From Sporofaciens musculi (GTDB lineage: Bacteria; Bacillota; Clostridia; Lachnospirales; Lachnospiraceae): a DNA stretch of 64,000 nucleotides. Shown here one piece after another: positions 1-64,000 of this stretch. How positions within the stretch are numbered: the first letter of the stretch is position 1; each line of letters opens with the position of its first letter. The notes under the pieces are model-generated. The model saw only the letters and a program-made list of their open reading frames with translations. It ran no database searches and had not been told where the DNA came from. The stretch spans positions 1,984,501 through 2,048,500 of the forward strand of contig NZ_WUQX01000001.1 of the NCBI RefSeq assembly GCF_009830285.1. The letters are read 5' to 3'. Both the position numbers and the translations under genes were made by a program.

Positions 1-3000
1 ACGATCTGGACCCGGATGTGTCCGGGGATGAAAATACGGACGAACCCAATGAGGGCGTCATTGAACGCCCGGAGGCCGGAGCGGTCTTTGAGGTTTACCT
101 GAAAGCGGCAGGCAGCTATGAGGGCGCAAAAGAAAGCGAGCGCGACCTGCTCACTACCGATGGGGACGGCTTTGCTTCCACCAAAATGTTACCTTATGGC
201 CGTTATACAGTGCACCAGGTAGTCGGCGAAGAAGGGAAAGCGTTTATCCCGGACTTTACGGTCTTTATTTCTTCCAACGGACAGACTTACAGCTATATCC
301 TGAATAACCGTACCATTACCGCAAGGCTGCGTGTAGAGAAATGCGACGCGGAGACCGGCAATATTATTCCGATGACGGGCACTGGTTTCCAGATCAAGGA
401 TTTGTCTACCGGGGAATTTGTCACCCAGGAAATCTATTATCCGAACCCGGAAACCCTTGATACTTTCTATGTATCGGATGAAGGCTGGCTGATGCTGCCG
501 GAGCCTTTGCACACTGGCGATTATGAGCTTTACGAGGTGGCGGCGCCTTATGGATATGTATTATCCAGTGAACCGGTGCCGTTTACCATTGACGGCAGCG
601 AGGCCGTTGTCACGGTTACGCAGTATAATATGCCGCAGAAGGGGCAGCTTACCATCACCAAGACCGGCGAGGTATTCGCTTCCGTCCAGGAGAACGATGG
701 CCTGTACCAGCCGGTGTATGAAGTGGCCGGGCTTCCGGGTGCGGTCTATGACGTGATCGCGGATGAAGATATTTATACCGGCGACGGGACGCTCAGGGCG
801 GCAAAAGATACCGTTGTGGAAACCCTTACCACAGGGGAGGATGGAACGGCACAGAGCGGACTTTTGTACCTGGGCCGCTACCGTCTGGAAGAACGCCAGG
901 CGCCGGAGGGGATGGTCTTAAATACCCAGCCGGAATATGCCGAGCTTACTTATGCGGGTGAAACTGTGGAAGTGACGCAGACCGCCATCGGACTTTATGA
1001 CGAGCGCCAGAAGGTGGCTGTGAGCCTGCTTAAAGCACTGGAAACAGACGAGCTGTTCGGGCTTGGCATGAATGAGGAATACAAAGATATTTCTTTCGGC
1101 CTTTATGCTTCCGCAGACCTGACGGCCCTTGACGGCAGCGTGATCCCGGCAGGCGGGCTTTTAGAAGTGGTTTCCATTGACCCGAATGAGGCGGGTGGCT
1201 ATGACGCTTCCTTTGTCTCCGACCTGCCTTTTGGCAGCTACTATGTGAAAGAACGCACCACAAACAGCGCCTATATCCTCTCTGATACGGAATATCCGGT
1301 GATCTTTGAGTATGCCGGCCAGGACGCGGCGTTGGTGCAGATTCTTGTCAATGAGGGCGAGGCTGTTTCCAATGACCTGCTGCGCGGGCGTGTGGACGGT
1401 GTAAAGGTTGGCGAAAACCCGGAGGGCGGCGAAGATATGAAGCTGTCCGGTGCGGTCATGGGCCTGTTTCAGCCTGATACCGAAGAATTTACCGAGAAAA
1501 ACGCGCTGCTTACTGTCACCACTGCCGAGGATGGCAGCTTTTCTTTTGAGAATATCCCTTACGGCCACTGGATCGTAAAGGAAATTTCCTCTCCGGCGCT
1601 TTATACGGTAAGCCCGCAGCAGCACCATATCTATATCGGTGTAGACGGCCAGAGCATTGAAATCAAAGTGGAAAATACCCTGATCCGCGGCAGCGTGCAG
1701 GTGATGAAAACCGAGGCGGTGGACGAGCCTTCTTCTGTGGAGAAGGAGGACAAAGATAATAACACCTTCCTCCGCTTCCTCTCCGGCGCAGTATTCGATC
1801 TGTATGAGGACGCCAATGGCAATAAGGAATTTGATTCCGAAGATATGAAGATCGGTACACTGAAAGAATCGGATGCGGGCTACCACACCGCGGAGGGTCT
1901 TCTGGCAAAGGGCTACTTTGTGAAGGAAAGCAAGGCACCGGAGGGCTACCAGCTTGACGAGAACGCCTACTACTTTGCCATCACAGAGGACGGCCAGGTG
2001 GCTGTTGTGGAAAATGGCGAGGCCGGACGGGGCTTTACCAATGAGGCGCACCGCGGAAATCTGAAGATTACAAAGGATTCCAGTGACGGGCGCAAGGATG
2101 GGTTCGCTTTTGAAGTTAAGAATGCGGACGGCTCCTACTGTGAGACCTTTACCAGTCCAAAATCCGGCGTGATCGAGGTCAAAGGGCTGCGCGTTGGCAT
2201 TTATACCGTAACGGAAATCTCCAACCGGGCAAGCAAGGACTATATCATTCCTGACGCCGCCACCGTGGAGATCAAGGCGGACGAAACCGCAACGGTCCAG
2301 TTCTTCAATGAAAAGCCGGAGAAACCGACTACCCCGGATAACCCGGATAATCCGAAAACACCGTCCAATCCGTCCACACCGTCTAATCCTGATAAAGCGG
2401 TACCGCAGACTGGGGATGACAATTTCATTTTCCTGTATGGCGGGCTTCTGGCGCTGGCTGTAATTGGCGGTGGGCTGTTTGCCGTGGTCTATTTCAAAAA
2501 GGAAAAGTACAGCAGAAATACCCCAAAGAGAAAAGCTGTTGGTATTGCGGTGGTTTCTCTCTGTGCGGCACTGGCACTTGGCAGCGGGTTCCTGATGGTA
2601 CGCGACCTTAACCAGTATTCAGAGAGCGCCGGAGCCTATGAGGACATTGCTTCCCATGTAGAGCTGCCGGAGCAGACCGAAGCGCCGGAGGACGATAACA
2701 CGGAAACGGAACCTGCCGGGGAGGACACTTCTGTGGTCCTCCCCACAGTGGATTTTGATGCGCTCCGGGAAACCGGGCCGGACATCATCGGCTGGCTTAC
2801 CCTCCCTGATACGGCCATTAACTACCCGGTGACGCAGACAGATGATAACGAGTATTACCTGCACCATCTGTATGACGGCACCTATAATAAGACGGGCTGC
2901 CTGTTTGCAGACTATGAAAATAAGGAGGATTTTTCGGACCGCAATACCATTATCTACGGCCACAATATGCGGGACGGCTCCATGTTCGCCACGCTGAATG

Positions 3001-3317
3001 AGTATGACGAACAGAGCTATTTTGACGGACACCCGCAGATGTACCTTGTCACTCCTGACGGCGGCTATATCGTGGAAATTTTCACGGCGTTTGTGGCAAA
3101 ACCCGGAGAGTCTGGCAGCGACACCTCCCCCTGGAGGCTTAGCTGGAAAGATGACGGGACCTATACCACATGGCTTTCTGAAATGGCGGGCCGTTCTGTC
3201 ATTGAAACCGATGTTACGGTGACTTCCAGTGATAAGGTGCTGACCCTTTCCACCTGTACGCCCGGAGGCGCGAGCCGCTTTATCGTCATGGGAAAGCTGG
3301 CGGCTGTAAACGATTAA
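1..3317 (+). CDS. SpaA-like Cna-B-repeat surface protein fused to class B sortase (5' end off window)
   Basis: The reading frame is open from the first bases, so the true start lies upstream; a GTG at 18 is only the first possible start inside the window. The first ~790 visible residues are consecutive Cna-B/SpaA-like beta-sandwich modules. A Pro/Asn/Thr-rich linker and a sortase-type signal VPQTGDD follow (~residue 794, counting from the GTG), then a hydrophobic segment (~802-826) and basic residues. The frame does not stop there. A second membrane segment (~840-861) leads into a class B sortase domain with catalytic His in YGHNM (~982), Cys in LSTCT (~1080) and Arg in SRFIV (~1087). Surface adhesins and sortases of these ICEs are normally separate neighbouring genes. 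The fusion could be real, or could come from loss of a stop codon. It probably acts at the cell surface, perhaps in mating-pair contact. Confidence 0.85.
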   Translation, partial: DLDPDVSGDENTDEPNEGVIERPEAGAVFEVYLKAAGSYEGAKESERDLLTTDGDGFASTKMLPYGRYTVHQVVGEEGKAFIPDFTVFISSNGQTYSYILNNRTITARLRVEKCDAETGNIIPMTGTGFQIKDLSTGEFVTQEIYYPNPETLDTFYVSDEGWLMLPEPLHTGDYELYEVAAPYGYVLSSEPVPFTIDGSEAVVTVTQYNMPQKGQLTITKTGEVFASVQENDGLYQPVYEVAGLPGAVYDVIADEDIYTGDGTLRAAKDTVVETLTTGEDGTAQSGLLYLGRYRLEERQAPEGMVLNTQPEYAELTYAGETVEVTQTAIGLYDERQKVAVSLLKALETDELFGLGMNEEYKDISFGLYASADLTALDGSVIPAGGLLEVVSIDPNEAGGYDASFVSDLPFGSYYVKERTTNSAYILSDTEYPVIFEYAGQDAALVQILVNEGEAVSNDLLRGRVDGVKVGENPEGGEDMKLSGAVMGLFQPDTEEFTEKNALLTVTTAEDGSFSFENIPYGHWIVKEISSPALYTVSPQQHHIYIGVDGQSIEIKVENTLIRGSVQVMKTEAVDEPSSVEKEDKDNNTFLRFLSGAVFDLYEDANGNKEFDSEDMKIGTLKESDAGYHTAEGLLAKGYFVKESKAPEGYQLDENAYYFAITEDGQVAVVENGEAGRGFTNEAHRGNLKITKDSSDGRKDGFAFEVKNADGSYCETFTSPKSGVIEVKGLRVGIYTVTEISNRASKDYIIPDAATVEIKADETATVQFFNEKPEKPTTPDNPDNPKTPSNPSTPSNPDKAVPQTGDDNFIFLYGGLLALAVIGGGLFAVVYFKKEKYSRNTPKRKAVGIAVVSLCAALALGSGFLMVRDLNQYSESAGAYEDIASHVELPEQTEAPEDDNTETEPAGEDTSVVLPTVDFDALRETGPDIIGWLTLPDTAINYPVTQTDDNEYYLHHLYDGTYNKTGCLFADYENKEDFSDRNTIIYGHNMRDGSMFATLNEYDEQSYFDGHPQMYLVTPDGGYIVEIFTAFVAKPGESGSDTSPWRLSWKDDGTYTTWLSEMAGRSVIETDVTVTSSDKVLTLSTCTPGGASRFIVMGKLAAVND

Positions 3318-3330
3318 CAAGAATATTGGA

Positions 3331-3365
3331 AACCGGTGCGGGGGCAATCTGCTCCCGCACCGGTT
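3331..3365 (+). terminator. Strong GC-rich hairpin after the SpaA-sortase gene
   Basis: Inverted arms AACCGGTGCGGG and CCCGCACCGGTT flank a short loop, 14 bases after the sortase stop. No clear T-run follows, so it may be an mRNA-stabilising or processing hairpin rather than a full terminator. The next gene starts 18 bases later. Confidence 0.5.
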
Positions 3366-3383
3366 ATTTAGGAGGATTTTTCT

Positions 3384-3866
3384 ATGGTGAATACCATTGT
3401 TTCGATACCCGGCTATGTCCATCTGTACCGCTCCCTTTTGCGGTTCTATGATATGCCGGAAAATGAAGTCCGGGAAATGCTCTATCTTCTGAACACGGCA
3501 AACCTGGACTGCTACGAGTATTATCACCCGGAACGTGATGTGATCCAGAGCGGGCCGGTAGCCTTTAGCGGCTGGCTGGAACATAAGGACTGCCGCCCTT
3601 ACCGGACGGAGGTGCAGCTTTATAAATCCCTGCTGTTCTTAAAGCGCAGCATTGACCGTGACCTGATCGTGACCTCACAGCGGGAGGCGCTACAGACACT
3701 GCGGTGTATCATTTCTAATCTGGAATACCGCTTTTATAAGGCGTATGGTATGGAGATTGAAGATAAACGGACCGTGTACGGGGAATGTACCTACCATATG
3801 GTACCCAGGGAGGACGAACCCAGCGTGTGCCTGATGCACGATTGGATTTACCTTCCTAGCGCATAA
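3384..3866 (+). CDS. ICE protein of unknown function, 160 aa
   Basis: ATG preceded by AGGAGG (3370s) at normal spacing. The protein is soluble, rich in Tyr, Leu and charged residues, with no signal peptide or membrane segment and no motif I recognise. It follows the SpaA-sortase gene and precedes another small unknown gene and the thyX-like/dut pair, so it probably belongs to the same ICE transcription unit. Codon use matches the flanking ICE genes. Confidence 0.7.
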   Translation: MVNTIVSIPGYVHLYRSLLRFYDMPENEVREMLYLLNTANLDCYEYYHPERDVIQSGPVAFSGWLEHKDCRPYRTEVQLYKSLLFLKRSIDRDLIVTSQREALQTLRCIISNLEYRFYKAYGMEIEDKRTVYGECTYHMVPREDEPSVCLMHDWIYLPSA

Positions 3867-3944
3867 TGCTGGGAACTTTATATAAATTTGTTCCGAATAA
3901 TAGATAAAATTCGGGACAGTTCATTTTCAAAGGAGGGATGCCAT

Positions 3945-4271
3945 ATCACACAGAAGGAAGTCAATGCCGTATTTGACGAGCAGGTGCGGCTCTGCGCTGA
4001 TATTCTGCAAAAGAAAACCAGGGAATACACCGGGGACGATACGGACCGGCTGGGGGCTTTTAAGGCGGCGGCAGCTTTGCAGCACACCACGCCTCAGTGC
4101 GCCCTTGCCGGGATGCTGGCGAAGCATATCGTTTCTCTGTATGACATGTGCTTTGACGGTGATACGGATTACGACATAGGCACTTGGAATGAAAAGATCA
4201 CAGACAGTCTCAACTATCTGTTCTTACTGAAAGCCATTGTAAAGGAGGGACATACCAATCAAACGGATTGA
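3945..4271 (+). CDS. Small ICE protein of unknown function, probable ATC start
   Basis: The frame is open from a TTG at 3888, but the only strong ribosome-binding site (AGGAGGG, 3931-3937) lies inside that extension. Eight bases after GGAGG, in frame, is ATC at 3945, giving a protein that starts (M)TQKEVNAVF. The ATG at 3938 is out of frame and reads only 12 codons. The ~108 residue product is soluble, contains a DTDRLGAFKAAAAL stretch and is predicted mostly helical. No family recognised. Its end overlaps the start proposed for the thyX-like gene, so the two are likely translationally coupled. Confidence 0.6.
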   Translation: MTQKEVNAVFDEQVRLCADILQKKTREYTGDDTDRLGAFKAAAALQHTTPQCALAGMLAKHIVSLYDMCFDGDTDYDIGTWNEKITDSLNYLFLLKAIVKEGHTNQTD

Positions 4272-5025
4272 AGTAAAAATATTGAACTGCCAGGCGGTTG
4301 CCGAGGCCGAGAGAAACATGGTCTTTGCAGCGCGGCTTACCCAGCGGGGGCATAAGATCGCCACGATGGATGATCTGCTGGCACTCTATGAGAAGTCATT
4401 CAGCGAGAATACCGTGGCGGCCATCAGCAGCCTCCCTCATCCCACGGTCCAAAAATTTGCGATAATCACTGTGGCCGTTGTGGGGGCAAGCAGGCGGTTC
4501 CTGTCGCAGATCACGCGCCATCAGAACGAAGTAAAGTTTATGAGCGCATCCTTACAGTACAGCAATTATACGGGGCAGGCAGATTTTGCCGTACCCTATG
4601 AGATCCTAACCGCCCCGGCTGCGGTTCGGGAACTGTACTTAAAAAGCTGTCACGAAGGCATGGACTGTTACGAAAAGCTGTGTGCCGAGGGAATTGGCCA
4701 TGATGCGGCGGGCTATGCCACACCCCAGGGGCTTCGGAATGTGCTGGTTATCAGCGCCACGCCTTATCAGTGGAAACACATCATCGGCCAGCGGATATGC
4801 CGGCGCAATACGGACGAGACCCGGATCGTGCTATTAAAAATCTGGCAGGAGCTTTATACCTTAAGCCCGGCGCTGTTTGCCCCTGGTTTTACAGGCCCGT
4901 TCTGCCAACGGGACAAATGCCTGGAAGGGAAAATGACATGCGGCAGAAAAATAGGTGTGGATATGACGCCGGAGGATCTTCTGAAAGCGGACTATCCGGC
5001 GCTTTCGGAAGGAGGCGGCGCATGA
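4258..5025 (+). CDS. ThyX-like flavin-dependent thymidylate synthase family protein
   Basis: ThyX enzymes make dTMP from dUMP using FAD and methylene-tetrahydrofolate. The fold can be followed through the N-terminal IEVKILNC strand, the helix before the signature, and the C-terminal LRNVLVISA helix. The ThyX signature RHRx(5)S...QRYS is altered here: it reads RHQNEVKFMSASLQYS, with the second Arg replaced by Gln. The C-terminal nucleotide-binding stretch is also divergent. A Cys-containing tail (CQRDKCLEGKMTCGR) follows. A TTG at 4282 could be the start but has no ribosome-binding site. ATC at 4258, nine bases after GGAGG (4244-4248), restores the usual N-terminus KRIEVKILNC. It overlaps the next gene, a dUTPase, by ATGA, consistent with a joint role in nucleotide supply. 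Catalytic activity is uncertain. Confidence 0.75.
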   Translation: MKRIEVKILNCQAVAEAERNMVFAARLTQRGHKIATMDDLLALYEKSFSENTVAAISSLPHPTVQKFAIITVAVVGASRRFLSQITRHQNEVKFMSASLQYSNYTGQADFAVPYEILTAPAAVRELYLKSCHEGMDCYEKLCAEGIGHDAAGYATPQGLRNVLVISATPYQWKHIIGQRICRRNTDETRIVLLKIWQELYTLSPALFAPGFTGPFCQRDKCLEGKMTCGRKIGVDMTPEDLLKADYPALSEGGGA

Positions 5026-5435
5026 AAATCAAATTGATTGACTTTGGCGTGCCAAAGAGCCGCCGCCCTTTCCGTCCGCATGGGAACGATGCCGGCGCGG
5101 ATGTTTACATGCCCTATGACTGTACTTTGCAGCCGGGCGAAATCGCAAAGGTTCCTCTCGGATTTGGAATTGAAGTGCCGGACGGATATGCAGGTTATGT
5201 ATTTCCACGCACCAGCATGGCAATAAAGGGTCTGGTGTGTGAGCTGCCTCCTGTGGACTCCGGCTATCGTGGGGAAATCCATGCCATTATCAGTAATGTA
5301 AGCAGCAAACCTCAGGAACTTTCTAAAGGAGCGCGGATAGGACAGCTTGTGATTACCCCCGTTGTAATTGCAGATTTTGTTTCGGATTTGGGAGTAGAGC
5401 GCGGAACCGGAGGGTTTGGAAGTACCGGGGCATAA
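5022..5435 (+). CDS. dut: dUTP diphosphatase (dUTPase)
   Basis: Hydrolyses dUTP to dUMP and PPi, keeping uracil out of DNA and feeding dTMP synthesis. All five trimeric dUTPase motifs are present in order: DAGADV (motif I), PRTSMA (II), PVDSGYRGEI (III), KGARIGQLVI (IV) and the C-terminal RGTGGFGSTG (V). The 137 residue length is normal. The ATG at 5022 overlaps the thyX-like stop (ATGA) and sits after AGGAGGCGGCGC. A longer in-frame ORF upstream lies over the thyX-like gene and is not real. A convergent XRE gene follows past a shared terminator. Confidence 0.92.
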   Translation: MKIKLIDFGVPKSRRPFRPHGNDAGADVYMPYDCTLQPGEIAKVPLGFGIEVPDGYAGYVFPRTSMAIKGLVCELPPVDSGYRGEIHAIISNVSSKPQELSKGARIGQLVITPVVIADFVSDLGVERGTGGFGSTGA

Positions 5436-5491
5436 ATCAGGATAAATATAGAGTGTTTCCAGACTTAATTTAGGACAGTATGGGAAATAAT

Positions 5492-5532
5492 AAGAAGTAA
5501 AGCGGTCATTTTCCGTGACCGCTTTACTTCTT
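5492..5532. terminator. Bidirectional terminator between dut and XRE gene
   Basis: A perfect 17 bp inverted repeat (arms starting AAGAAGTAAAGCGGTCA, loop TTTTCCG) lies between convergent genes, with A/T-rich ends on both sides. The right arm overlaps the stop codon of the minus-strand XRE gene at 5524-5526. Confidence 0.85.
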
Positions 5533-5838
5533 GTTGTTCAATTCTTTCATAATGCCGAGGATATATGTCATTGATTTGGAATCCAGTTTCTTTGCCTCTG
5601 CAATAAATTCCTGCAAGGTCTCTGGATAAAGGTTTTCTTCGTCAAAGAATTCCTTCGGCGTTACGCCGAGATATTCACAGATATAGAAGAAGGACTGCAT
5701 GGCAGGAAGTGACTTTTTGTTTTCAATGTTATTGATGTAGTTGTTCGCTTGCCCCAACGACAATGACATGTCGCGTGCAGATACGCCCTTTTGTAATCTC
5801 AGCTTTGCCAGCCGTTCCGGGATGAATTCTTCATACAT
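5524..5838 (-). CDS. XRE-family HTH transcriptional regulator
   Basis: About 104 residues. The N-terminal two-thirds is a Cro/CI-type helix-turn-helix: RLAKLRLQKGVSARDMSLSL then NNYINNIENKKSLPAMQSFFYICEYLGVTPKEFF. A short C-terminal helix follows (SKSMTYILGIMKEL). The start is placed at the ATG reading MYEEF because GAGGTGAGGG lies just before it; an ATG three codons upstream is possible. It is divergent from the SLOG gene and probably controls both through the shared intergenic region. Confidence 0.85.
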   Translation of the reverse strand: MYEEFIPERLAKLRLQKGVSARDMSLSLGQANNYINNIENKKSLPAMQSFFYICEYLGVTPKEFFDEENLYPETLQEFIAEAKKLDSKSMTYILGIMKELNNKK

Positions 5839-5855
5839 CACCCTCACCTCTCATT

Positions 5856-5944
5856 CTATAATAGATTGTACCTCACGCAGACGCATTATTCACAAATTAA
5901 AAAAGGGTGTTTGCGTTGACTTGAAAAAATAAATCTATTATAAT
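5856..5944. promoter_or_regulatory. Divergent promoter/operator between XRE and SLOG genes
   Basis: On the plus strand a near-consensus promoter is visible: TTGACT at 5916-5921, a 17 base spacer, TATAAT at 5939-5944. The sequence around its -10 box (AATCTATTATA, 5932-5942) is repeated in inverted orientation at 5857-5867 (TATAATAGATT), at the start of the opposite gene. This symmetric pair is a good candidate operator for the XRE protein (inference). Confidence 0.65.
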
Positions 5945-5986
5945 GATTGAAAGTACAAAAACAAATCTATCAATCGGAGGAACCTG

Positions 5987-6502
5987 ATGGAAGGAAAGAC
6001 TTGCTGTGTCACCGGACACAGAGATATACCTGCTGATGAAACAGCCCATGTAAAGGTGGCTCTGCGCCAGGAAATTGGAAAAGCAGTAAACGATGGTTTC
6101 ACTATCTTTGTCTCCGGCTTTGCGGATGGCGTGGATCAATACTTTGCAGAGATTGTTCTGGAGCTGCAGAATAAAAATCCAAATTTGAAGCTAATCGCGG
6201 TGCTTCCATACCGAAAACGGAAGGACAGCCTGTGCCAGAAGGAACACACAAACGCCCTGCTGGATGCCTGTGCAGAGGTTATCATAATTCAGGAAGAATA
6301 CAGACCCAACGTTTATGCCAAACGCAACCGCTACATGGTGGAACATGCAGACCGTGTAATTGCAGTATATGACGGACGGGAAAAAGGCGGTACAGTTAAG
6401 ACAATCCGCTTTGCGCACCAATTTCGGAAGGAACTGCGGGAAATACCCGTAGGGTTAATCTTGGACAAAAACAGGACAAATCTTGGACAAAACCGGATAT
6501 GA
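5987..6502 (+). CDS. SLOG-family protein (DUF1273/YspA-like)
   Basis: 171 residues with the Rossmann-like SLOG signature: N-terminal CCVTGHRDIP, then FVSGFADGVDQYFAEIVLEL, LIAVLPY and DRVIAVYDGREKGGTVKTIRFA. SLOG proteins bind nucleotide-derived ligands, and some act as nucleoside-phosphate hydrolases or as sensors in stress and defence systems. ATG after GGAGGAACCTG. It is transcribed from a strong promoter at 5916-5944, divergently from an XRE regulator, the typical arrangement for a small regulated stress or defence unit. Ligand unknown. Confidence 0.8.
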   Translation: MEGKTCCVTGHRDIPADETAHVKVALRQEIGKAVNDGFTIFVSGFADGVDQYFAEIVLELQNKNPNLKLIAVLPYRKRKDSLCQKEHTNALLDACAEVIIIQEEYRPNVYAKRNRYMVEHADRVIAVYDGREKGGTVKTIRFAHQFRKELREIPVGLILDKNRTNLGQNRI

Positions 6503-6641
6503 AAAAGTGGAGATACAGGCTGCTCTATGGTATAATAAATGTTCAACCGTGAAGGCCAGTAACAAATCTGATTGGACTTACAGATAATTATAGTTCACCT
6601 TTTGTGAAAATGGGAAACCACAGTTTGAAAGGAGTGTTTGC

Positions 6642-7106
6642 ATGAAACATGTATGTATGCTTATATCGGTGGCCGACATTAACGCCGCGAGAAAATTTTA
6701 TGAGGATTTGTTTGGATTAGAGGTGTTCCAGGATTATGGCAGAAACATTGCTTTTACCTGCGGCCTGGCATTGCAGCAGGATTTTGACTGGCTTGTAGAT
6801 CTGCCAAAAGAAAAGGTAATAAAAAAATCCAATAATGCGGAAATCGTTTTTGAGGAACAAGACTTTGACAGTTTTCTGAACAAGCTGAAGGAATACCCGG
6901 ATATTGAATATCTGGGAGAAGTGATCGAGCATAGCTGGGGCCAGCGGGTGATTCGGTTTTACGATTTGGACGGACACATCATTGAGGTTGGCGAGGATAT
7001 GAAAATGGTGATAAAGCGTTTTCTTGATTCCGGCATGACCATGGAAGAGGTTTCTGTGAAAATGGACGCTTCTATTGAGGATTTGACAAAACTTCTAAAT
7101 AGCTAG
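6642..7106 (+). CDS. VOC-family (glyoxalase/bleomycin-resistance-fold) protein
   Basis: 154 residues. Paired beta-alpha-beta-beta-beta modules start with HVCMLISVADINAARKFYEDLFGLEVFQD and end in VIRFYDLDGHIIEVGE, the classic VOC strand carrying the metal-ligand Glu. The C-terminal ~35 residues (MKMVIKRFLDSGMTMEEVSVKM...) form an extra helical tail seen in Clostridia relatives. Strong site AAAGGAGTG before the ATG. Likely metal-dependent binding or modification of a small molecule; substrate unknown. Confidence 0.85.
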   Translation: MKHVCMLISVADINAARKFYEDLFGLEVFQDYGRNIAFTCGLALQQDFDWLVDLPKEKVIKKSNNAEIVFEEQDFDSFLNKLKEYPDIEYLGEVIEHSWGQRVIRFYDLDGHIIEVGEDMKMVIKRFLDSGMTMEEVSVKMDASIEDLTKLLNS

Positions 7107-7154
7107 TATATGATGGACGAATAAACAAATCTAAATTTGTGGAGGAAAAAGATA

Positions 7155-7640
7155 ATGGCAAAAGAAAAAGGTTCATTCAAAGAATTTCTATCGGCAATCG
7201 CGCCAGAACACCAAGCGTTTGTCGAGAAACTTAATACGAAACTTATTGAGCAGGGCTGTGACCTTGTAATAAAGGAAGCAAAAAGCGGTTACACCGCTTC
7301 ATACCAACTAGAGAAGAAAACAGTAATGAATTGGGTGTTTCGCAAGACAGGTGTTTTTGCACGGATTTACGGAGACAATGCTGGCAAGTATGAGGATATA
7401 ATCGCTTCGCTTCCTGCTGATATGCAAAAGAAAATGACTACTTCTCGTGACTGCAAGAGACTGATTGACCCTAATGCCTGTAGTGATACCTGTGTGAAAG
7501 GTTTTGTTTATGCCTTGAATGGCGACACACATAAAAAATGCCGTAATGACGGAATGTTCTTTCTACTGACAAATGAAACAGCGGAGCATATAGCTAGGCT
7601 GGTCTGTGCAGAGGTTAATGTGCGTAAGTCAGCTTTATAA
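7155..7640 (+). CDS. Conserved protein of unknown function, 161 aa
   Basis: ATG at 7155 follows GGAGGAAAAAGATA; the TTG at 7137 is less likely. The protein begins with a KEFLSAIAPEHQAFVEKLNTKL helix and has a middle beta region (YTASYQLEKKTVMNWVFRK). The C-terminal part has conserved-looking cysteines (CKRLIDPNACSDTC, KKCRNDGMFF) that could bind a metal. I do not recognise a named family. It sits in a run of small stand-alone accessory genes. Confidence 0.7.
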   Translation: MAKEKGSFKEFLSAIAPEHQAFVEKLNTKLIEQGCDLVIKEAKSGYTASYQLEKKTVMNWVFRKTGVFARIYGDNAGKYEDIIASLPADMQKKMTTSRDCKRLIDPNACSDTCVKGFVYALNGDTHKKCRNDGMFFLLTNETAEHIARLVCAEVNVRKSAL

Positions 7641-7713
7641 CGACAGAAAAGTTAAGACCAATAAATCCCAGTTTATAGAATTGAACAAATCGGAATTGAT
7701 GGAGGAATTAACA

Positions 7714-8190
7714 ATGAACAGATATGAAGAAGGAATGAAATTAATCGAAGAAAGTTGTGGCAACAGAAAAGATAATACCATTGCACTCTCAACTATTGCT
7801 ACGGGATCGGGAGCTGATGGATTTCCTCGCCCTAGTGTCCGTGATGTAAGTGCTTATTATGAAGATGGCGTGTTTTACGTCACAACATCGGCAAAATCAA
7901 ATAAAATGCAGCAGATCGCTCATAACAAAGAGGTTGCGTTTTCTGTTTGCTTTGAGGGGATATACGGACATGGAATTGGAGAAAACCTCGGATGGGTTTT
8001 GGAACCCCAAAACGCTGCCCTAAGAACGAAACTCCGTGAAGTATTTGCAGACTGGTACGATGATGCAAATAATGAGCAGGATGAAAACTGTGTTATTTTG
8101 GCAATCCGTATTACAAGTGCAACGATATTTAGAGACCACGGTGCTGTGCGTTATAAGTTGGACCTTGTAAATAAGGTGGAGGTTGAATAG
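7714..8190 (+). CDS. Pyridoxamine 5'-phosphate oxidase-like flavin-binding protein
   Basis: 158 residues from the ATG at 7714 (GGAGGAATTAACA before it); earlier in-frame starts lie in the previous gene. It has a PNPOx-like split barrel: TIALSTIATGSGADGFPRPSVRDV, GVFYVTTSAKSNKMQQIAHNKEVAFSV, and a C-terminal AIRITSATIFRDHGAVRYKLDL strand. Small PNPOx proteins of gut Clostridia bind FMN or F420-like flavins and reduce or bind small molecules. The true substrate is unknown. Confidence 0.85.
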   Translation: MNRYEEGMKLIEESCGNRKDNTIALSTIATGSGADGFPRPSVRDVSAYYEDGVFYVTTSAKSNKMQQIAHNKEVAFSVCFEGIYGHGIGENLGWVLEPQNAALRTKLREVFADWYDDANNEQDENCVILAIRITSATIFRDHGAVRYKLDLVNKVEVE

Positions 8191-8245
8191 TAGATCTGTA
8201 GAATGGTGGACTAACAAACAAATCGAGAGTTAAGGAAGGGAAAGA

Positions 8246-8620
8246 ATGAAACGAGAATTAGGAATCGCAAGGTGTGGGCTTGCCTGTTGCCTGTGTTCAG
8301 AAAATGAAAAATGCAATGGCTGCTATTCGGATAACTGTCCTGACTACACCCAATGCGAAAACAGAAAATGCTCCATGGAAAAGAAACTTCCAGGCTGTTA
8401 TGCCTGTGAAATGGATTGTAAAAGAGGTTTGATGAATAAAATCAAGCCATATGGATTTACATTATTTATAAAAAGATATGGGATAGAGAATCTTCTTGAT
8501 TGCCTTGAAGAAAATGAAAAGAGAGGAATCCTGTATCATCGTAAAGGAATTATTGGCGATTATGATGATTTTGACGATGTGGAAAAGTTGATAGAATTTA
8601 TTAAGACAGGGAAAAATTAG
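8246..8620 (+). CDS. DUF3795 cysteine-rich protein (first of three)
   Basis: 124 residues. The N-terminal half carries many cysteines in the DUF3795 pattern: RCGLACCLCSENEKCNGCYSDNC, then CENRKCSMEKKLPGCYACEMDC. These cysteines probably bind zinc or an iron-sulfur centre. The C-terminal half is an alpha-helical tail with no motif recognised. ATG after AAGGAAGGGAAAGA. Function of DUF3795 proteins is not established. Confidence 0.82.
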   Translation: MKRELGIARCGLACCLCSENEKCNGCYSDNCPDYTQCENRKCSMEKKLPGCYACEMDCKRGLMNKIKPYGFTLFIKRYGIENLLDCLEENEKRGILYHRKGIIGDYDDFDDVEKLIEFIKTGKN

Positions 8621-8642
8621 GATTTTTAGGAGGTACATAACC

Positions 8643-8975
8643 ATGAGAAATATGATTGCATACTGTGGGCTGGATTGTGAAAAATGCGACGCATATCTCG
8701 CAACAATCAATGACGACCAGGCGTTACGTGAGAAAACTGCAAAACTATGGGCCGAGTTAAATAATGCTCCCATTCTGCCTGAACATATCAACTGTGAAGG
8801 CTGTCGCGTTGATGGGATTAAAACTGTACACTGCGATAGTCTTTGCGGTATTCGTCAATGTGCATTGAAAAAAGGTGTGGCGACATGTGGCGACTGCCCA
8901 GACATGGAAATATGTCAGACGGTTGGAATGATCATCTCAAATAACCCCGACGCTCTAAAAAATCTGAGGAGATAG
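8643..8975 (+). CDS. DUF3795 cysteine-rich protein (second of three)
   Basis: 110 residues, starting MIAYCGLDCEKCDAYLAT, followed by the HINCEGCRVDGIKTVHCDSLCGIRQCALKKGVATCGDCPDMEICQ cluster typed as DUF3795. At least ten cysteines, spaced in CxxC pairs. ATG after AGGAGGTACATAACC, 22 bases from the previous DUF3795 gene, so probably co-transcribed. Role unknown; a metal-binding or redox role is inferred only from the cysteines. Confidence 0.85.
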   Translation: MRNMIAYCGLDCEKCDAYLATINDDQALREKTAKLWAELNNAPILPEHINCEGCRVDGIKTVHCDSLCGIRQCALKKGVATCGDCPDMEICQTVGMIISNNPDALKNLRR

Positions 8976-9040
8976 ATTACATATCAGTTTGACAACTTGG
9001 AAGTTGCAGCAAAGATTATATAACGAATGGGGGTATACCT

Positions 9041-9546
9041 TTGGAAACAGTAAAATTAGGATTTCAATATACTCAAAGTGAATATATAAAAGCAGTAAGG
9101 CAATATTTAATTTCTAGTAAAACTATACATAAATATGATATTGCTTTAGCCGCTGTATTTTTGTTGCTGTCAGTAGTTTATATGCTGTTCTCCTCTTTTA
9201 GCGTATTTAGTATTTTAATATTTGGTTGATAATTGTTGTAACTACATTGGGAAGCTATTTATATATTCTAATGCCTATACTGAAATTCAAACAAACTGCA
9301 AAATATCATGAGGAATATACGCTGGTATTTTCTAAGGAAACCATTAAATTTCAAACACAAAGCATTGAATCAGAAATGAAGTGGGACATTTACTCTGCAC
9401 TATGGGAGAGCCATGATTTTTATTACTTAATTCAAGCACCACGAATATATACGTTAATTCCAAAAAGAGTTTTTAAAGACCTAAACGAAAAACAGCTATT
9501 TGAAGAAATTGCACAATCAAGAGTAAAAACAACAAAGCATGTATAA
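9041..9546 (+). pseudogene. YcxB-like membrane protein, frameshifted
   Basis: Two overlapping frames together make one YcxB-like protein. The first (from TTG 9041) gives the N-terminal strand and first membrane helix (IALAAVFLLLSVVYMLF). It stops at 9229, where the second frame begins with the second helix and the YcxB C-terminal domain (YTLVFSKETIKFQTQSIESEMKWD...). Adding one T to the GGTTG at the junction would restore a single ~168 residue protein. This could be true decay, a sequencing error, or rarely a programmed shift. Confidence 0.7.
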
Positions 9547-9594
9547 TGAACGTACCCTACAATGTAACAACTTCCATTTTCACAATACCTAACT

Positions 9595-9732
9595 TGGTGC
9601 CACTGTACTGCAGGATATAGCAAGAAACTTATTGAACTTGTTTTTGAGGCTCCCGTGGATGTGGAAATATTGCAAAGCATAAGACAGGGATTTGATTACT
9701 GTCTGCTGAGAGTCACGTTTAGCAAAGGTTAG
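9595..9732 (+). pseudogene. C-terminal fragment of a DUF6144/V4R-like protein
   Basis: The frame reads WCHCTAGYSKKLIELVFEAP then VDVEILQSIRQGFDYC and stops at 9732. The CxCxAGxxK...E pattern followed by VExLxSIxxGxxxC is the usual C-terminus of small V4R/DUF6144-like proteins. No N-terminal part or start is present upstream, so this is a leftover fragment. Family assignment is from memory of the motif and is moderate. Confidence 0.5.
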
Positions 9733-9757
9733 AATTTATCTTACATTAGGAGCTGCC

Positions 9758-10309
9758 ATGAAAGGATTTAACCGACCAAATCAATTATTTTCCCTATGCG
9801 GTTTGAATTGTGGGCTTTGCCCTATGTTCTTGAATAAATACTGTCCCGGTTGCGGCGGTGGTGGGGGGAACCAATCCTGCAAAATCGCAAGGTGCAGCAT
9901 GGATCACAACGGTGCCCAATACTGTTTCCAATGCAGCGAATACCCTTGCGAAAAATACGATCATATTGACGATTTTGATTCCTTTATAACACATCGAAAC
10001 CGAAGATCTGATATGGAAAAGGCCAAACAATTCGGGATAGACGCTTATAATGCAGAGCAGGCGGAGAAGGCCAACATTCTGGAGGTTTTATTATCCAATT
10101 ATAATGATGGCCGCAAAAAGACACTCTTTTGTGTTGCCGTCAACCTGCTGGAACTGCAAGAGCTGCAAACGGTACTTAGAGAAATTGATCGTAAACCTGA
10201 TATGGAAACAATGACGCTCAAAGAAAAAAGCGCATTTGTTGCCGGATTACTGCAGGATGCGGCGGCAGAGAAAAATATTGATTTAAAACTTCATAAGAAA
10301 AAGGGATAA
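9758..10309 (+). CDS. DUF3795 cysteine-rich protein (third of three)
   Basis: 183 residues. N-terminal DUF3795 region: LFSLCGLNCGLCPMFLNKYC, a glycine-rich PGCGGGGGN turn, then CKIARCSMDHNGAQYCFQCSEYPCEKY. The longer helical C-terminal half ends in a Lys-rich tail. ATG after AGGAGCTGCC. It is separated from the other two DUF3795 genes by the broken YcxB-like gene and the DUF6144 fragment. Function unknown. Confidence 0.85.
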   Translation: MKGFNRPNQLFSLCGLNCGLCPMFLNKYCPGCGGGGGNQSCKIARCSMDHNGAQYCFQCSEYPCEKYDHIDDFDSFITHRNRRSDMEKAKQFGIDAYNAEQAEKANILEVLLSNYNDGRKKTLFCVAVNLLELQELQTVLREIDRKPDMETMTLKEKSAFVAGLLQDAAAEKNIDLKLHKKKG

Positions 10310-10498
10310 TTTGAATATGCTATGATTTTTACACATGGATCAATGCTTATAGATCATCTAATCTTCCCTTCCCCCAATTAAATATCTTTGAAACTGCGCC
10401 ACATATTTTTGGTGGTGCTTTTTCTTTGTAATAAAACGCAAAGATGTTGAAAGCCTTTGCTTTTTTTATTAACCAAACTCAATAAGGAGGCGATTTTT

Positions 10499-10639
10499 AT
10501 GTGGAACATGATTACACACTTTCTTACATTCACCGGAGGGATGTCTGCCGGCGTTGTGCTGATGTGTCTTTTACAGACAGGAAAGCAGGCGGACGAAGAA
10601 TTTGAAGATATGCAAAGTCCAGCTAAGAAATGTCAATAG
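10499..10639 (+). CDS. DUF3789 membrane microprotein
   Basis: 46 residues from the ATG at 10499, which follows AAGGAGGCGATTTTT; an upstream start at 10457 lacks a site. One hydrophobic helix (ITHFLTFTGGMSAGVVLMCLLQ) is followed by TGKQADEEFED, the DUF3789 pattern. DUF3789 proteins occur in Tn1549-like ICEs near topB. Here the IS110 element has inserted between this gene and topB. Role in conjugation unknown. Confidence 0.75.
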   Translation: MWNMITHFLTFTGGMSAGVVLMCLLQTGKQADEEFEDMQSPAKKCQ

Positions 10640-10743
10640 CTAAAATGAAAAATGTTAAAAAAGTTTTTCAGAAGCATTTGATGTAAAAAGGGTAACTTTA
10701 ATAAGCCCACCCATGTGGAACTATTTAAAATTCATAAGACCTG

Positions 10744-12057
10744 TTAGGCTGCGTTCCGTACCTTGTCAGGCTGCGCTGCCAGATACCGCTCACAGTGTTC
10801 CTGAGGAGTGATGATCTCAAATGGTTTATTATCCCGGAGCATGGCAAAAATGATATTGCAGATTTTATGCATGACAGCCCCGACAGCCACGTTTTTCTTC
10901 TTGCTTTTGCATTTGTCGGTATAATAGCCGTGGATAACTGGATTTACTGGTGTTTTTGTCCCTTTATCCACCTTAAGATTATTGATAGCCACCATATGCA
11001 GGATACGCCTGGCAAGGCTAGAACCCCTCTTGGACATGTGGACTTTATCCCCATTGAACTTGCCGGATTGCTTCACGGCAGGATCCAAGCCGAAGTAAGC
11101 ATAAAGCTTCTTTGGGGAAGAAAACAGGTCAAAGGAGCCCATTTCAGCGATCAGGACGGCTGCACTGAGAAAACCGACACCACGCAGGGACTGGAGAAGG
11201 AAGATACGGTCATAAACCGGCGTCCCTTCCAGCTTATCAACAGCCTTATGCAGGTCCTCAAGTATATTGTCCAGATGCTCCTGGTATTCCCGGTAGGTTT
11301 TGATATACAGCCGGATCCGGAGTGCACTGCTTTGAAGCGCACGTCCGAAAACAGCGGCGTCCTTTGCGGCAGCACGTATGGCATCATATTTGGAAACGGC
11401 ATATTTTTCACCGAAACGTGCGGTTTTGCGTATGGTTTCCACAAGTATGTCTTTTGGGGCGGCAAGCATGTCTGCGGCAAGGGGGTAAGCTTCCAGGAGC
11501 TTTAAGGAAGTTTGGGTAGTGACCTTGCTAAACACTTTCCGGTATGCGGGAAAGGACACTTTCAGTTCCGCCGTGAGCTTCAGTACGACAGCGGACTGCA
11601 GGTCCTTGAAGTAATAGTAGTCCCGTACCAGGTTGCGCAGGTCAATGACCTCATCATCTGGTATGATGGAAGTCTTCAGGGAAGCATCCAGGCCGACTTT
11701 GGCAGCTTTTTTTGAATCAAATTTATCATTATGCAGTTTCCTAACGTTCATATTTGTGCTATTCTTAGTGATGATAGGATTAATGACTGAGCAGTCAAAC
11801 CCCTTATCACGAAGGAAGTACAGGAGCGGGATGTGGTAGATCCCGGTGGACTCAAGGAAGCAGCGGCTTTCGAGGGAATACATCTCTTGTGCTTCCTTTA
11901 TTTTTGCGACAGCTTGCTCACGGGACTGCGGATCAGAATGAATGATCTTAAAAGGTTTTCCAGAGAGAATGCCATTGGGCAGCATGATGGACATCCAGGT
12001 GAAGTCTGCGCCGACATCAAGCCCGACTGAGAGATAAGGGATGCTTTCAAGCATCAT
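10744..12057 (-). CDS. IS110-family transposase (DEDD recombinase)
   Basis: 437 residues. N-terminal RuvC-like DEDD domain starts YLSVGLDVGADFTWMSIML with the first catalytic Asp; CFLESTGIYHIPLLYFL and DKFDSKKAAKVGL continue it. The C-terminal transposase_20 (Tnp) domain has LLQSLRGVGFLSAAVLIAEMG and YAYFGLDPAVKQSG, and contains the serine used with DEDD in IS110 recombination. Length is typical and the frame intact, so it is probably active. The 300 bases upstream of its start may encode the guide (bridge) RNA. Confidence 0.93.
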   Translation of the reverse strand: MMLESIPYLSVGLDVGADFTWMSIMLPNGILSGKPFKIIHSDPQSREQAVAKIKEAQEMYSLESRCFLESTGIYHIPLLYFLRDKGFDCSVINPIITKNSTNMNVRKLHNDKFDSKKAAKVGLDASLKTSIIPDDEVIDLRNLVRDYYYFKDLQSAVVLKLTAELKVSFPAYRKVFSKVTTQTSLKLLEAYPLAADMLAAPKDILVETIRKTARFGEKYAVSKYDAIRAAAKDAAVFGRALQSSALRIRLYIKTYREYQEHLDNILEDLHKAVDKLEGTPVYDRIFLLQSLRGVGFLSAAVLIAEMGSFDLFSSPKKLYAYFGLDPAVKQSGKFNGDKVHMSKRGSSLARRILHMVAINNLKVDKGTKTPVNPVIHGYYTDKCKSKKKNVAVGAVMHKICNIIFAMLRDNKPFEIITPQEHCERYLAAQPDKVRNAA

Positions 12058-12335
12058 AAGTACTTTTGGTATTTCATGGTTTTATCCTTTCAGGCAGGTA
12101 TCCATTTCCAGAGGGCGGATACACAACCTAGCGGTTTATACAGGTATAGCCTGGGGCTTCCCAACCAGCCAAAACATAAATCACCACCGAATGGACTGAC
12201 AGACTTTCTAAGAGGTTTCACCAGCCGGAAGGCCAGTTCCCAAGGAGGCGTCGTCAATGATCCTGCCTCCAGTGATTATACCTCTATGTTTTGTCTGGTG
12301 CATTAAGGAAACCTCAGACAGGGTAAATAATGTTG
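12058..12335 (-). ncRNA. Candidate IS110 bridge RNA region
   Basis: IS110-group elements encode a structured bridge RNA in the non-coding end before the recombinase start. This segment has that position and several inverted repeats, for example GGAGGC at 12244-12249 with GCCTCC near 12265. It contains no convincing gene. I could not verify loops or guide sequences; the assignment is by position and family knowledge. Confidence 0.35.
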
Positions 12336-12466
12336 CCTTATAACTTCTGATGGAGGGGGAACTCCTCCTTCTGTTATATCTATATAGATTTATTAGATTG
12401 GACTTTGTAACTATTAACCAGTGGTCATTCTTGACTACACCATTATTATACTAGGAGGTCTGAACA

Positions 12467-12774
12467 TTGAAGTTAGTGATTGCGGAAAAGTACTCCGTCG
12501 CCATGTCGCTGATGGCGGTTCTGGGTGCGAATGAGAAAAAAGACGGCTACCTGGAGGGCGGCGGCTACTTGGTGAGCTGGTGCGTGGGGCACCTTCTGGA
12601 ACTGGCACAGCCGGAGGCTTATGGGGAACAGTATGCCAGATGGCGTTATGGTGATCTTCCGATCCTGCCGGAAGAATGGAAATACGAGGTGCCGAAGGAT
12701 AAGAAAAAGCAGCTTGACCTTCTTTGTCGGCTGATGAAAGACAAACGGGTGGATTCCGTGGTATGCGCTACGGA
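12467..12774 (+). pseudogene. topB: DNA topoisomerase III, 5' fragment (split by IME)
   Basis: TTG start after AGGAGGTCTGAACA. Encodes the TOPRIM start of a TopB/TraE-like topoisomerase: LVIAEKYSVAMSLMAVLGA, GYLVSWCVGHLLELAQPEAY, and ends in VVCATD. The next residues should be AGREGEL, which are found 7 kb downstream at 19780. The gene is thus cut inside the TOPRIM domain by the IME, and the short product (105 aa) cannot be active. The function lost is strand passage and decatenation thought to help ICE DNA processing. Confidence 0.9.
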
Positions 12775-12815
12775 TGTTGGATAGTGCGGAGGGGTGACAA
12801 ACAAATACAAATAAG

Positions 12816-12832
12816 AAAGGGACTTCCTCAAT
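12816..12832. repeat. 17 bp inverted repeat, IME left-end copy
   Basis: AAAGGGACTTCCTCAAT, the exact reverse complement of 18070-18086 just before the recombinase gene. Lies 40 bases inside the IME left end. Possibly a recombinase or regulator binding site. Confidence 0.7.
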
Positions 12833-12840
12833 CCTTAAAA

Positions 12841-12871
12841 GGCTATGACACTATCGGTTATAGTCTTTTTT
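12841..12871 (+). terminator. Intrinsic terminator near IME left end
   Basis: Stem GGCTATGAC / GTTATAGTC with a 7 base loop, followed by a run of seven T. Probably shields the IME genes from transcription of the interrupted topB. Confidence 0.75.
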
Positions 12872-13041
12872 CATGCGGTAATTACCGTATAAAATGAACT
12901 CCTATTTCCACAAGCGGAGAAATACCCAACAACAGTATTCCCGCAATCCAATCTCCCGACAATTAACGGAAGAAAACCATATATCAGCACCGAAACCAAC
13001 CAATCATATCAATCAATCCATATCACAGGAGGGCAAAGACC

Positions 13042-13650
13042 ATGAATAAAAAGCAGGAACAGCAGATTTTAGATTATTACAGCACCACCGACAAATATAT
13101 CCGTAGCAAGACACACTCCAATGCGCATCAGACTGTATTCACCAAAGAAAGCGACAAATACCAGTGGCTTGTGCTGGAGCAGAAAAGCCAGTGTGAAGTT
13201 GAGGTAAGGCAGACCGACAGTCATGGAACAATCACAGCGAGGGATAATTACGAACTGACAAGAAATCTCCCTAAGTGCATGGGCGTGGAACGCTTATGCG
13301 AGGGAACAACTATGCAGATACCTTTCAACGCTGATGAAATCAACTTAATCTATCAGTTTGGGGAGCAAAGCAAAGCGGAAACGTGCGCCAGTTTATCCGC
13401 TATTCTTCCGCAGGTAAAAGACAGCGACACAAAGCAGATAGTAAATACTACCTTAAAGAAATTAAATTCCCTGTCAGAAGAAACGTGTGCGGAACTGACC
13501 GCCACCACCAAAAGGCGGAAACTGACCGAGCGTGACCACTCCATAAAGACAAGGTTAGCCAAAGCAAAGGAACAGGCAAAACAGCCGACAGTTACCGAGA
13601 GAAAACAGCGCAGAACCCACAGTAAAGGAAAGGGGGATATAGCACTATGA
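13042..13650 (+). CDS. IME protein of unknown function, 202 aa
   Basis: ATG after CAGGAGGGCAAAGACC. Soluble, helical, strongly charged at its C-terminus (KRRKLTERDHSIKTRLAKAKEQAKQ then Lys/Arg-rich end). No recognised domain; the basic tail suggests nucleic acid binding. Overlaps the next gene by ATGA, so translation is probably coupled. Proteins with this look recur in TnpX-type IMEs of Clostridia, likely with a role in element maintenance or transfer. Confidence 0.7.
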   Translation: MNKKQEQQILDYYSTTDKYIRSKTHSNAHQTVFTKESDKYQWLVLEQKSQCEVEVRQTDSHGTITARDNYELTRNLPKCMGVERLCEGTTMQIPFNADEINLIYQFGEQSKAETCASLSAILPQVKDSDTKQIVNTTLKKLNSLSEETCAELTATTKRRKLTERDHSIKTRLAKAKEQAKQPTVTERKQRRTHSKGKGDIAL

Positions 13651-13922
13651 AACTTTCACGATACGAGCAGGAAAGTATTCTCAATTATAACGCAGGAGAA
13701 CAGACCGCCACCCTCTACACAAGAGATAAGACGGTCATGCGGAAACTTGACACGCTTGTTGCCGACTTCCCCGATACATACAAGCTGACAGAGCAGGACG
13801 AGGTATCTAAGACCTATTCCTTTCCGAAGTCACACGTCAGCTACCGCAAGCCAAGGACAGTCAGCACCGAGCAGAGGGAACGGGCAAGGCAGATGATGAT
13901 TAAGCAGAACAATTCAAAATAA
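13647..13922 (+). CDS. Small conserved IME protein, 91 aa
   Basis: Starts MKLSRYEQESILNYNAGE, continues ATLYTRDKTVMRKLDTLVADFP and KTYSFPKSHVSYRKPR. No membrane segment or known motif. The same type of protein is often found upstream of XRE and MobA/MobL genes in Clostridia IMEs. Translationally coupled to the 202 aa gene. Function unknown. Confidence 0.75.
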   Translation: MKLSRYEQESILNYNAGEQTATLYTRDKTVMRKLDTLVADFPDTYKLTEQDEVSKTYSFPKSHVSYRKPRTVSTEQRERARQMMIKQNNSK

Positions 13923-14178
13923 ATTTGAGTTTTTGTATTGTGTTTTCACAGATTTTTTATTTGTATGTTTGTTATATAAATTCGCACAGAATTATGCTAT
14001 AATCAAGAAAATTCGTTCCATAAATCCTAATGCAACGCAAATTTTCGTAACTGCAACGATTAGTTGACACCAATTAAATAGCTGTTGGTGGTATGCAACT
14101 AACAAATTATTCTATTATGTCCACAAGGAGGTAATTAACATGGACATAATGGAGAACGTACAAATGGAGGTGATGAAC

Positions 14179-14523
14179 ATGGATATATCGGAACGGCTTC
14201 AAGAGCTACGTAAAAAAGAAGGCTATTCACAGGAGCAAGTTGCCGAGATGTTAGGACTTTCTAGGCAAGCAATTTCCAAATGGGAAAGTGGACAGGGAAA
14301 GCCGGAAATTGACAATATCATTAAACTAACAGAAATTTACAATGTAAGTGCAGATTATATTCTGTTAGGTACTGAAAAAGTATCTGTTCCAGTGCCAGAA
14401 AAGAAGGAATTGAGCCACGAATACAAAAAAGCAATAGGTATAATTGCTATAATAGCGGCAACAGCAATAGTTACAGTGCTATTTATTACTGCGTTAGGAT
14501 TGCTTTCACGATTAGGAATTTAG
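14179..14523 (+). CDS. XRE-family regulator with C-terminal membrane helix
   Basis: N-terminal HTH: RLQELRKKEGYSQEQVAEML then SRQAISKWESGQGKPEIDNI, ending NVSADYILLGTEK. A short linker leads to a C-terminal transmembrane helix (IGIIAIIAATAIVTVLFIT), making it a membrane-anchored regulator. Start choice: ATG 14179 follows GGAGGTGATGAAC; an in-frame ATG at 14140 also follows AAGGAGGTAATTAAC and would add 13 residues. It lies next to the lipoprotein gene and may respond to envelope signals. Confidence 0.85.
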   Translation: MDISERLQELRKKEGYSQEQVAEMLGLSRQAISKWESGQGKPEIDNIIKLTEIYNVSADYILLGTEKVSVPVPEKKELSHEYKKAIGIIAIIAATAIVTVLFITALGLLSRLGI

Positions 14524-14534
14524 GAGGAAAAATT

Positions 14535-14789
14535 ATGGAGCGAACAGGAAGAATTTCAAAGTTGTTTCTCATTATTCTTTTGTTTAGCATGATTGCTATA
14601 ACAATGAGTGGTTGTGTTTATGTTAATAACAAGGATTGGGACGACATGACACCCGAAGAACAAGAAGAAGTACGGCAAAATTTTGAGGAAGAACGGAAAG
14701 AACTGGAAGAAGATTTTCCGAGTGATAGTGTGGAGGGTAAATTTACATCATATATTCTTGATAAGGTTGAAGAAGGTATTGAAGATTAA
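14535..14789 (+). CDS. Small lipoprotein
   Basis: 84 residues with a lipoprotein signal peptide: positively charged start, hydrophobic LFLIILLFSMIAITM and lipobox MSGC. The mature part is acidic (EEQEEVRQNFEEERKELEEDF). It begins 12 bases after the membrane-anchored XRE gene with its own GGAGGAAAAATT site, so the two form a pair. Possibly a partner that controls the regulator; this is inference. Confidence 0.8.
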   Translation: MERTGRISKLFLIILLFSMIAITMSGCVYVNNKDWDDMTPEEQEEVRQNFEEERKELEEDFPSDSVEGKFTSYILDKVEEGIED

Positions 14790-14833
14790 GTAGTTCCATC
14801 GAATCAGAAAAAATTGAATATTGTTTACCTTTT

Positions 14834-14876
14834 GGTAGCGATTTATTTTAACAGTAAATCAGCTACCTTTTTTATT
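14834..14876 (+). terminator. Terminator after the XRE-lipoprotein pair
   Basis: Stem GGTAGC...GCTACC with additional ATTTA/TAAAT pairing, followed by TTTTTTATTTT. Confidence 0.8.
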
Positions 14877-14920
14877 TTCGGAAACTATCAACACAGCACA
14901 GAAAGAATGAGGTATCAAAA

Positions 14921-15262
14921 ATGATTGAGAGCAAGAATGACACAAGCAAAAACTTAGAAAAGGCATTGCAGGCATTGAAACAGGCGCAACAGCGTGTAGC
15001 CAACGAAAAGAAAAAACAGAACGAGAAGAAACGCAAAGCCGAGAACCACCACAAGTACATCATGGGCGGTATTATCGTGAAGTATTTCCCCGACTGCTAC
15101 CACTATGACGAGGGCGAGTTAAACCGTATCTTATCAGTTGCCTTGCAGACAAGGGAGTGTCAGCAGATTATCTCTAAAATCAAGTCGGAAAACCAAGAAA
15201 CCACTCCCCCACAATCCAATCCCACCAATGCCGAAAATGAAAGCGAGGGCGGTACGGAATGA
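14921..15262 (+). CDS. DUF3847-family mobilization-associated protein
   Basis: 113 residues. An N-terminal coiled coil rich in Lys/Gln/Glu (LEKALQALKQAQQRVANEKK, KKRKAENHHKYIMGGIIVKYFPD) matches the DUF3847 family found before MobA/MobL relaxases. The C-terminal tail is hydrophilic and low complexity. ATG after a GAATGAGGTATCAAAA leader with a weak site. It lies directly upstream of the oriT-like region and the relaxase, so it is probably a relaxosome accessory protein of the IME. Confidence 0.75.
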   Translation: MIESKNDTSKNLEKALQALKQAQQRVANEKKKQNEKKRKAENHHKYIMGGIIVKYFPDCYHYDEGELNRILSVALQTRECQQIISKIKSENQETTPPQSNPTNAENESEGGTE

Positions 15263-15294
15263 CAAAGGCGAGGACACTGGAAAGCCGAGGTAAC

Positions 15295-15545
15295 GTATTC
15301 ACCCTGTTTACAGGGTGCGCACAGATATACCACCAGAGGTGGTATGTGCGCTCTCCGAGGGGCAAGTTTCACTTGCATGGACTCCTGCGGAGGGCGTTGT
15401 CTGCCTTGCGGCAGCCAAAAGGGGAAACGACAATTCCCCTTCGCAAGCTGCGCTTGCTACCCTTTAGTGAACTTTGCGTTCAGACAAAAGCCAAAGTGCG
15501 GCTTTTATCTGCCCACAAAGTCTATGAGTGCGCTCCACTACTTTA
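15295..15545 (+). other. Candidate oriT of the IME
   Basis: This gene-poor stretch before the relaxase holds several inverted repeats: ACCCTGTTTACAGGGT; GCGCACAGATATACCACC paired with GGTGGTATGTGCGC; AAGGGGAAACGACAATTCCCCTT; and CAAGCTGCGCTTG. The CTGCGCTTGC word resembles the nic neighbourhood of MobA/MobL systems. Its position between accessory gene and relaxase is typical for oriT. The exact nic site is not proven. Confidence 0.6.
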
Positions 15546-15568
15546 TCGGCAGAATGTAGGTGTTGCGT

Positions 15569-17143
15569 ATGGGTAATGTCACGAAACAGGCAAGCACACG
15601 TTTTTCCATAGTCAGGCGGAGCAAGGGGCAGTCGGCAGTTGAGAAAGCGTCCTATATCAGCAGGAGTATTCTTGTCAGTGAATTTGACGGACAGACATAT
15701 CGACCAAAATACCATGAAGATTTAGTCCACAGTGAAATCACTCTCCCACCCAATGCGCCCAAAGAGTATGCAGACCGAGCTACCTTATGGAACGCTGTTG
15801 AACTGTCAGAGAAAGGGCAGAAATCACAGCTTGCGAGAATGTTAAAAGCGTCACTCCCTAACGAATGGAGTTATGAACTTGCGGAGGAAGTTGTGAGGGA
15901 CTACGTTCAGCAGAATTTTGTTGATAAGGGAATGTGTGCGGATTGGGCGATACACGATAGTGAGAATGATAAAGGACAGCGAAATCTCCATATCCATGTT
16001 TTACTCACAATGCGCCCTCTCACTGAAAATGGGGAATGGGGAGCGAAACAGAAGAAAATCTATGACCTTGACGAAAACGGCGAAAAGATACCAGTGATTG
16101 ATAAGAAGACAGGTCAGCAGAAAGTTGACAAGCGGAACAGGAAACAGTGGAAATGTCACACCGCCGACAGCACCGACTGGAACAGCAGAGAAAACGCTAA
16201 AATGTGGCGCAAGGATTTAGCCGACACAATCAATGCCACCAATGGGCAGTTGGGGCTTGCGTTACATTGGGAACACCGTTCTTTTAAGGAACAGGGAATT
16301 GACAGAGAGCCGACAATCCATATCGGGGCGGTTGCCAACGCTTTAGAGCGCAAAGGCATACAGACCGAGAGGGGAAACATCAATCGGGAAATCATCAAAA
16401 ACAATATGCTGTTAGAACAGGCGAAAGAAATGCTCATGCTTGCCAAACAGGAACTTCACAGCGTACAGTACGAAAAGATTAAAAATACGGCGGTCAGCGT
16501 AAAGAATGAAGTCATGGAGATGATTGCAAAAGTGAGGGAGCGCAAAGGCAGACTTGACTTGCCGATTGTCAGCGGAAAGCACCTAAGAAGAATATCCGAC
16601 AGAACCGCCTTGCAGTCAGCCGACAATGCGGAGAAGTTCATCACGACAAGAAAGATAGACAGCTATGAGAGCCTTGCAAAATTTACAGCGGATAAGGAAC
16701 AGAGATACCAACAGTTGGAAACGGTACATCTTTCCAAGGGGCAGAAACTAAACCGATTAAAGGAACTGTCAAAAATGTATGCCCTCTTTGCGCCGATCCA
16801 AGCCACCTATAAGGAGAGCCAGTCACTCAAAGGACTTGCTAAGATGAAATACGATAGGGAGCATAAGGACAGCTTATCGAAGTACCCCGAATTAAAGGAG
16901 CGTATGCAGAGCCTTTTACAGAACGGCGAAAAGGTAACGCCGAAACAGTGGAAAGCCGAGATACAGTCTTTGCAGTCCGAGTATGACAGTATCGGCAAGG
17001 AGCAGACCAAGACCGCCACAGAATTAGCGTATGCCGAGGTAATCAGCTACAATAAAAAGAACCTTGAGAGGGAGCTTCAGAACGAGAGCCGACAGCATAA
17101 TAAGCAACAAAACAAAACTAAGCGGAGGGAGGAAGAAATTTAA
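15569..17143 (+). CDS. MobA/MobL-family relaxase
   Basis: 524 residues from the ATG at 15569; in-frame GTG and TTG just upstream are alternatives. The N-terminal MobA_MobL domain (~1-250) contains FSIVRRSKGQSAVEKASYISRS and a catalytic Tyr region. The metal-binding motif is NLHIHVLLTMRPL, and GLALHWEHRSFKEQGIDREPTIHIG is the usual second conserved block. The C-terminal half is coiled coil and ends with a basic Lys/Arg tail. It nicks oriT and leads the IME strand through a host conjugation machine, here possibly that of the ICE it sits in. Frame intact. Confidence 0.92.
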   Translation: MGNVTKQASTRFSIVRRSKGQSAVEKASYISRSILVSEFDGQTYRPKYHEDLVHSEITLPPNAPKEYADRATLWNAVELSEKGQKSQLARMLKASLPNEWSYELAEEVVRDYVQQNFVDKGMCADWAIHDSENDKGQRNLHIHVLLTMRPLTENGEWGAKQKKIYDLDENGEKIPVIDKKTGQQKVDKRNRKQWKCHTADSTDWNSRENAKMWRKDLADTINATNGQLGLALHWEHRSFKEQGIDREPTIHIGAVANALERKGIQTERGNINREIIKNNMLLEQAKEMLMLAKQELHSVQYEKIKNTAVSVKNEVMEMIAKVRERKGRLDLPIVSGKHLRRISDRTALQSADNAEKFITTRKIDSYESLAKFTADKEQRYQQLETVHLSKGQKLNRLKELSKMYALFAPIQATYKESQSLKGLAKMKYDREHKDSLSKYPELKERMQSLLQNGEKVTPKQWKAEIQSLQSEYDSIGKEQTKTATELAYAEVISYNKKNLERELQNESRQHNKQQNKTKRREEEI

Positions 17144-17217
17144 TGGAAATTCGATAGAAATATGGGCGTGATTGTGGTATTCTATTAGCAGTACAAATTG
17201 ATTGCGAGGTTAATTTT

Positions 17218-17748
17218 ATGTGTGAATTGATGTTGATTAGACCAACAAATATATATGAAAAACAAGTTATGTCCTACAAAGAAGAAATGTTTCAGAACGG
17301 AGATAGCTTTGACGGTTGTGCAGGTCTTGAAGATGTTCATTCATTTGATGAATGGATAGATTTTGAAAAAAGATTAAGAAATAAATATGGTGCAGGATAT
17401 GTTCCGTCAGAAGTATTTTTAGCAGTAAGGGAAAATGATAATTTTGTTGTTGGTATAATAGATTTTCGACATCCGCTATCGGATTTTCTTAAAAGTTTTG
17501 GAGGTAATATTGGGTATAGTATTCGTCCGTCAGAAAGGCGAAAAGGTTATGCGTCTGAAATGCTCAAGTTGATTTTACCTATCTGTTATGAATTTGGAGA
17601 AAGTAAGGTTTTATTAACTTGTGATAAAGAAAATATAGCTTCGAGAAGAACGATAATTAAAAATGGCGGATTGTTAGAAAATGAAGTTGTCGATACAGTA
17701 GGATTAAGTAAAAGTGGCATTATTCAAAGGTACTGGATTTCGATATAG
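17218..17748 (+). CDS. GNAT-family N-acetyltransferase (IME cargo)
   Basis: 176 residues. GNAT fold with the acetyl-CoA-binding block IGYSIRPSERRKGYASEMLKL (R/Q-x-x-G-x-A type) and the C-terminal CDKENIASRRTIIKNGGLLENE, where the NxxSxxxxxxNGF pattern of RimJ/RimL-like enzymes is seen. AT-rich compared with flanking IME genes, which suggests later acquisition as cargo. Followed by its own terminator. Substrate unknown; drug or peptide acetylation are possible. Confidence 0.85.
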   Translation: MCELMLIRPTNIYEKQVMSYKEEMFQNGDSFDGCAGLEDVHSFDEWIDFEKRLRNKYGAGYVPSEVFLAVRENDNFVVGIIDFRHPLSDFLKSFGGNIGYSIRPSERRKGYASEMLKLILPICYEFGESKVLLTCDKENIASRRTIIKNGGLLENEVVDTVGLSKSGIIQRYWISI

Positions 17749-17805
17749 TGTCTTTCAACTTCAAAATTGTTATACAATCATTAACAGAATAATTACACAG
17801 CGTCA

Positions 17806-17842
17806 GAGCGTATAGAAAACAAATCTATGCGCTCTATTTTAT
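17806..17842 (+). terminator. Terminator after the GNAT gene
   Basis: Stem GAGCGTATAGA / TCTATGCGCTC with loop AAACAAA, followed by TATTTTATT. Confidence 0.8.
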
Positions 17843-17859
17843 TGTAAAGGAGCAGATTT

Positions 17860-18033
17860 ATGGGCAAAGACAGCAACACAGGGCATAGAGCCACCCGACA
17901 GCACCCACCCACAAAAATTATCGTGGAAAGGCATTATGTAGGCACTGAAAAAATGGAAACAGTATTCAAACGGATAGCCGAGGAACAGATAACAAAAAAG
18001 GTTAGGGAAATAGCGGAAAACAGCGTAAATTAG
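17860..18033 (+). CDS. Small TnpW-like protein upstream of recombinase
   Basis: 57 residues from ATG at 17860 (AAGGAGCAGATTT before it). Basic and helical: KIIVERHYVGTEKMETVF, then KRIAEEQITKKVREIAEN. Its size, position just before a TnpX-type recombinase and the pattern resemble TnpW-family transposon proteins; the match is tentative. A comparable small gene (42578) precedes the ICE integrase. Confidence 0.55.
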   Translation: MGKDSNTGHRATRQHPPTKIIVERHYVGTEKMETVFKRIAEEQITKKVREIAENSVN

Positions 18034-18069
18034 CACTGGAAACGGAAAAGGGAATATAGTATAATAGGA

Positions 18070-18086
18070 ATTGAGGAAGTCCCTTT
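18070..18086. repeat. 17 bp inverted repeat, recombinase-proximal copy
   Basis: ATTGAGGAAGTCCCTTT lies 18 bases before the recombinase ATG and is the exact reverse complement of 12816-12832 near the IME left end. Confidence 0.7.
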
Positions 18087-18103
18087 TCATTAAGGAGGAC
18101 GAC

Positions 18104-19741
18104 ATGAAAAGGGCAAAACTGAATAACGACAAAATCACTGCTTTATATTGCAGGCTTTCCAAAGACGACGGCACGAACAACGAGAGCATGAGCATCAGCA
18201 CACAGAAAACCATGCTGAAAGATTACGCAAAGCGCAACGGTTTTCTGAACTGCCAGTTTTACGTTGATGACGGTTACAGCGGTACGAACTACGACCGCCC
18301 CGCTTTCCGACAGCTTATCGAGGACATACAGGACGGGGAAGTGTCAACGCTCATCACAAAAGACCTGTCACGATTGGGGAGGAATTATCTTGAAACGGGT
18401 ACTTATATCGAGGTATTTTTCCCAAACCATAATGTACGTTACATTGCAATCAATGACGGTGTGGACTCCATAGACAACGCTCAAATGGATATTACACCGT
18501 TCCGTAACATCATCAATGAAATGTACGCAAAGGACACGTCAAGGAAAATCAAGAGCGCACTCCACGCAAGGAGAATGCAGGGCAAGTATATGGCTACCAC
18601 CGCCCCATTCGGTTATCAGAAAGACGAGAAAGACCATAACCACCTTGTCATTGATGAAGTGACCGCCCCTGTTGTGGAACTGATTTTCTCAATTGCCGAG
18701 GAGGGTGTAGGGCTTCACACTATCTGTAACCGCTTGCGTAAGGCGAAAGTGCTGAAACCGAGTTTCTACAAAAAGGAACTGTTTGAGCGTTTTATGGACG
18801 AGGAAAAAATGTATGACTGGGATACTGCCTATGTCAGTCAGATATTGCACAATCCCGTCTATGCAGGAAACCTTACTGTTGCGGACAAACCAACCAAGAC
18901 CATGCGTTCCAAGAAAAGACAGTATATCCCGTTTGCAGAGCGTGAAGTCATTTATGGCACACATGAGCCAATCATTGAACAGAACCGCTGGAACAATGTG
19001 CAGAAGATTTTACAGAGCCGACCGCCCGTTATCGGGGAAAGTTCAAGCGGATATGACAACATCTTCCGAGGGGTTATCAAGTGCGCCGATTGTGGGAGTG
19101 CCATGCTTGCCAAAGTCGAGCAGAAAAGAAAGCGGAACAATGTATTAGACAAGACTTTCTACTGCTGTACCAAATACCGCAAGTTTGGGAAAGAGGGCTG
19201 TTCATCACACACCATTGAGGCGAGGACGGTTCACGAAGTTGTGCTTGCGGACATTCAGAAACACGCAGGACAGGCATTGACCGACAGGAAAGCTATGGTA
19301 ACGGAGATTGCCGAGCGTCTTAATCTCCAACTGTCAGCGGATAAGGAACAGCAGAAAAAGGAACTAAGGCAATGTAAACAGCGAGTGTCGGAAATAGAAA
19401 ACCTGTATGCCAAACTGTATGAGGACTTGACAAGGGAACTGATAACAGAAAAGCGTTTCCAAATGCTGTCGGCACGATTTGACAGCGAGCAGGAAGAACT
19501 GACAGCCAAGATAAAGGAACTTGAAAAAAGTGCCATAGCGGACAAAGAACAGTTATCTTCCATTGAGCATTTTGCAGAGCAGATAAGCGGTTATGCAGGA
19601 ATAACGGAACTCAATTTTAAGATAATCAACCAACTTATAGAAAAAATTCTTGTTTCTGAACCCGTAGAAGTTGACGGGCAGAAAATTCAACGACTTACTA
19701 TCCATTACAAGTTCATAGGGGCACTGGAAACCCTTGAATAA
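18104..19741 (+). CDS. Large serine recombinase of the IME (TnpX-like)
   Basis: 545 residues from the ATG at 18104 (AAGGAGGACGAC). Resolvase domain begins TALYCRLSKDDGTNNESMSI, with the catalytic Ser in SMSISTQ or the nearby RLS, and TKDLSRLGRNYLETG as the second conserved block. Then recombinase domain, zinc-ribbon (CADCGSAML ... CCTKYRKFGKEGC), coiled coil, and a DUF4368-like end. It catalyses excision and insertion at GA dinucleotides in this family. The gene ends 38 bases from the IME right end, the usual position. Intact. Confidence 0.93.
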   Translation: MKRAKLNNDKITALYCRLSKDDGTNNESMSISTQKTMLKDYAKRNGFLNCQFYVDDGYSGTNYDRPAFRQLIEDIQDGEVSTLITKDLSRLGRNYLETGTYIEVFFPNHNVRYIAINDGVDSIDNAQMDITPFRNIINEMYAKDTSRKIKSALHARRMQGKYMATTAPFGYQKDEKDHNHLVIDEVTAPVVELIFSIAEEGVGLHTICNRLRKAKVLKPSFYKKELFERFMDEEKMYDWDTAYVSQILHNPVYAGNLTVADKPTKTMRSKKRQYIPFAEREVIYGTHEPIIEQNRWNNVQKILQSRPPVIGESSSGYDNIFRGVIKCADCGSAMLAKVEQKRKRNNVLDKTFYCCTKYRKFGKEGCSSHTIEARTVHEVVLADIQKHAGQALTDRKAMVTEIAERLNLQLSADKEQQKKELRQCKQRVSEIENLYAKLYEDLTRELITEKRFQMLSARFDSEQEELTAKIKELEKSAIADKEQLSSIEHFAEQISGYAGITELNFKIINQLIEKILVSEPVEVDGQKIQRLTIHYKFIGALETLE

Positions 19742-19779
19742 TGGATATTTTCTAAGTCACCTATTCCAACTATCCAACA

Positions 19780-21582
19780 GACGCCGGACGGGAGGGCGAA
19801 CTGATCTTCCGTCTGGTCTATGAACACGCCGGATGTAAGAAACCGATGGAACGCCTCTGGATTTCCAGTATGGAGGATGCGGCGATCCGTGACGGGTTTG
19901 AACACCTGCGCCCTGGCAGCGACTACGATAAGCTCTATGACGCGGCGGTCTGCCGGGCCGGGGCCGACTGGCTGATCGGTATTAACGCCACCCGGCTTTT
20001 CTCTGTCCTGTATGGCGTCACGCTCAATGTGGGGCGTGTCATGTCGCCCACGCTGGCCCTTTTAGTCCAGCGGGAGGCGGATATTCAGGCATTTACGAGC
20101 AAGCCTTTTTATGTGCCGGAGATCACCTGCAGCGGCTTTACTGCCTCCGGTGAAAAGCGGCCGGATAAGGCCGGGGCTGAAAAAATCCGTATGGACTGTG
20201 ACGGGCAGGCCGCTTCGGTGCGGTCTGTGGAGAAGCAGGTCAAGACGGTACAGCCGCCCCGCCTGTACGACCTGACGACTTTGCAGCGGGAATGTAACCG
20301 TATCTATGGCTATACGGCCCAGCAGACCCTTGACTATGTGCAGTCCCTCTATGAGAAAAAGCTGGCGACCTATCCCCGGACGGACAGCCAGTATCTGACC
20401 GAGGATATGCAGGCAACCGCCGCTTCCCTGGTTCTCTGGCTGCGGGATCATATGCCATTTGGAAAAGGCTGTGCCGGGGAACCGGATATTGACCGCGTAA
20501 CGGATGGCAGCAAAGTCACCGACCACCATGCCATTATTCCTACGGCGGAGATTGCCCGGACGGATTTATCGGAGCTCCCTTCCGGGGAGCGGGATGTACT
20601 GACGCTGATCGCCGCAAGGCTGCTTTCTGCCACAGCCCAGGTGCACCGATTCGAGGCGGTGACGGCGGTTCTGGACTGCAGGGGCAATTCCTTCACGGCA
20701 AAAGGAAAGACAGTATTACAGGCTGGATGGAAGGAAGTGGAACGCCTCTACCACATGGGATTGAAACAATCCAAACCGGAGGATGACGAGAATACGGATG
20801 CCGCCCTCCCCATATTGCAGGAGGGGCAGATATTTGAAATGGTCTCTGCCAGCGTCCGGGAGGGCAAAACCTCCCCGCCGAAGCACTATACGGAGGATTC
20901 CCTTCTGGCAGCTATGGAGACAGCCGGTGCCGAGGATATGCCGGAGGATGCCGAGCGCAAGGGATTAGGCACCCCGGCCACCCGTGCGGCTACGCTGGAA
21001 AAACTGGTCTCTGCCGGATTTGTGCAGCGGAAAAAAAAGCAGCTTATTCCAACGGAAAAAGGTACGAACCTGATCCTGGTCCTGCCGGACAATATCAAAT
21101 CGCCTACGCTCACCGCAGAATGGGAATCCATGTTGAAGCAGGTGGAACGCGGCGAGCTGGCCGCAGAATCCTTTATGGGGCAGATTGCGGATATGAGCCG
21201 GACGCTGGTAAAAGAACATACCGCCCCGGAGGAACGCTTTGCCGGCCTGTTCCCGGATGCAAAAAGAAGCGGGCGTGAGGCTGTCGGCACCTGCCCCCGA
21301 TGCGGCGGAACCGTATATGAGGGCAAAAAAGGATTCTTTTGTGATAACCGGGACTGTGCCTTTGCGCTGTGGAAAGACAATAAATTCTTTTCCGGAAAGA
21401 AAAAATCCATAACAAAATCTGTGGCGGCGGCCCTTCTGAAAGAGGGCCGCGTTTCCATATCCGGGCTTTACAGCGAAAATACGGGAAAGACCTATGACGC
21501 GGTGGTGCTGCTGGATGATACAGGCGGAAAATATGTGAATTTCAAGCTGGAATTTCCGGCTAAGAAAGGCAGGAAGAAATGA
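19780..21582 (+). pseudogene. topB: DNA topoisomerase III, 3' fragment (split by IME)
   Basis: Continues the fragment at 12467-12774. It starts with the rest of the TOPRIM motif (DAGREGELIFRLVYEH), followed by the central domain and the active-site Tyr in LATYPRTDSQYL, then GLGTPATRAATLEKL. It ends with a C-terminal zinc-ribbon (CPRCGGTVYEGKKGFFCDNRDC). The long open frame is preserved, so the insertion is probably recent or the 3' part could still be translated from internal starts such as 19846. It cannot be a full enzyme without precise IME excision. Confidence 0.92.
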
Positions 21583-21956
21583 CCGGGCAGCCCTCACGGG
21601 AATTAACCAGGCGGGAACGGGCAGCAATCCGAAGGCTGGTAACAGACCTGTGCGCCAACCATGACAATCAGGATAGGCTCTGCCTCCCCTTAGACTGTCC
21701 CTGTTATATGCTGCAAAAATGGTGGACCGGCTCTTTCTGCCGGTACTTTCAGGAGGCGGTGCTGCCGGTGGACCCGGCGCTGGAATCCGCGATTACCGGT
21801 GAGGACACTTCCCTAAAGCAGAAAACATGCCCGGTCTGTGGCAAGGCATATCTTCCCACCACCAGCCAGGCGTATTGTTCGGATTCCTGCCGCGCCTTTG
21901 CCAGACGGAAATCCGAGCGGGAACGCAAGCGCCGGATCAGGCAAAATCAGAGGTAA
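21579..21956 (+). CDS. Cysteine-rich VLP-domain protein
   Basis: 125 residues; ATG overlaps the topB stop (ATGA). The first half has RRLVTDLCANHD then CLPLDCPCYMLQKWW, the Cys-rich VLP pattern. The second half has a CPVCGKAYLP...YCSDSCR zinc finger with a basic tail (RRKSERERKRRIRQNQR). Such proteins follow topB in Tn1549-like ICEs. Probably a DNA-binding ICE accessory protein; exact role unknown. Confidence 0.82.
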   Translation: MTGQPSRELTRRERAAIRRLVTDLCANHDNQDRLCLPLDCPCYMLQKWWTGSFCRYFQEAVLPVDPALESAITGEDTSLKQKTCPVCGKAYLPTTSQAYCSDSCRAFARRKSERERKRRIRQNQR

Positions 21957-22089
21957 TATGTCCACAACTTAACCCCAAAAGGGCTTGCTTTTCAAGGCTT
22001 TCGGAACCCGGTTTGAGGGGCGGCTGTATTAGAATACTCTGACGCCCCGAAACGGGTCTAAGTTGCGGACAAATCAACGGACGGGAGGG

Positions 22090-22614
22090 ATGCAGATAGA
22101 AAAGACAGCGGTTACAAAAGAGCTTATGCGGATTGATACCAGGAGGCAGGTGATTGATATACAGCAGATTGATAACCGGCGCTTTATGTATAACCCGAAA
22201 ACCGGCATATTGGTCTTAGGTTATCAGTATGCAGCTACAAGTACAATGGTTTCCAACCATGCCAACGAACTGGCCGAAGCTGGGATTACAAAAGGTTATG
22301 ATGATTTTGTCCGGGGCTGGATTGGAACCGGCGGGGACTATCCCAAAGGGGTGATCCACTTTGCGCCCTGTGTGGACAAAAGAAATATAAAGCTGTTTAA
22401 CCAGGCGTTCGACACGCTGGAAATGTTCAAGGAAAACGGCGCACTGGCGGGCACGGTGATCCGTGGCTTCGGGGAACGCTGGGAGCAGCCGTTATCCGAT
22501 ATTTTCACGGATATGCGGGAACCAGAGCAGAAACCCTCTGTCCGTAAGCAGCTAAAGAAACAGCCGGAGGCAAAAGCCAGCCGGCAGAAAACCAATCATC
22601 AACAGGAACGATAG
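22090..22614 (+). CDS. ICE accessory protein with shared C-terminal tail
   Basis: The frame is open from TTG 22063. A GGAGGG site at 22084-22089 directly touches the ATG at 22090; an in-frame ATA at 22096 has better spacing. The ~150 residue body (RRQVIDIQQIDNRRFMYNP...) is a conserved ICE domain I cannot name. The end is KPSVRKQLKK...HQQER, a pattern repeated in the following accessory proteins. Soluble. Possible large-polyvalent-protein type domain or transfer-associated factor. Confidence 0.65.
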   Translation: MQIEKTAVTKELMRIDTRRQVIDIQQIDNRRFMYNPKTGILVLGYQYAATSTMVSNHANELAEAGITKGYDDFVRGWIGTGGDYPKGVIHFAPCVDKRNIKLFNQAFDTLEMFKENGALAGTVIRGFGERWEQPLSDIFTDMREPEQKPSVRKQLKKQPEAKASRQKTNHQQER

Positions 22615-22627
22615 GAGGCGATTTTTT

Positions 22628-23266
22628 TTGAATATCAACACAATCACAACCGATGACCTGCGGCACATGGAAGGCAAAGACGGCCTGATCCTGCAGGGCT
22701 GCGGCGGGGATCTGAAGGAATGGGTGGACGGGATCAATGAGATGTTCACCGAGGCGGGGATTTTGAAGGACGGAAGTAAATTTGAGGATGTTTTCACTTT
22801 CCAGTATGGGGAGCTTACCTGTCTGCTCTATCCTTTCGAGGATGTAAAGCTGGACATCGGGAAACTTGCTGTGTGGCGTTTGCAGACCCATGAGAATTTC
22901 GGGGGCACCTGGCTGTCCGATTTTGTACCGAACCGTTTGGGCGGCTTTATCGGGGAACCTTCGCCGGAGCCGGAAAAACCGGATTGTGCGCTGATCGGCC
23001 AGGACGGCAATATCTTCAATTTGGTAGGCATTGCGGCCCGTACCCTGCGTGAGCATGACCTAAAGGATCAGGCAAAGGAAATGAAAGACCGGGTGTTTGC
23101 TTGTGGCAGTTATGGGGAGGCTCTTTGTATCATTGGCGAGTATGTCAATATCACGGATTCCGAAGCGGAGCCGGAGCACAGACCTTCCCTCCGGCAGCAG
23201 ATAAAAGACGCAAAGCACACGGAGACGCCCCAAAAGCAGAAACCAGCAAAACAGCAGGAACGATAA
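22628..23266 (+). CDS. ICE accessory protein (LPD28-like) with shared C-terminal tail
   Basis: TTG start nine bases after GGAGG. 212 residues. The body (LRHMEGKDGLILQGCGGDLK, WVDGINEMFTEAGIL...) resembles an LPD28-type large polyvalent protein domain. A second segment (CALIGQDGNIFNLVGIAARTLREHDL) is similar to regions in other ICE accessory proteins. It ends RPSLRQQIKDAK...KQQER, matching the tail of its neighbours. No membrane segment or catalytic motif seen. Domain call is tentative. Confidence 0.65.
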   Translation: MNINTITTDDLRHMEGKDGLILQGCGGDLKEWVDGINEMFTEAGILKDGSKFEDVFTFQYGELTCLLYPFEDVKLDIGKLAVWRLQTHENFGGTWLSDFVPNRLGGFIGEPSPEPEKPDCALIGQDGNIFNLVGIAARTLREHDLKDQAKEMKDRVFACGSYGEALCIIGEYVNITDSEAEPEHRPSLRQQIKDAKHTETPQKQKPAKQQER

Positions 23267-23277
23267 GGAGGATCAGA

Positions 23278-24216
23278 ATGGAAAAAGAAACAACCTACGG
23301 CGTATGGGCGGTGCGCAGCGGCGCTTCTATCTTCGGCCATGCCGAGGCGTGGTGCAAGGAAGATGGAAAACCTTTGGAATTTGACACCCGCGAGGCTGCG
23401 GAGGCTTATGCCAGGGAAATGAACAGCAAAACCACCGCCAATGTCCATTATTACGCACAGGAGAAAGAACCGGAGCCGGGCGCGGTAAGAAAGACTTCCG
23501 CACAGGCACATCCGGATTTGGATGCCCGCGCCTATGCGGAAGTGACGCCGAGAAATGACGCGACGGAAAAGCAGAACGAGATTCCCGGCAGGCAGGTCAT
23601 GCCGGAGGCGGACCCATTGGTGGAAATTCGCTCTGCGGTCCACAGCAACTATGCGGGCATGGTCGCCATGCTGGGCGCGGATAACCGGGTGTACCTGGGT
23701 CGTGAGGAACGCTGCCACTATCAGGATATGCAGGCGTCTTATTATGACAATCAGGACGGCTCCCTGTGCTTTGTCTGCGACCAGCCGGATATGTACTATT
23801 TTCTCTATGGGGAGGGCTGGGCGCATACCCAGGCGGAAATGCTGGAGCGCGGCCTTACCCTGCGCCAGTATGAGGAATTTGCAAGGCTTCGGGACGGCGT
23901 GCTCTCACAGTTTACACCGAGCCGGGAAATCCTGTTCGCCGGGCAGCCCTTCCAACCGCCGGAGAGCTATCTGCGTAATGCGGAGCTTTACGAGGAAGGA
24001 CAGACCGGAAACTATAATATGCTGGATGGCAGGCTCAATAATGAGCCGCCTGTGCGCCCTGACCTGACAGACGGGCAGACGTATGAGGAAATCCAGGAGC
24101 TTGCCCCGGAGACGTTGCCGGAAGAAAAACCCTCTCTCATGGAAAAGCTGAAAGCAGACCGCCCGGAACATGAGGCCAGGCAGATTGTCCCTCCTGCGCC
24201 GGAAAGGGAACGCTGA
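23278..24216 (+). CDS. ICE accessory protein, 312 aa, with shared C-terminal tail
   Basis: ATG at 23278 after AAGGAGGATCAGA; the longer frame from 23101 overlaps the previous gene. N-terminal module (YGVWAVRSGASIFGHAEAWC) reads like a small sandwich domain. A second, larger module follows (SAVHSNYAGMVAMLGADNRVY, then CFVCDQPDMYYFLYGEGWAH). It ends EKPSLMEKLKADRPE...PERER. No family named with confidence. Its stop overlaps the next start, so the set is transcribed and translated as a unit. Confidence 0.65.
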   Translation: MEKETTYGVWAVRSGASIFGHAEAWCKEDGKPLEFDTREAAEAYAREMNSKTTANVHYYAQEKEPEPGAVRKTSAQAHPDLDARAYAEVTPRNDATEKQNEIPGRQVMPEADPLVEIRSAVHSNYAGMVAMLGADNRVYLGREERCHYQDMQASYYDNQDGSLCFVCDQPDMYYFLYGEGWAHTQAEMLERGLTLRQYEEFARLRDGVLSQFTPSREILFAGQPFQPPESYLRNAELYEEGQTGNYNMLDGRLNNEPPVRPDLTDGQTYEEIQELAPETLPEEKPSLMEKLKADRPEHEARQIVPPAPERER

Positions 24217-24923
24217 TGGCGGCGGTAAAATTCGAGGGTGTGGATATACTGGACAGCCTGGAGCAGATCATGGAGCTGCACACGCAGCATTATAAGGATG
24301 ATTTTGACCTAGATAGAGAGCTGATTCCAAAGCTGGCCGTATCGGGAGAACCGGAGGATCGGCGCCTTCTCTGGCTATCGCGGCCCTGCGGCACCTATAC
24401 CCTGCGGGAATGGGAGGTCTATCTGGAAGGCAGCCATGCAAATAAAGTGTGGAAGTTTTACCATGAACAGACGAAAGACTCGGTTCTTGCCTATGCCCTC
24501 TCTATCAAAGAGGTTCAGGACGGAAAAGTGACCGGCAATATTTATACACTGGATTATGGGGCGCATGTGGAGCGGGTAAAGCTGCTGACCTGCCCTATTG
24601 GAAAAGTAGCCGTTTTGTTTGAGGACGGAGCCAATATCACAATCCCTTATCAGAACCAGAGGCAGCTTATGAATGAGCTGATGCCGGTACATGGAAGTCC
24701 AAAGACGATGACCGAGCTGCCGGAGAACGAGCGGGAGCTTGCCGTGATCCTGAAACGAGAACGGCTCAAACGCTCTTACCATGCCACAAACGGTGATATA
24801 AAAGAGTATATTGACAGTCTGAAAAAAGGTACCCTGCGTGGAAAGCTCAAAGAGTCTCGGACAGCTGCCGTTTCCGCTCATAAACCGCCTTCCCCTTCCC
24901 CAAAAAAGGAGCCGGAACGATGA
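24216..24923 (+). CDS. ICE accessory protein, 235 aa
   Basis: ATG at 24216 overlaps the stop of the previous gene. Body includes ILDSLEQIMELHTQHYKDDFD and YTLREWEVYLEGSHANKVWKF, suggesting a small antirestriction- or LPD-like fold, but no family is certain. The C-terminus (LRGKLKESR...KKEPER) is a weaker version of the tail shared by its neighbours. Precedes mobC by ATGA overlap. Confidence 0.65.
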   Translation: MAAVKFEGVDILDSLEQIMELHTQHYKDDFDLDRELIPKLAVSGEPEDRRLLWLSRPCGTYTLREWEVYLEGSHANKVWKFYHEQTKDSVLAYALSIKEVQDGKVTGNIYTLDYGAHVERVKLLTCPIGKVAVLFEDGANITIPYQNQRQLMNELMPVHGSPKTMTELPENERELAVILKRERLKRSYHATNGDIKEYIDSLKKGTLRGKLKESRTAAVSAHKPPSPSPKKEPER

Positions 24924-25264
24924 AAGCTGGGCATAACAAAAAATCCGTCCGGGTGGAATTCGTCATGTCTGAACAGGAGGCAGAGCTGGTAAAGGGTCGC
25001 ATGGCAGAACTTGGTATTACAAACCTCTCTGCGTATCTGCGCAAGATGGCGGTAGACGGTTATATTATCCATCTGGATATGAGCGACATTCAGGAAATGA
25101 TACGGCTCCTGCGTATCTGCTCCAATAACTTAAACCAATATACCAGACGTGCCAATGATACCGGCAGTATTTACGCTGCCGATATGGACGATCTGCGCAC
25201 CCGCCTGGACAGTTTGTGGGATGGCATGGATAAGCTGCTGCGGGGATTTGCGAACATTTCGTAA
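24920..25264 (+). CDS. mobC: MobC-family relaxosome protein
   Basis: 114 residues, overlapping the previous gene by ATGA. The N-terminal ribbon-helix-helix-like stretch (SVRVEFVMSEQEAELVKGRM, LGITNLSAYLRKMAVDGYI) and LLRICSNNLNQYTRRAN match the MobC/bacterial mobilization protein family. These bind oriT and help the relaxase open the strands. Two genes upstream of the relaxase, as expected. Confidence 0.88.
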   Translation: MKAGHNKKSVRVEFVMSEQEAELVKGRMAELGITNLSAYLRKMAVDGYIIHLDMSDIQEMIRLLRICSNNLNQYTRRANDTGSIYAADMDDLRTRLDSLWDGMDKLLRGFANIS

Positions 25265-25355
25265 ACTGGAAGAACCGCTGTTGCTTTTCGTAGACCGGCA
25301 CGGTAAAATTTTAATGAAGGGGTAAATATGCTTCTCTATGAAAGGAGGCGGACGT

Positions 25356-25646
25356 ATGCGTCTGATTGGCAAATTGTTGGCACTTCCCTTTGTATTGGTT
25401 ACGGGGATTCTTTATCTGGTGTGCAAATTCCTTGTGGTGATTTCCGGCGCTGTGCTGGGGATTCTATCAGGGATTGTATTTCTGGCGGCGCTGGTGCTGT
25501 TCTTCACTGCCGGGTTCTGGCCAGGGCTTTCATGGTTGGTGATTGCGTTTCTGATCAGCCCCTACGGTCTGCCAATGGCTGCGGCCTGGTTGGTGGGGAT
25601 CATTGGCGATGCAAACAGCGCATTAAAGGATTTTGTATTTGGTTAA
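25356..25646 (+). CDS. CD1845-like small membrane protein
   Basis: 96 residues from the ATG at 25356 after GGAGGCGGACGT; an in-frame ATG at 25338 is less likely. Two or three hydrophobic helices: LLALPFVLVTGILYLVCKFL, VVISGAVLGILSGIVF and LVIAFLISPYGLPMAAAWLV. Matches the CD1845-like family of Tn1549-type ICEs, found between mobC and the relaxase. Likely sits in the membrane and helps conjugation; no activity known. Confidence 0.78.
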   Translation: MRLIGKLLALPFVLVTGILYLVCKFLVVISGAVLGILSGIVFLAALVLFFTAGFWPGLSWLVIAFLISPYGLPMAAAWLVGIIGDANSALKDFVFG

Positions 25647-25654
25647 ACAGTTTC

Positions 25655-25686
25655 GGCGGGGCGCATTGGCAGCCCCGCCCTTTTTC
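25655..25686 (+). terminator. Terminator after the CD1845-like gene
   Basis: Stem GGCGGGGC / GCCCCGCC with loop of nine bases, followed by CTTTTTC. Confidence 0.8.
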
Positions 25687-25734
25687 TATAATATGACTGT
25701 CGGCTATGGCAGCTTTTTGATTGGAGGAATTTCA

Positions 25735-26259
25735 TTGAAAGATACAACGCCAATTTATTTTCATTCTGCCACCTATGCGCATGAGCATGGGGAACTAAAT
25801 CAGTACTACACTTCCCACAAAGCAAACATTGCGTGTAAGGAGGCAATCGAACAGGCCATTGCGGATAACTACCGGGATAACTGTTTAGGTTCCGCATGTG
25901 TGCAACAGGTCTTACAGCAATTTGATCCTGGTCGGATTTTCTATGTGCTTGCCAATACGGTCCGGCAGAAAGATTACGACGGGCGCATTTCACGGGACAA
26001 TAAGGCATGGGCGCAAACGGTCCCGGTCTGTGAGGATAAGGACGGTTTCGGATATGACCAGAATGTTTACTTTGTTGTAGACCGCAGCCATACAGGGCTG
26101 ATGGATTTATTTCTCACCCAGGCAAGACGGGAGTATGCGCTGGCACAGGAGAAACCTTCTGTCCGTGACAGCCTGAATAAAAGCGCCGGGCAGCAGGCGG
26201 CGCACAGTGATAAACCGAAAATAAAAAAAGAACAGGCGATAACAGGGCCGATTTTGTAG
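25735..26259 (+). CDS. DUF3849 ICE protein with shared C-terminal tail
   Basis: TTG start at 25735, eight bases after GGAGG; upstream in-frame codons lie over the terminator. 174 residues. DUF3849 signature: PIYFHSATYAHEHGELNQYY, SHKANIACKEAIEQAI and a C-terminal FYVLANTVRQKDYDGRISR. End shows EKPSVRDSLNKSAG and a Lys-rich tail, as in neighbouring accessory proteins. Common in Tn1549-like elements; role unknown. Confidence 0.82.
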   Translation: MKDTTPIYFHSATYAHEHGELNQYYTSHKANIACKEAIEQAIADNYRDNCLGSACVQQVLQQFDPGRIFYVLANTVRQKDYDGRISRDNKAWAQTVPVCEDKDGFGYDQNVYFVVDRSHTGLMDLFLTQARREYALAQEKPSVRDSLNKSAGQQAAHSDKPKIKKEQAITGPIL

Positions 26260-26274
26260 TAAGGGGGTGATGGA

Positions 26275-27684
26275 ATGGCAACCACACGGCTCATGCCGCT
26301 ACACGTTGGGAAAGGCCGGGATGTTACCACGGCCATAGCGGATATTATTGACTATGTGGAGAATCCGCAGAAAACCGATTTTGGAAAATTCATTTATGGC
26401 TATGAGTGCGACACCCGGATTGCTGATGCAGAATTTCTTCTTTCCAAGCGGCAATATACAAACCTGACCGGAAGAAGCCGGGGTGCGGATGATGTGATTG
26501 CCTACCATCTCCGTCAGGCGTTTAAGCCCGGCGAGGTCACGCCGGAAGAAGCGAACCAAATCGGGCGGGAACTTGCATTGAAGCTGACAAAAGGTAATAA
26601 TGCTTTTGTTGTCTGCACCCATGTGGACAAACACCATATCCATAACCACATCATCATAAATTCTACCACGCTGGACTGTCAGAAAAAATTCCGTAACTTC
26701 TGGGGTTCTACCTGGGCGATCCGGCGCATGAATGACAAGCTCTGCCTGGAACATGGGCTTTCTATTGTGGAGAATCCGAAACCCAGCCGGGACCATTACG
26801 GCACATGGATGGGAAGTCAGAAACAGCCCTCCCACCAGGAACAGCTACGTTGGGCTATCGACGCAGCTCTGGAAGAAAAGCCGAAGGACTTTGAAGAACT
26901 TTTGAAGAAACTGGAGGCGGCTGGGATTGAAGTCAACCGGGAACGAAAGAACCTTCGTTTTCGCCTGTCACCGGAAGATAGATATACCCGGTGTGACACG
27001 CTAAAGGACGACTATACCGAGCAAGCCATCAAAGAACGGATCGCCGGCACCCGGACAGCGAAGCCGCGCCGTACCTTTCCCAAAAAGCCTGTTTCCAAAG
27101 TCGGGCTGCTGGTGGATATTGAGGCGGCGGTCCGTTCCGGCAAAGGTCCGGGGTATGAACGCTGGGCGAAAGTGTTCAATCTGAAACAGCTCTCTCAGGC
27201 GGTGATCTGGCTCAAAGAGCATGGCGATATGAGCTATGAGGACCTGCAGAAAAAATCAGACGCCGCTACCGCCAGCTTCAATGCGCAGTCGGTAAAGATC
27301 AAGGAACTGGAATCACAGATGGCTGCCAATGGGGAGCTGCAGAAACAGATCGTAAATTATGCCAAGACGCGGGCAGTCTATGTGGAGTATCGAAAAGCCG
27401 GGTACAGCAAAAAATTCCGTGCGGCGCATGAGACGGAAATCCTTCTGCACCAGGCGGCGAAGAAACACTTTGACGAGGTTGGTATTACAAAGCTGCCCTC
27501 CGTCAAATCTCTGCGGGAGGAATACGCCGGACTTCTGGAACAAAAACGGAAAGCCTATTCTTCCTATAAGCAGGCCAGATCTGATATGAAGGAACTCTAT
27601 AATGTCCGGGCGAATGTGGAGCACCTGCTGGACATTTCCACCGGGCGGGAAACACAGAGGGAAACGCAGAAGTCACGGCAATAG
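26275..27684 (+). CDS. ICE relaxase/mobilization nuclease
   Basis: 469 residues. Relaxase domain (~1-200) begins ATTRLMPLHVGKGRDVTTAI with the catalytic Tyr in IADIIDYVENP. It has the HUH-type metal site HVDKHHIHNHIIIN and the LCLEHGLSIVENPKPS block of the Tn1549-type (MobP-like) family. The rest is coiled coil and basic. It nicks oriT (candidate at 27700-27860) and carries the transferred strand. ATG after AAGGGGGTGATGGA. Intact, so the ICE DNA could still be mobilised in trans even though topB and the integrase are broken. Confidence 0.92.
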   Translation: MATTRLMPLHVGKGRDVTTAIADIIDYVENPQKTDFGKFIYGYECDTRIADAEFLLSKRQYTNLTGRSRGADDVIAYHLRQAFKPGEVTPEEANQIGRELALKLTKGNNAFVVCTHVDKHHIHNHIIINSTTLDCQKKFRNFWGSTWAIRRMNDKLCLEHGLSIVENPKPSRDHYGTWMGSQKQPSHQEQLRWAIDAALEEKPKDFEELLKKLEAAGIEVNRERKNLRFRLSPEDRYTRCDTLKDDYTEQAIKERIAGTRTAKPRRTFPKKPVSKVGLLVDIEAAVRSGKGPGYERWAKVFNLKQLSQAVIWLKEHGDMSYEDLQKKSDAATASFNAQSVKIKELESQMAANGELQKQIVNYAKTRAVYVEYRKAGYSKKFRAAHETEILLHQAAKKHFDEVGITKLPSVKSLREEYAGLLEQKRKAYSSYKQARSDMKELYNVRANVEHLLDISTGRETQRETQKSRQ

Positions 27685-27699
27685 TTTTCCTTCTGCTTT

Positions 27700-27860
27700 T
27701 GGTTTTCAGCGTTCCAACGGAACGCGCAGCCATCACCGCAGGTGATGATCTCAGGGGTTTGGGGACATGTCACCAACAAGCATTTTGGCAGGAATACCGG
27801 AAACGGATTCCTGCCAAAATACGCAATCTTACGGAAGATTGCATTGCTTGCCATTTAGCG
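27700..27860 (+). other. Candidate oriT of the ICE
   Basis: Directly after the relaxase. Contains a near-perfect hairpin: GCATTTTGGCAGGAAT (27780-27795) and ATTCCTGCCAAAAT (27807-27820). Further small palindromes are GTTCCAACGGAAC, CATCACCGCAGGTGATG and GCAATCTTACGGAAGATTGC. The word TGCTTGCC follows. A related hairpin with the same flanking words occurs at 32395-32460. Confidence 0.65.
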
Positions 27861-28077
27861 CAACCCTTAAAACACAGGCTATCAGGATAAACTTACAAAG
27901 TTACAAAAGTGTTAAATTGCTCTTCTGTATGCGATTTTCAGGGCAAAAATTCCAAGATTTCAAAAAAATTGCCCTGAAAAAGCCATAGAAAACGGTGATT
28001 TTATAAAATTTTTAGTTTATAAGTTTATCCTGCACAGGCTATACTGTGACAGCGCTCTTTTGATTTATCAAAAAATG

Positions 28078-28099
28078 TGTTATAGTAGTATGTATAACA
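28078..28099. promoter_or_regulatory. Inverted repeat before the AraC-type gene, possible operator
   Basis: TGTTATA (28078-28084) and TATAACA (28093-28099), spaced by eight bases, overlap a TATAGT -10-like box and precede the ribosome-binding site. Possible autoregulatory site. Confidence 0.4.
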
Positions 28100-28123
28100 A
28101 ACACATTTCGGAGGTGATGAAAA

Positions 28124-28933
28124 ATACTTGAAATTACTCGATATTCAATTAAAAATGAATGTCTTACCCCGTGGGTAAAATTTATATGGCAACTTAACGC
28201 TGAAAATGCTGATTTTCACTATAAACTTTTGCCAACAGACTGTATTGATATTGTTCTCAATTTGAAAAGCGATATAGTCTATGAAACAGATTCTGGCAAA
28301 ATTGTTGCGCCACCATTCCACATCAATGGTCTGCGGAGCAAGCCGAGTTTTATTCGCCAAAATGGAGATGCTTTTATTTTTGGAATTTCATTTCACTCAT
28401 ATGGTCTATTTCCATTTGTCCGCAAACCGCTAAAATGCTTACAAGATGAAGTAGTCGATTTGCGAGAGATGTCTTTGGAATTGGAGCAGAAATTTACATC
28501 TGCTGTTTCTGGTGCCAATTCGGAAGAAATAATAAAATCTATTGAACATGCTCTTATTAGTGAATTAGTTGCTGACCCCAATTTTCTAAGGGAAGTTCCA
28601 CTAATTAATGATTACTTAACAATCGCTGATGATGTAACAGTGAAAGATTTTTGTGAGCAACAAGCAATCAACATAAAAACATTTGAAAGAAAAGTCCTCT
28701 TTTATACAGGTTTTACACCTAAATTATTACGTAATATTAAACGTTTTCAGATGGCTAGTAATCAACTGTCACACCAAAGAATAACTAATTTGGTTGAAAT
28801 CGCCTACAACAATAATTTTACAGACCAAACCCATTTTATAAAAGACTTTAGACGCTTTTCTGGCGTGGCTCCCCGTGCATTTCAAATGGAAAAAATATCA
28901 GTAAAGGAGAACGTTACATACACCTATTTCTAA
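28124..28933 (+). CDS. AraC-family regulator with DUF6597-type N-terminus
   Basis: About 269 residues. N-terminal ligand domain: CLTPWVKFIWQLNAENADF and LLPTDCIDIVLNLKSDIVYE, as in DUF6597 AraC regulators. C-terminal double HTH: TVKDFCEQQAINIKTFERKV, then the ITNLVEIAYNNNFTDQTHFIKDF core. Start problem: the frame opens after a TGA at 28118, and GGAGG (28110-28114) points to ATA at 28124. The ATG at 28117 is out of frame by one base; losing one A from the A5 run would join it. So the start is either ATA or a homopolymer frameshift. It probably controls the next two genes. Confidence 0.75.
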   Translation: MLEITRYSIKNECLTPWVKFIWQLNAENADFHYKLLPTDCIDIVLNLKSDIVYETDSGKIVAPPFHINGLRSKPSFIRQNGDAFIFGISFHSYGLFPFVRKPLKCLQDEVVDLREMSLELEQKFTSAVSGANSEEIIKSIEHALISELVADPNFLREVPLINDYLTIADDVTVKDFCEQQAINIKTFERKVLFYTGFTPKLLRNIKRFQMASNQLSHQRITNLVEIAYNNNFTDQTHFIKDFRRFSGVAPRAFQMEKISVKENVTYTYF

Positions 28934-29002
28934 CAGTCGATTTTTTACTATACCTCCCGTTTTATTTCATGTAGACTATGAAAAAAACAGGAGGTATTTT
29001 TT

Positions 29003-29314
29003 ATGTCTATTGCTACTGAAATTGTAACAATGAAAATCGCACCAGATATTACGAAGGAGATGTTTGTAAGCATAGTTGATCAACTCGAAAGGAACTTCCA
29101 CTCCAAACAAATCGGTTTTATTGATACCGAACTGCTCTACGATGACGAAAGCGGCGATTGGACTATGGTACAGCATTGGGAGACTATGGATCAACTGAAA
29201 ACAGCTTCTGAAAAAATGTTTCAAGATGCGGAAGCTGCCGCTTTTGTGAAAGCGCTCAATCCTGCGAGTGTCAAAATGAGCATATTGCCGCAAATCAAGG
29301 TGTGGGGTAAATAG
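29003..29314 (+). CDS. Antibiotic biosynthesis monooxygenase-like (ABM) protein
   Basis: 103 residues. Ferredoxin-like dimeric alpha-beta barrel pattern: ATEIVTMKIAPDITKEMFVS, DWTMVQHWETMDQLKTASEK and a C-terminal KMSILPQIKVW. Typical of small ABM-fold proteins that act on or bind quinone-like or heme-like small molecules. ATG after AGGAGGTATTTTTT. Likely regulated by the upstream AraC gene. Confidence 0.75.
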   Translation: MSIATEIVTMKIAPDITKEMFVSIVDQLERNFHSKQIGFIDTELLYDDESGDWTMVQHWETMDQLKTASEKMFQDAEAAAFVKALNPASVKMSILPQIKVWGK

Positions 29315-29316
29315 CA

Positions 29317-29580
29317 ATGAGAAAATTTGAATATCAAGTAGAGGCAGTAACTGGACACTGTTCCTGCGGATATAAAGTTGGTGATGTATTTCATTGTGAG
29401 GGAATGAATACTCCTGATGTTCCATTTTGTGGTGGCGCATATATGGCTTTATTTCCAATACAGGTTGCTTTGCACAATGGAGCGACTTTTAACTTTGAGA
29501 AAAACCCTAAGTCAAAAAGGAATTTAGCGTGTCCAGATAATGGTTATGTAACTTTCAAATTAACAATGATAGAAGGTTAA
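29317..29580 (+). CDS. TIGR04076-family protein
   Basis: 87 residues, two bases after the ABM stop. Pattern matches TIGR04076: YQVEAVTGHCSCGYKVGDVF, C..GMNTPD.PFCGGAYMALFP and FEKNPKSKRNLACPDNGYVTF. Four cysteines could bind metal. Co-transcribed with the ABM gene. Function unknown. Confidence 0.8.
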   Translation: MRKFEYQVEAVTGHCSCGYKVGDVFHCEGMNTPDVPFCGGAYMALFPIQVALHNGATFNFEKNPKSKRNLACPDNGYVTFKLTMIEG

Positions 29581-29819
29581 GCCTATCTCAATATGCGCGG
29601 TTTTATGGGGTGTTATCTATAATCCGAAAGAGAAACAGAATAAAAATATGAGTATGCTATCTGCCGGACGGCGGCCAAAGAAAAAGCCGTCGTTCAGCAG
29701 CCCTTTTCTCATGCCTGATTTAATTACGGCGGCTTTGATTAAACCAGGGCCGCCGTGAAGCTAGAACAGCTATTGCCAAGATAGCGTTAGCTTAAATAAA
29801 ATACATTATTCTTAACCTG

Positions 29820-29993
29820 CCATGCACCTGTTAAGTGGGTGCTGCCCCTTGTCCTCAATATTCGCGAGATAGCGCGGCGAGATAAACATTTCGTCGCTTA
29901 CTTTCTTACGGCCCTCCTTGCGTCCTGTCCGCACTGCTTTTTCGCTGCCTCAAAAGCCTTGAAGTCATACTTTGGTACTGGTCTTTTGGCCAT
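29820..29993 (-). pseudogene. XRE-family regulator remnant, frameshifted and truncated
   Basis: On the minus strand the frame from the ATG at 29993 reads MAKRPVPKYDFKAFEAAKK. The continuation in another frame reads GRKEGRKKVSDEMFISPRYL then ANIEDKGQHP. Together these are the N-terminal half of a familiar Clostridia ICE XRE regulator. The C-terminal half is missing. The plus-strand ORF over the same bases is a shadow. Confidence 0.6.
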
Positions 29994-30149
29994 AGTTATT
30001 AACCCTATTGCATTTTACTGTTCACCTTTCTTCTTGGATGTGTCTTCATTGTTCTATCAGTTGGCCGAAATAATTCCATATTATTTAGAGCAAAATTCTG
30101 CTTGAAGTATCAAAAACTATGGATATAATGGTAGATAGGTGGTGATAAA

Positions 30150-30962
30150 ATGTTTAGAATAGGCGAATTTTCAAAGCTGACACAAGTATCTATCCGTATG
30201 CTTCGATATTATGATGAAATGGGGCTTTTGAAGCCCGCAGAGGTTGACAAGTGGACGGGACACCGACTGTATTCGGTGGAGCAAATACCGCGCCTAAATA
30301 AAATCCTGTATTTGCGGGATAGTGGACTAAATGTTTCAGAAATCGCGCTTGCCCTGACGATGGACGATAAACCACTTCTTACGCAGCTCGACAAAAAGCG
30401 CATAGAGATAGAAAATGCAATACAGGCCGAACGAGAAAAACTGCGGAAGATTGAACTTGCAAAAAGTGAAATACAGGGTGGTAAAGGAGAACTGCACTAT
30501 AACATCTCCGTTAAGTCGATCCCCTCGTATCAGGTACTATCCTTGCGGAAAGCTGTACCAACCTACTATTCCGAGGGCGACTTATGGAAAGAACTTTCTA
30601 CTTTTACAGGTGCGCAAAAAATAGAAATAATGAGTAATACATTTTCCATTTATCACGATACTGAATTTCGGGAGACAGATGTTGATATTGAGCTATGCGC
30701 TCCGGTAAAGAAAATGGGAAAGGCAAAAGATCCATTTTGTTTCCGCATGACAGAACCAGTCCCGTATATGGCTTGCACAATGGTCTATGGCGATTTTGCA
30801 AATATAAAAGGAGCTTACCTTGCCTTTGCTGAATGGCTGCAGAAAAACAGCGAATACAAAATGTCTAATCCTATGCGTCAAATTGTGCATAGAGGCCCGT
30901 GGAATGAGAGTAACCCTGAAAAATATTTGATTGAGCTTCAAATACCGCTGGAACACACATGA
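30150..30962 (+). CDS. MerR-family regulator with GyrI-like effector domain
   Basis: 270 residues. N-terminal MerR HTH: FRIGEFSKLTQVSIRMLRYY then GLLKPAEVD, and the helix LYSVEQIPRLNKILYLRDSG. Coiled-coil linker (residues ~75-115). The C-terminal GyrI/BmrR-like domain (120-270) has YYSEGDLWKELSTF and MACTMVYGDFANIKGAYLAF. Such regulators bind drugs or small molecules and activate nearby promoters by underwinding DNA. The next genes (TrmO-like and GNAT) may be its targets. Confidence 0.9.
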   Translation: MFRIGEFSKLTQVSIRMLRYYDEMGLLKPAEVDKWTGHRLYSVEQIPRLNKILYLRDSGLNVSEIALALTMDDKPLLTQLDKKRIEIENAIQAEREKLRKIELAKSEIQGGKGELHYNISVKSIPSYQVLSLRKAVPTYYSEGDLWKELSTFTGAQKIEIMSNTFSIYHDTEFRETDVDIELCAPVKKMGKAKDPFCFRMTEPVPYMACTMVYGDFANIKGAYLAFAEWLQKNSEYKMSNPMRQIVHRGPWNESNPEKYLIELQIPLEHT

Positions 30963-31081
30963 TTGTACAGACTTTGAAATGTCCCGCTAAAAATGCAGGG
31001 CATTTTTTTATTTTTCCCTGTTGCATCTCACATGATGTGAGGTATTATACTGGATTTACCAACAAAGCAAGGAGGAAAAAT

Positions 31082-31555
31082 ATGACCTATCAATTAAAAG
31101 CCATTGGCAAAGTAAAGAATGATGAAAACAGCACATTTATTCAGCTAGAGCCGGAGTACATTCCCGGACTGCAGGCCTTAGAGGGCTTCAGCCACATCAA
31201 TGTCCTTTGGTGGTTCAGCGATTGCGATAACGACGCAGACCGGAATGAATTACAGACAGAACAGCCCTATAAAGGCGCACCCGAAGTCATGGGTGTATTT
31301 GCGACACGATCTCCTGCGCGTCCGAACCCTATTGCATTAACAGCGTCTGAAATTATTAACATTGATTTCACCAACGGCATGATTCGTGTTACATTCATTG
31401 ACGCAAATGACAATACGCCCGTACTTGACATCAAGCCGTACACTCCGAGTTTTGACAAGGTTGAAACACCCGGTGTTCCCGCATGGTGCAGCGAATGGCC
31501 GAAAAGTACAGAAGCGTCCGGCTATTTTGATTGGGGACAGGTATTCAAATTTTAA
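31082..31555 (+). CDS. TrmO-family tRNA t6A37 methyltransferase-like protein
   Basis: 157 residues from the ATG at 31082 (AAGGAGGAAAAAT). TsaA/TrmO beta-barrel: YQLKAIGKVKNDENSTF, LEGFSHINVLWWFSDCDND and FATRSPARPNPIALTASEI, the SAM-binding RSPxRPNPIGL-like motif. TrmO methylates N6-threonylcarbamoyladenosine at tRNA position 37 with SAM. Such short paralogues on mobile DNA may act on other substrates. Confidence 0.85.
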   Translation: MTYQLKAIGKVKNDENSTFIQLEPEYIPGLQALEGFSHINVLWWFSDCDNDADRNELQTEQPYKGAPEVMGVFATRSPARPNPIALTASEIINIDFTNGMIRVTFIDANDNTPVLDIKPYTPSFDKVETPGVPAWCSEWPKSTEASGYFDWGQVFKF

Positions 31556-31569
31556 GAGGGGAGTGGCTT

Positions 31570-32157
31570 ATGAAATTACAGGATTTTGTTCAGAATAAAC
31601 CTGTTCTTGAAACGGAACAACTTATCCTGCGCCCTCTGCGAAAAGAAGATGTTTCAGATTTGAAAGAATGGATGGGTGACAGTTCTATTTATCAGTATTG
31701 GGGAAAACGCCCAGGAAAAAGTGATTTAAACCCGGAATTGCTTTTTCAAAAGCCGGAGAAATCCACAAAAAGTTTTCATTGGGGTATTGTTCACAAACAG
31801 GATTATAAAGTTATCGGGGATATGTGGGTGTATCTCATTGAAAATGACCGCATGGCAAAAGTGGCATTTCGCCTTTCTCCTGCCTATCAAGGCAACCGAC
31901 TTATGGCAGAAGCGTTGGCGAGAGTAGCTATCTTCTGCTTTGAAGAAACAGAATTGCAGCGTCTTTGGGCTGATGTTCATATCTGTAACATTGCGTCATT
32001 CAAAACTCTTGAAAAAGCGGGCTTCAAGCGTGAAGGGCTTATTCGTGAGGGAAAAATGGTAAACATCTACTGCGATTATTATTTATATGGCATGACAAAA
32101 GATGATTACATTGAGGCGATGGATAAATCCCAGCACCCCAGCCGGAACAGTCCGTGA
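31570..32157 (+). CDS. GNAT acetyltransferase (RimJ/RimL-like)
   Basis: 195 residues from the ATG at 31570 after GAGGGGAGTGGCTT. RimJ-type GNAT: LETEQLILRPLRKEDVSDLK, FRLSPAYQGNRLMAEALARV (acetyl-CoA loop) and CNIASFKTLEKAGFKREGLI. The normal C-terminus is near YLYGMTKDDY. The last ~15 residues (IEAMDKSQHPSRNSP) run into ICE remnant sequence, so the original end may have been replaced. Confidence 0.87.
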   Translation: MKLQDFVQNKPVLETEQLILRPLRKEDVSDLKEWMGDSSIYQYWGKRPGKSDLNPELLFQKPEKSTKSFHWGIVHKQDYKVIGDMWVYLIENDRMAKVAFRLSPAYQGNRLMAEALARVAIFCFEETELQRLWADVHICNIASFKTLEKAGFKREGLIREGKMVNIYCDYYLYGMTKDDYIEAMDKSQHPSRNSP

Positions 32158-32516
32158 TCCCCGGTATGGGCAAGGATGCTCCAGCCCGGCCTGCTCCGCA
32201 GGCTGAGCCCGAAAAAGTGGAGAAATCCCCCGCGCAGGATAAAACGGCGGAGCTGGCAGAAAAGGCTACAAAGCGCCGGGGCTGCCCCCAGGGAGGCAAA
32301 GCGGAAAAGGGGCCGGAGCCTCGCAAGAGCCGCCCGGCCAAGGTTGACAAGGCGGCCCTTGACGAGTCCCCGTCCCCCGGCGTGGGGAGTTCCCTAACAA
32401 GCATTTTTGCGGACTCTGGCCACGCAAAAATAGCAAGTATGTCCAAACTTGCCCTGCTTGCCGTTTCGTGTTTTACGCACTATAATTACTTTCAAAAAAT
32501 TTTTCTGATATTCTAA
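32154..32516 (+). pseudogene. Ala/Pro/Lys-rich tail of another ICE gene (remnant)
   Basis: An open frame follows the GNAT stop without a ribosome-binding site. It reads PARPAPQAEPEKVEKSPAQD, then Lys/Ala-rich low-complexity sequence. Base composition is much more GC-rich than the AT-rich genes on both sides. It looks like the disordered C-terminus of an ICE protein, cut at its left side. Its right part overlaps the second oriT-like hairpin. Parent gene not identified. Confidence 0.4.
32391..32465 (+). repeat. Second oriT-like hairpin (orphan)
   Basis: AACAAGCATTTTTGCG (from 32398) pairs with CGCAAAAATAGC (32423-32434). It shares the flanking AACAAGCATTTT and downstream TGCTTGCC with the oriT-like hairpin beside the relaxase (27777-27860). 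It is not next to any relaxase gene. Confidence 0.55.
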
Positions 32517-32574
32517 GTCCTTTTTGGAAAAATTGCGTTAATATAAGTAGGACACCAAAACAGGAGGCAATACA

Positions 32575-32943
32575 ATGAAATTTTTTACAAAAAAAAGCGC
32601 GCTTGCTCTGATAGTTGTTTCCACACTATTGTTCAGTTTAGCTGCCTGTGAGGACGACACACCAGAAGTTAAGGTATATTCAGATCGTGTTTATGTAAGC
32701 GATCATCTTTTTATTTCAACTGGAGTTAGCAGTGATACTCTCCCGGATGGTTACATCTCCATTGGAACAGTAGAAACTTTACTTTCAAAAACAGAACCAG
32801 TAGAAAGCAATAACGCTTCAAACTGTTTGGAAGTTGGAAGCGAGTTATATTTACCTGCTGGTATTAATCTTGATGATATGACTTCTTCTATAAAATTATA
32901 TGGAAAGGATAATACTAATGATGAATATGAAATTTTTCTTTAA
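32575..32943 (+). CDS. Putative lipoprotein, 122 aa
   Basis: Signal peptide MKFFTKKSALALIVVSTLLF followed by the lipobox SLAAC. The mature part is mostly beta (VKVYSDRVYVSDHLFISTGV) and acidic, with no known family. ATG after AGGAGGCAATACA. It lies just upstream of the ECF sigma factor operon, so it may be an envelope sensor or target of that system; inference only. Confidence 0.75.
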   Translation: MKFFTKKSALALIVVSTLLFSLAACEDDTPEVKVYSDRVYVSDHLFISTGVSSDTLPDGYISIGTVETLLSKTEPVESNNASNCLEVGSELYLPAGINLDDMTSSIKLYGKDNTNDEYEIFL

Positions 32944-32969
32944 TGTTTGTGATTGATTAGAATGTATCT

Positions 32970-33533
32970 ATGCCACAAAAAGAGGGGGAAAGTTATATCA
33001 CAGAATTTGCACTTATCCAAAAAGCTCAAAAGGGCGATACAGAAGCGTTAGAAAAGCTTATTGACCGATACTATGACAATATTTTTTCGTATTTATTTCG
33101 CAAGGTCGGAAGCATAGAACTTGCAGAAGATTTGACCCAGGAAGTTTTTCTACGACTGGTTAAAACACTATCGCGTTATCGTCCTACGGGGAAGTTTTCT
33201 AACTATGTATTTACGATTGCAGTAAATGCAGCAAATGATTATTTTAGAAAAAATAAATTATTTATACATGAGGAACTCAATTCAATAGATATTGATGCAG
33301 GGATAGATATTGAGGGGATTTTGATTGAACAAGAACAACACATTCGTTTGAAAGAAGCGTTAGGAAAATTACCTGATATGCAGAAAGATGCAATCCTTCT
33401 CCGCTACTTTCACAACATGAAAATTAAGAATATTGCAAAAATAACAGGAACAAATCCATCGACTGTAAAATCACGCATTAGTCAGGGTCTAAATAAATTA
33501 AAAATAATATTGTTGGAGGACGAATCCGAGTGA
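32970..33533 (+). CDS. ECF-type RNA polymerase sigma factor
   Basis: 187 residues. Region 2: LEKLIDRYYDNIFSYLFRKV, then AEDLTQEVFLRLVKTLSRYR. Region 4: LPDMQKDAILLRYFHNMKIKN, IAKITGTNPSTVKSRISQGLNKLK. Length and domain order are normal for ECF sigma factors. Its stop overlaps the next start (GTGA), so it is co-translated with a membrane protein and an ABC transporter. It probably controls its own operon in response to an envelope or peptide signal. Confidence 0.9.
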   Translation: MPQKEGESYITEFALIQKAQKGDTEALEKLIDRYYDNIFSYLFRKVGSIELAEDLTQEVFLRLVKTLSRYRPTGKFSNYVFTIAVNAANDYFRKNKLFIHEELNSIDIDAGIDIEGILIEQEQHIRLKEALGKLPDMQKDAILLRYFHNMKIKNIAKITGTNPSTVKSRISQGLNKLKIILLEDESE

Positions 33534-34270
33534 AAGATAATCAATCATTTTACGATTTTATATCCGCTTATCCGATAGTTGAAGCAAAAGATTGTGTCAA
33601 GCAAGACACAATCAAGAAAGCGGCAGAATTGTTATCGCAACAGACAAAATATGTAGGTGCAAAGCAAAATTTTGTACTAAATCAATTCAAGAGTATTTCA
33701 AAGGTGTTTTGGTTAATACAATTTATTTGTTTTTTGCTATTCCTCGTAAACTTTACGACTACACAAAGATTAAAAGATATTCAAATACTTTTCCTAACAA
33801 TAGTCCCGGTAATGACTTTTTATATTCTACCAGAACTGTTTAAAACCCAGTTTTATAACATGGAAGAAATAGAGGCGGTCTGTTTTTTTAGCCCGTTCAA
33901 AACACTGGCAGTAAAAATGACATTAGTAAGTAGTTGTAACTTTTTAATTATTGGAATTATGTCATTGGCGTTTGGCATTTATCATCAACTTGATATTTTA
34001 GAATTGTTGTGCCGTGGACTAATTCCATTTAATATTTCGATTGCTCTAACTATTATAGTCTTTGATTTTATAAAAGTCACTTCGCCGTATGCTATGTTAT
34101 CTATATCTGCATTTTTAACTTTGGCGTTAATCCAGATGCGTAATTTCTCTTTTCTACTGGATAATACATGGCTTGGTGTTTACTTCGGAAGTGTTCTCTT
34201 GATACTGTTAGCTATTGGAATAATGGTGATCCAGTTCAAACATATGGAGGAGCGTTGTTATGGTGCTTGA
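33530..34270 (+). CDS. Multi-pass membrane protein of sigma/ABC operon
   Basis: GTG start overlapping the sigma factor stop. 246 residues: a soluble N-terminal ~65 residues, then about six hydrophobic helices (VFWLIQFICFLLFLVNF, IQILFLTIVPVMTFYILPEL, LLILLAIGIMVIQFKH). The position suits an anti-sigma factor or a permease partner for the ABC ATPase that overlaps its end. No zinc-binding HxxxCxxC anti-sigma motif seen. Confidence 0.75.
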   Translation: MKDNQSFYDFISAYPIVEAKDCVKQDTIKKAAELLSQQTKYVGAKQNFVLNQFKSISKVFWLIQFICFLLFLVNFTTTQRLKDIQILFLTIVPVMTFYILPELFKTQFYNMEEIEAVCFFSPFKTLAVKMTLVSSCNFLIIGIMSLAFGIYHQLDILELLCRGLIPFNISIALTIIVFDFIKVTSPYAMLSISAFLTLALIQMRNFSFLLDNTWLGVYFGSVLLILLAIGIMVIQFKHMEERCYGA

Positions 34271-35135
34271 TATAGATAAAATTAGTAAGCGATATAAAGA
34301 CAAAATCGCAATTAACCGTTTTTCTGTTTCCTTGCTCCCAGGTGTGTATGGTCTTTTGGGACCAAATGGCGCAGGAAAAACAACTCTTTTGAGAATAGTC
34401 TGCGGACTTACCAGACCAGATAGCGGGAGTATATTTTATGACGGGAAACCAATTCATGATTTAGGGGAACAATACCGAAAAATTTTAGGATACCTGCCAC
34501 AAAATTTCGGTTACTATCCGAATTTTACTGTCCAGCGGTATATGGAATATATTGCTTCATTGAAAGGGTTAAATAGGAATTTTAGCAAGCGTAAAATTAG
34601 TGAACTTTTAGAAATTGTCGGATTGCAGGAAGCTCCAAAAGCTAAAATTTCTTCCTTATCTGGCGGGATGCGTCAAAGGTTAGGAATTGCTCAATCTATG
34701 CTGAATGACCCTGATGTTCTTATTTTGGACGAACCCACGGTGGGGCTTGATCCTACTGAACGTGTGAAATTTAGAAATTTAATCAGCACAATTTCACAGG
34801 GAAAAATAACTATTTTGTCCACTCATATTGTTTCAGATGTTTCTTATATTGCCGATGATATTCTTTTAGTCCAGCATGGAGAATTGCAATATTTTGGAGA
34901 TGTCCAACAACTTACAACAGCAGTTGAAGGGAAAGTTTGGGAGGTGCTTGTTGAAAACCAGCAGGCTAACAAGATCGCACAAGATTATATGGTTAGTAAT
35001 ATGCACCATACTCCGCAAGGAGCTATATTGCGTATTATTTCAGACCACAAGCCCTTTCAGCAAGCGAAAGCAATTACGCCCACTTTGGAGGATGCGTATT
35101 TGTTCCACACAGGAGAAAGAGGCGGTGAATTATGA
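34260..35135 (+). CDS. ABC transporter ATP-binding protein
   Basis: 291 residues. Walker A GPNGAGKTTLLRI, Q-loop YLPQNFGYYP, signature LSGGMRQRLGIAQ, Walker B VLILDEPTVGLDP and H-loop STHIVSDV are all present. C-terminal ~70 residues form the extra domain common in ABC-2 exporters. Overlaps the upstream and downstream genes by a few bases. With the next gene it forms an ABC-2 exporter, probably for a peptide or drug or acting as a sensing complex. Confidence 0.93.
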   Translation: MVLDIDKISKRYKDKIAINRFSVSLLPGVYGLLGPNGAGKTTLLRIVCGLTRPDSGSIFYDGKPIHDLGEQYRKILGYLPQNFGYYPNFTVQRYMEYIASLKGLNRNFSKRKISELLEIVGLQEAPKAKISSLSGGMRQRLGIAQSMLNDPDVLILDEPTVGLDPTERVKFRNLISTISQGKITILSTHIVSDVSYIADDILLVQHGELQYFGDVQQLTTAVEGKVWEVLVENQQANKIAQDYMVSNMHHTPQGAILRIISDHKPFQQAKAITPTLEDAYLFHTGERGGEL

Positions 35136-36397
35136 AATTTGAACTGTATAAAATTTTTAAAAAGAAGATTGTACTAATTTTTATTGGTGTAGGGTTATTA
35201 TGGCTTTCCCTTTCTATATTACTTCCAGTCTTGCAATACAGAACATTTACTGAACAAATGGAGCCTTTGACTGGAATAGAGGCTATTCATTATGATCGGG
35301 ATTTGCAAAATCTGTATGCTGGACAATATACAGCAGATGAATTTGCACCATTGTATGCAGAATATAAAAAAATATATAATAACCCAGACTACCAGCGTTC
35401 AGACAATGGGGATGGGTATTCCTTTTCTCTATCGGATCAAAACACTACTCCACTAACCGATGAAGCTTATTATAAATATCTTAATCGGTATGGAGTGATT
35501 GCCAAAATTGGCAATCGTGCAAACGCATTACCTTTGTATATAGAAGATGCAAAAATATCTGGAAGTGTGGCAGAACTTTATGAGGGTTCAATCGTTCAGT
35601 CATCGGCGGAGGATAATCTTGTACCTCCTGTTGATTTAGAAAATCCTATTGTCCAAAAAGTATTAGGAATGTATGATAACTTGAACACTTCCTTTTATGG
35701 CGAATATCTCGATGGCTGGGAGTCGTTTTTTAATACTGTTCCTATATTTTTTCAATACATTGTGGGGTTAATCATTCTTATTGGAGTTTCCCCTATATTT
35801 GCCGAGGAAAGACATTCTGGCTCTGACAAAGTGTTACTGACAACACAATATGGAAAAAGCAAGTTAATCCGAGACAAAATTGTGGCTTGCTTCTTATTTG
35901 CAACATTTGTTTTTGTCCTTTTTTTTGCTTGTTCTGTATTTGTGTGTATAGCAGCATATGGAACATCCGGCCTAAAGGCCAGTATTCAATTAGTCGCACA
36001 TTGCACTTTGTCCCCATATAACCTTTCTATTGGCGTTGCACTCATTTTATGGGGCCTGTTAGGATGGGGAGCTGCTTTGGTGACTGCGGCTGGAGCATTG
36101 CTAATTTCAGCGGCTAGTCCAAATGCTTTTGTGGCGTTTATTCCCTCACTTGTTGGATATATAGTGCCAGTAGTAAGTTTTGCAGAACTGTCCCCTACAA
36201 TACACCGATTTATGCAACTACTACCGATAAATATAATTGGAGCCATAGATCGCCTTTTTAGTATGTCTGATTTCTATAATATTTTTGGTTTACTGATAGA
36301 GAAAAAGATTGTTTGTGTAATTGTATGGGTCATTCTTATTGTACTTTGCGTTGTTTTTTCTTCTTATCTCTTTAGAAGCAAAAAAGCATCAAATTGA
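35132..36397 (+). CDS. ABC-2 type transporter permease
   Basis: 421 residues, start overlapping the ATPase stop. One N-terminal helix (IVLIFIGVGLLWLSLSILL), a large extracellular domain (~35-200), then about five C-terminal helices including FFQYIVGLIILIGVSPIFAE, VFVLFFACSVFVCIAA and IVCVIVWVILIVLCVVFS. The conserved EERHSGSDKVLLTTQYGKSKL loop is typical of ABC-2 permeases. Partner of the upstream ATPase. Confidence 0.9.
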   Translation: MKFELYKIFKKKIVLIFIGVGLLWLSLSILLPVLQYRTFTEQMEPLTGIEAIHYDRDLQNLYAGQYTADEFAPLYAEYKKIYNNPDYQRSDNGDGYSFSLSDQNTTPLTDEAYYKYLNRYGVIAKIGNRANALPLYIEDAKISGSVAELYEGSIVQSSAEDNLVPPVDLENPIVQKVLGMYDNLNTSFYGEYLDGWESFFNTVPIFFQYIVGLIILIGVSPIFAEERHSGSDKVLLTTQYGKSKLIRDKIVACFLFATFVFVLFFACSVFVCIAAYGTSGLKASIQLVAHCTLSPYNLSIGVALILWGLLGWGAALVTAAGALLISAASPNAFVAFIPSLVGYIVPVVSFAELSPTIHRFMQLLPINIIGAIDRLFSMSDFYNIFGLLIEKKIVCVIVWVILIVLCVVFSSYLFRSKKASN

Positions 36398-36549
36398 TTA
36401 AGGCTACTTTTGGACAAAGTGGGACTGTTGACGAAGCGCCTGTTCATTTATTACACGCTGCATTTTCCTAATCAAAAAGCGCATTGCGTGAAAAGCCCGG
36501 CAAAAAATAAAATGATATAATTTGAATATCAAATATAGGAGGTGCCGCA

Positions 36550-37479
36550 ATGCACGCATATGAAGCAATCGAACAATCCTTGACTTTTATCGAGGAACAC
36601 CTGACAAAAGAAATTTCAACGGAAGAACTGGCAAATACTGTCGGCCTGTCTCCCTTTTATTTTCAGCGCTTGTTCAAGCGGCTGGTAAATAAAACGGTTC
36701 AGGAATATGTGAAACTCCGCCGTTTGGCAAAGGTTATTGAAAATCTGAAAAGTACCGATCAGAGGATTCTTGACGTTGCCTTGGACTATGGTTTTTCAAG
36801 CCATGCGAATTTTACACGGGCTTTCAAGGAAACGTATGGGATTACGCCTGAAAACTACAGGAGGGATTTACCAATGCTCAATACATTCGACAAGCCGGAA
36901 GTTTCTATGAATTACGTTTTGGTAGACGAAGGGGTTCCGCTAGTGGTAGGAAATATCGTCTTGGAAATCCATAAAAAGACATTGGAAAAACCGGAAATTT
37001 ACCTCGGTCTGGAAACGGAAGTTCGCATTTCCGAGCAAATGCCGGTTGGTGAAAGCACAGGTGTAGATGTGCCAGGACAGCTTTGGAAGCGCTACCACAT
37101 GGAGAAGGCTTCAATCGCAGCCACTCTAAATACTACTGTAGAAATGGGAATGTCCCATGCGAAAGGTACTGCACAAAACCTTTTCACTTATTTTGCAGGC
37201 GGACTTGTTCAAAATAATCCGGACCGGCTGCAAGATGGTTTTGTTAAGAGAGAACTCGCGGCAGGAGAATATATCGTTTGCAGAGTCGAAGCAGAAAATT
37301 TTGAGGATTTGGTAACGGTTGCTTTAGACCAGGCCAGCAAATATCTTTTTGGTATATGGTTGCCTCATCACAACTTAACCACGGAGCCTTTTTCGGCAGA
37401 AAAGTATTATCGTGACTCAGAGGGTATGGCTTGTATGGAAATTTGGGTTAAGCCTCTACCGCTGAAAAATAAAAGCTAA
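36550..37479 (+). CDS. AraC-family regulator with GyrI-like effector domain
   Basis: 309 residues. N-terminal AraC HTH pair: SLTFIEEHLTKEISTEELAN, FYFQRLFKRLVNKTVQEYVK and ILDVALDYGFSSHANFTRAF, then ITPENYR. The C-terminal effector-binding domain (~125-309) contains YLGLETEVRI and LAAGEYIVCRVEAENFEDL. Unlike the gene at 28124, its HTH is N-terminal. ATG after AGGAGGTGCCGCA. Likely a small-molecule-responsive activator. Confidence 0.9.
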   Translation: MHAYEAIEQSLTFIEEHLTKEISTEELANTVGLSPFYFQRLFKRLVNKTVQEYVKLRRLAKVIENLKSTDQRILDVALDYGFSSHANFTRAFKETYGITPENYRRDLPMLNTFDKPEVSMNYVLVDEGVPLVVGNIVLEIHKKTLEKPEIYLGLETEVRISEQMPVGESTGVDVPGQLWKRYHMEKASIAATLNTTVEMGMSHAKGTAQNLFTYFAGGLVQNNPDRLQDGFVKRELAAGEYIVCRVEAENFEDLVTVALDQASKYLFGIWLPHHNLTTEPFSAEKYYRDSEGMACMEIWVKPLPLKNKS

Positions 37480-37489
37480 GGAAGAATTT

Positions 37490-37921
37490 ATGATGGATTG
37501 GAATTCGCTATATTCAAATGAACAACCTCCATCGTTGGAGCAAGTCACGGAATACATTAACAATCCGTTATGGATAGATTTTAATAACCATATCCAGTCC
37601 ACCTATCGGACCAGGCCCTGCATGGAGCACAGCCGCTGTTCCATGCAGGCAGGCTGGAATATTAAGTATAAAAAAGGTGGAAAGTCTCTTTGTACGCTCT
37701 ATCCGATGCAAGGCTATTTTATCGCTCTCGTGGTTGTAGGAAGTCATGAACTTACGGAGGCAGAGTTTCTTATGCCGCAATGTTCCGACTATGTGCAGAC
37801 AGTATTCAAAAACACGAAAACCGGTAATGGACAGAAATGGTTGATGCTGGATGTAAGGGATAGAGGAATTATGGATGATGTATTTAGCCTCATCAATCTC
37901 AGAAAGCGTATACCGTCATAG
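37490..37921 (+). CDS. DUF3788-family protein
   Basis: 143 residues, 10 bases after the AraC gene and probably co-transcribed. DUF3788 pattern: PLWIDFNNHIQSTYRTRPCM, MQAGWNIKYKKGGKSLCTLY, FIALVVVGSHELTEAE and C-terminal GQKWLMLDVRDRGIMDDVFSLI. The fold resembles YdhG/YdeI-like proteins; function unknown. Confidence 0.82.
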   Translation: MMDWNSLYSNEQPPSLEQVTEYINNPLWIDFNNHIQSTYRTRPCMEHSRCSMQAGWNIKYKKGGKSLCTLYPMQGYFIALVVVGSHELTEAEFLMPQCSDYVQTVFKNTKTGNGQKWLMLDVRDRGIMDDVFSLINLRKRIPS

Positions 37922-38061
37922 CAGGAAATGAAAACACAATATTCGACAAGCCCTGATGAAGATAATTAGAGTTTATGTAGTGTTCTATTTCATCCCATCT
38001 TTTATCCGTTGACAAATACAGTAAACAAATATATAATATGTTTACTGAAAGGAGAAAAATT

Positions 38062-38811
38062 ATGGACTACGGAAAAATGACAGTTGATGAAATTAAGAAT
38101 GGGTACAAATATGAAAAAGAGCAGGACGCTTATGTTTGCAATCATTGTGGACAGGTATTTAATGCCGGACAAATATTTCAAATTGATGGAGGTTTTTTTA
38201 TGGCTGAATCTGCCGTGATAAAACATATCAGACAGATTCATAGTGGTAATTTGACACAGTTATTGCACTCAGAATCAAAGTATAATACTTTAACTCAAAA
38301 TCAAAGAGACTTACTTGCTATGTTCTATTCAAAAATGTCTGATAAGGATATGGCAAAAAAGCTAAATGTAACAGAAGCCACAATTCGCAGGCAACGCTTT
38401 ACATTCCGTGAAAAGGCAAAGCAGGCTAAATTCTATTTGGCTATGTATGAGTTAGCATTTGAGGATGAACCAGCAACCGCTGAACAGATTATTCCTATTC
38501 ATAACAATGCAATTTATGTTGATGATCGCTACCTTATTACAGAGGATGAAAAGCAACACATTATTAAAACCTTTTTTTCCACAACCCATCCTCTTGTTTT
38601 AAAATCTTTTTCGTCAAAGGAAAAGAAAAAGGTTGTTATTCTTGGGAAAATAGCAGAGCAATTTGAGTATGGAAAAAAATACAGTGAACAGGAAGTGAAT
38701 GAAATTCTCAGACCGATTTATGAAGATTATATGACAATTCGACGCTACCTAATTATGTATGGGTTTATGGAGCGTACTAAAGATGGCCGACAATATTGGC
38801 TTACAAATTGA
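38062..38811 (+). CDS. DUF2087 transcriptional regulator-like protein
   Basis: 249 residues from ATG 38062 (AAGGAGAAAAATT). N-terminal zinc-finger-like YVCNHCGQVFNAGQ followed by a His-containing HIRQIH segment. Central LuxR-like HTH: QRDLLAMFYSKMSDKDMAKK then TEATIRRQRFTFREKA. C-terminal DUF2087 domain: KKVVILGKIAEQFEYGKKYS then EQEVNEILRPIYEDYMTIRR. Co-transcribed with the following VOC gene. Confidence 0.85.
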   Translation: MDYGKMTVDEIKNGYKYEKEQDAYVCNHCGQVFNAGQIFQIDGGFFMAESAVIKHIRQIHSGNLTQLLHSESKYNTLTQNQRDLLAMFYSKMSDKDMAKKLNVTEATIRRQRFTFREKAKQAKFYLAMYELAFEDEPATAEQIIPIHNNAIYVDDRYLITEDEKQHIIKTFFSTTHPLVLKSFSSKEKKKVVILGKIAEQFEYGKKYSEQEVNEILRPIYEDYMTIRRYLIMYGFMERTKDGRQYWLTN

Positions 38812-38823
38812 AGGGAGAAAAGA

Positions 38824-39264
38824 ATGGAACCGATTATTGACCATATTCAAATTACAGTTAAGAATATGAAAGTTGCAGAGCCGTTTTATGACAAACTTAT
38901 GCCGATTTTGGGCTTTAATCTGGAGGATAAAATAAGTGCTGTTATCGAAGAACATGATTTATATGTAGTTGAATATTTAAACGAAAGTTTTGATTTCGGT
39001 ATATGTTCTCCTCGCACAACCTTTAGGGGTGATACTATTCACCGAAGAAAGCCAGGCGCATTTCATCATATGGCTTTTAGAGCAAATTCAAGGAAAGAAG
39101 TGGATGAACTCTTTCTGCGTATCAAAGAAATAGGTGCAAATATAGTTTACGCTCCACAAATTTTTGAAGAACATGGGCCTTACTATTATGCAATGTTCTT
39201 CAAAGATTTAGAGGGTATCAAATATGAAATTGTGTACAACAAGCCGGAAGGCGAGGTGGTTTAA
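38824..39264 (+). CDS. VOC-family protein
   Basis: 146 residues, 12 bases after the DUF2087 gene. VOC halves: IDHIQITVKNMKVAEPFYDK and GAFHHMAFRANSRKEVDELF, with the metal-ligand-like His, and GPYYYAMFFKDLEGIKYEIV with the terminal Glu. Could detoxify or bind a small molecule sensed by its neighbour. Different from the VOC gene at 6642. Confidence 0.87.
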   Translation: MEPIIDHIQITVKNMKVAEPFYDKLMPILGFNLEDKISAVIEEHDLYVVEYLNESFDFGICSPRTTFRGDTIHRRKPGAFHHMAFRANSRKEVDELFLRIKEIGANIVYAPQIFEEHGPYYYAMFFKDLEGIKYEIVYNKPEGEVV

Positions 39265-39357
39265 TGTCTGAATGGGTATGGTTGTACTGCCCCATATGTA
39301 ATAGTGTAGCTGAAAGCCGGGGAGGCTTTATCAAATATCACCTATCAGCTTGGTTTT
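39264..39357 (+). pseudogene. Fragment of a cysteine-rich KTR-like ICE protein
   Basis: Begins MSEWVWLYCPICNSVAESRG and then runs into a different fragment. WxLCPxC at the start is typical for Cys-rich KTR proteins that occur in ICEs. Only ~20 residues remain before the frame enters unrelated sequence. Confidence 0.4.
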
Positions 39358-39441
39358 AGCAGCCAAAGTCACTTTACTAATTTTTTCAAAAAATATATCA
39401 GGGTGACTCCGAAACAATATAGAAAATTATATAACGCTTAA
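39319..39441 (+). pseudogene. C-terminal fragment of an AraC-family regulator
   Basis: The frame reads ALSNITYQLGFSSQSHFTNF then FKKYIRVTPKQYRKLYNA and stops at 39441. This is the second HTH of an AraC protein, with no N-terminal part upstream. It marks a recombination scar between cargo and ICE backbone. Confidence 0.75.
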
Positions 39442-39535
39442 AAGGAACTTTCGGCATAGAGCACAGGAACACAACAGGAGTATTAGTTGATGGTAAAAGA
39501 ATAAATACCCTCGCTGACGGAAAGGAGGTGGCGAT

Positions 39536-40041
39536 ATGGGAAATTAGCTGTATTTGATATATCTGAACCGGGCGGTAGAATTGCGGAAAAGCTACTTGTG
39601 CTGTTAAACACCCGTCAGCGGCAGGAATTAGTAAATTATCTTCTTGATTCCGAAAAGCAACAGAATAATCTGGCTAACAGCCCATGCGCCATTTCCGAAA
39701 ATTATAGGGTGCAGACAGCCATTGATGAACCATTTACAGAAATTCAAATGGACGATTTATATTTCTGCCAAGAACAACGACTTGTATGTATTGGCGAGCA
39801 GGTAATCAAATTAACGGCTAAGGAATTTGACATCCTTGCTTTGTTAATTACACACCCGAAGCGGGTATTTACTTATGAACTGATTATGGAATTGGTCTGG
39901 AATGAGGATTATTCCTACTACTCCCGCAAAGCAGTTAATAACCATGTGAGTAATCTACGGAAGAAACTGAAAACTACACCTGGTTCTCCAGACTACATTA
40001 AAAGTGTTATTGGCGTTGGTTACAAATTTGAAGTATTGTGA
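39536..40041 (+). pseudogene. OmpR-type winged-helix ICE regulator, start frameshifted
   Basis: The C-terminal domain is an OmpR/PhoB winged helix: EQVIKLTAKEFDILALLITH, FTYELIMELVWNEDYSYYSR and NNHVSNLRKKLKTTPGSPDY. The ATG at 39536, seven bases after GGAGG, reads MGN-stop. The long frame (GKLAVFDISEPGGRIAEKLL...) is one base off. One extra G in ATGGGAAA would join them to a ~168 residue protein without a full receiver domain, as found in related ICEs. A later start (GTG 39598) gives 147 residues. Function may survive if the shift is a sequence error. Confidence 0.7.
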
Positions 40042-40042
40042 T

Positions 40043-40086
40043 AAAGACCATGAGGCAATTTTTATTTGTCTTATGGTCTTTATTAT
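40043..40086 (+). terminator. Terminator after the winged-helix gene
   Basis: Stem AAAGACCAT / ATGGTCTTT with inner pairing, followed by ATTATAATAAAG. Confidence 0.7.
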
Positions 40087-40205
40087 AATAAAGAATTCTT
40101 TTACAAAATCCGTTGGTAACCGGTATTTTCTAAAAACACACTTTATATAAGCCTTACCAGAACTATGATGTTTCAAGGAAAAATACAGAATTTGCTCCTG
40201 TATAA

Positions 40206-40435
40206 TCTCCCCAAAAGGAGGCTGATGAAGGATAAGCCTTCTGCGCTTCCTTTTCGGGGAGGGCTGATAAATGCTGCCAAAGGGGAATGTTCAACAGAAA
40301 GGTTATTTTGCATATAGAGCTTTATGCGCCGTAATCCATGTGGTGTGGATTGCGGCGTTTTTAAGTTTGATCGTATTTGAAGAAATACATTATCATACAT
40401 CTTTCTGCGCGCCTAATCTTTTATGGGCGCGCATT
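40206..40435 (+). promoter_or_regulatory. Leader with three hairpins upstream of the sigma-like gene
   Basis: Hairpin 1: CTCCCCAAAAGG (40208 area) with CCTTTTCGGGGAG (40250 area). Hairpin 2: CGCCGTAATCCA (40327-40338) with TGGATTGCGGCG (40346-40357) followed by TTTTT, a terminator. Hairpin 3: TGCGCGCC (40406-40413) with GGCGCGCA (40426-40433). The gene-free stretch before the sigma-like gene may regulate it by attenuation. An ORF at 40271-40546 across these hairpins is not convincing. Confidence 0.5.
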
Positions 40436-40542
40436 TCATATATAAGCGGCTGTTACAACAAGGGTTATCCGCACTGCCGCTCCCCACCCTCTGATTTCGA
40501 TTTTGCTTACCAACCTAAAAATCGAAATTGGAGGAATTACCC

Positions 40543-40992
40543 ATGAAAGAAATCAATCTGCGGGATTACTACCCATTTTATACACAGGACGTTATTGTTG
40601 AAGTGCCGGACGAGGTGGCTAATCTGCTCCGAGAGTATAAGCTGGCTGAAGCCGCCTATATCCTACGTACATACCGTCATAAGGCATATTTTTCTCTTGA
40701 CTATGATGCCAATGTGGAGCGTGATGCGCTGGTGATCGTCTTGACACCGGCCGAAATTCTTGAACAAAAGGAGGAAAATGCCCGGCTGTATCAGGCACTT
40801 GCTTCCCTGCCGGAGAAACAGCGAAACCGGATCACCTCGCATTTCCTGCTCGGCATGAGCATATCGGAAATTGCAAAAAGCGAGGGTTCTGGCGTCAGCT
40901 CTGTGCATGAAGGAATCCAGCGCGGACTCCGGCGTCTGAAAAAAGTTTTAGAAAAAATGGAAACAGCCCCCGAAAATAATGCCCGAAAATGA
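40543..40992 (+). CDS. Sigma-70 region 4-like ICE regulator
   Basis: 149 residues from the ATG at 40543 (GGAGGAATTACCC). N-terminal INLRDYYPFYTQDVIVEVPD, a hallmark of small sigma-like proteins of Tn916/Tn1549-type ICEs. C-terminal sigma region 4 HTH: YQALASLPEKQRNRITSHFL and MSISEIAKSEGSGVSSVHEG. Likely part of the excision/transfer control near the integrase. Confidence 0.88.
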   Translation: MKEINLRDYYPFYTQDVIVEVPDEVANLLREYKLAEAAYILRTYRHKAYFSLDYDANVERDALVIVLTPAEILEQKEENARLYQALASLPEKQRNRITSHFLLGMSISEIAKSEGSGVSSVHEGIQRGLRRLKKVLEKMETAPENNARK

Positions 40993-41199
40993 AATGAATA
41001 ATAGAGGGACATATTCGGCGGGACAAGCCTGACGGGTGTGGACGGCAGCACACGCTCCGGCCCGCCCAACTGAAATAATGTCATAACTGCCACGCCCCTC
41101 GCTTGCTCCTTGACAACCGAATATACGCTGTTACAGGTACTTTATTCTATGTTCCGAGCGGCAGATGGGGCGGCGCGGTGACAGACAGCCAGGGAGGTG

Positions 41200-41472
41200 A
41201 TGAATCAGGCTGTCCGAGCGATAAACGCAACTCACGAAAACGGCTGTGGCAGGCTGGACGCGATGACGGCACAGATCATAATGGTACTTCTTCACGGCTC
41301 CCTAAGGACTTGGGGAGAGTTCCTGCGGCGTGCGTCTGCTCTGGCAAAGCGGCGGCGTATGCGGGGCTATGATGCGGATAAGCTCTCCGCAGCCTGTAAC
41401 AGCCCCGCCCTGGTAGATCAGGGCTTGCCGGGGGGCGTGGCAAATACGGCAGCTAATCGAAATCAGATATAA
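41200..41472 (+). CDS. Small ICE protein of unknown function
   Basis: 90 residues from the ATG at 41200, directly after AGGGAGGTG. Basic, helical: MTAQIIMVLLHGSLRTWGEF, LRRASALAKRRRMRGYDADK. No known family. It lies between the sigma-like gene and the integrase, where small excisionase-like proteins are expected, but I see no clear HTH. An overlapping frame at 41103-41372 is less likely. Confidence 0.5.
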   Translation: MNQAVRAINATHENGCGRLDAMTAQIIMVLLHGSLRTWGEFLRRASALAKRRRMRGYDADKLSAACNSPALVDQGLPGGVANTAANRNQI

Positions 41473-41673
41473 TGGGCCGGGTCTGTGGTCTTAGATACTG
41501 CAGGTCCGACCTATTCATGTGGTTTTGATGAAGGAATATGGAAATCACGGAAAGGGGGTATCAATACAAAGTATCTCCGACAAAAGACAAAGTAACGCGC
41601 TGAAAGTTATCCCATGATATGGTATAATCAGAAAGATAGATTTTTGAAATTAGTACAAGAGGCGGTATGCAGC
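41473..41673 (+). other. Gene-free stretch before the metallophosphoesterase
   Basis: About 200 bases with no gene recognised. The preceding stretch 40995-41110 is GC-rich and has inverted GGCGGG/CCCGCC words, resembling the region next to sigma-like genes in other ICEs. No promoter called with confidence. Confidence 0.4.
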
Positions 41674-42525
41674 ATGAAAATATTATATGTTACAGATTTG
41701 CATGGAGACAAGAACAAATACAGTAAAACGCTGGACATTGCCATTAAGAAAAATATCGGCGTCATTGTGAATGGCGGGGATATGCTTCCTAAACTCGGTG
41801 AAAGACATCTGGAGCAGCCTTCGTTTATCAATGGATTTTTAAGGGACTATTTTTCGGAACTTGAAAAGCACGGCATTACATATCTTGCCATGCTGGGGAA
41901 TGACGATCTTCTGTCAGTGGATGGACTGTTTGATACAGTCTGCGGGGAATTTGGAAATATCCATAATATAGCCGGTAAAAAGGTCCGTATCGGTGAATAT
42001 GAGTTTATTGGAATGAACTATATTTTAGACCATCCTTTCGGGTGCAAGGACAGGGTTGTCACAGAAACGCATTATATTCCGCAGAGGCAGCTAAGCCCTG
42101 TCGCGGGTATTTCCAATGAATACGGCTATGACAGGATATATAACTGGTTGGAGTATTCAAGGACAGAACTTCCACTTATGTGCGATATTCTGAAAGATTT
42201 GCCGGAACCGGAAAATCCCAGGCAGACAGTCTATGTGATGCACATGCCTCCTGCCGGATTGAGGCTGGGGCAGCTTTTGTATCAGGATTTGGATATAGGC
42301 TCTGTGGATATTTATGATTTCCTGAAAGAGAAACAGCCGCTGCTCTCCTTACACGGGCATATCCACGAAAGCCCTGATACGGAAAAAGGGAAATGGATAA
42401 ACCAGATACTTGACACGGCCTGTATTCAGACGGGCCAGACAGAACTTAACGACAACAATATGGTCTATGCGGAGCTTGACCTGCAGGGCAGGGAGTATTC
42501 GCGGAAAGTTATAAATGTAAAATGA
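41674..42525 (+). CDS. Metallophosphoesterase
   Basis: 283 residues from the ATG at 41674; the earlier start at 41614 is less likely. Calcineurin-like metal motifs in order: ILYVTDLHGD (DxH), IVNGGDML (GDxx), AMLGNDDLL (GNHD variant, GNDD), VMHMPPAG, and SLHGHIHESP (GHxH). Role could be phosphodiesterase or phosphatase on nucleotides. Seen near the integrase in some ICEs. A terminator follows. Confidence 0.88.
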   Translation: MKILYVTDLHGDKNKYSKTLDIAIKKNIGVIVNGGDMLPKLGERHLEQPSFINGFLRDYFSELEKHGITYLAMLGNDDLLSVDGLFDTVCGEFGNIHNIAGKKVRIGEYEFIGMNYILDHPFGCKDRVVTETHYIPQRQLSPVAGISNEYGYDRIYNWLEYSRTELPLMCDILKDLPEPENPRQTVYVMHMPPAGLRLGQLLYQDLDIGSVDIYDFLKEKQPLLSLHGHIHESPDTEKGKWINQILDTACIQTGQTELNDNNMVYAELDLQGREYSRKVINVK

Positions 42526-42531
42526 CAGGAA

Positions 42532-42555
42532 AGCGCCAGCGATGGTGCTTTTTTG
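42532..42555 (+). terminator. Terminator after the metallophosphoesterase
   Basis: Stem AGCGCCA / TGGTGCT with loop GCGA, followed by TTTTTTG. Confidence 0.85.
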
Positions 42556-42577
42556 TTACCCGGAAATGAGGTGGAAC

Positions 42578-42724
42578 ATGGAGAACCAAAAACAGTCAGA
42601 CACGATCCAGATAGGGAATACGACATTTTATGTAACCGCAACTTTTTCTGGAACGGTCCAGTTGCAGCATTTGATAAAAAGACTGATACAAAAGGAAATT
42701 GAGCAGGAAAACAGTGCCGGTTAG
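42578..42724 (+). CDS. Small TnpW-like protein upstream of the ICE integrase
   Basis: 48 residues from the ATG at 42578; the frame from 42542 overlaps the terminator. Sequence QIGNTTFYVTATFSGTVQLQ then HLIKRLIQKEIEQE gives a small beta-hairpin plus helix, in line with TnpW-type transposon proteins. It sits 98 bases before the integrase, like the 57 residue protein before the IME recombinase. Confidence 0.6.
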   Translation: MENQKQSDTIQIGNTTFYVTATFSGTVQLQHLIKRLIQKEIEQENSAG

Positions 42725-42821
42725 CCGAAAAAACAACGCAGCAAATGGCTGAAAAAAGTTTGGAAACATGGTATAATCATAGAGTACAGAGTAGTTTGTT
42801 TGCTGTTGGAAAGGAGCAGAA

Positions 42822-43238
42822 ATGTTAAAACAGCAGACAAAACTTCCAGTTAGATTATATGCACGTTTATCCAAAGATGACGGGGATGCTGATAAGGAAA
42901 GCAACAGCATTACCAACCAGTTGCAGATGTTAAGGTATCATGCAAAGGAAAAAGGATTTGAAGTGATCGGCGAATATGTGGACGATGGCATTTCTGGAAC
43001 TACCTTTGACAGACCAGACCTGAACCGTATGATTAAGGATGCTATGGAAGATACAAGGCCAACCGGTATCATGGTCAAGGATATGTCGCGTTTCGGGCGA
43101 AACAATGCCATGTTCATGTACTATGTGGAAGAAATCTTCCCAAACAATGACATTTTGTTTATTGCCCTGAATGACGATGTTGACACAAGGTTTGATGAAA
43201 ATGAAATGATGCCGTTCAAATCCATTATGAATGAGTAT
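42822..43238 (+). pseudogene. ICE large serine integrase, 5' fragment (split by IS3)
   Basis: ATG at 42822 after AAGGAGCAGAA. Encodes the resolvase catalytic domain: PVRLYARLSKDDGDADKESN, then SITNQLQMLRYHAKEKGFEV, GYVDDGISGTTFDRPDL and MVKDMSRFGRNNAMFMYYVE. At SIMNEY the frame enters an IS3-family element. The rest is at 44510-45709. The frame runs a few residues into the IS and stops at 43274. Confidence 0.92.
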
Positions 43239-43278
43239 TGGATCTATGTCAATACTTTAGACAAAAAAAGTTGAAAGA

Positions 43279-44181
43279 TTATGCTGCTTTTTTGAGTTCC
43301 TCATCCTCCTTTTGCTGTGGTGTCAGATAACCGATAGAGCTATGGATCCGTTTACGGTTATACCAGCCCTCTATGTATTTAAAGATTGCTCTGCGAGCTT
43401 CCCTTAAATCCTGGTAAGTATGAAGATAGATTTCTTCCTTTTTCAGTACGGAATGGAAAGATTCCATACAGGCATTATCGTATGGATTTCCCTTACGACT
43501 AAATGAATGCAGGATTCCTTTACTGCCCAGGCAGTCTTCAAATGCCTGGCTCGTATACTGACTTCCAAGATCACTATGAAGGATGATCCCCTCGGTATCC
43601 CTGACATTCAGGCATGCGTTTTCTACCGCTTTAACCGCCAGTTCCGCCGTCATAGATGTGCCATAGGCATACCCTATAATCTTTCGGCTGCACAGATCCA
43701 TGACAGAAGCCAGATAGGTCCATCCTTCTTTCTGTACATGGATGTAAGTGATATCCGTACACCATTTCTGGTTGATGGTCTCCGTCCCAAAATCACGCCT
43801 CAGGATATTTTTCTTATCCTCCGGGATGCTGCCATGGTTGGCATGATGATTGTACTTCTTTACTACGATAGAGCGCAGTCCCTGCTCTGCCATATGCCTC
43901 TGCACCCTCTTGACGCTGCAAGGTGTACCATTATCATTCAGCACACGGCATATTTTGACAGCCCCATACCTTTGTTTTGAGTCATCATATGCCTGTTTCA
44001 CTTTCCTGCCGAATTCCGCATATGCCTTCTGCTTATTTGAGGGTACACAAACCAGAGCCTTGTAATAGGTACTCCTTGGGAATTTCAGAGCGCTGCAAAG
44101 CTGAGATACACAGTAGCGGGTTAAGTTGTTCTGGATAAAGGAAACAATCTCGGCTATTGTTCTTTCGCGAATATGGCGGTC
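43279..44181 (-). CDS. IS3-family transposase OrfB (DDE integrase)
   Basis: About 300 residues. It has no own good start near 44181; in IS3 elements it is made by a -1 frameshift from orfA at an A-rich site, here the A6 run of TTAAAAAAGCG at 44184-44191. An internal ATG start at 44001 gives 240 residues. DDE motifs: WCTDITYIHVQKEG, LHSDLGSQYTSQAF, and ESFHSVLKKEEIY. C-terminal YNRKRIHSSIGYLTPQQ is typical of IS150-group OrfB. Confidence 0.9.
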   Translation of the reverse strand, partial: DRHIRERTIAEIVSFIQNNLTRYCVSQLCSALKFPRSTYYKALVCVPSNKQKAYAEFGRKVKQAYDDSKQRYGAVKICRVLNDNGTPCSVKRVQRHMAEQGLRSIVVKKYNHHANHGSIPEDKKNILRRDFGTETINQKWCTDITYIHVQKEGWTYLASVMDLCSRKIIGYAYGTSMTAELAVKAVENACLNVRDTEGIILHSDLGSQYTSQAFEDCLGSKGILHSFSRKGNPYDNACMESFHSVLKKEEIYLHTYQDLREARRAIFKYIEGWYNRKRIHSSIGYLTPQQKEDEELKKAA

Positions 44182-44187
44182 GCTTTT

Positions 44188-44430
44188 TTAATATTTCATT
44201 CTCAATCTTAAGGCGTTGGATTTCTTTCTGGAGAGCCTTATACTCCTTAAGGGTGACCGTCTCCTCCCCGGATACTTTGATGGGGAGAGCTGTTTTACCC
44301 AGTTGCTGAGTGTGCTTCGATTTACGCCATATTCACGCTCCAGTTGCGGATACGAGGTTCCTCCGGCATTATACAGATCCACGATCTGCTGCTTGAATTC
44401 CGGAGTGTAAGATTTCTGGTTTTTCGCCAT
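44188..44430 (-). CDS. IS3-family OrfA (HTH), probably frameshifted
   Basis: From the ATG encoding MAKNQKSYTPEFKQQIVDLY, then the HTH SYPQLEREYGVNRSTLSNWV. The end of this frame (SKYPGRRRSPLRSIRLSRK) is not OrfA-like. The other frame reads VSGEETVTLKEYKALQKEIQ then RLKIENEILKKA, the leucine-zipper expected, so one extra base near 44275 seems to have broken it. If real, it would prevent normal OrfAB production. Confidence 0.75.
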   Translation of the reverse strand: MAKNQKSYTPEFKQQIVDLYNAGGTSYPQLEREYGVNRSTLSNWVKQLSPSKYPGRRRSPLRSIRLSRKKSNALRLRMKY

Positions 44431-44509
44431 GTAAAACATCTCCTTTGCTTTTTCACTTGATAGTATAGGTTGTTCAACTTTTCCTGTCCACACTTATATA
44501 CTAACACCA

Positions 44510-45709
44510 TATTATGCCCGTGACACATCAAAGAAAATCCGCAGCGTCAAGAAAACAATGGCTTTGAATGGCGGGTTTTGCGGTTCCTTTGCCCCATATG
44601 GTTATATGGTCGATCCAAAGAACAAACGCCAATTACTGGTTGACCCGGAAACAGCGCCTACCGTCAAGCGTATTTTTGAATTATCGAAGCAAGGCAACAG
44701 CGTACATCAGATTGCAAGGGCTCTATGCGAGGATGGAATTTTAATCCCGCGGGCATACCGGGCAATGAAGAACGGCACACTGGACACAAGCACCGGATTC
44801 AAGTTTCCGACAGACTGGGTAGGGAAAAATGTAAAAATGATTTTGGAGAATCAAGTGTACCTGGGCCACATGGTGTCCCATAAAACACAGACAAAATCAT
44901 TTAAGAACAAAAAGCTGGTATCGGTTCCTAAAGAGGAATGGATCATAGTCCGAAATACCCATGAGGCTATCGTGGACGAGGAAACCTTTGAGCTGGTACA
45001 GAAATTTATCAGCGTGAAGAAACGCCCCAACAAGACAGGACGCCCTAACATGTTTGTAGGACTTGTGAAATGCCCGGATTGCGGCCGCAATATGGCGTTC
45101 TCAAATCCAAATGGAAGGGAGCCGCGATTCCGCTGCAGGACCTATGCGAGAAACAGCAATCTTTGTACGACGCACGCAATTTCGTATGACGCATTACAGC
45201 AGATTGTTATGGGCGATATTCAGAAACACATTAAGAGCATGGAAGCCCTGGGCGATCAGTTCATTGAAGAAATGCACGAATTGAGCGAAAAGGGCGGTGG
45301 CCAGAAAATCAAGCAATTCAGGCAGGACTTGGAAATAGCTGAAAAACGGATTGCGGAAATTGACAGTGTAATTATGAAGCTATTTGAGCAGAATGCTTTG
45401 GGGAAGATTTCAGACGAACGTTTCGAGAAAATGTCATCGGCTTATGAGAACGAGCAGAAAGAGCTCACCCAAAAGAGGGATGATTTGAAAGCAAGGATCA
45501 TAGCCGAGGAAAAGAAAACCCAGAGCACCAATCAATTTTTGGAAACCATACGCAAGTATGAAACTGTAACAGAGCTGAACCGTTCTATGCTGGTAGAACT
45601 GATTGATAGCATTTATGTGTATCAGGCAGAGGGAACCGGCAAAGATCGCAAGCAAAAAGTAGAAATTAACTATCGCTTTCTTGCGGGGTCTCAATGTGGT
45701 ATTGCCTGA
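44510..45709 (+). pseudogene. ICE large serine integrase, 3' fragment (split by IS3)
   Basis: Continues with YARDTSKKIRSVKKTMALNG, recombinase domain (GSFAPYGYMVDPKNKRQLLV), zinc ribbon (CPDCGRNMAF ... CRTYARNSNLC), coiled coil (~residues 230-320) and the DUF4368-like end. About 395 codons. With the first fragment it would make a ~535 residue large serine recombinase. The two halves are not in one frame with the IS present, so ICE excision should be blocked. Confidence 0.92.
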
Positions 45710-45770
45710 TGGAAACGTAACATTGAGACACCAACAGAAAGCAGCGTAACAGCGGCAAACTATATATTAA

Positions 45771-45811
45771 AGGACATTTCATCTTTTATTTAGGTGGATG
45801 TCTTTTTTATA
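45771..45811 (+). terminator. Terminator after the integrase
   Basis: AGGACAT pairs with ATGTCT near 45797-45802, followed by TTTTTTATAT. Lies close to the likely right end of the ICE. Confidence 0.6.
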
Positions 45812-45937
45812 TAAAAAACAATAATACAAACTTCCCGTAAAAAAATTACGGGAATCTATTGTGAAAGGTTGCAAAAATGGTTATACTGTAATCATAGATT
45901 TGTGTGCAAATAATCTTTAGGAAAGGATGGCAGGAAA

Positions 45938-47087
45938 ATGTTAAAGAAATTTACATTGAAAAATTTTAAAAATTTTAAAAATGAAATAGCTATAGATTTT
46001 GCAAATACTGCGGGGTATCAATTTAGTACAGATTGTATCACTGATGGAATGATCAGCAAAATGTTGATTTATGGTAGAAATGCGACAGGAAAAACAAATT
46101 TGGGAAAGGCGTTAATTGATATATGTACAACAATGTTTGGTGGGCGGCGTTATATTGATACAGGAGTATTTCTCAATGCAGATTCAATAGACGAGACGGC
46201 GGTTTTTTCATATGAATTTAGGTTTGAAAATAGTGAATTAATATATCGCTATGCTAGATTTTCTAATCAAGAACTTAGGAATGAAGAATTGCACATTGAC
46301 AAAAAAACTATTTTTAGCTGTGATTTTGAAAATAATAAATTTAATTTTGAGAATCTTAACTATATAAATGCAGAAACAGCTAGTAAAGATAGATATTTGC
46401 AATCAGTAGATATTGGTGATGAAGAAGAACTTCAAGAGCCTAAGCTACCATTTTTGAGATGGTTGATAAGTAATGTTGCATTGAGTAATGATTCTATTTT
46501 AATTAAATTAGCTAATTATGTCAGAAGAATGCTTATAATTACAAGCGAAGATGCAAGGTTAAGTCTTCCAAGGAGAATAAATGATATTTTTATGAGTTGC
46601 TGGAGGATTCAAATAGACTAAAAGATTTAGAAGATTTTCTTAATGAAATGGGTATAGAATGTAAATTGATCTTACAAAGATTACCAGATGGTCAGAGAGA
46701 ATTATATTTTGGACATGAGAAATTAGTACCTTTTTATGAAACTGCATCCAGTGGAACTTTAGCATTAGTTGATCTATATAGGCGATTGATTCCTAAAAAT
46801 TGGGATCCATCTTTTATATATTTAGATGAATTTGACGCATTTTATCATTATGAAATGTCAGAGAAAGTCATAAACTTTTTAAGAGAAGATATCCTAAATG
46901 TCAGATTGTTATGACTTCTCATAATACGAATCTGATGACAAATCGTTTGATGCGGCCAGATTGTTTGTTTATTTTATCAAGAGCAGGTACATTGACTGCA
47001 CTTAGTAATGCGACGAAAAGAGAACTGCGAGAAGGACACAATCTTGAAAAGATGTACATCAGTGGGGAGTTTGATAAATATGAATAA
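45938..47087 (+). pseudogene. AAA-family ATPase of a defence-like module, two frameshifts
   Basis: Start ATG after GGAAAGGATGGCAGGAAA. N-terminal FTLKNFKNFKNEIAIDFANT and Walker A YGRNATGKTNLGKAL mark an AAA_15/AAA_21-type SMC-like ATPase. Walker B SFIYLDEFDAFYHYEMSEK and QIVMTSHNTNLMTNRLMRPD lie in the second and third frames; it ends KMYISGEFDKYE. Adding one T to the T5 run (46587-46591) and one A to the AAA (46896-46898) would restore ~380 residues. Related ATPases pair with TOPRIM or RloB-like proteins in anti-phage systems. It overlaps the next gene by eight bases. Confidence 0.8.
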
Positions 47088-48108
47088 TTATCGGGGCAGG
47101 GTAAGAAAGCGAAGCCAGAACCTTTTGATCGTAGAGGGGCATCATGAAAAAAATAAGTTATTTTGGTTGATTTTTAAATGTTTTCCTGAAATCAATATCA
47201 ACATGGATGAAATTTGGATTTATGGAACAAATATCTATCAGTTATATAACGATATAGTGAAAGAGTATGGTGAGGAGTGGGCAGAGGAAAATATGGATAT
47301 TGATTTGCCCTTTGTTATTAGTAAGAAACAATACCCAGATAAACTTCAGTATAAAGAAGATTTCACAAATATAGTTTTAGTATTTGATTATGAGCGACAT
47401 GATACAAATTTCTCGGAAGAAAAGATTTTAAAAATGCAATGATGTTTTGTTGATGCTGCTGACATGGGAAAGCTGTATATTAATTATCCTATGATTGAAT
47501 CATACCTGCATTTATGTCAATTGCCAGATGATGATTTTGCTGAACGGAAGATTCCAGTATCATTGCAGCCAGGAAAGGAATATAAAGCATTAGTAGAACA
47601 AGAAACTATATTGGGTTCAAAGGTTGATTTTCCACATCGAATAGATGACTTGCTTGAAAAGCGATTTGAAGTAAGTGATATAGAAAAAAGGAAAAAGTGC
47701 TGTGGTGAAATTTTAGAAATATCTTCAGTAAACAGCATGGAATATGTTATTGATAATGCTTTACAAGAAGTGGTTGCAGAGCATATTTTACCGACAGCAA
47801 AATATCAGTTGGTAGATTAGGTTGCAAAACAGGAATATGTTCATATGAATCTAACGTATTGGGAGTATATAAGAGGTATATTTAAGCAGGTTATATATCA
47901 GAATATTTCTAAAGCTAATAGAATTCAATACGGACAATATCAGATCCCGAAGCACAAATATAAAGAATATTTTGAAAGACTGGATTTAACTGAAATATTA
48001 AAAGTGCAGAATTTAGCAAGTAAAGATAATATAACGGGATTTATTTGGGTGTTAAATACTTGTATTTATTTTATCGCAGAATATAATTTCAGGTTAGTAA
48101 TGAATTGA
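47080..48108 (+). pseudogene. TOPRIM-like nuclease partner of the ATPase, in-frame stops
   Basis: One reading frame with TGA at 47440-47442 and TAG at 47818-47820 inside it, so ~340 residues are interrupted twice. N-terminal RGRVRKRSQNLLIVEGHHEK gives the TOPRIM Glu (VEG), and IVLVFDYERHD the acidic strand. MGKLYINYPMIESYLHL resembles the block seen in RloB/AbiL-type proteins. Both stops could come from C-to-T changes (CGA to TGA, CAG to TAG). After 48108 another frame continues ELISVLAEFHTRYEDVHLYQ, suggesting a further frameshift. Not functional as read. Confidence 0.65.
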
Positions 48109-48199
48109 TTTCCGTATTAGCAGAATTTCATACAAGATATGAGGACGTACATCTTTATCAAGATGGAATTGGTGGAGTAGCTTTTTTTGTTTGAGCCCC

Positions 48200-48428
48200 C
48201 AATGAATAGAATATCGGTAAAACCGCTGAAAACGTTCCTGTTCATTTAAGGCATTTACTTGACACACTCGTGATTTGTCAAAACATTATGCAGGGCAAAA
48301 AAGATTGGATTGTAACTCCGGCCAAAGAGCGTGTTACGAAAAGTGTAAATAAATTCTTAATAACTATTCATGATATCTTAGGAAAAAAACAACGGAATAG
48401 CAAAGTAAAGAGACTTATTTTACTGTAA
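48200..48428 (+). pseudogene. Unidentified coding remnant before the van cluster
   Basis: After a stop, a ~75 codon frame reads NIGKTAENVPVHLRHLLDTL, VICQNIMQGKKDWIVTPAKE, then RVTKSVNKFLITIHDILGKK and ends near 48428. It has no start codon or ribosome-binding site, and looks like the C-terminus of a lost gene. I do not recognise the family. Confidence 0.35.
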
Positions 48429-48463
48429 GATTAAGATAACATCCAATAAGGAGGAAATGTAAA

Positions 48464-49540
48464 ATGAGTGATTCTAAAGCGGCAAAAAGGGACGAAAACA
48501 TAGCCGTATTCTTCGGCGGCTGTTCCACGGAGTATGAAGTGTCTCTGCAGTCAGCCTGTTCCGTGATTCAAAATATTAATCCAGAAAAATACAGTGTCAT
48601 CCTGATTGGCATTGACCGCAATACAGGAAAATGGTTCTGGTATCAGGGCAGTATCGAGGATATTGCATTAGACCGCTGGCAGACCAAAGAAAATTGCAGG
48701 CCAGTATTCCCCTCTCTTGACAGAACCGTCCATGGTATCTGTTATGCAGAGGGAACAGAAATCAAGACCATTTCTCTTTCAGGGGCCTTGCCAATCCTGC
48801 ATGGAAAGAATGGGGAGGATGGAACCCTTCAAGGGCTGCTGGAATTGATGGGAGTGCCTGTGATTGGATGCGGTCTGTTGTCCTCAGCGTTATGCATGGA
48901 TAAGGATTTGGCTCACCAGATTGTACGGATGGGGGGAATAAAGGCGGCGCGTTCGGTGGTGCTTGAGGATTCCTGTCAAATAGAAGAAAAGGAAGACATC
49001 TGGGAAAAGGCGCGAGAGATTAGGTATCCCTTATTCGTGAAGCCAGTCCGCTCTGGTTCTTCCTTTGGAATCACAAAGGTGCAGAGTAAGGAACAATTAA
49101 TTCCTGCGATTTGGGAGGCGTTTCAGCATGATTCTACAGTGATTCTCGAAGAAATGATTGAGGGGTTTGAGGTGGGCTGCGCGGTGCTTGGAACGAGTGA
49201 GCCAGTCATTGGAGAGGTGGATGAGATTGAGTTATCTGACGGGTTTTTCGATTTCACGGAGAAATATACGCTGAAAACCTCCAGTATCCATGTGCCGGCG
49301 CGGATTACGGCCGAAAAGGCAGAAGAAATTAAGGAGACAGCGCTTCAAATCTACCGGCTGCTTCGGTGCAGCGGATTCGCAAGAGTAGACATGTTTCTCA
49401 CGCCTGAGGGAGAAATCTATTTTAATGAGGTGAACACAATTCCAGGCTTTACCTCCCATAGCCGATATCCCAATATGCTAAAAGAGGCCGGCTTGTCCTT
49501 TGCTGAGGTGATAGAGCGTCTGCTTGGACAGGGGGTATGA
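48464..49540 (+). CDS. vanG: VanG-type D-alanine-D-serine ligase
   Basis: 358 residues. ATP-grasp D-Ala-D-X ligase: VFFGGCSTEYEVSLQSACSV, PILHGKNGEDGTLQGLLELM, CMDKDLAH, FVKPVRSGSSFGITKV, and FNEVNTIPGFTSHSRYPNM. The omega-loop EKYTLK, in place of the KY of D-Lac ligases, marks the D-Ser class (VanC/E/G). Forms D-Ala-D-Ser for peptidoglycan precursors with low vancomycin affinity. ATG after AAGGAGGAAATGTAAA. First gene of a four-gene cluster; no vanR/S/U/W genes precede it here. Confidence 0.9.
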   Translation: MSDSKAAKRDENIAVFFGGCSTEYEVSLQSACSVIQNINPEKYSVILIGIDRNTGKWFWYQGSIEDIALDRWQTKENCRPVFPSLDRTVHGICYAEGTEIKTISLSGALPILHGKNGEDGTLQGLLELMGVPVIGCGLLSSALCMDKDLAHQIVRMGGIKAARSVVLEDSCQIEEKEDIWEKAREIRYPLFVKPVRSGSSFGITKVQSKEQLIPAIWEAFQHDSTVILEEMIEGFEVGCAVLGTSEPVIGEVDEIELSDGFFDFTEKYTLKTSSIHVPARITAEKAEEIKETALQIYRLLRCSGFARVDMFLTPEGEIYFNEVNTIPGFTSHSRYPNMLKEAGLSFAEVIERLLGQGV

Positions 49541-49542
49541 GG

Positions 49543-50346
49543 ATGGAAAAGATTACATTTACGAAGGAACATACCTATAGTGGAAGCCTGATTCTGGTAA
49601 CGCCAGAGTTTTCGTTGGGCAGGATAAGGGATAGGCTAAGTTTGCAGTCGATTTTTCCTAATCCGGAAATGAAAGCGCCGTTTCTGCCCAGAGTGTCCAG
49701 CCAGCCGGATATTTTGCTAGAGAAGCAGGCGGCCGAAGCGTTACAGGGATTGCTGGCAGACATTGGATGTAAGGATGAGATTGTTGCAGTCAGCGGCTAT
49801 CGGACCCAGGGTGAGCAGGAGAAAATATGGGAGGAGTCCATGGCTCAGAACGGGGAAATATTTACCCGAAAGTTCGTAGCAGTACCAGGACACAGCGAGC
49901 ATCAAAGTGGATATGCGATTGACCTGGCAGAGAATTCTCCCAAGATTGATTTTATCTGTCCCCGATTCCCATATAGGGGAATCTTTCAGAGATTTCGGGA
50001 GAGGATGGCAGATTTCGGATTTGTAGAGCGATACGCGGCCTTAAAGGAAGGGATCACGGGAATCGGGGCAGAGCCATGGCATTTCCGTTATGTGGGATAC
50101 CCCCATTCTGTGATTATGACTCATGAAGGAATGGCTTTGGAGGAGTATATAGGGTTCTTAAAAAATGACACCGGATGGGGACGTCCGTATATTTTCAGAG
50201 AAGCCGGAAATTGGGTTGAGATTACTTACCTTTCTTTGGAAAATAACAGAACCATGATTCTTGATGTGCCGGAAGGGGCAGGCTGCCAGGCTTCGGGAAC
50301 TAATGAAGGGGGCGTTGTGTTGAGCCTTTGGAGGGAAACTGCATGA
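49543..50346 (+). CDS. vanXY: VanXY-type D,D-peptidase
   Basis: 267 residues, start near the ligase stop (TGAGGATGG). VanY/VanXY family: IVAVSGYRTQGEQEKIWEES, PGHSEHQSGYAIDLAEN (zinc His and Asp) and TGIGAEPWHFRYVGYPHS (catalytic Glu and third His). The extra C-terminal domain after ~190 is as in VanXY-G. It removes D-Ala-ended dipeptides and pentapeptides, so that D-Ala-D-Ser products dominate. Confidence 0.9.
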   Translation: MEKITFTKEHTYSGSLILVTPEFSLGRIRDRLSLQSIFPNPEMKAPFLPRVSSQPDILLEKQAAEALQGLLADIGCKDEIVAVSGYRTQGEQEKIWEESMAQNGEIFTRKFVAVPGHSEHQSGYAIDLAENSPKIDFICPRFPYRGIFQRFRERMADFGFVERYAALKEGITGIGAEPWHFRYVGYPHSVIMTHEGMALEEYIGFLKNDTGWGRPYIFREAGNWVEITYLSLENNRTMILDVPEGAGCQASGTNEGGVVLSLWRETA

Positions 50347-51473
50347 GAAACGGAAATCGTGAAGCATGTATGAGCAGCGAAAGGAAAATGTGTTCGGTAC
50401 GGTCCGCCGGAATAGACTATTTTCGGATGGCAGCCGCATTTATGGTGATCGCAATCCATATCGCACCCTTTTCCTATTGGAATAGAGACTTAGATTTTTT
50501 GCTGACCTATTGTCTTTTTAGGGTAGCGGTTCCATTTTTCTTTATGACAACAGGGTATTTTGTCCTTGCTCCTTATGTGAAAAGCGGATTTCGCAGGAAA
50601 CGTTCCTTCTATAAATTTATGGTGAAGAATACAGCGTTGTATCTGGCGGTCACAGCGTTGTATCTGCCGCTTACTATTTACTCAGGAAATCTGCCCCAAG
50701 GCTTCTTTGGATGGATGAAAGGCCTTTTGTTTGACGGAACCTTTTACCATCTGTGGTATTTTCCGGCGGTTTTGGTTGGATGTCTGCTGGTGGCGGCGCT
50801 GCTTGGCCCAGGGAGGAGAGGCTTACGCTTTGGTGATTTAACTGGAAAATGTGAGGGGAATCGAAATTTTAGGATTACCCTTGGGACGGCGGTGGTTATC
50901 ACAGTGATTGCGTACATAATTGGACTGTTCGGTGACAGTTACTATGGGGCAATCCAGGGAATCGGGTGGATGGAGGCGGCGTATCAAGGCATCTTTCAGA
51001 TTAGCAGTTACACACGAAACGGAATATTCTTCGCGCCAGTCTTCCTCTTGCTTGGAACAGGGATTGCCTGTATAGAGCGGATGTGTCCAAAAAGGGTCTG
51101 TGTGTGTGGACTGGCACTGTCGGCGCTGCTTCTTGTGGGAGAGGGCTTCCTTACTTACAGCCTGAAATGGCAGAGGCATAACAGTATGTATTTTTCTCTC
51201 CTTCCGACTATGTTTTTTCTGTTTCAGTTATTGCTGATGGTTCCAGGGAAAGCGCCGGCATTTACACGAAAAGGGTCGTTGGTTCTCTATGTGCTTCATC
51301 CGGCGGTGATTGTGGTGCTTCGCGGGCTTGCGAAAGGGTTAGGGCTTACAAAAGTGCTGGTTGACAATACTTTTGTACAGTATGTCTCGGTTTGCGGGGT
51401 GTCATTGCTTGGGGCGTTTTTATTTGTCCGGTTAAAAGACGGTGTGAAGATATACCCAAAGGGCATGCCGTAA
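50343..51473 (+). CDS. vanT: VanT membrane domain as a separate protein (acyltransferase-3 fold)
   Basis: 376 residues; ATG overlaps the vanXY stop and follows GGAGGGAAACTGC. About ten hydrophobic helices. The N-terminus IDYFRMAAAFMVIAIHIAPF and FFFMTTGYFVLAPYVK match the acyltransferase-3-like membrane half of VanT serine racemases, thought to take up L-Ser. In known VanT proteins this half is fused to the racemase; here it ends at 51473 with its own stop, and the racemase begins 45 bases later. Confidence 0.85.
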   Translation: MRNGNREACMSSERKMCSVRSAGIDYFRMAAAFMVIAIHIAPFSYWNRDLDFLLTYCLFRVAVPFFFMTTGYFVLAPYVKSGFRRKRSFYKFMVKNTALYLAVTALYLPLTIYSGNLPQGFFGWMKGLLFDGTFYHLWYFPAVLVGCLLVAALLGPGRRGLRFGDLTGKCEGNRNFRITLGTAVVITVIAYIIGLFGDSYYGAIQGIGWMEAAYQGIFQISSYTRNGIFFAPVFLLLGTGIACIERMCPKRVCVCGLALSALLLVGEGFLTYSLKWQRHNSMYFSLLPTMFFLFQLLLMVPGKAPAFTRKGSLVLYVLHPAVIVVLRGLAKGLGLTKVLVDNTFVQYVSVCGVSLLGAFLFVRLKDGVKIYPKGMP

Positions 51474-51518
51474 TCCAGCTTACGGACGTTATGTAATAAG
51501 GTTATGAGGAGGTTTGGA

Positions 51519-52649
51519 ATGGGAAGCAATCATGATAAATATCAAAAAGGGAGGGCCTGGATTGAACTGAATATGGACAATCTGACCCATAATGTGAAGC
51601 AGCTTCAGAAGCTTCTTCCAAAGGGCTGTGCGTTAATGCCGGCAGTCAAGGCAAATGCCTATGGCCACGGCGCTGTGCGTATTGGGCTTAAACTGGCGGA
51701 GATGGGAATCAAGGATTACTGCGTGGCTTCTGCAAGTGAGGCGATAGAGCTTCGCAGGGCAGGGATTACAGGGCAGATTTTGATTCTGGGATATACGTCC
51801 CCTTGTCAGTTTCAGGACTTGGTAAACTATCAGTTGACACAGACGGTAGTGGACTTGGCTTATGCCAGGGCGCTGAATGATTATGGTCATCCCTTATGGG
51901 TTCATGTGGGTATTGATACAGGGATGCATCGTCTTGGAGAGCGAAGCGAGGATGTGGAAAATATCTGTGAAATCTGGAGGCTTGAGCATTTAAAGATTAC
52001 AGGAGTGTACTCCCACCTAAGTGCGTCGGATGGGAATTCTGAGGCAGAGATTACATTTACCAGGAAACAGATTACAGAATTTCAGGAAGTAGTAAAGGCT
52101 CTTAACCAGAGAGGGATTGTTGGTTTTAAGACCCATTTACAGGGGAGTTATGGGGTGCTGAATTATCCAGAGCTTGAATTTGACTATGCGCGGGTGGGGA
52201 TTGCCCTTTATGGGACCCTTAGTATGTCGTCAGATCGGATTAAGGCTGATGCAGAGCTAAGGCCGGTGCTGTCTCTGAAAGCGCGGATTACATGTGTGAA
52301 GGCATTGCATGAAAATGAGGCGGCTGGTTACGGCCTTGCCTTTCGGGCGGACAGGGAGATGCGCATTGCGGCGGCTTCCATTGGCTATGCGGACGGAATT
52401 CCCAGGGAATTGTCTAATAAAGGGTATGCTTTGGTAAATGGATACAGGGCGGCTGTGGTTGGACGGGTCTGTATGGACCAACTGCTTCTGGATGTGTCGG
52501 ATGTTCCGAAGGTATCTGCCGGAGATGAGGCGGTGTTTATCGGGAAAAGCGGGGAACAGGAGATACTGGCCTGCGAGGCGGCAGAACGTGCGGGAACGAT
52601 TTCTAATGAGATTTTAAGCAGATTGGGAAGTCGAGTGGAGAGGGTATAG
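51519..52649 (+). CDS. VanT-type serine/alanine racemase as a separate protein
   Basis: 376 residues from the ATG at 51519, which follows GAGGAGGTTTGGA; ATG 51504 is an alternative. PLP fold-III racemase: MPAVKANAYGHGAVRIGLKL (Lys Schiff base), GIDTGMHRLGER, and C-terminal ASIGYADGIPRELSNKGYAL (catalytic Tyr in GYAD) and VGRVCMDQLLLDVSD. The cluster position indicates D-Ser supply for VanG, but it could also act as alanine racemase. Separate from its membrane partner, unlike usual VanT. Confidence 0.88.
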   Translation: MGSNHDKYQKGRAWIELNMDNLTHNVKQLQKLLPKGCALMPAVKANAYGHGAVRIGLKLAEMGIKDYCVASASEAIELRRAGITGQILILGYTSPCQFQDLVNYQLTQTVVDLAYARALNDYGHPLWVHVGIDTGMHRLGERSEDVENICEIWRLEHLKITGVYSHLSASDGNSEAEITFTRKQITEFQEVVKALNQRGIVGFKTHLQGSYGVLNYPELEFDYARVGIALYGTLSMSSDRIKADAELRPVLSLKARITCVKALHENEAAGYGLAFRADREMRIAAASIGYADGIPRELSNKGYALVNGYRAAVVGRVCMDQLLLDVSDVPKVSAGDEAVFIGKSGEQEILACEAAERAGTISNEILSRLGSRVERV

Positions 52650-52899
52650 GCAAGTTGGAACTCGTAAATTATGCAAGAAATCTTGTATAGAAAGTGACTG
52701 TCTGTTTTCCTGCGTTATAATTGAGAATACTTTCCTGCTCATCCTTTTAGAATATCTGGAAAATAAGAACCTAGTTCAGTAATATCTGTAAATTATATTT
52801 GCCTGAATACACCGAATATGCTATACTAACCACAAAGAGAGCTGACATAATACATTATTGTCCGTAGAGCATAATATATTATAAGTAGGAGGAAGATTC

Positions 52900-53820
52900 A
52901 TGAGACTAGTTACACGTTCAGATTTTGATGGTTTGGCATGCGGGGCATTGCTTCTGGAGGCAGGCATCATAGACAGTTGGAAGTTTGCACATCCAAAGGA
53001 TATACAGGACGGTCTGCTTGAGATTGATGAGAATGACTGTCTTGCCAATGTGCCTTTTGTGGATGGCTGCGGATTATGGTTTGACCATCATTCCAGCGAG
53101 CATGAGAGAATGGAGCTTGAGGGGCGGTATAATGGGGAGAGCCGCATCAGCCCGTCATGTGCAAGAATTATATATGAGTATTACGGAGGAAAAAAGACGT
53201 TTCCTCAGTTTGATGACTTGATGGAAGCGGTTGATAAGGTAGATTCGGGTAATCTGTCCGTGAAAGAGATTATGAATCCATCAGGATGGATTCTGATTGG
53301 TTTTCTGATGGACCCGCGGACAGGCTTGGGAAGATGGAGACAGTTCTCTATTTCCAATTATCAGTTGATGGAGAAGCTGATGGATGCCTGCCGTACCTTA
53401 AGAACCGAGGAGATACTTGCCCTGCCGGATGTTCAGGAGAGAATTGAGACGTACATTGAGCAGACGGTGAAGTTTAGGAAGATGATCACAGAGCATACTG
53501 TGGTGGATGGAAATGTCATTGTCACGGACTTAAGAGGTGTGGAGCCCATTTATACAGGCAATCGTTTTATGATTTACAGCATGTATCCGCAGCAGAACCT
53601 TTCTGTATGGATTGTCAGCGGACGGGGAGGACGGGGTTGTTCTGCAGCGGTAGGCTACAGTATTTTAAATAAGACTGCAAGTATTGACGTGGGAAGCCTG
53701 ATGCTGAAATACCATGGCGGAGGCCATCGGAAGGTGGGAACCTGCCAGTTTACGGCGGAGAACATGGAGGAAGAACTTCCCAACATGCTTACAGAGCTTA
53801 GTGAAATGGCGAACAAATAA
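52900..53820 (+). CDS. DHH-family phosphoesterase
   Basis: 306 residues. DHH motifs: VTRSDFDGLACGALLLEAG, LWFDHHSSEHERM (DHH) and the DHHA1 C-terminal GGRGGRGCSAAVGYSI and KYHGGGHRKVGTCQF. These hydrolyse oligonucleotides, cyclic dinucleotide products or polyphosphate with Mn. ATG after AGGAGGAAGATTC. Stands alone after the van cluster. Confidence 0.88.
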   Translation: MRLVTRSDFDGLACGALLLEAGIIDSWKFAHPKDIQDGLLEIDENDCLANVPFVDGCGLWFDHHSSEHERMELEGRYNGESRISPSCARIIYEYYGGKKTFPQFDDLMEAVDKVDSGNLSVKEIMNPSGWILIGFLMDPRTGLGRWRQFSISNYQLMEKLMDACRTLRTEEILALPDVQERIETYIEQTVKFRKMITEHTVVDGNVIVTDLRGVEPIYTGNRFMIYSMYPQQNLSVWIVSGRGGRGCSAAVGYSILNKTASIDVGSLMLKYHGGGHRKVGTCQFTAENMEEELPNMLTELSEMANK

Positions 53821-53913
53821 AATATACCAATATTTACATTAACATTTCCCCCTGTATCCTGTGATAGAATAGTTATGTATCTATAGAATTAGGAACAGGA
53901 GGAGGAAGACACA

Positions 53914-54273
53914 ATGTTTCAAGAGGCGAAAAGAGATGCAGACGTGGAGAAGGTCTGCAGGGTATTTGGCGACTACATAAAAGCCAGCCCCTATCTTGAA
54001 TGGCTTTGGTCGGACAAGCTGGGATATGTCCTGATGCAGATTAACCTTGAGCGTCAGGAGATCATGGAGAGTCATGTGATTACGGATGCCGGAAAGCTCT
54101 GCTGGATTCTGTTTAACGAGATTGCAGATGATGTTCTTGAGAGGACCCAGAATGACCATGCCACATATGAAGCGGATGCGGATGAGCGTGCCAGGATTAA
54201 GAAGCGTCTAAAGCCTTACACAGATCAGTTGCCGGAGTATAATGGTCTGTGTGAGAAGCTATGGGAGAAGTAG
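53914..54273 (+). CDS. Conserved protein of unknown function, 119 aa
   Basis: ATG after AGGAGGAGGAAGACACA. Helical, acidic: ADVEKVCRVFGDYIKASPYL, EWLWSDKLGYVLMQINLE, RQEIMESHVITDAGKLCWIL. No recognised domain. Seen as a small stand-alone gene between the DHH gene and rqcH, and followed by the terminator at 54345. Confidence 0.75.
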   Translation: MFQEAKRDADVEKVCRVFGDYIKASPYLEWLWSDKLGYVLMQINLERQEIMESHVITDAGKLCWILFNEIADDVLERTQNDHATYEADADERARIKKRLKPYTDQLPEYNGLCEKLWEK

Positions 54274-54344
54274 TCGTTTTTCGGGTGTTTGGTAGATACT
54301 CATTTGTAGAGAGACGGTGTGGTGGAGTAGAATTATTCTTAGCA

Positions 54345-54380
54345 TAGAAAACGTGCAGGTTTAGTCCTGCACGTTTTCTA
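54345..54380. terminator. Bidirectional terminator at the rqcH 3' end
   Basis: Perfect inverted repeat, arms TAGAAAACGTGCAGG and CCTGCACGTTTTCTA, loop TTTAGT. The loop contains the rqcH stop codon and the right arm encodes its last residues. Confidence 0.88.
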
Positions 54381-56100
54381 TTTCAGAGATGTCAGAATCA
54401 ATGACCAGTGAATAGTTTGTATAGTACACGACAAAGCCAGGCTTTGCACCGTTAGGCTTCTTTACGTGTTTTTTCTCCACATAGTCAATCTCTACCTTGT
54501 CGCTGCCGCGGTTTTTGGAATAATAAGCCGCAAGCCGTCCCGCATCCTCGAAGGTCCGGTCAGGAAGCTCATCTCCGTTGGTTTTTACAATGACATGGGA
54601 GCCAGGCGCGCCCTTGGCGTGAAACCACCAGTCATTTCCGCTGGCAAAGGAGAAGGTCAACTCATCATTCTGGAGATTATTCTTCCCCACATACATGTGA
54701 TACCCGTCGCCGGAAATGTAGTGCATGGGCTTACTGGTGAGCTTTACTTTTTTCTTGGTAAATTTTCTTTTGATGTATCCGCTTTGCATCAATTCTTCTT
54801 TAATCTGGGCCAGGTCCGCTTCGCTCATGGCAATATCCAAAGCGTTGCTGATGGATTCCAGATATTGAATATCGTCAGCAGTCTCTTTTATTAATTCTGT
54901 AAGTGCCTCAAAAGTCCGTTTCTGCTTATTATATCTTGCAAAATATTTCTGCGAATTTTCCTGAGGCGTCATGGTAGGGTCCAGGGGGATGGTAATCTCC
55001 TGATCTGTGTAATAATTCAGGGCAGTTAATTCCTTTGAGCCAGCAGGGAGGCTGTAGCCGTAGATATTGATCAGCTCGCCATAGACCTTGTACTTGTCCC
55101 GATTCTCGGTATCTTTAAGCTGCCTTGTCTGCAAGTCGTATTTCTTGCGGTTCCGCTCCAGGGAAATCTGTACCACATGGCGCAGGTCTGTACTTTTCTG
55201 CCGGATTCGCGTCAGCGTATTTTTCGTGGCATAATAGCACTTAAGCACCTGGGAAATGGAGTCGTATTCCTGAAAGGTATACTCAGTGAAATGGGACAAT
55301 GGAATGGCAGAGAATTCCTTTGGCGCATTTTTATCGTAGTAAATGAGAGGCTGGAATCTTCCGAGCCTTACATTTTCCATATAATAAGAGAACTGCCGGT
55401 AGAGATGGGCAAGCATATCCAAAGAAAGGTCTTTGGCGGTCATATGGGATTCCAGTCCGGAAAGCCAGCAGATTTCCTCGGCCGCCACAGGGCTGATTCC
55501 TGTGAAGCTGGTATAGATGGCTTTGCCAAGAGGAGACGGCTTATCCCTTAAGGTCTGGATAAATTCCTCCTGGGCAGCGGTCAGCGGATTAAGTTTAGCC
55601 ATGGTATCCGGTATAAAATACTCCCGTCCGGGAAGCACCTCTCGGATGGAGCTCATCTGTGCATTGACGTGTTTGATACTGTCAATGATCCTGTAGGTTT
55701 CATCACAGAAAATGATATTACTGTGTTTCCCCATAATCTCAACAATCAGCTTTTTCTTACACAGATCTCCAAGTTCATCCAGATGTTCAATATCCAGATG
55801 GATAATGCGCTCAAGCCCAGGCTGTGAGACTCCTGTAATCCGTCCGTTTCCGATATGCTTGCGAAGCAGCATACAGAAATTGGGGGCAGTCATAGGGCTT
55901 GGCTTATTCTCGTCTGTCAGATATATCAAAGGAAGGGATGCGCTGGCAGAAATATAGAGCCTTAACGCCCCGTCAAGGGTTTTGATGGTCAGCAGCAGCT
56001 CGTCCGTCTCTGGCTGAGCAATCTTGGTAATACGGCCGCCTGTCAGAGCTTCTTTAAGCTCTTTTGCGATTGCTGCAACTGTGATTCCGTCAAATGCCAT
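54361..56100 (-). CDS. rqcH: Ribosome quality control protein RqcH (Rqc2/NEMF homolog)
   Basis: 579 residues from the ATG reading MAFDGITVAAIAKEL; an in-frame extension to 56148 lacks a site. NFACT-N domain with KHIGNGRITGVSQPGLERII and EIMGKHSNIIF. Central coiled coil/NFACT-M region (~240-440). NFACT-R domain: HYISGDGYHMYVGKNNLQND and WWFHAKGAPGSHVIVKT. Binds stalled 50S-peptidyl-tRNA and adds C-terminal alanine tails. Older annotation: fibronectin-binding protein. Confidence 0.92.
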   Translation of the reverse strand: MAFDGITVAAIAKELKEALTGGRITKIAQPETDELLLTIKTLDGALRLYISASASLPLIYLTDENKPSPMTAPNFCMLLRKHIGNGRITGVSQPGLERIIHLDIEHLDELGDLCKKKLIVEIMGKHSNIIFCDETYRIIDSIKHVNAQMSSIREVLPGREYFIPDTMAKLNPLTAAQEEFIQTLRDKPSPLGKAIYTSFTGISPVAAEEICWLSGLESHMTAKDLSLDMLAHLYRQFSYYMENVRLGRFQPLIYYDKNAPKEFSAIPLSHFTEYTFQEYDSISQVLKCYYATKNTLTRIRQKSTDLRHVVQISLERNRKKYDLQTRQLKDTENRDKYKVYGELINIYGYSLPAGSKELTALNYYTDQEITIPLDPTMTPQENSQKYFARYNKQKRTFEALTELIKETADDIQYLESISNALDIAMSEADLAQIKEELMQSGYIKRKFTKKKVKLTSKPMHYISGDGYHMYVGKNNLQNDELTFSFASGNDWWFHAKGAPGSHVIVKTNGDELPDRTFEDAGRLAAYYSKNRGSDKVEIDYVEKKHVKKPNGAKPGFVVYYTNYSLVIDSDISEIENVQD

Positions 56101-56196
56101 AATCTGAATCTCCTTTCTTTTTTCATCGTTACCGCAATAGTATAACATGGTTGACTCATTTTGCCAAATGTCTTATAATGAATGAGACAATAAATT

Positions 56197-56340
56197 GTAA
56201 CAGTTCAGCCTGCAACCGCGCACTTGCTGCGTGGTTAGCAGCCAATGAATTGGAGCAGCTGGGAATCCGCCTCTTTGCCGCAGGCAAACTTTAAAATAGG
56301 CGGATTCCGTAACAGTGAAGCCGGAAGGCTGAACTGTTAC
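56197..56340. repeat. MITE-like element with 15 bp inverted ends and 8 bp target duplication
   Basis: Ends GTAACAGTTCAGCCT (56197-56211) and AGGCTGAACTGTTAC (56326-56340) are perfect reverse complements. AATAAATT flanks it directly on both sides (56189-56196 and 56341-56348). Internal pairing GGAATCCGCCT with AGGCGGATTCC. No gene inside. It lies between rqcH and yicC. Confidence 0.75.
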
Positions 56341-56374
56341 AATAAATTTGAATATAGGAATAGAGGTTCATATC

Positions 56375-57256
56375 ATGATAAACAGTATGACAGGTTTCGG
56401 ACGCTGTGAGAGTTCGGACGGAGACCGGAAGTTTACCGTCGAGATGAAGGGTGTGAATCACCGCTATCTGGATGTGAATATCCGTATGCCAAAGAAATTT
56501 AATTTATTCGAGACTGCAATTCGTAATCTTTTAAAGCAGAGTATCCAGAGAGGAAAAGTCGATATTTTTGTCACATACGAGGATTTGTCTGAGAACCAGG
56601 CGTCACTTAAGTATAATGAACAGCTTGCAGGGGAGTATCTTTCATATTTCAGACAGATGGAGGAAAAATTCTCTCTTGGGAATGACGTTCGGGTCTCCAC
56701 GCTTCTGCGTTGTCCAGAGGTGCTGATCATGGAAGAACAGACGATGGACGAGGACGAGCTGTGGAATGGGCTTAAAAAGGCGCTGTCTGGCGCTATCCGG
56801 CAGTTTGTAGAGACAAGGGCCCAGGAAGGGGACAGTCTGAAGGAGGACATTCTTAAGAAGCTTAGCGGGATTCAAAAGCTGGTGGACTATATTGAAGAAC
56901 GTTCACCCCAGATTGTGGCGGAGTATCGGGAGAAGCTTCAGAATAAGGTTCGTGAGCTTCTTTCAGATACCCAGATAGAAGAAGGAAGGCTTGCGGCAGA
57001 GGTGGTAATCTTTGCGGACAAGATTTGTACAGACGAGGAGCTTGTAAGGCTTAGAAGCCACGTGGTACATATGAAGGAAACGTTGGAATCCAAGGAAAGC
57101 GGGATTGGACGCAAATTAGATTTTATAGCTCAGGAGATGAACCGAGAGGCGAACACCATTCTTTCCAAGGCAAATGACCTGGAGGTTTCCAATGCGGGGA
57201 TTGATCTGAAAACAGAGATTGAGAAGGTTAGGGAGCAGATTCAGAATATTGAATAA
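56375..57256 (+). CDS. yicC: YicC-family endoribonuclease
   Basis: 293 residues from the ATG at 56375 (AGGTTCATATC). MINSMTGFGRCESSDGDRKF is the typical start; NHRYLDVNIRMPKKFNLFET and the C-terminal GRKLDFIAQEMNREANTILS then KANDLEVS are hallmark YicC blocks. YicC proteins cleave certain RNAs. First gene of the yicC-gmk-rpoZ block. The MITE's right flank sits just upstream. Confidence 0.92.
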   Translation: MINSMTGFGRCESSDGDRKFTVEMKGVNHRYLDVNIRMPKKFNLFETAIRNLLKQSIQRGKVDIFVTYEDLSENQASLKYNEQLAGEYLSYFRQMEEKFSLGNDVRVSTLLRCPEVLIMEEQTMDEDELWNGLKKALSGAIRQFVETRAQEGDSLKEDILKKLSGIQKLVDYIEERSPQIVAEYREKLQNKVRELLSDTQIEEGRLAAEVVIFADKICTDEELVRLRSHVVHMKETLESKESGIGRKLDFIAQEMNREANTILSKANDLEVSNAGIDLKTEIEKVREQIQNIE

Positions 57257-57277
57257 AGGCAGAGAGAGGATAAGCTC

Positions 57278-57898
57278 ATGGGCGAGAGAGGTATTTTGAT
57301 TGTGGTATCCGGCTTCTCCGGAGCCGGCAAGGGTACGGTTATGAAAGAGATTATGGGGCAGTATGATAATTATGCGCTGTCCATTTCCGCGACAACCAGA
57401 AAACCAAGGGCGGGGGAGGAAGAAGGACGGGAATATTTCTTTAAATCCACAGAAGAATTTGAAAAAATGATTGCGAAAGATGAACTGATAGAGTATGCTA
57501 GATATGTGGACAATTACTATGGGACGCCAAAGGTCTATGTGGAGGAGCAGTTAGCTGCTGGGAAGGATGTAATCCTGGAGATTGAAATCCAGGGGGCCCT
57601 TAAGGTGAAGGAGAAGTTTCCAGAGACCTTATTGTTGTTCGTGACTCCGCCTACGGCCAGAGAGTTAAGGTCGCGTCTTGAGGGACGGGGAACCGAGACG
57701 AAGGATGTGATTGATTTCCGCATGAATCGGGCGAAGGAAGAAGCCGAGGGAATGAATCAGTACGATTACCTGATCGTCAACGATGTGCTTGAGGAATGTG
57801 TGGCGCAGGTGCATCAGATCATTCAGGGAGAACACAGAAGAAGTTACCGCAATCAGGCGTTTATAGAGTGTATGAAGGAAGAACTGAAAGGAGAATAG
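57278..57898 (+). CDS. gmk: Guanylate kinase
   Basis: 206 residues. P-loop VVSGFSGAGKGTVMKEI, GMP-binding SATTRKPRAGEEEGREYFF and YARYVDNYYGTPKVYVEEQL. Lid and RxxxR region RLEGRGTETKDVIDFRMNRA. Phosphorylates GMP to GDP. Starts 21 bases after yicC with an AGAGAGGATAAGCTC leader; rpoZ follows 3 bases after its stop. Confidence 0.95.
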   Translation: MGERGILIVVSGFSGAGKGTVMKEIMGQYDNYALSISATTRKPRAGEEEGREYFFKSTEEFEKMIAKDELIEYARYVDNYYGTPKVYVEEQLAAGKDVILEIEIQGALKVKEKFPETLLLFVTPPTARELRSRLEGRGTETKDVIDFRMNRAKEEAEGMNQYDYLIVNDVLEECVAQVHQIIQGEHRRSYRNQAFIECMKEELKGE

Positions 57899-57901
57899 TG
57901 T

Positions 57902-58216
57902 ATGCTGCACCCATCTTACACAGATTTAATGAAAGTAGTGAATAAGGATGTAGAGGAAGGCGAGACTAAGATTGTCAATAGCCGGTATTCCATCGTTATG
58001 GCGACTGCGAAAAGGGCGAGGGAGATTATAGACGGCAATATGCCGCTGGTGCCTGTAAAGAACGGTGAGAAGCCGCTTTCGGTTGCCATCGACGAGCTGA
58101 ATCAGGCTAAGATCAAAGTCGCCGCAGAGGAAGAACCAAAAGAGATAAAAGCGCAGGAAGCAGAGGATATACAGGAAGATAAGGAGCAGAGGGTGCCGGA
58201 AGAGGTTTTAGAGTAA
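57902..58216 (+). CDS. rpoZ: RNA polymerase omega subunit
   Basis: 104 residues. MLHPSYTDLMKVVNKDVEEG, NSRYSIVMATAKRAREIIDG and KPLSVAIDELNQAKIKV match bacterial omega. The C-terminal third is an acidic Glu-rich tail (EEEPKEIKAQEAEDIQEDKE) longer than in many omegas. Directly follows gmk, the standard order. Confidence 0.93.
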   Translation: MLHPSYTDLMKVVNKDVEEGETKIVNSRYSIVMATAKRAREIIDGNMPLVPVKNGEKPLSVAIDELNQAKIKVAAEEEPKEIKAQEAEDIQEDKEQRVPEEVLE

Positions 58217-58416
58217 GCACAGGAATTTTTGAGGAACTGTTCGGCATAGATACAGGCAATGAGGGGCTATCGGAAAATGACATTTTCACACAATATATAG
58301 ACATTTTCTGCCAAGAAGGATGGTATATATTGTTGAGATATTTCGTTTTCCGACAGCCCTTTCTTGACATAGCATGAGTTTTATGAAACTGTGTATAAAT
58401 TTGGAAGGAGGATAGG

Positions 58417-59742
58417 ATGAATATATTATTTATCTCTCTGGGATGTGACAAGAATCTGGTAGACTCGGAGGTCATGTTAGGTCTATTAGATGGGAAGGGA
58501 TATCAGATTGTAGATGACGAGACCCAGGCAGATGTGATCGTAATCAATACCTGCTGCTTCATCCATGACGCAAAGGAGGAAAGCATCCAGACTATTCTTC
58601 AGATGGCGGAGTATAAAGAAACCGGAAGGCTTAAGGCTCTAGTGGTGACCGGATGTCTTGCACAGCGGTATCAGCAGGAGATTCTTAAGGAGATTCCGGA
58701 GGTGGATGCAGTTCTTGGGACCACCGCCTATGACCGGATTGTTCATACGGTGGAGGAAGCTCTTTCTTCAAAGGGCTATATGGAGATTGGAGGGCTGGAT
58801 GCCCTTCCTTTGGTGGAGGAAAAGCGTTTGGTGACGACAGGCGGACATTACGCCTATCTGAAAATCGCAGAAGGGTGCGACAAACACTGTACCTACTGCA
58901 TCATTCCGAAGATTCGGGGGAATTATAGGAGTGTGCCTATGGAGAGGCTATTGAAGGAAGCCAGGGAGCTTGCAGACCAAGGCGTGAAGGAACTAATCCT
59001 GGTGGCTCAGGAAACCACCCTCTATGGGAAGGATCTTTATGGAGAAAAGTCGCTTCACAGACTGCTGCGGGAATTATGCAAGATCAGAGGAATCCGCTGG
59101 ATTCGTCTCTTGTACTGTTATCCGGAGGAGGTGGATGATGAGCTGATTCAGGTGATAAAGGAAGAAAAAAAAATCTGTCATTATCTGGATCTTCCCATTC
59201 AGCATGCCAGCGACGAGATTTTGAAGAAGATGGGAAGAAGAACCTCCAAAGGGCAGCTTAAGGAGATTGTGGCAAGGCTCAGAAAGGAGATACCGGACAT
59301 TACCATCCGTACCACGCTGATTACTGGTTTCCCAGGGGAGACGAAGGAGCAGCATGATGAGCTTATGGAGTTTGTGGACGAGATGGAGTTTGACCGTCTG
59401 GGCGTATTTACCTATTCGCCGGAGGAGGACACGCCGGCCGCCATGCTGCCAAACCAGGTGGCAGAAGATGTCAAGGAGGAACGGCAGGCAGAGCTTATGG
59501 AGTTGCAGCAGGAGATTGCCTTTGATCAGGCAGAGGACATGATAGGACGGGAAGTGCTGGTGCTGATTGAGGGTAAAGTGGCGGATGAAGCTGCCTACGT
59601 GGGGAGGACTTATCGGGACGCCCCCAACGTTGACGGGCTGATCTTCGTACAGACAGAGGAGGAGATGGTGACCGGAGACTTTGCAAGAGTGAGAGTGACC
59701 GGCGCTTTGGAATATGATTTGATAGGAGAGTTGAGCGTATGA
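58417..59742 (+). CDS. rimO: Ribosomal protein S12 methylthiotransferase RimO
   Basis: 441 residues. N-terminal MTTase domain: FISLGCDKNLVDSEVMLGLL, VINTCCFIHDAKEESI and GCLAQRY, with three cluster cysteines. Radical SAM motif EGCDKHCTYCIIPKIRGNYR. C-terminal TRAM domain (~375-441). Adds a methylthio group to Asp of ribosomal protein S12. ATG after GGAGGATAGG. Overlaps pgsA by ATGA. Confidence 0.95.
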   Translation: MNILFISLGCDKNLVDSEVMLGLLDGKGYQIVDDETQADVIVINTCCFIHDAKEESIQTILQMAEYKETGRLKALVVTGCLAQRYQQEILKEIPEVDAVLGTTAYDRIVHTVEEALSSKGYMEIGGLDALPLVEEKRLVTTGGHYAYLKIAEGCDKHCTYCIIPKIRGNYRSVPMERLLKEARELADQGVKELILVAQETTLYGKDLYGEKSLHRLLRELCKIRGIRWIRLLYCYPEEVDDELIQVIKEEKKICHYLDLPIQHASDEILKKMGRRTSKGQLKEIVARLRKEIPDITIRTTLITGFPGETKEQHDELMEFVDEMEFDRLGVFTYSPEEDTPAAMLPNQVAEDVKEERQAELMELQQEIAFDQAEDMIGREVLVLIEGKVADEAAYVGRTYRDAPNVDGLIFVQTEEEMVTGDFARVRVTGALEYDLIGELSV

Positions 59743-60281
59743 ATTTACCAAATAAACTGACGGTGCTTCGAGTGATTATGGTGCCTTTTTTTGTTTTTTT
59801 TATGCTGACAGATGTAGGAGGCCCTTTGAATAAATGGATTGCCCTTGTGATCTTCTGTGTGGCGAGCCTTACGGATATGCTGGATGGGAAGATTGCGCGG
59901 GCAAGGAACCTGGTAACAAATTTCGGGAAATTTATGGACCCGCTGGCAGATAAACTGCTGGTATGTTCTGCCATGATTTGTCTGATTCCATCAGGGGATT
60001 TGGAGGCGTGGATTGTCATTTTGATTATTGCGAGAGAGTTTATCATCAGCGGCTTTAGGCTGGTTGCGTCGGATAACGGAATCGTCATTGCGGCAAGCTA
60101 CTGGGGGAAATTCAAGACAGTATCCCAGATGGCGATGATTATTGTGCTGATTGCCGACTTTGGCGGCGTATTTGATATGATTGGAACAGCGTTAATCTGG
60201 GTATCCTTAATCTTGACGGTTGTTTCTTTAATCGATTATGTTGCCAAGAATGTACAGGTGCTGACACAAGGGGGTATGTAA
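59739..60281 (+). CDS. pgsA: CDP-diacylglycerol-glycerol-3-phosphate 3-phosphatidyltransferase
   Basis: 180 residues, membrane protein with about five helices. CDP-alcohol phosphotransferase motif DMLDGKIARARNL...GKFMDPLADK, with the DGxxAR...GxxxDxxxD residues present. Makes phosphatidylglycerol phosphate. Starts by ATGA overlap with rimO and is followed after 3 bases by cinA. Confidence 0.94.
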   Translation: MNLPNKLTVLRVIMVPFFVFFMLTDVGGPLNKWIALVIFCVASLTDMLDGKIARARNLVTNFGKFMDPLADKLLVCSAMICLIPSGDLEAWIVILIIAREFIISGFRLVASDNGIVIAASYWGKFKTVSQMAMIIVLIADFGGVFDMIGTALIWVSLILTVVSLIDYVAKNVQVLTQGGM

Positions 60282-60284
60282 CGG

Positions 60285-61529
60285 ATGACAGTGGAATTTA
60301 TTTCTGTAGGTACAGAGATTTTATTGGGAAATATTGTAAATACCAATGCGGCGTATCTGTCGGAGCAGTGCGCGGCTCTAGGTCTTTCCTGCTATCACCA
60401 GAGCGTGGTGGGGGATAACGAGGAGCGTTTGGAGGAGGCCGTAAGACAGGCCCTTTCAAGGTCTGATATTCTGATTTTAAGCGGCGGCCTTGGCCCTACG
60501 AAGGACGACTTAACCAAGGAGGTTGTGGCGAAGGTCTTTGGAAAGGAATTGTATGAGGATACTCACACAAAAGAGAGGATTGAGGCGTATTTTAAAAGAG
60601 TACGCAGCGAGCAGGTAACGCCCAACAACTGGAAACAGGCCATGGTGCCAGAGGGAGCTAAGGTGGTGGATAATCATAACGGAACGGCTCCCGGACTGAT
60701 TATGGAGGAGGACGGGAAGACTGCCATCCTGCTTCCAGGCCCGCCAAACGAGATTAAGCCCATGTTTGAGAGGGATATTGCGCCTTATCTGAACCGTTTG
60801 CAGCCAGAGGGAATTTACTCGAAGATGGTGAAGATTTGTTCGATCGGGGAGAGTAAGGCTGAGACCATGGTTGCTGATTTGATGGACGCACAGACGAATC
60901 CTACTATTGCGCCCTATGCAAAGACGGGAGAGGTACATTTCCGCGTGACGGCCAAGGCTGCTAGTCCCAAGGAGGCAAAAAAGCTGTTTGCGCCTCTCAT
61001 GGACGAATTGTTTGGCCGTTTCGGAGATAAGATTTATACCACTGAGGAGGAGGTTACCCTTGAGGCGGCTATCGTCAGTCTTCTTGAGGATGATAAGATG
61101 ACCTTGACGACAGCAGAATCCTGTACAGGAGGACTTCTGGCAGGCAGGATTATGAATGTGGCAGGGGCTTCAAACGTATATCGGGAGGGATATATCACTT
61201 ACTCCAATGATGCCAAGGAGCGTCTCCTTGGGGTAAAGCGGGAAACCTTGATGCAGTACGGCGCGGTAAGTGCACAGACCGCTGAGGAGATGGCGCGGGG
61301 CGCGGCCAAGGCTGCCGGTGCGGATGCCGCCCTTAGTGTGACAGGGATTGCAGGGCCGGCAGGCGGTACGCCGGAAAAGCCGGTAGGGCTTGTGTACGTG
61401 GGCTGTTATGTGAAGGGGCACGTCCGTGTGGAGGAGTTTCACTTCACAGGAAACAGAGATAAGAACAGGGAATTTGCCGTGGCAAGGGCATTGACTCTTC
61501 TTCGAGAGGAACTGATTGGGAGAAAGTAG
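60285..61529 (+). CDS. cinA: CinA-family protein (nicotinamide-nucleotide amidase)
   Basis: 414 residues. N-terminal MoCF-like domain: FISVGTEILLGNIVNTNAAY, SGGLGPTKDDLTKEVVAKVF and LPGPPNEIKPMFE. C-terminal CinA amidase: TTAESCTGGLLAGRIMNVAG, VTGIAGPAGGTPEKPVGLVY. Recycles nicotinamide mononucleotide and is often near recA in Firmicutes, but here no recA follows inside the window. Confidence 0.93.
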   Translation: MTVEFISVGTEILLGNIVNTNAAYLSEQCAALGLSCYHQSVVGDNEERLEEAVRQALSRSDILILSGGLGPTKDDLTKEVVAKVFGKELYEDTHTKERIEAYFKRVRSEQVTPNNWKQAMVPEGAKVVDNHNGTAPGLIMEEDGKTAILLPGPPNEIKPMFERDIAPYLNRLQPEGIYSKMVKICSIGESKAETMVADLMDAQTNPTIAPYAKTGEVHFRVTAKAASPKEAKKLFAPLMDELFGRFGDKIYTTEEEVTLEAAIVSLLEDDKMTLTTAESCTGGLLAGRIMNVAGASNVYREGYITYSNDAKERLLGVKRETLMQYGAVSAQTAEEMARGAAKAAGADAALSVTGIAGPAGGTPEKPVGLVYVGCYVKGHVRVEEFHFTGNRDKNREFAVARALTLLREELIGRK

Positions 61530-61585
61530 GTAAGCAGGCAGTCTGTTTGCTGTGCTAACCGATAAAAAAGCTAGGAGGCTTTGAT

Positions 61586-63058
61586 ATGGAAATAAGGATG
61601 TTACAGCAGCCGGAGTTGCTTCCGGCGCTGCATCTTGTGTGGGAGGTCTATGCGGATACGATTGCACCGACCAGTACTCCAGAGGGTGTGGCATCATTTC
61701 AGAAATTTATTAAATACGATTATATCAGCCAGGTATGGCAGCGGGGAGAGTTGATTTTCTTTGGCGCATACGAGGGAGAAAGCCTGTTGGGCACCCTTGC
61801 TCTAAGACCGGATGGTCACATTGCTCTTTTCTTCGTGGATAAGGACCGTCAGGGACAGGGAATCGGGCGTATGCTCTTCCAGCATGCCTATCATTACTGT
61901 GCCCAGTATCTTAATGCAGGCAGGTTGACGGTCAATGCTGCGCCGGATGCGGTGGAGAGGTATGTACATATGGGAATGCGTCCTATTTCCGGAGAACAGG
62001 AGAGGGAAGGGATGCGCTACGTCCCTATGGAAATGTATGTGAACTTAAGTGTGGTGTCTCCCAAAGGCCAGCGGTCGAAGGCTCCGTGGATCGCCCTTGG
62101 GGCATTTGGGGTGGTTCTGGTGCTGCTGTTGACGTTTATAGGCGTCAATGCGTTCAATGATATCCGAAGAGAGATTGTCCATCAGAGGGACTGGGTGTAT
62201 GATGAGCCAGATTATGATTATGATGATAACTATGACTATGATTATGATAATGGCTTTGGCTCAGAAGAATTTCCGGAGGGCTATGGCGGCGACGGATATG
62301 ATGAATCAGAGGAAATGTCGGGAATATGGACGATTCCGGAGATGATTGACGATGGGCTTACCTATGAGATTGAAGAGGATGTGTATGAATTTTCAGATGA
62401 AGAGAAACAGTCTATGATGATTCAATTCCAGGTGGCTTATCCTAAGCTCAGCGGGCTTTCGGATGCCTCTGTAGAGAAGAAGGTCAATGATATCTTAAAG
62501 GCGCGGGCCATGGAGTCAGTGAAGCGGATTTATGACGACCCTGCTCCAGAGATTAAGGAGAGAGTACTTGGAGAGGAATATGCCATATTAATCGACTATG
62601 TGGATTATAAAGTCTGCTATGCGTCTGAGGATGTGCTCAGTGTGGTGTACGAGGACTACTGTTACGAGGGCGGGCAGGATTACTATGTCCAGCATCTGCG
62701 TACCTGTAATATCAGCTTGAAGGACGGGAAGGTGTATGAGGTAAAGGAGATCGTAGAGCTTAGCGACAAATTTTTGGAGGAATGGCTGGTCAGAATGAGA
62801 AGCGAGGCGGGAGATGATAGTTTTCTGTCAGAGGCGGATATGAATACTTTGAAGAAGGCGCTGGAGGGAGACAGCCAGAACGGTGTATATGATGTGAGCT
62901 TCTTTCTGGATGCCGATGGAATTGAGATTGGCTTTGATTTGAACTATGCCAGCGATGATGAAAATAACAGAGGGTATGTGTGGGTGACTGCTCCCTTTAC
63001 CTTTGAGGAGATGGGTGAGTATGGGTCAGGCAGTAACCTGTGGGAAAAGTTGAAGTAA
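61586..63058 (+). CDS. GNAT domain fused via a membrane helix to a DUF3298/RsiV-like domain
   Basis: 490 residues. N-terminal GNAT (~1-155): FFVDKDRQGQGIGRMLFQHA and a YVHMGMRPI end. A single transmembrane helix follows (WIALGAFGVVLVLLLTFIGV, ~170-192). An Asp/Tyr-rich acidic linker (YDEPDYDYDDNYDYDYD) leads to a C-terminal extracellular region with DUF3298/RsiV-like pattern (VEKKVNDILKARAMESVKRI ... YEDYCYEGGQDYYVQ and DVSFFLDADGIEIGFDL). Looks like a one-membrane-span protein with a cytoplasmic acetyltransferase and an outside domain. ATG after TAGGAGGCTTTGAT. Confidence 0.8.
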   Translation: MEIRMLQQPELLPALHLVWEVYADTIAPTSTPEGVASFQKFIKYDYISQVWQRGELIFFGAYEGESLLGTLALRPDGHIALFFVDKDRQGQGIGRMLFQHAYHYCAQYLNAGRLTVNAAPDAVERYVHMGMRPISGEQEREGMRYVPMEMYVNLSVVSPKGQRSKAPWIALGAFGVVLVLLLTFIGVNAFNDIRREIVHQRDWVYDEPDYDYDDNYDYDYDNGFGSEEFPEGYGGDGYDESEEMSGIWTIPEMIDDGLTYEIEEDVYEFSDEEKQSMMIQFQVAYPKLSGLSDASVEKKVNDILKARAMESVKRIYDDPAPEIKERVLGEEYAILIDYVDYKVCYASEDVLSVVYEDYCYEGGQDYYVQHLRTCNISLKDGKVYEVKEIVELSDKFLEEWLVRMRSEAGDDSFLSEADMNTLKKALEGDSQNGVYDVSFFLDADGIEIGFDLNYASDDENNRGYVWVTAPFTFEEMGEYGSGSNLWEKLK

Positions 63059-63182
63059 GGTAAGGTATGGGTCAGGCAATGGCCTGTGGGTGTGATAAGG
63101 ATAAGTATGTACGCAGGAGGTGCTATTTGCATCTCCTGATGTGTTTTTCGACAGTGATTTTGCCGAAAACGTATGAGGGATT

Positions 63183-63980
63183 TTAGAAACGGCGCCGGCA
63201 CCATTTTTCCAGGAGGCTGATTAAGGAGTAAAGAAGCATTGCCATGATGCATAGGAGGACGATGCTCATAAGAAGCCAATCCATTTTAAATACCTGGCTG
63301 GAATATATAATGAGATATCCAAGCCCGTCTCTCGCCGCCAGGAATTCACCGATGATTACCCCCACCAGACACAGTCCGATATTGACCTTCATATTGCTTA
63401 TGATTGCCGGAATGGAGCTTGGCAGAACCACTTTTGACAAGGCGTGAAACTGGTTGCCTCCCAGGGTGTAAATTAGTTTTATCTTACCTGGATCGACGGT
63501 AGTGAAGCTGGTGTAAAGACTTAAGATGCTTCCGAAAATGGCCACCGACATTCCAGCAACAATAATGGTGGTTTTGGTTGCGCCAAGCCACACAATTAGA
63601 AGCGGGGCTAACGCAGATTTGGGCAGGCTGTTGAGCACCACCAGGTAGGGGTCTAGGATTTCGGAGAGTTTGCTGCTGAACCACAGGGCAACTGCCACCA
63701 GAATGCTGATGGCAATTACAAGCAGGAAACTTAAAATCGTTTCGTATAAGGTGACTCCAAGATGGAGAAAGATGCTCTTATCCAAAAGCATTTCCCAGAA
63801 ACAAAGTGCAATCTTGGAGGGACTGCTGAAGATAAAAGAATCAATTATCCCTACATTGGCTGTGAATTCCCAGATAAATAAAAAACTTAGCAGTATTAAT
63901 ATTCGTGATATCCTGACAATTCGTTTATGTCGGCGGTGCATGAGAAGATATTTCTGTTGTCCTGCTGACAGGTTACTCAT
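63183..63980 (-). CDS. ABC transporter permease (SsuC/TauC/nitrate family)
   Basis: 265 residues, ATG at 63980 after AAGGAGTTGAATACAG. Six predicted helices and the EAA loop: ALSKVVLPSSIPAIISNMKV then CLVGVIIGEFLAARDGLGYL. LNSLPKSALAPLLIVWLGAT is typical of the sulfonate/taurine/nitrate/thiamine-precursor uptake permeases. Partner ATPase and binding protein are presumably beyond the right edge. Substrate not clear. Confidence 0.9.
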   Translation of the reverse strand: MSNLSAGQQKYLLMHRRHKRIVRISRILILLSFLFIWEFTANVGIIDSFIFSSPSKIALCFWEMLLDKSIFLHLGVTLYETILSFLLVIAISILVAVALWFSSKLSEILDPYLVVLNSLPKSALAPLLIVWLGATKTTIIVAGMSVAIFGSILSLYTSFTTVDPGKIKLIYTLGGNQFHALSKVVLPSSIPAIISNMKVNIGLCLVGVIIGEFLAARDGLGYLIIYSSQVFKMDWLLMSIVLLCIMAMLLYSLISLLEKWCRRRF

Positions 63981-64000
63981 CTGTATTCAACTCCTTCCAT

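Follow-up and report, generated by a model that had tools for sequence, protein, structure and literature searches.

Five proteins with different bodies share a C-terminal tail in the window

The window is a 64,000-nucleotide stretch of the Sporofaciens musculi genome (contig NZ_WUQX01000001.1). It contains an operon in which gene ends overlap or abut the start signals of the next gene, and five of the encoded proteins, numbered here in order, carry a similar short tail at the C-terminus. The features that bear on the tail are:

13042..13650, + strand: possible further degenerate tail, ERDHSIKTRLAKAKEQ...DIAL, seen by eye only
22090..22614, + strand: tail protein 1, 174 aa; no Pfam family over cut-off in the body
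22531..22611, + strand: tail of protein 1, KPSVRKQLKKQPEAKASRQKTNHQQER; has the motif; overlaps a weak DUF3801 match
22628..23266, + strand: tail protein 2, 212 aa; no Pfam family
23180..23263, + strand: tail of protein 2, RPSLRQQIKDAKHTETPQKQKPAKQQER; low-confidence AF2 helix (residues 188-196) directly after P-S
23278..24216, + strand: tail protein 3, 312 aa; DUF4316 (PF14195), residues 228-292
24127..24213, + strand: tail of protein 3, KPSLMEKLKADRPEHEARQIVPPAPERER; has the motif
24216..24923, + strand: tail protein 4, 235 aa; its homologue is a 314-aa tail protein of plasmid pMG2200
24825..24920, + strand: degenerate tail of protein 4, KGTLRGKLKESR...KKEPER; profile E=0.003; kept in orthologs
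24920..25264, + strand: NikA/MobC-like relaxosome accessory protein, no tail
25735..26259, + strand: tail protein 5, 174 aa; DUF3849 (PF12960), residues 7-134
26152..26256, + strand: tail of protein 5, KPSVRDSLNK...; has the motif; final ITGPIL unlike most orthologs seen
26275..27684, + strand: MobP-type relaxase (PF03432) of the window element, no tail, ends GRETQRETQKSRQ

We scanned all six frames of the window (stop-to-stop ORFs of at least 60 aa) for [KR]PS[VLIM]xxx[LI] within 60 aa of the C-terminus. There were exactly four matches, in the proteins ending at 22614, 23266, 24216 and 26259, with 19, 20, 21 and 27 residues, respectively, after the motif. The strict motif, [KR]PS[VL]xxx[LI], was present in the last 45 aa of the same four proteins and no others among the 75 window ORFs of at least 100 aa. 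These are the four proteins on which a sequence-only reading of this DNA had reported it. That reading had also pointed to a weak form, LRGKLKESR, on the protein ending at 24923. This form is real, as judged from the profile match and from orthologs that read KKNTLRGKLKKS, KKSTLRGKLKEV and similar; the pMG2200 homologue has a canonical tail, RPSIRKQL. The C-terminus at 13042..13650 was not among the profile matches listed at E<0.3.

The -ER ending that had been noted on three of the proteins (22614, 23266 and 24216) is indeed there. The fourth strict-motif protein (26259) ends in -GPIL, and several of its orthologs end in -KKEPER or -KEQAR. We rejected -ER as a part of the core, as tails end in ER, SL, EL, EV, EI and others. 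The overlap of gene ends with the next start signals may also favor -ER.

The bodies were described as different, and phmmer clustering (E<1e-4) bore this out by placing the five proteins in five separate clusters. With looser clustering, which chains via giant multidomain proteins, proteins 1 and 5 joined a large polyvalent cluster; the bodies of both occur inside multidomain proteins of 592-3043 aa. NCBIfam searches with the five bodies were uninformative. In relatives, the body of protein 1 serves as N-terminal domain in larger fused proteins. The AF2 model of protein 1 was poor (mean pLDDT 41). Its match to DUF3801 (PF12687), the PcfB family, scored 17.1 bits, under the cut-off of 24.1, and covered the tail region only (residues 136-173). 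We rejected the tail as a mark of PcfB homology, since protein 1 is not a DUF3801 protein over cut-off. Protein 2 has homologues with and without the tail; its AF2 model was partly confident (mean pLDDT 71), and comparison of the model to PDB folds gave nothing significant (best E 0.09). Protein 3 matched DUF4316 with 33.8 bits (cut-off 25), and the end of the match takes in KPSLMEKLK of the tail; its body matches inside one 688-aa protein. Protein 5 matched DUF3849 with 151.4 bits (cut-off 25).

The tail is confined to C-termini and is under constraint

We carried the motif search to ICE regions of other genomes, a step the sequence-only reading had put forward, and found that the tail is widespread and C-terminal. 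The strict motif was present in the last 45 aa of 88 of 1981 distinct C-termini (ORFs of at least 100 aa from the ICE regions examined plus five control stretches), compared to a mean of 0.77 after shuffling (maximum 6; 500 shuffles). Outside C-termini it occurred 37 times in 583,928 residues. Most of these occurrences are explained by the VIAEKPSV-type motif of TopB, found in 28 ORFs. We rejected the KPSV at the TopB N-terminus as an instance of the tail motif: it belongs to TopB's VIAEKPSV stretch, which we take to be Toprim.

Searches with a tail profile gave the same distribution. A profile from the genome that contains the window gave 43 rows at E<2 in 1041 ORFs from 22 ICE segments of 18 other genomes; 42 were C-terminal and the exception had E=1.3. 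In 22 further segments, all 45 rows at E<1 were C-terminal, as were all 104 matches in 31 named loci. The count for the named loci is not fully independent of the two segment counts, because some G and L174-L218 records are probably identical (G017:C19 and L188, 87377 bases; G089:C6 and L197, 79659 bases). Near-duplicates among the loci are L201 and L213, by gene map, and probably L202 and L218. Over 2885 ORFs, 121 of 122 profile matches at E<0.1 stopped no more than 20 residues from the protein end. Some rows were dropped before counting: tail set A1 took 16 of 21 tails and tail set A2 took 44 of 48.

The tail is about 30 aa long, with a median of 24 residues after the core and a near-constant spacing to the end. 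Its net charge averages +4.9 (sd 2.2, n=120). In the AF2 model of protein 2 it looks disordered with a small helix (pLDDT<50). The pN/pS ratio was 0.37 for the tail, 0.30 for the core and 0.24 for the body, calculated from orthologs with 60-93% body identity, one per identity step, with loci L212 and L185 and sequences containing N left out.

Unrelated bodies carry one tail per polypeptide

We clustered 80 tail proteins by phmmer and obtained 13 body clusters, one of which is an 80-aa fragment, leaving about twelve unrelated bodies. These include PcfB, a MobQ relaxase, SNF2 helicase/methylase giants, LPD1, LPD34, LPD15-ArdA-ArdC-YodL, DUF3849, DUF5688, DUF6674 and LPD26-SpoVG. On plasmid pMG2200, three of the 22 proteins checked had the tail; we presume that the element of this plasmid is Tn1549-like, which the plasmid record does not say.

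The tail follows the end of the polypeptide when bodies are joined. Bodies 1 and 2 are separate proteins in the window, each with its own tail, and are fused in loci L197-L199. Each fusion has just one tail, at its new C-terminus, and the junction has none. When body 1 is internal there is no tail behind it, and the same is true of DUF3849 inside giant polyvalent proteins.

Cargo tails resemble the PcfB tail of their own element

The gene for PcfB (DUF3801) adjoins virD4, the gene for the coupling protein. The tail was present at E<0.1 on 39 of 46 PcfB-like ORFs, a set that omits PcfB genes lost by the ORF filter, such as that of the window element. Six of the remaining seven have weaker forms by eye.

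Of 147 genomes sampled from the class, 33 had PcfB. Cargo tails were found in 18 of the 33 genomes with PcfB and 3 of the 114 without (5 of 16 and 0 of 283, respectively, in a sample of the phylum), an association that is partly built in because the profile was derived from PcfB neighborhoods. After removal of the genomes that contributed to the profile, the numbers were 5 of 20 versus 3 of 114 (p=0.002) and, for the phylum, 1 of 12 versus 0 of 283. Three genomes had tail matches and no PcfB match (G092, E=0.004; G192, E=5e-4; G199, E=1.5e-7), with about one chance match expected at the threshold.

Within an element, the tails of cargo proteins resemble that of the element's own PcfB. Over 15 core positions, the resemblance was reached in 0 of 10,000 permutations with 23 elements, in 6 with 12 elements and in 412 with 4 deep groups. 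Taken by itself, position 4 (V/I/L) shows weaker co-variation (110, 289 and 1701 of 10,000 permutations, respectively). This test left out the IME-type MobQ tails (KPSVQGNL), cargos on the opposite strand and cargos more than 45 kb away; for cargos near 808 kb and 740 kb in the window's own genome, the element was chosen manually. The window's own element, with its PcfB ORF lost by the filter, was not part of the test; by eye its cargo-PcfB match is weak (PSL in PcfB, PSV and PSL in the cargos).

The tails of one element also share codons. Among identical residues, 288 of 575 (50%) had the same codon, compared to 199 expected (35%) and to 36% between elements. This excess shows that some tails have been copied as DNA, which makes the co-variation weaker as proof of co-evolution. 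It also speaks for neutral hitchhiking, in which 3' gene ends are duplicated or converted among neighbors and the tail is a functionless fossil linker. We consider this very unlikely as an account of the tail, given the constraint on it (pN/pS 0.37), its confinement to C-termini, its absence at fusion junctions and its spread across about twelve body clusters. In addition, some elements share tails with no codon excess (G083:C18, 11 of 38 versus 14.0 expected; a 155-kb ICE, 9 of 27 versus 9.1). The sequence-only reading had named duplication of linkers without conservation as an explanation that would count against a tag; copying within elements did take place, but the tails are conserved and C-terminal.

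A sister element type serves as a natural control. The DUF3801 protein of L200 has no tail part, and the protein 2 homologues of the L200 element type and others lack the tail, with 60-67% identity for the eight that were aligned. There were no profile matches at E<=5 in 740 ORFs from 14 loci with tail-less protein 2 homologues. In a Lacticaseibacillus plasmid with PcfB and VirD4 of the CD1115 type, the PcfB tail is degenerate by eye and gave no profile match, and none of the 22 proteins checked is a tailed cargo; the PcfB tail may therefore have another primary role.

Two other readings meet the PcfB data in different ways. A short, disordered-looking tail with a small helix is what one might see in a turnover tag. 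Such a C-terminal degron or protease-adaptor motif would hold down the levels of costly transfer proteins until mating. We think this quite improbable, since a tail that tracks the type of type IV secretion system (T4SS) and the PcfB tail is unexpected for a host protease tag. The similarity of cargo and PcfB tails within an element could also reflect homotypic assembly, with the tails binding one another as short helices and joining cargo and PcfB in one particle. Tails with net positive charge should repel one another, and we regard this as the remotest of the explanations.

A minority of relaxases carry the tail

Relaxases are the best-established protein substrates of conjugative T4SSs. 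In the same ICE regions, none of 42 MobP-type relaxase ORFs, some of them fragments, had the tail at E<1, compared to 6 of 22 MobQ-type ORFs by the final profile; a seventh (G028) was found by the first profile only. Some of the remaining MobQ-type ORFs have degenerate forms by eye, and a Pusillibacter MobQ has no tail. We therefore rejected a tail on all relaxases; it is not a general relaxase signal. Relaxases of apparent IMEs within ICEs do carry it. The inserted blocks of the window's own genome are named IMEs here, in line with PMC5704250.

These results bear on whether tailed proteins leave the cell. The tail could instead hold PcfB, relaxases and accessory proteins in the donor, attached to the transfer complex, the membrane or DNA, for assembly or regulation. 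The basic charge of the tails would fit, as would a tail on PcfB, encoded beside VirD4, that is still present, though degenerate, on a plasmid where we saw no tailed cargo. So would the small share of tailed proteins among relaxases, which are sure substrates. The lack of a tail on the window element's own MobP likewise weakens the case for export. However, the relaxases of apparent IMEs are necessarily exported and have the tail, and many other bearers are of polyvalent anti-restriction type (ArdA, ArdC, methylase-helicase), predicted to act in the recipient on entering DNA (PMC5512222, accessible text). We consider docking without export to be unlikely, but a good deal less so than the readings discussed above.

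Comparison to known signals and domains

In its C-terminal position, positive charge and occurrence on unrelated bodies, the tail is like the C-terminal signals of VirB/VirD4, the F-plasmid conjutome and Dot/Icm, some of which are positively charged; T4SS signals are known to include positively charged motifs at the C-terminus (PMC11288057, accessible text). According to the same text, such signals vary considerably even within one system, whereas the tail has a sequence motif. It also differs in its Gram-positive elements, its near-constant spacing to the end and its similarity to the tail of PcfB. The tail lies at the extreme C-terminus of unrelated bodies, is positively charged and goes with one type of T4SS and coupling protein, with G092, G192 and G199 as exceptions. 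BID domains and TraI-type internal translocation domains are functional analogues, being T4SS recognition modules on effectors and relaxases; as far as the accessible sources describe them, these are folded, and the tail is a short peptide that is probably unfolded.

Many bearers are polyvalent proteins of Tn1549-like elements, or solo domains of such proteins, as described in the accessible text of Iyer et al. 2017 (PMC5512222), which predicts their delivery together with DNA. Domains of this kind among the bearers are LPD1, LPD15, LPD16, LPD18, LPD26, LPD34, YodL, ArdA, ArdC-N and methylase-helicase. That text proposes the N-terminal ArdC-N as a coupling "header" and does not mention a C-terminal tail. 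We found no published description of such a tail in the open-access literature searched, mostly by listings.

Two Pfam models include part of the tail. DUF4316, a short domain of unknown function to which protein 3 belongs, ends in the tail core, and the tail extends far beyond this family. The last part of the DUF3801 model covers the tail, which the window proteins carry without a PcfB body.

A probable docking or export signal

The proposal of a sorting tag on different domains is well supported by a tail that is C-terminal, constrained, present once per polypeptide, associated with one T4SS type and co-variant with the PcfB tail. The further proposal, that tailed proteins reach the recipient, is a reasonable inference. 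On balance, the tail is probably a docking or export signal of conjugative type IV secretion of the PcfB/CD1115 type. We favor such an address tag because there is one tail per polypeptide, because cargo tails resemble their own PcfB, and because, in a sister element type, the DUF3801 protein and the cargo body both lack it.

We infer three things: a helix, docking on VirD4 or PcfB, and export. The tail would combine a small amphipathic helix (V/I/L...L/I...A/F), capped by P-S, with a basic polar stretch, and would have to be C-terminal. PcfB/CD1115-type (Tn1549-like) transfer machinery would recognize it, with the coupling protein VirD4 or its immediate surroundings as the most likely site. 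PcfB, with the same tail and a neighboring gene, may likewise dock on VirD4, and its tail could be there for docking on the machine and not for export. The tail would bring to the T4SS polyvalent proteins of anti-restriction or anti-defense type, their single-domain relatives (such as the window's five) and part of the MobQ relaxases, among them those of IMEs located within ICEs. The tailed proteins are probably sent to the recipient alongside the DNA.

A broader proposal, which we judge to have an even chance of being correct, is that, in Gram-positive gut bacteria, PcfB/CD1115-type (Tn1549-like) elements use the tail as a transferable export code: a PcfB-type C-terminal docking peptide, matched to the coupling complex of each element, that sends an anti-defense battery into the recipient with the DNA, and that the relaxases of IMEs within these elements imitate to ride the machine.

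According to the accessible text of a review from December 2025 (PMC12857230), almost every function known for Gram-positive T4SSs is confined to DNA transfer, and dedicated effector translocation by these systems is a long-standing question; the review cites earlier evidence from one Streptococcus suis system. With a readable tag at the C-terminus, this question would become directly testable, and sequence alone would yield a list of candidate substrates for a common element class. Such a tag would also explain how polyvalent proteins, whether solo or fused, could be delivered, and might help in predicting which IMEs a given ICE can mobilize.

The tail operon and its conjugative element

We confirmed the tail, a C-terminal peptide of ~30 amino acids with the strict core [KR]PS[VL]xxx[LI], on the four window proteins for which the sequence-only reading had described it, and a weak form on the protein ending at 24923. 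The strict motif was absent from every other C-terminus in the 64-kb window. The operon also encodes a NikA/MobC-like protein and a DUF5699 protein.

G000:C2:1984501-2048500: the window, in coordinates of the S. musculi genome (G000)
22090-27684: tail operon, directly 3' of the topB 3' part and a Cys-rich VLP gene; the last gene encodes a MobP-type relaxase
22090-22614: protein 1, tailed
22628-23266: protein 2, tailed
23278-24216: protein 3, tailed
24216-24923: protein 4, weak tail
25735-26259: protein 5, tailed
12467-21582, and about 22-36 kb before the window: inserted blocks with serine-recombinase-like (our reading of the sequences) and relaxase genes

Pfam models placed DUF4316 in protein 3, the short model stopping at the tail core, and identified DUF3849 in protein 5; a sub-threshold DUF3801 match in protein 1 was limited to the tail region. 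Protein 5 ends in ITGPIL in the window and at one compared locus (L175), and most other orthologs listed end in KKEPER, KEQAR or similar.

The operon is apparently part of an ICE that covers roughly 1943-2012 kb of the contig. The gene order (tailed LPD1 and LPD34 proteins, PcfB, virD4, maff2, virB6, MT-A70, prgI, virB4, C40 peptidase, CD1107, topB, window operon) is that of the pMG2200 element, which we take to be Tn1549-like. PcfB, a DUF3801 protein whose gene adjoins virD4, has the tail RPSLLSQLHKFKELAQALGRDRVKNKEHGGPER in this ICE. In a related ICE (genome G033), the protein-2 ortholog and PcfB lie on the same strand with 29 kb between them. The inserted blocks split virD4, maff2 and topB of the window ICE, each gene separately; IMEs are known to occupy the maff2, traG/virD4 and SNF2 genes in ICEs of the Tn5252 superfamily (PMC5704250).

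The tail is a C-terminal module on unrelated proteins

A profile built from 16 S. musculi tails (A1) was searched against the whole 5.76-Mb genome. There were 30 matches at E<0.005, 29 within sampled ICE regions and the remaining one on contig C3, beyond the sampled stretch, and the first match far from these regions came at E=0.5, a result that is partly circular because the profile was built from those regions. A motif search across related ICEs, proposed in the sequence-only reading, found the tail recurring at C-termini. Among 1041 ORFs of 22 ICE segments from 18 other genomes, 42 of 43 matches at E<2 were C-terminal, as were 45 of 45 at E<1 when a profile retrained on these first two sets was applied to 829 ORFs of a further 22 segments, drawn from 17 genomes of the class and from pMG2200. 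In the pooled 2885 ORFs, 121 of 122 matches at E<0.1 were C-terminal, the sole exception being a long PcfB with extra basic residues after the core. The strict motif occurred at 88 of 1981 distinct C-termini, compared to 0.77 in shuffles, and a median of 24 residues (interquartile range 23-26) separated core and end. In general the core reads [KR]-x-[ST]-[VIL]-x-x-x-[LI], with P usually preceding S. The AF2 model of protein 2 has a short low-confidence helix right behind P-S and a tail mostly below pLDDT 50; that of protein 1 was poor. The tail is a real C-terminal module.

The bodies under the common tail are unrelated, as had been noticed in the window: 80 tail proteins fell into 13 body clusters, one of them an 80-aa fragment. 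Bearers include PcfB/DUF3801, MobQ relaxase, SNF2 helicase in giants of 1053-3043 aa with methylase, LPD1, LPD34, LPD15-ArdA-ArdC-YodL-DUF4316, ArdC-YodL-DUF3849-LPD18-LPD16, LPD18-YodL, DUF5688, DUF6674, DUF3849 and LPD26-SpoVG. On pMG2200, three of 22 proteins checked had the tail (PcfB, a YodL polyvalent protein and a 314-aa homologue of protein 4), and VirD4, VirB4, VirB6, TopB, MobC, the C40 peptidase and the MobP-type relaxase had none.

The tail stays at the end when bodies are rearranged. In the window and in most relatives, bodies 1 and 2 belong to separate proteins, each with a tail. At loci L197-L199 (Pseudoflavonifractor sp. An44, Parablautia sp. Marseille-Q6255 and Gemmiger sp. 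An50) they form one fused protein, with a single tail at the new end and none at the junction. Body 1 is N-terminal in proteins of 592 and 676 aa that are tailed solely at the far end. No tail follows internal DUF3849 in proteins of 588, 912, 1791 and 3043 aa, and the first two gave no profile match at their ends either. Terminal DUF3849 is followed by the tail in the window (by profile) and, by eye, in G067 and another S. musculi copy; at locus L211 it is terminal but lacks this tail. Tails at new ends and none internally are predicted by a signal that must be C-terminal to function, and not by a domain-linked linker.

Constraint, copying and co-variation

Pooled over the five genes, pN/pS was 0.24 for bodies, 0.37 for tails and 0.30 for the first 14 tail codons; the protein 2 tail was the most relaxed (0.48). 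The tails are under constraint, weaker than that on the bodies.

Tails of cargo, the other tailed proteins of an element, were nearer to their own element's PcfB tail than to the PcfB tails of other elements (23 elements, the window's own left out; mean core score 29.4 versus 23.5, sd 1.3). Permutation counts were 0, 6 and 412 of 10,000 for 23 elements, 12 elements and 4 deep groups, respectively, and 110, 289 and 1701 for the V/I/L position alone. PSI pairs with PSI in several elements, RISVKEKL with RISVKEKL, and ESILKQIKKYKD with KPSVIAQIKKFQD; by eye the window element matches weakly (PcfB PSL; cargo PSV and PSL). Of 575 residues identical between tails of one element, 288 had the same codon (expectation 199), as against 36% for tails of different elements; this excess indicates that part of the co-variation is DNA copying. 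Linker duplication without conservation, the alternative named at the outset, holds as far as some copying goes, but the tails are conserved and limited to C-termini. The tails seem to have spread by copying plus selection, both compatible with a functional tag.

The tail accompanies PcfB

Of 46 PcfB-like ORFs, 39 were tailed at E<0.1; six others had weaker or longer forms by eye, and that of G012 had none. Among 147 genomes of the class, 33 had PcfB and 23 had tail matches, 20 of these PcfB-positive. Setting aside two genomes that scored only by PcfB's own tail, tails occurred in 18 of 33 PcfB-positive and 3 of 114 PcfB-negative genomes (p=2e-11); when possible contributors to the profile were also removed, in 5 of 20 and 3 of 114 (p=0.002). 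In the phylum (299 genomes), all eight genomes with a tail had PcfB. Tails besides PcfB's own were found in 5 of 16 PcfB-positive and 0 of 283 other genomes, four of the five having contributed to the profile and G283 being independent. Three contigs (G092:C9, G192:C3, G199:C19) had tail-profile matches although their genomes had no detected DUF3801/PcfB gene; about one chance match is expected.

Protein-2 homologues lacked the tail in 14 of 45 loci, a set that includes duplicates and partly overlaps the earlier segments; identity was 60-67% for the eight aligned. The element typified by L200 carries a separate T4CP, with 37% identity to pMG2200 VirD4 across 566 columns, PrgI and VirB4-like genes (L201 scanned), and a DUF3801 protein (L200 scanned) that matches the model only to position 95 of 131, so that the tail part is missing. 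Across the 740 ORFs of the 14 loci, several of them short contigs with no visible T4SS gene, there was no tail even at E≤5; the other 31 loci gave 104 matches at E<0.1, all 104 C-terminal.

Other shared ends were seen. Neighbouring L200-type proteins (L201, L202, L206, L213) finish in -PGKAR/-PERAR/-PEKAR and -PGKSR/-PGMSR/-LGMSR, which may be the form that a tag takes in that system. In another element or phage-like context (L205, L208, L209, L211), unrelated neighbours, including DUF3849 and LPD28 proteins, finish in an acidic stretch plus Met/Ser (...QSMGM, ...YEQSM, ...GGMSMS, ...LSPTM, ...SMSMSL, ...APIMSM), possibly a second, distinct tag.

Relaxases

With the final profile, 6 of 22 MobQ-type ORFs were tailed at E<1: four near-identical S. 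musculi copies and one each, with differing tails, from G058 and G166. The G028 MobQ tail scored 3e-6 with the first profile, some further MobQ tails were degenerate by eye, and a Pusillibacter MobQ had none; nor had any of 42 MobP-type ORFs, some of them fragments. The S. musculi copies lie within a ~10-kb block in four ICEs (92-97% identity across two main aligned parts), which in the window ICE splits maff2 immediately upstream of virB6. The block is more broken in a fifth ICE, where the relaxase ORF is shorter and tail-less. We take these blocks to be probable IMEs; in that case their relaxases would have to use another element's T4SS, and a shared tail would fit imitation of the host ICE signal. 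Many MobP and some MobQ C-termini have another layout, with a coiled-coil-like stretch, then a patch such as (K)xN(I/V)D.IL and a charged end of 10-20 residues, in many cases finishing in -ER or -EL; this might be the relaxases' own docking end.

A candidate docking peptide

The sequence patterns lead us to interpret the tail as a peptide that docks on the coupling complex of PcfB/CD1115-type T4SSs, which have PcfB and a CD1115-family VirD4. PcfB would perhaps be the original owner, whose peptide the cargo copied, because PcfB is tailed; a degenerate PcfB tail, judged by eye, is present even on a plasmid of Lacticaseibacillus where the 22 proteins checked included no tailed cargo. The tail could possibly retain proteins at the donor's transfer complex; against this, many bearers are anti-restriction-type proteins, polyvalent proteins that are predicted to be needed in the recipient (PMC5512222), and some are relaxases. 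Export is therefore the likeliest purpose of the docking peptide. The same paper suggests an N-terminal header, and in its passages and the other open-access literature searched we found no published C-terminal tag of this kind. C-terminal T4SS signals are known from other systems, so any novelty here lies in this particular tail, not in C-terminal signalling as such.
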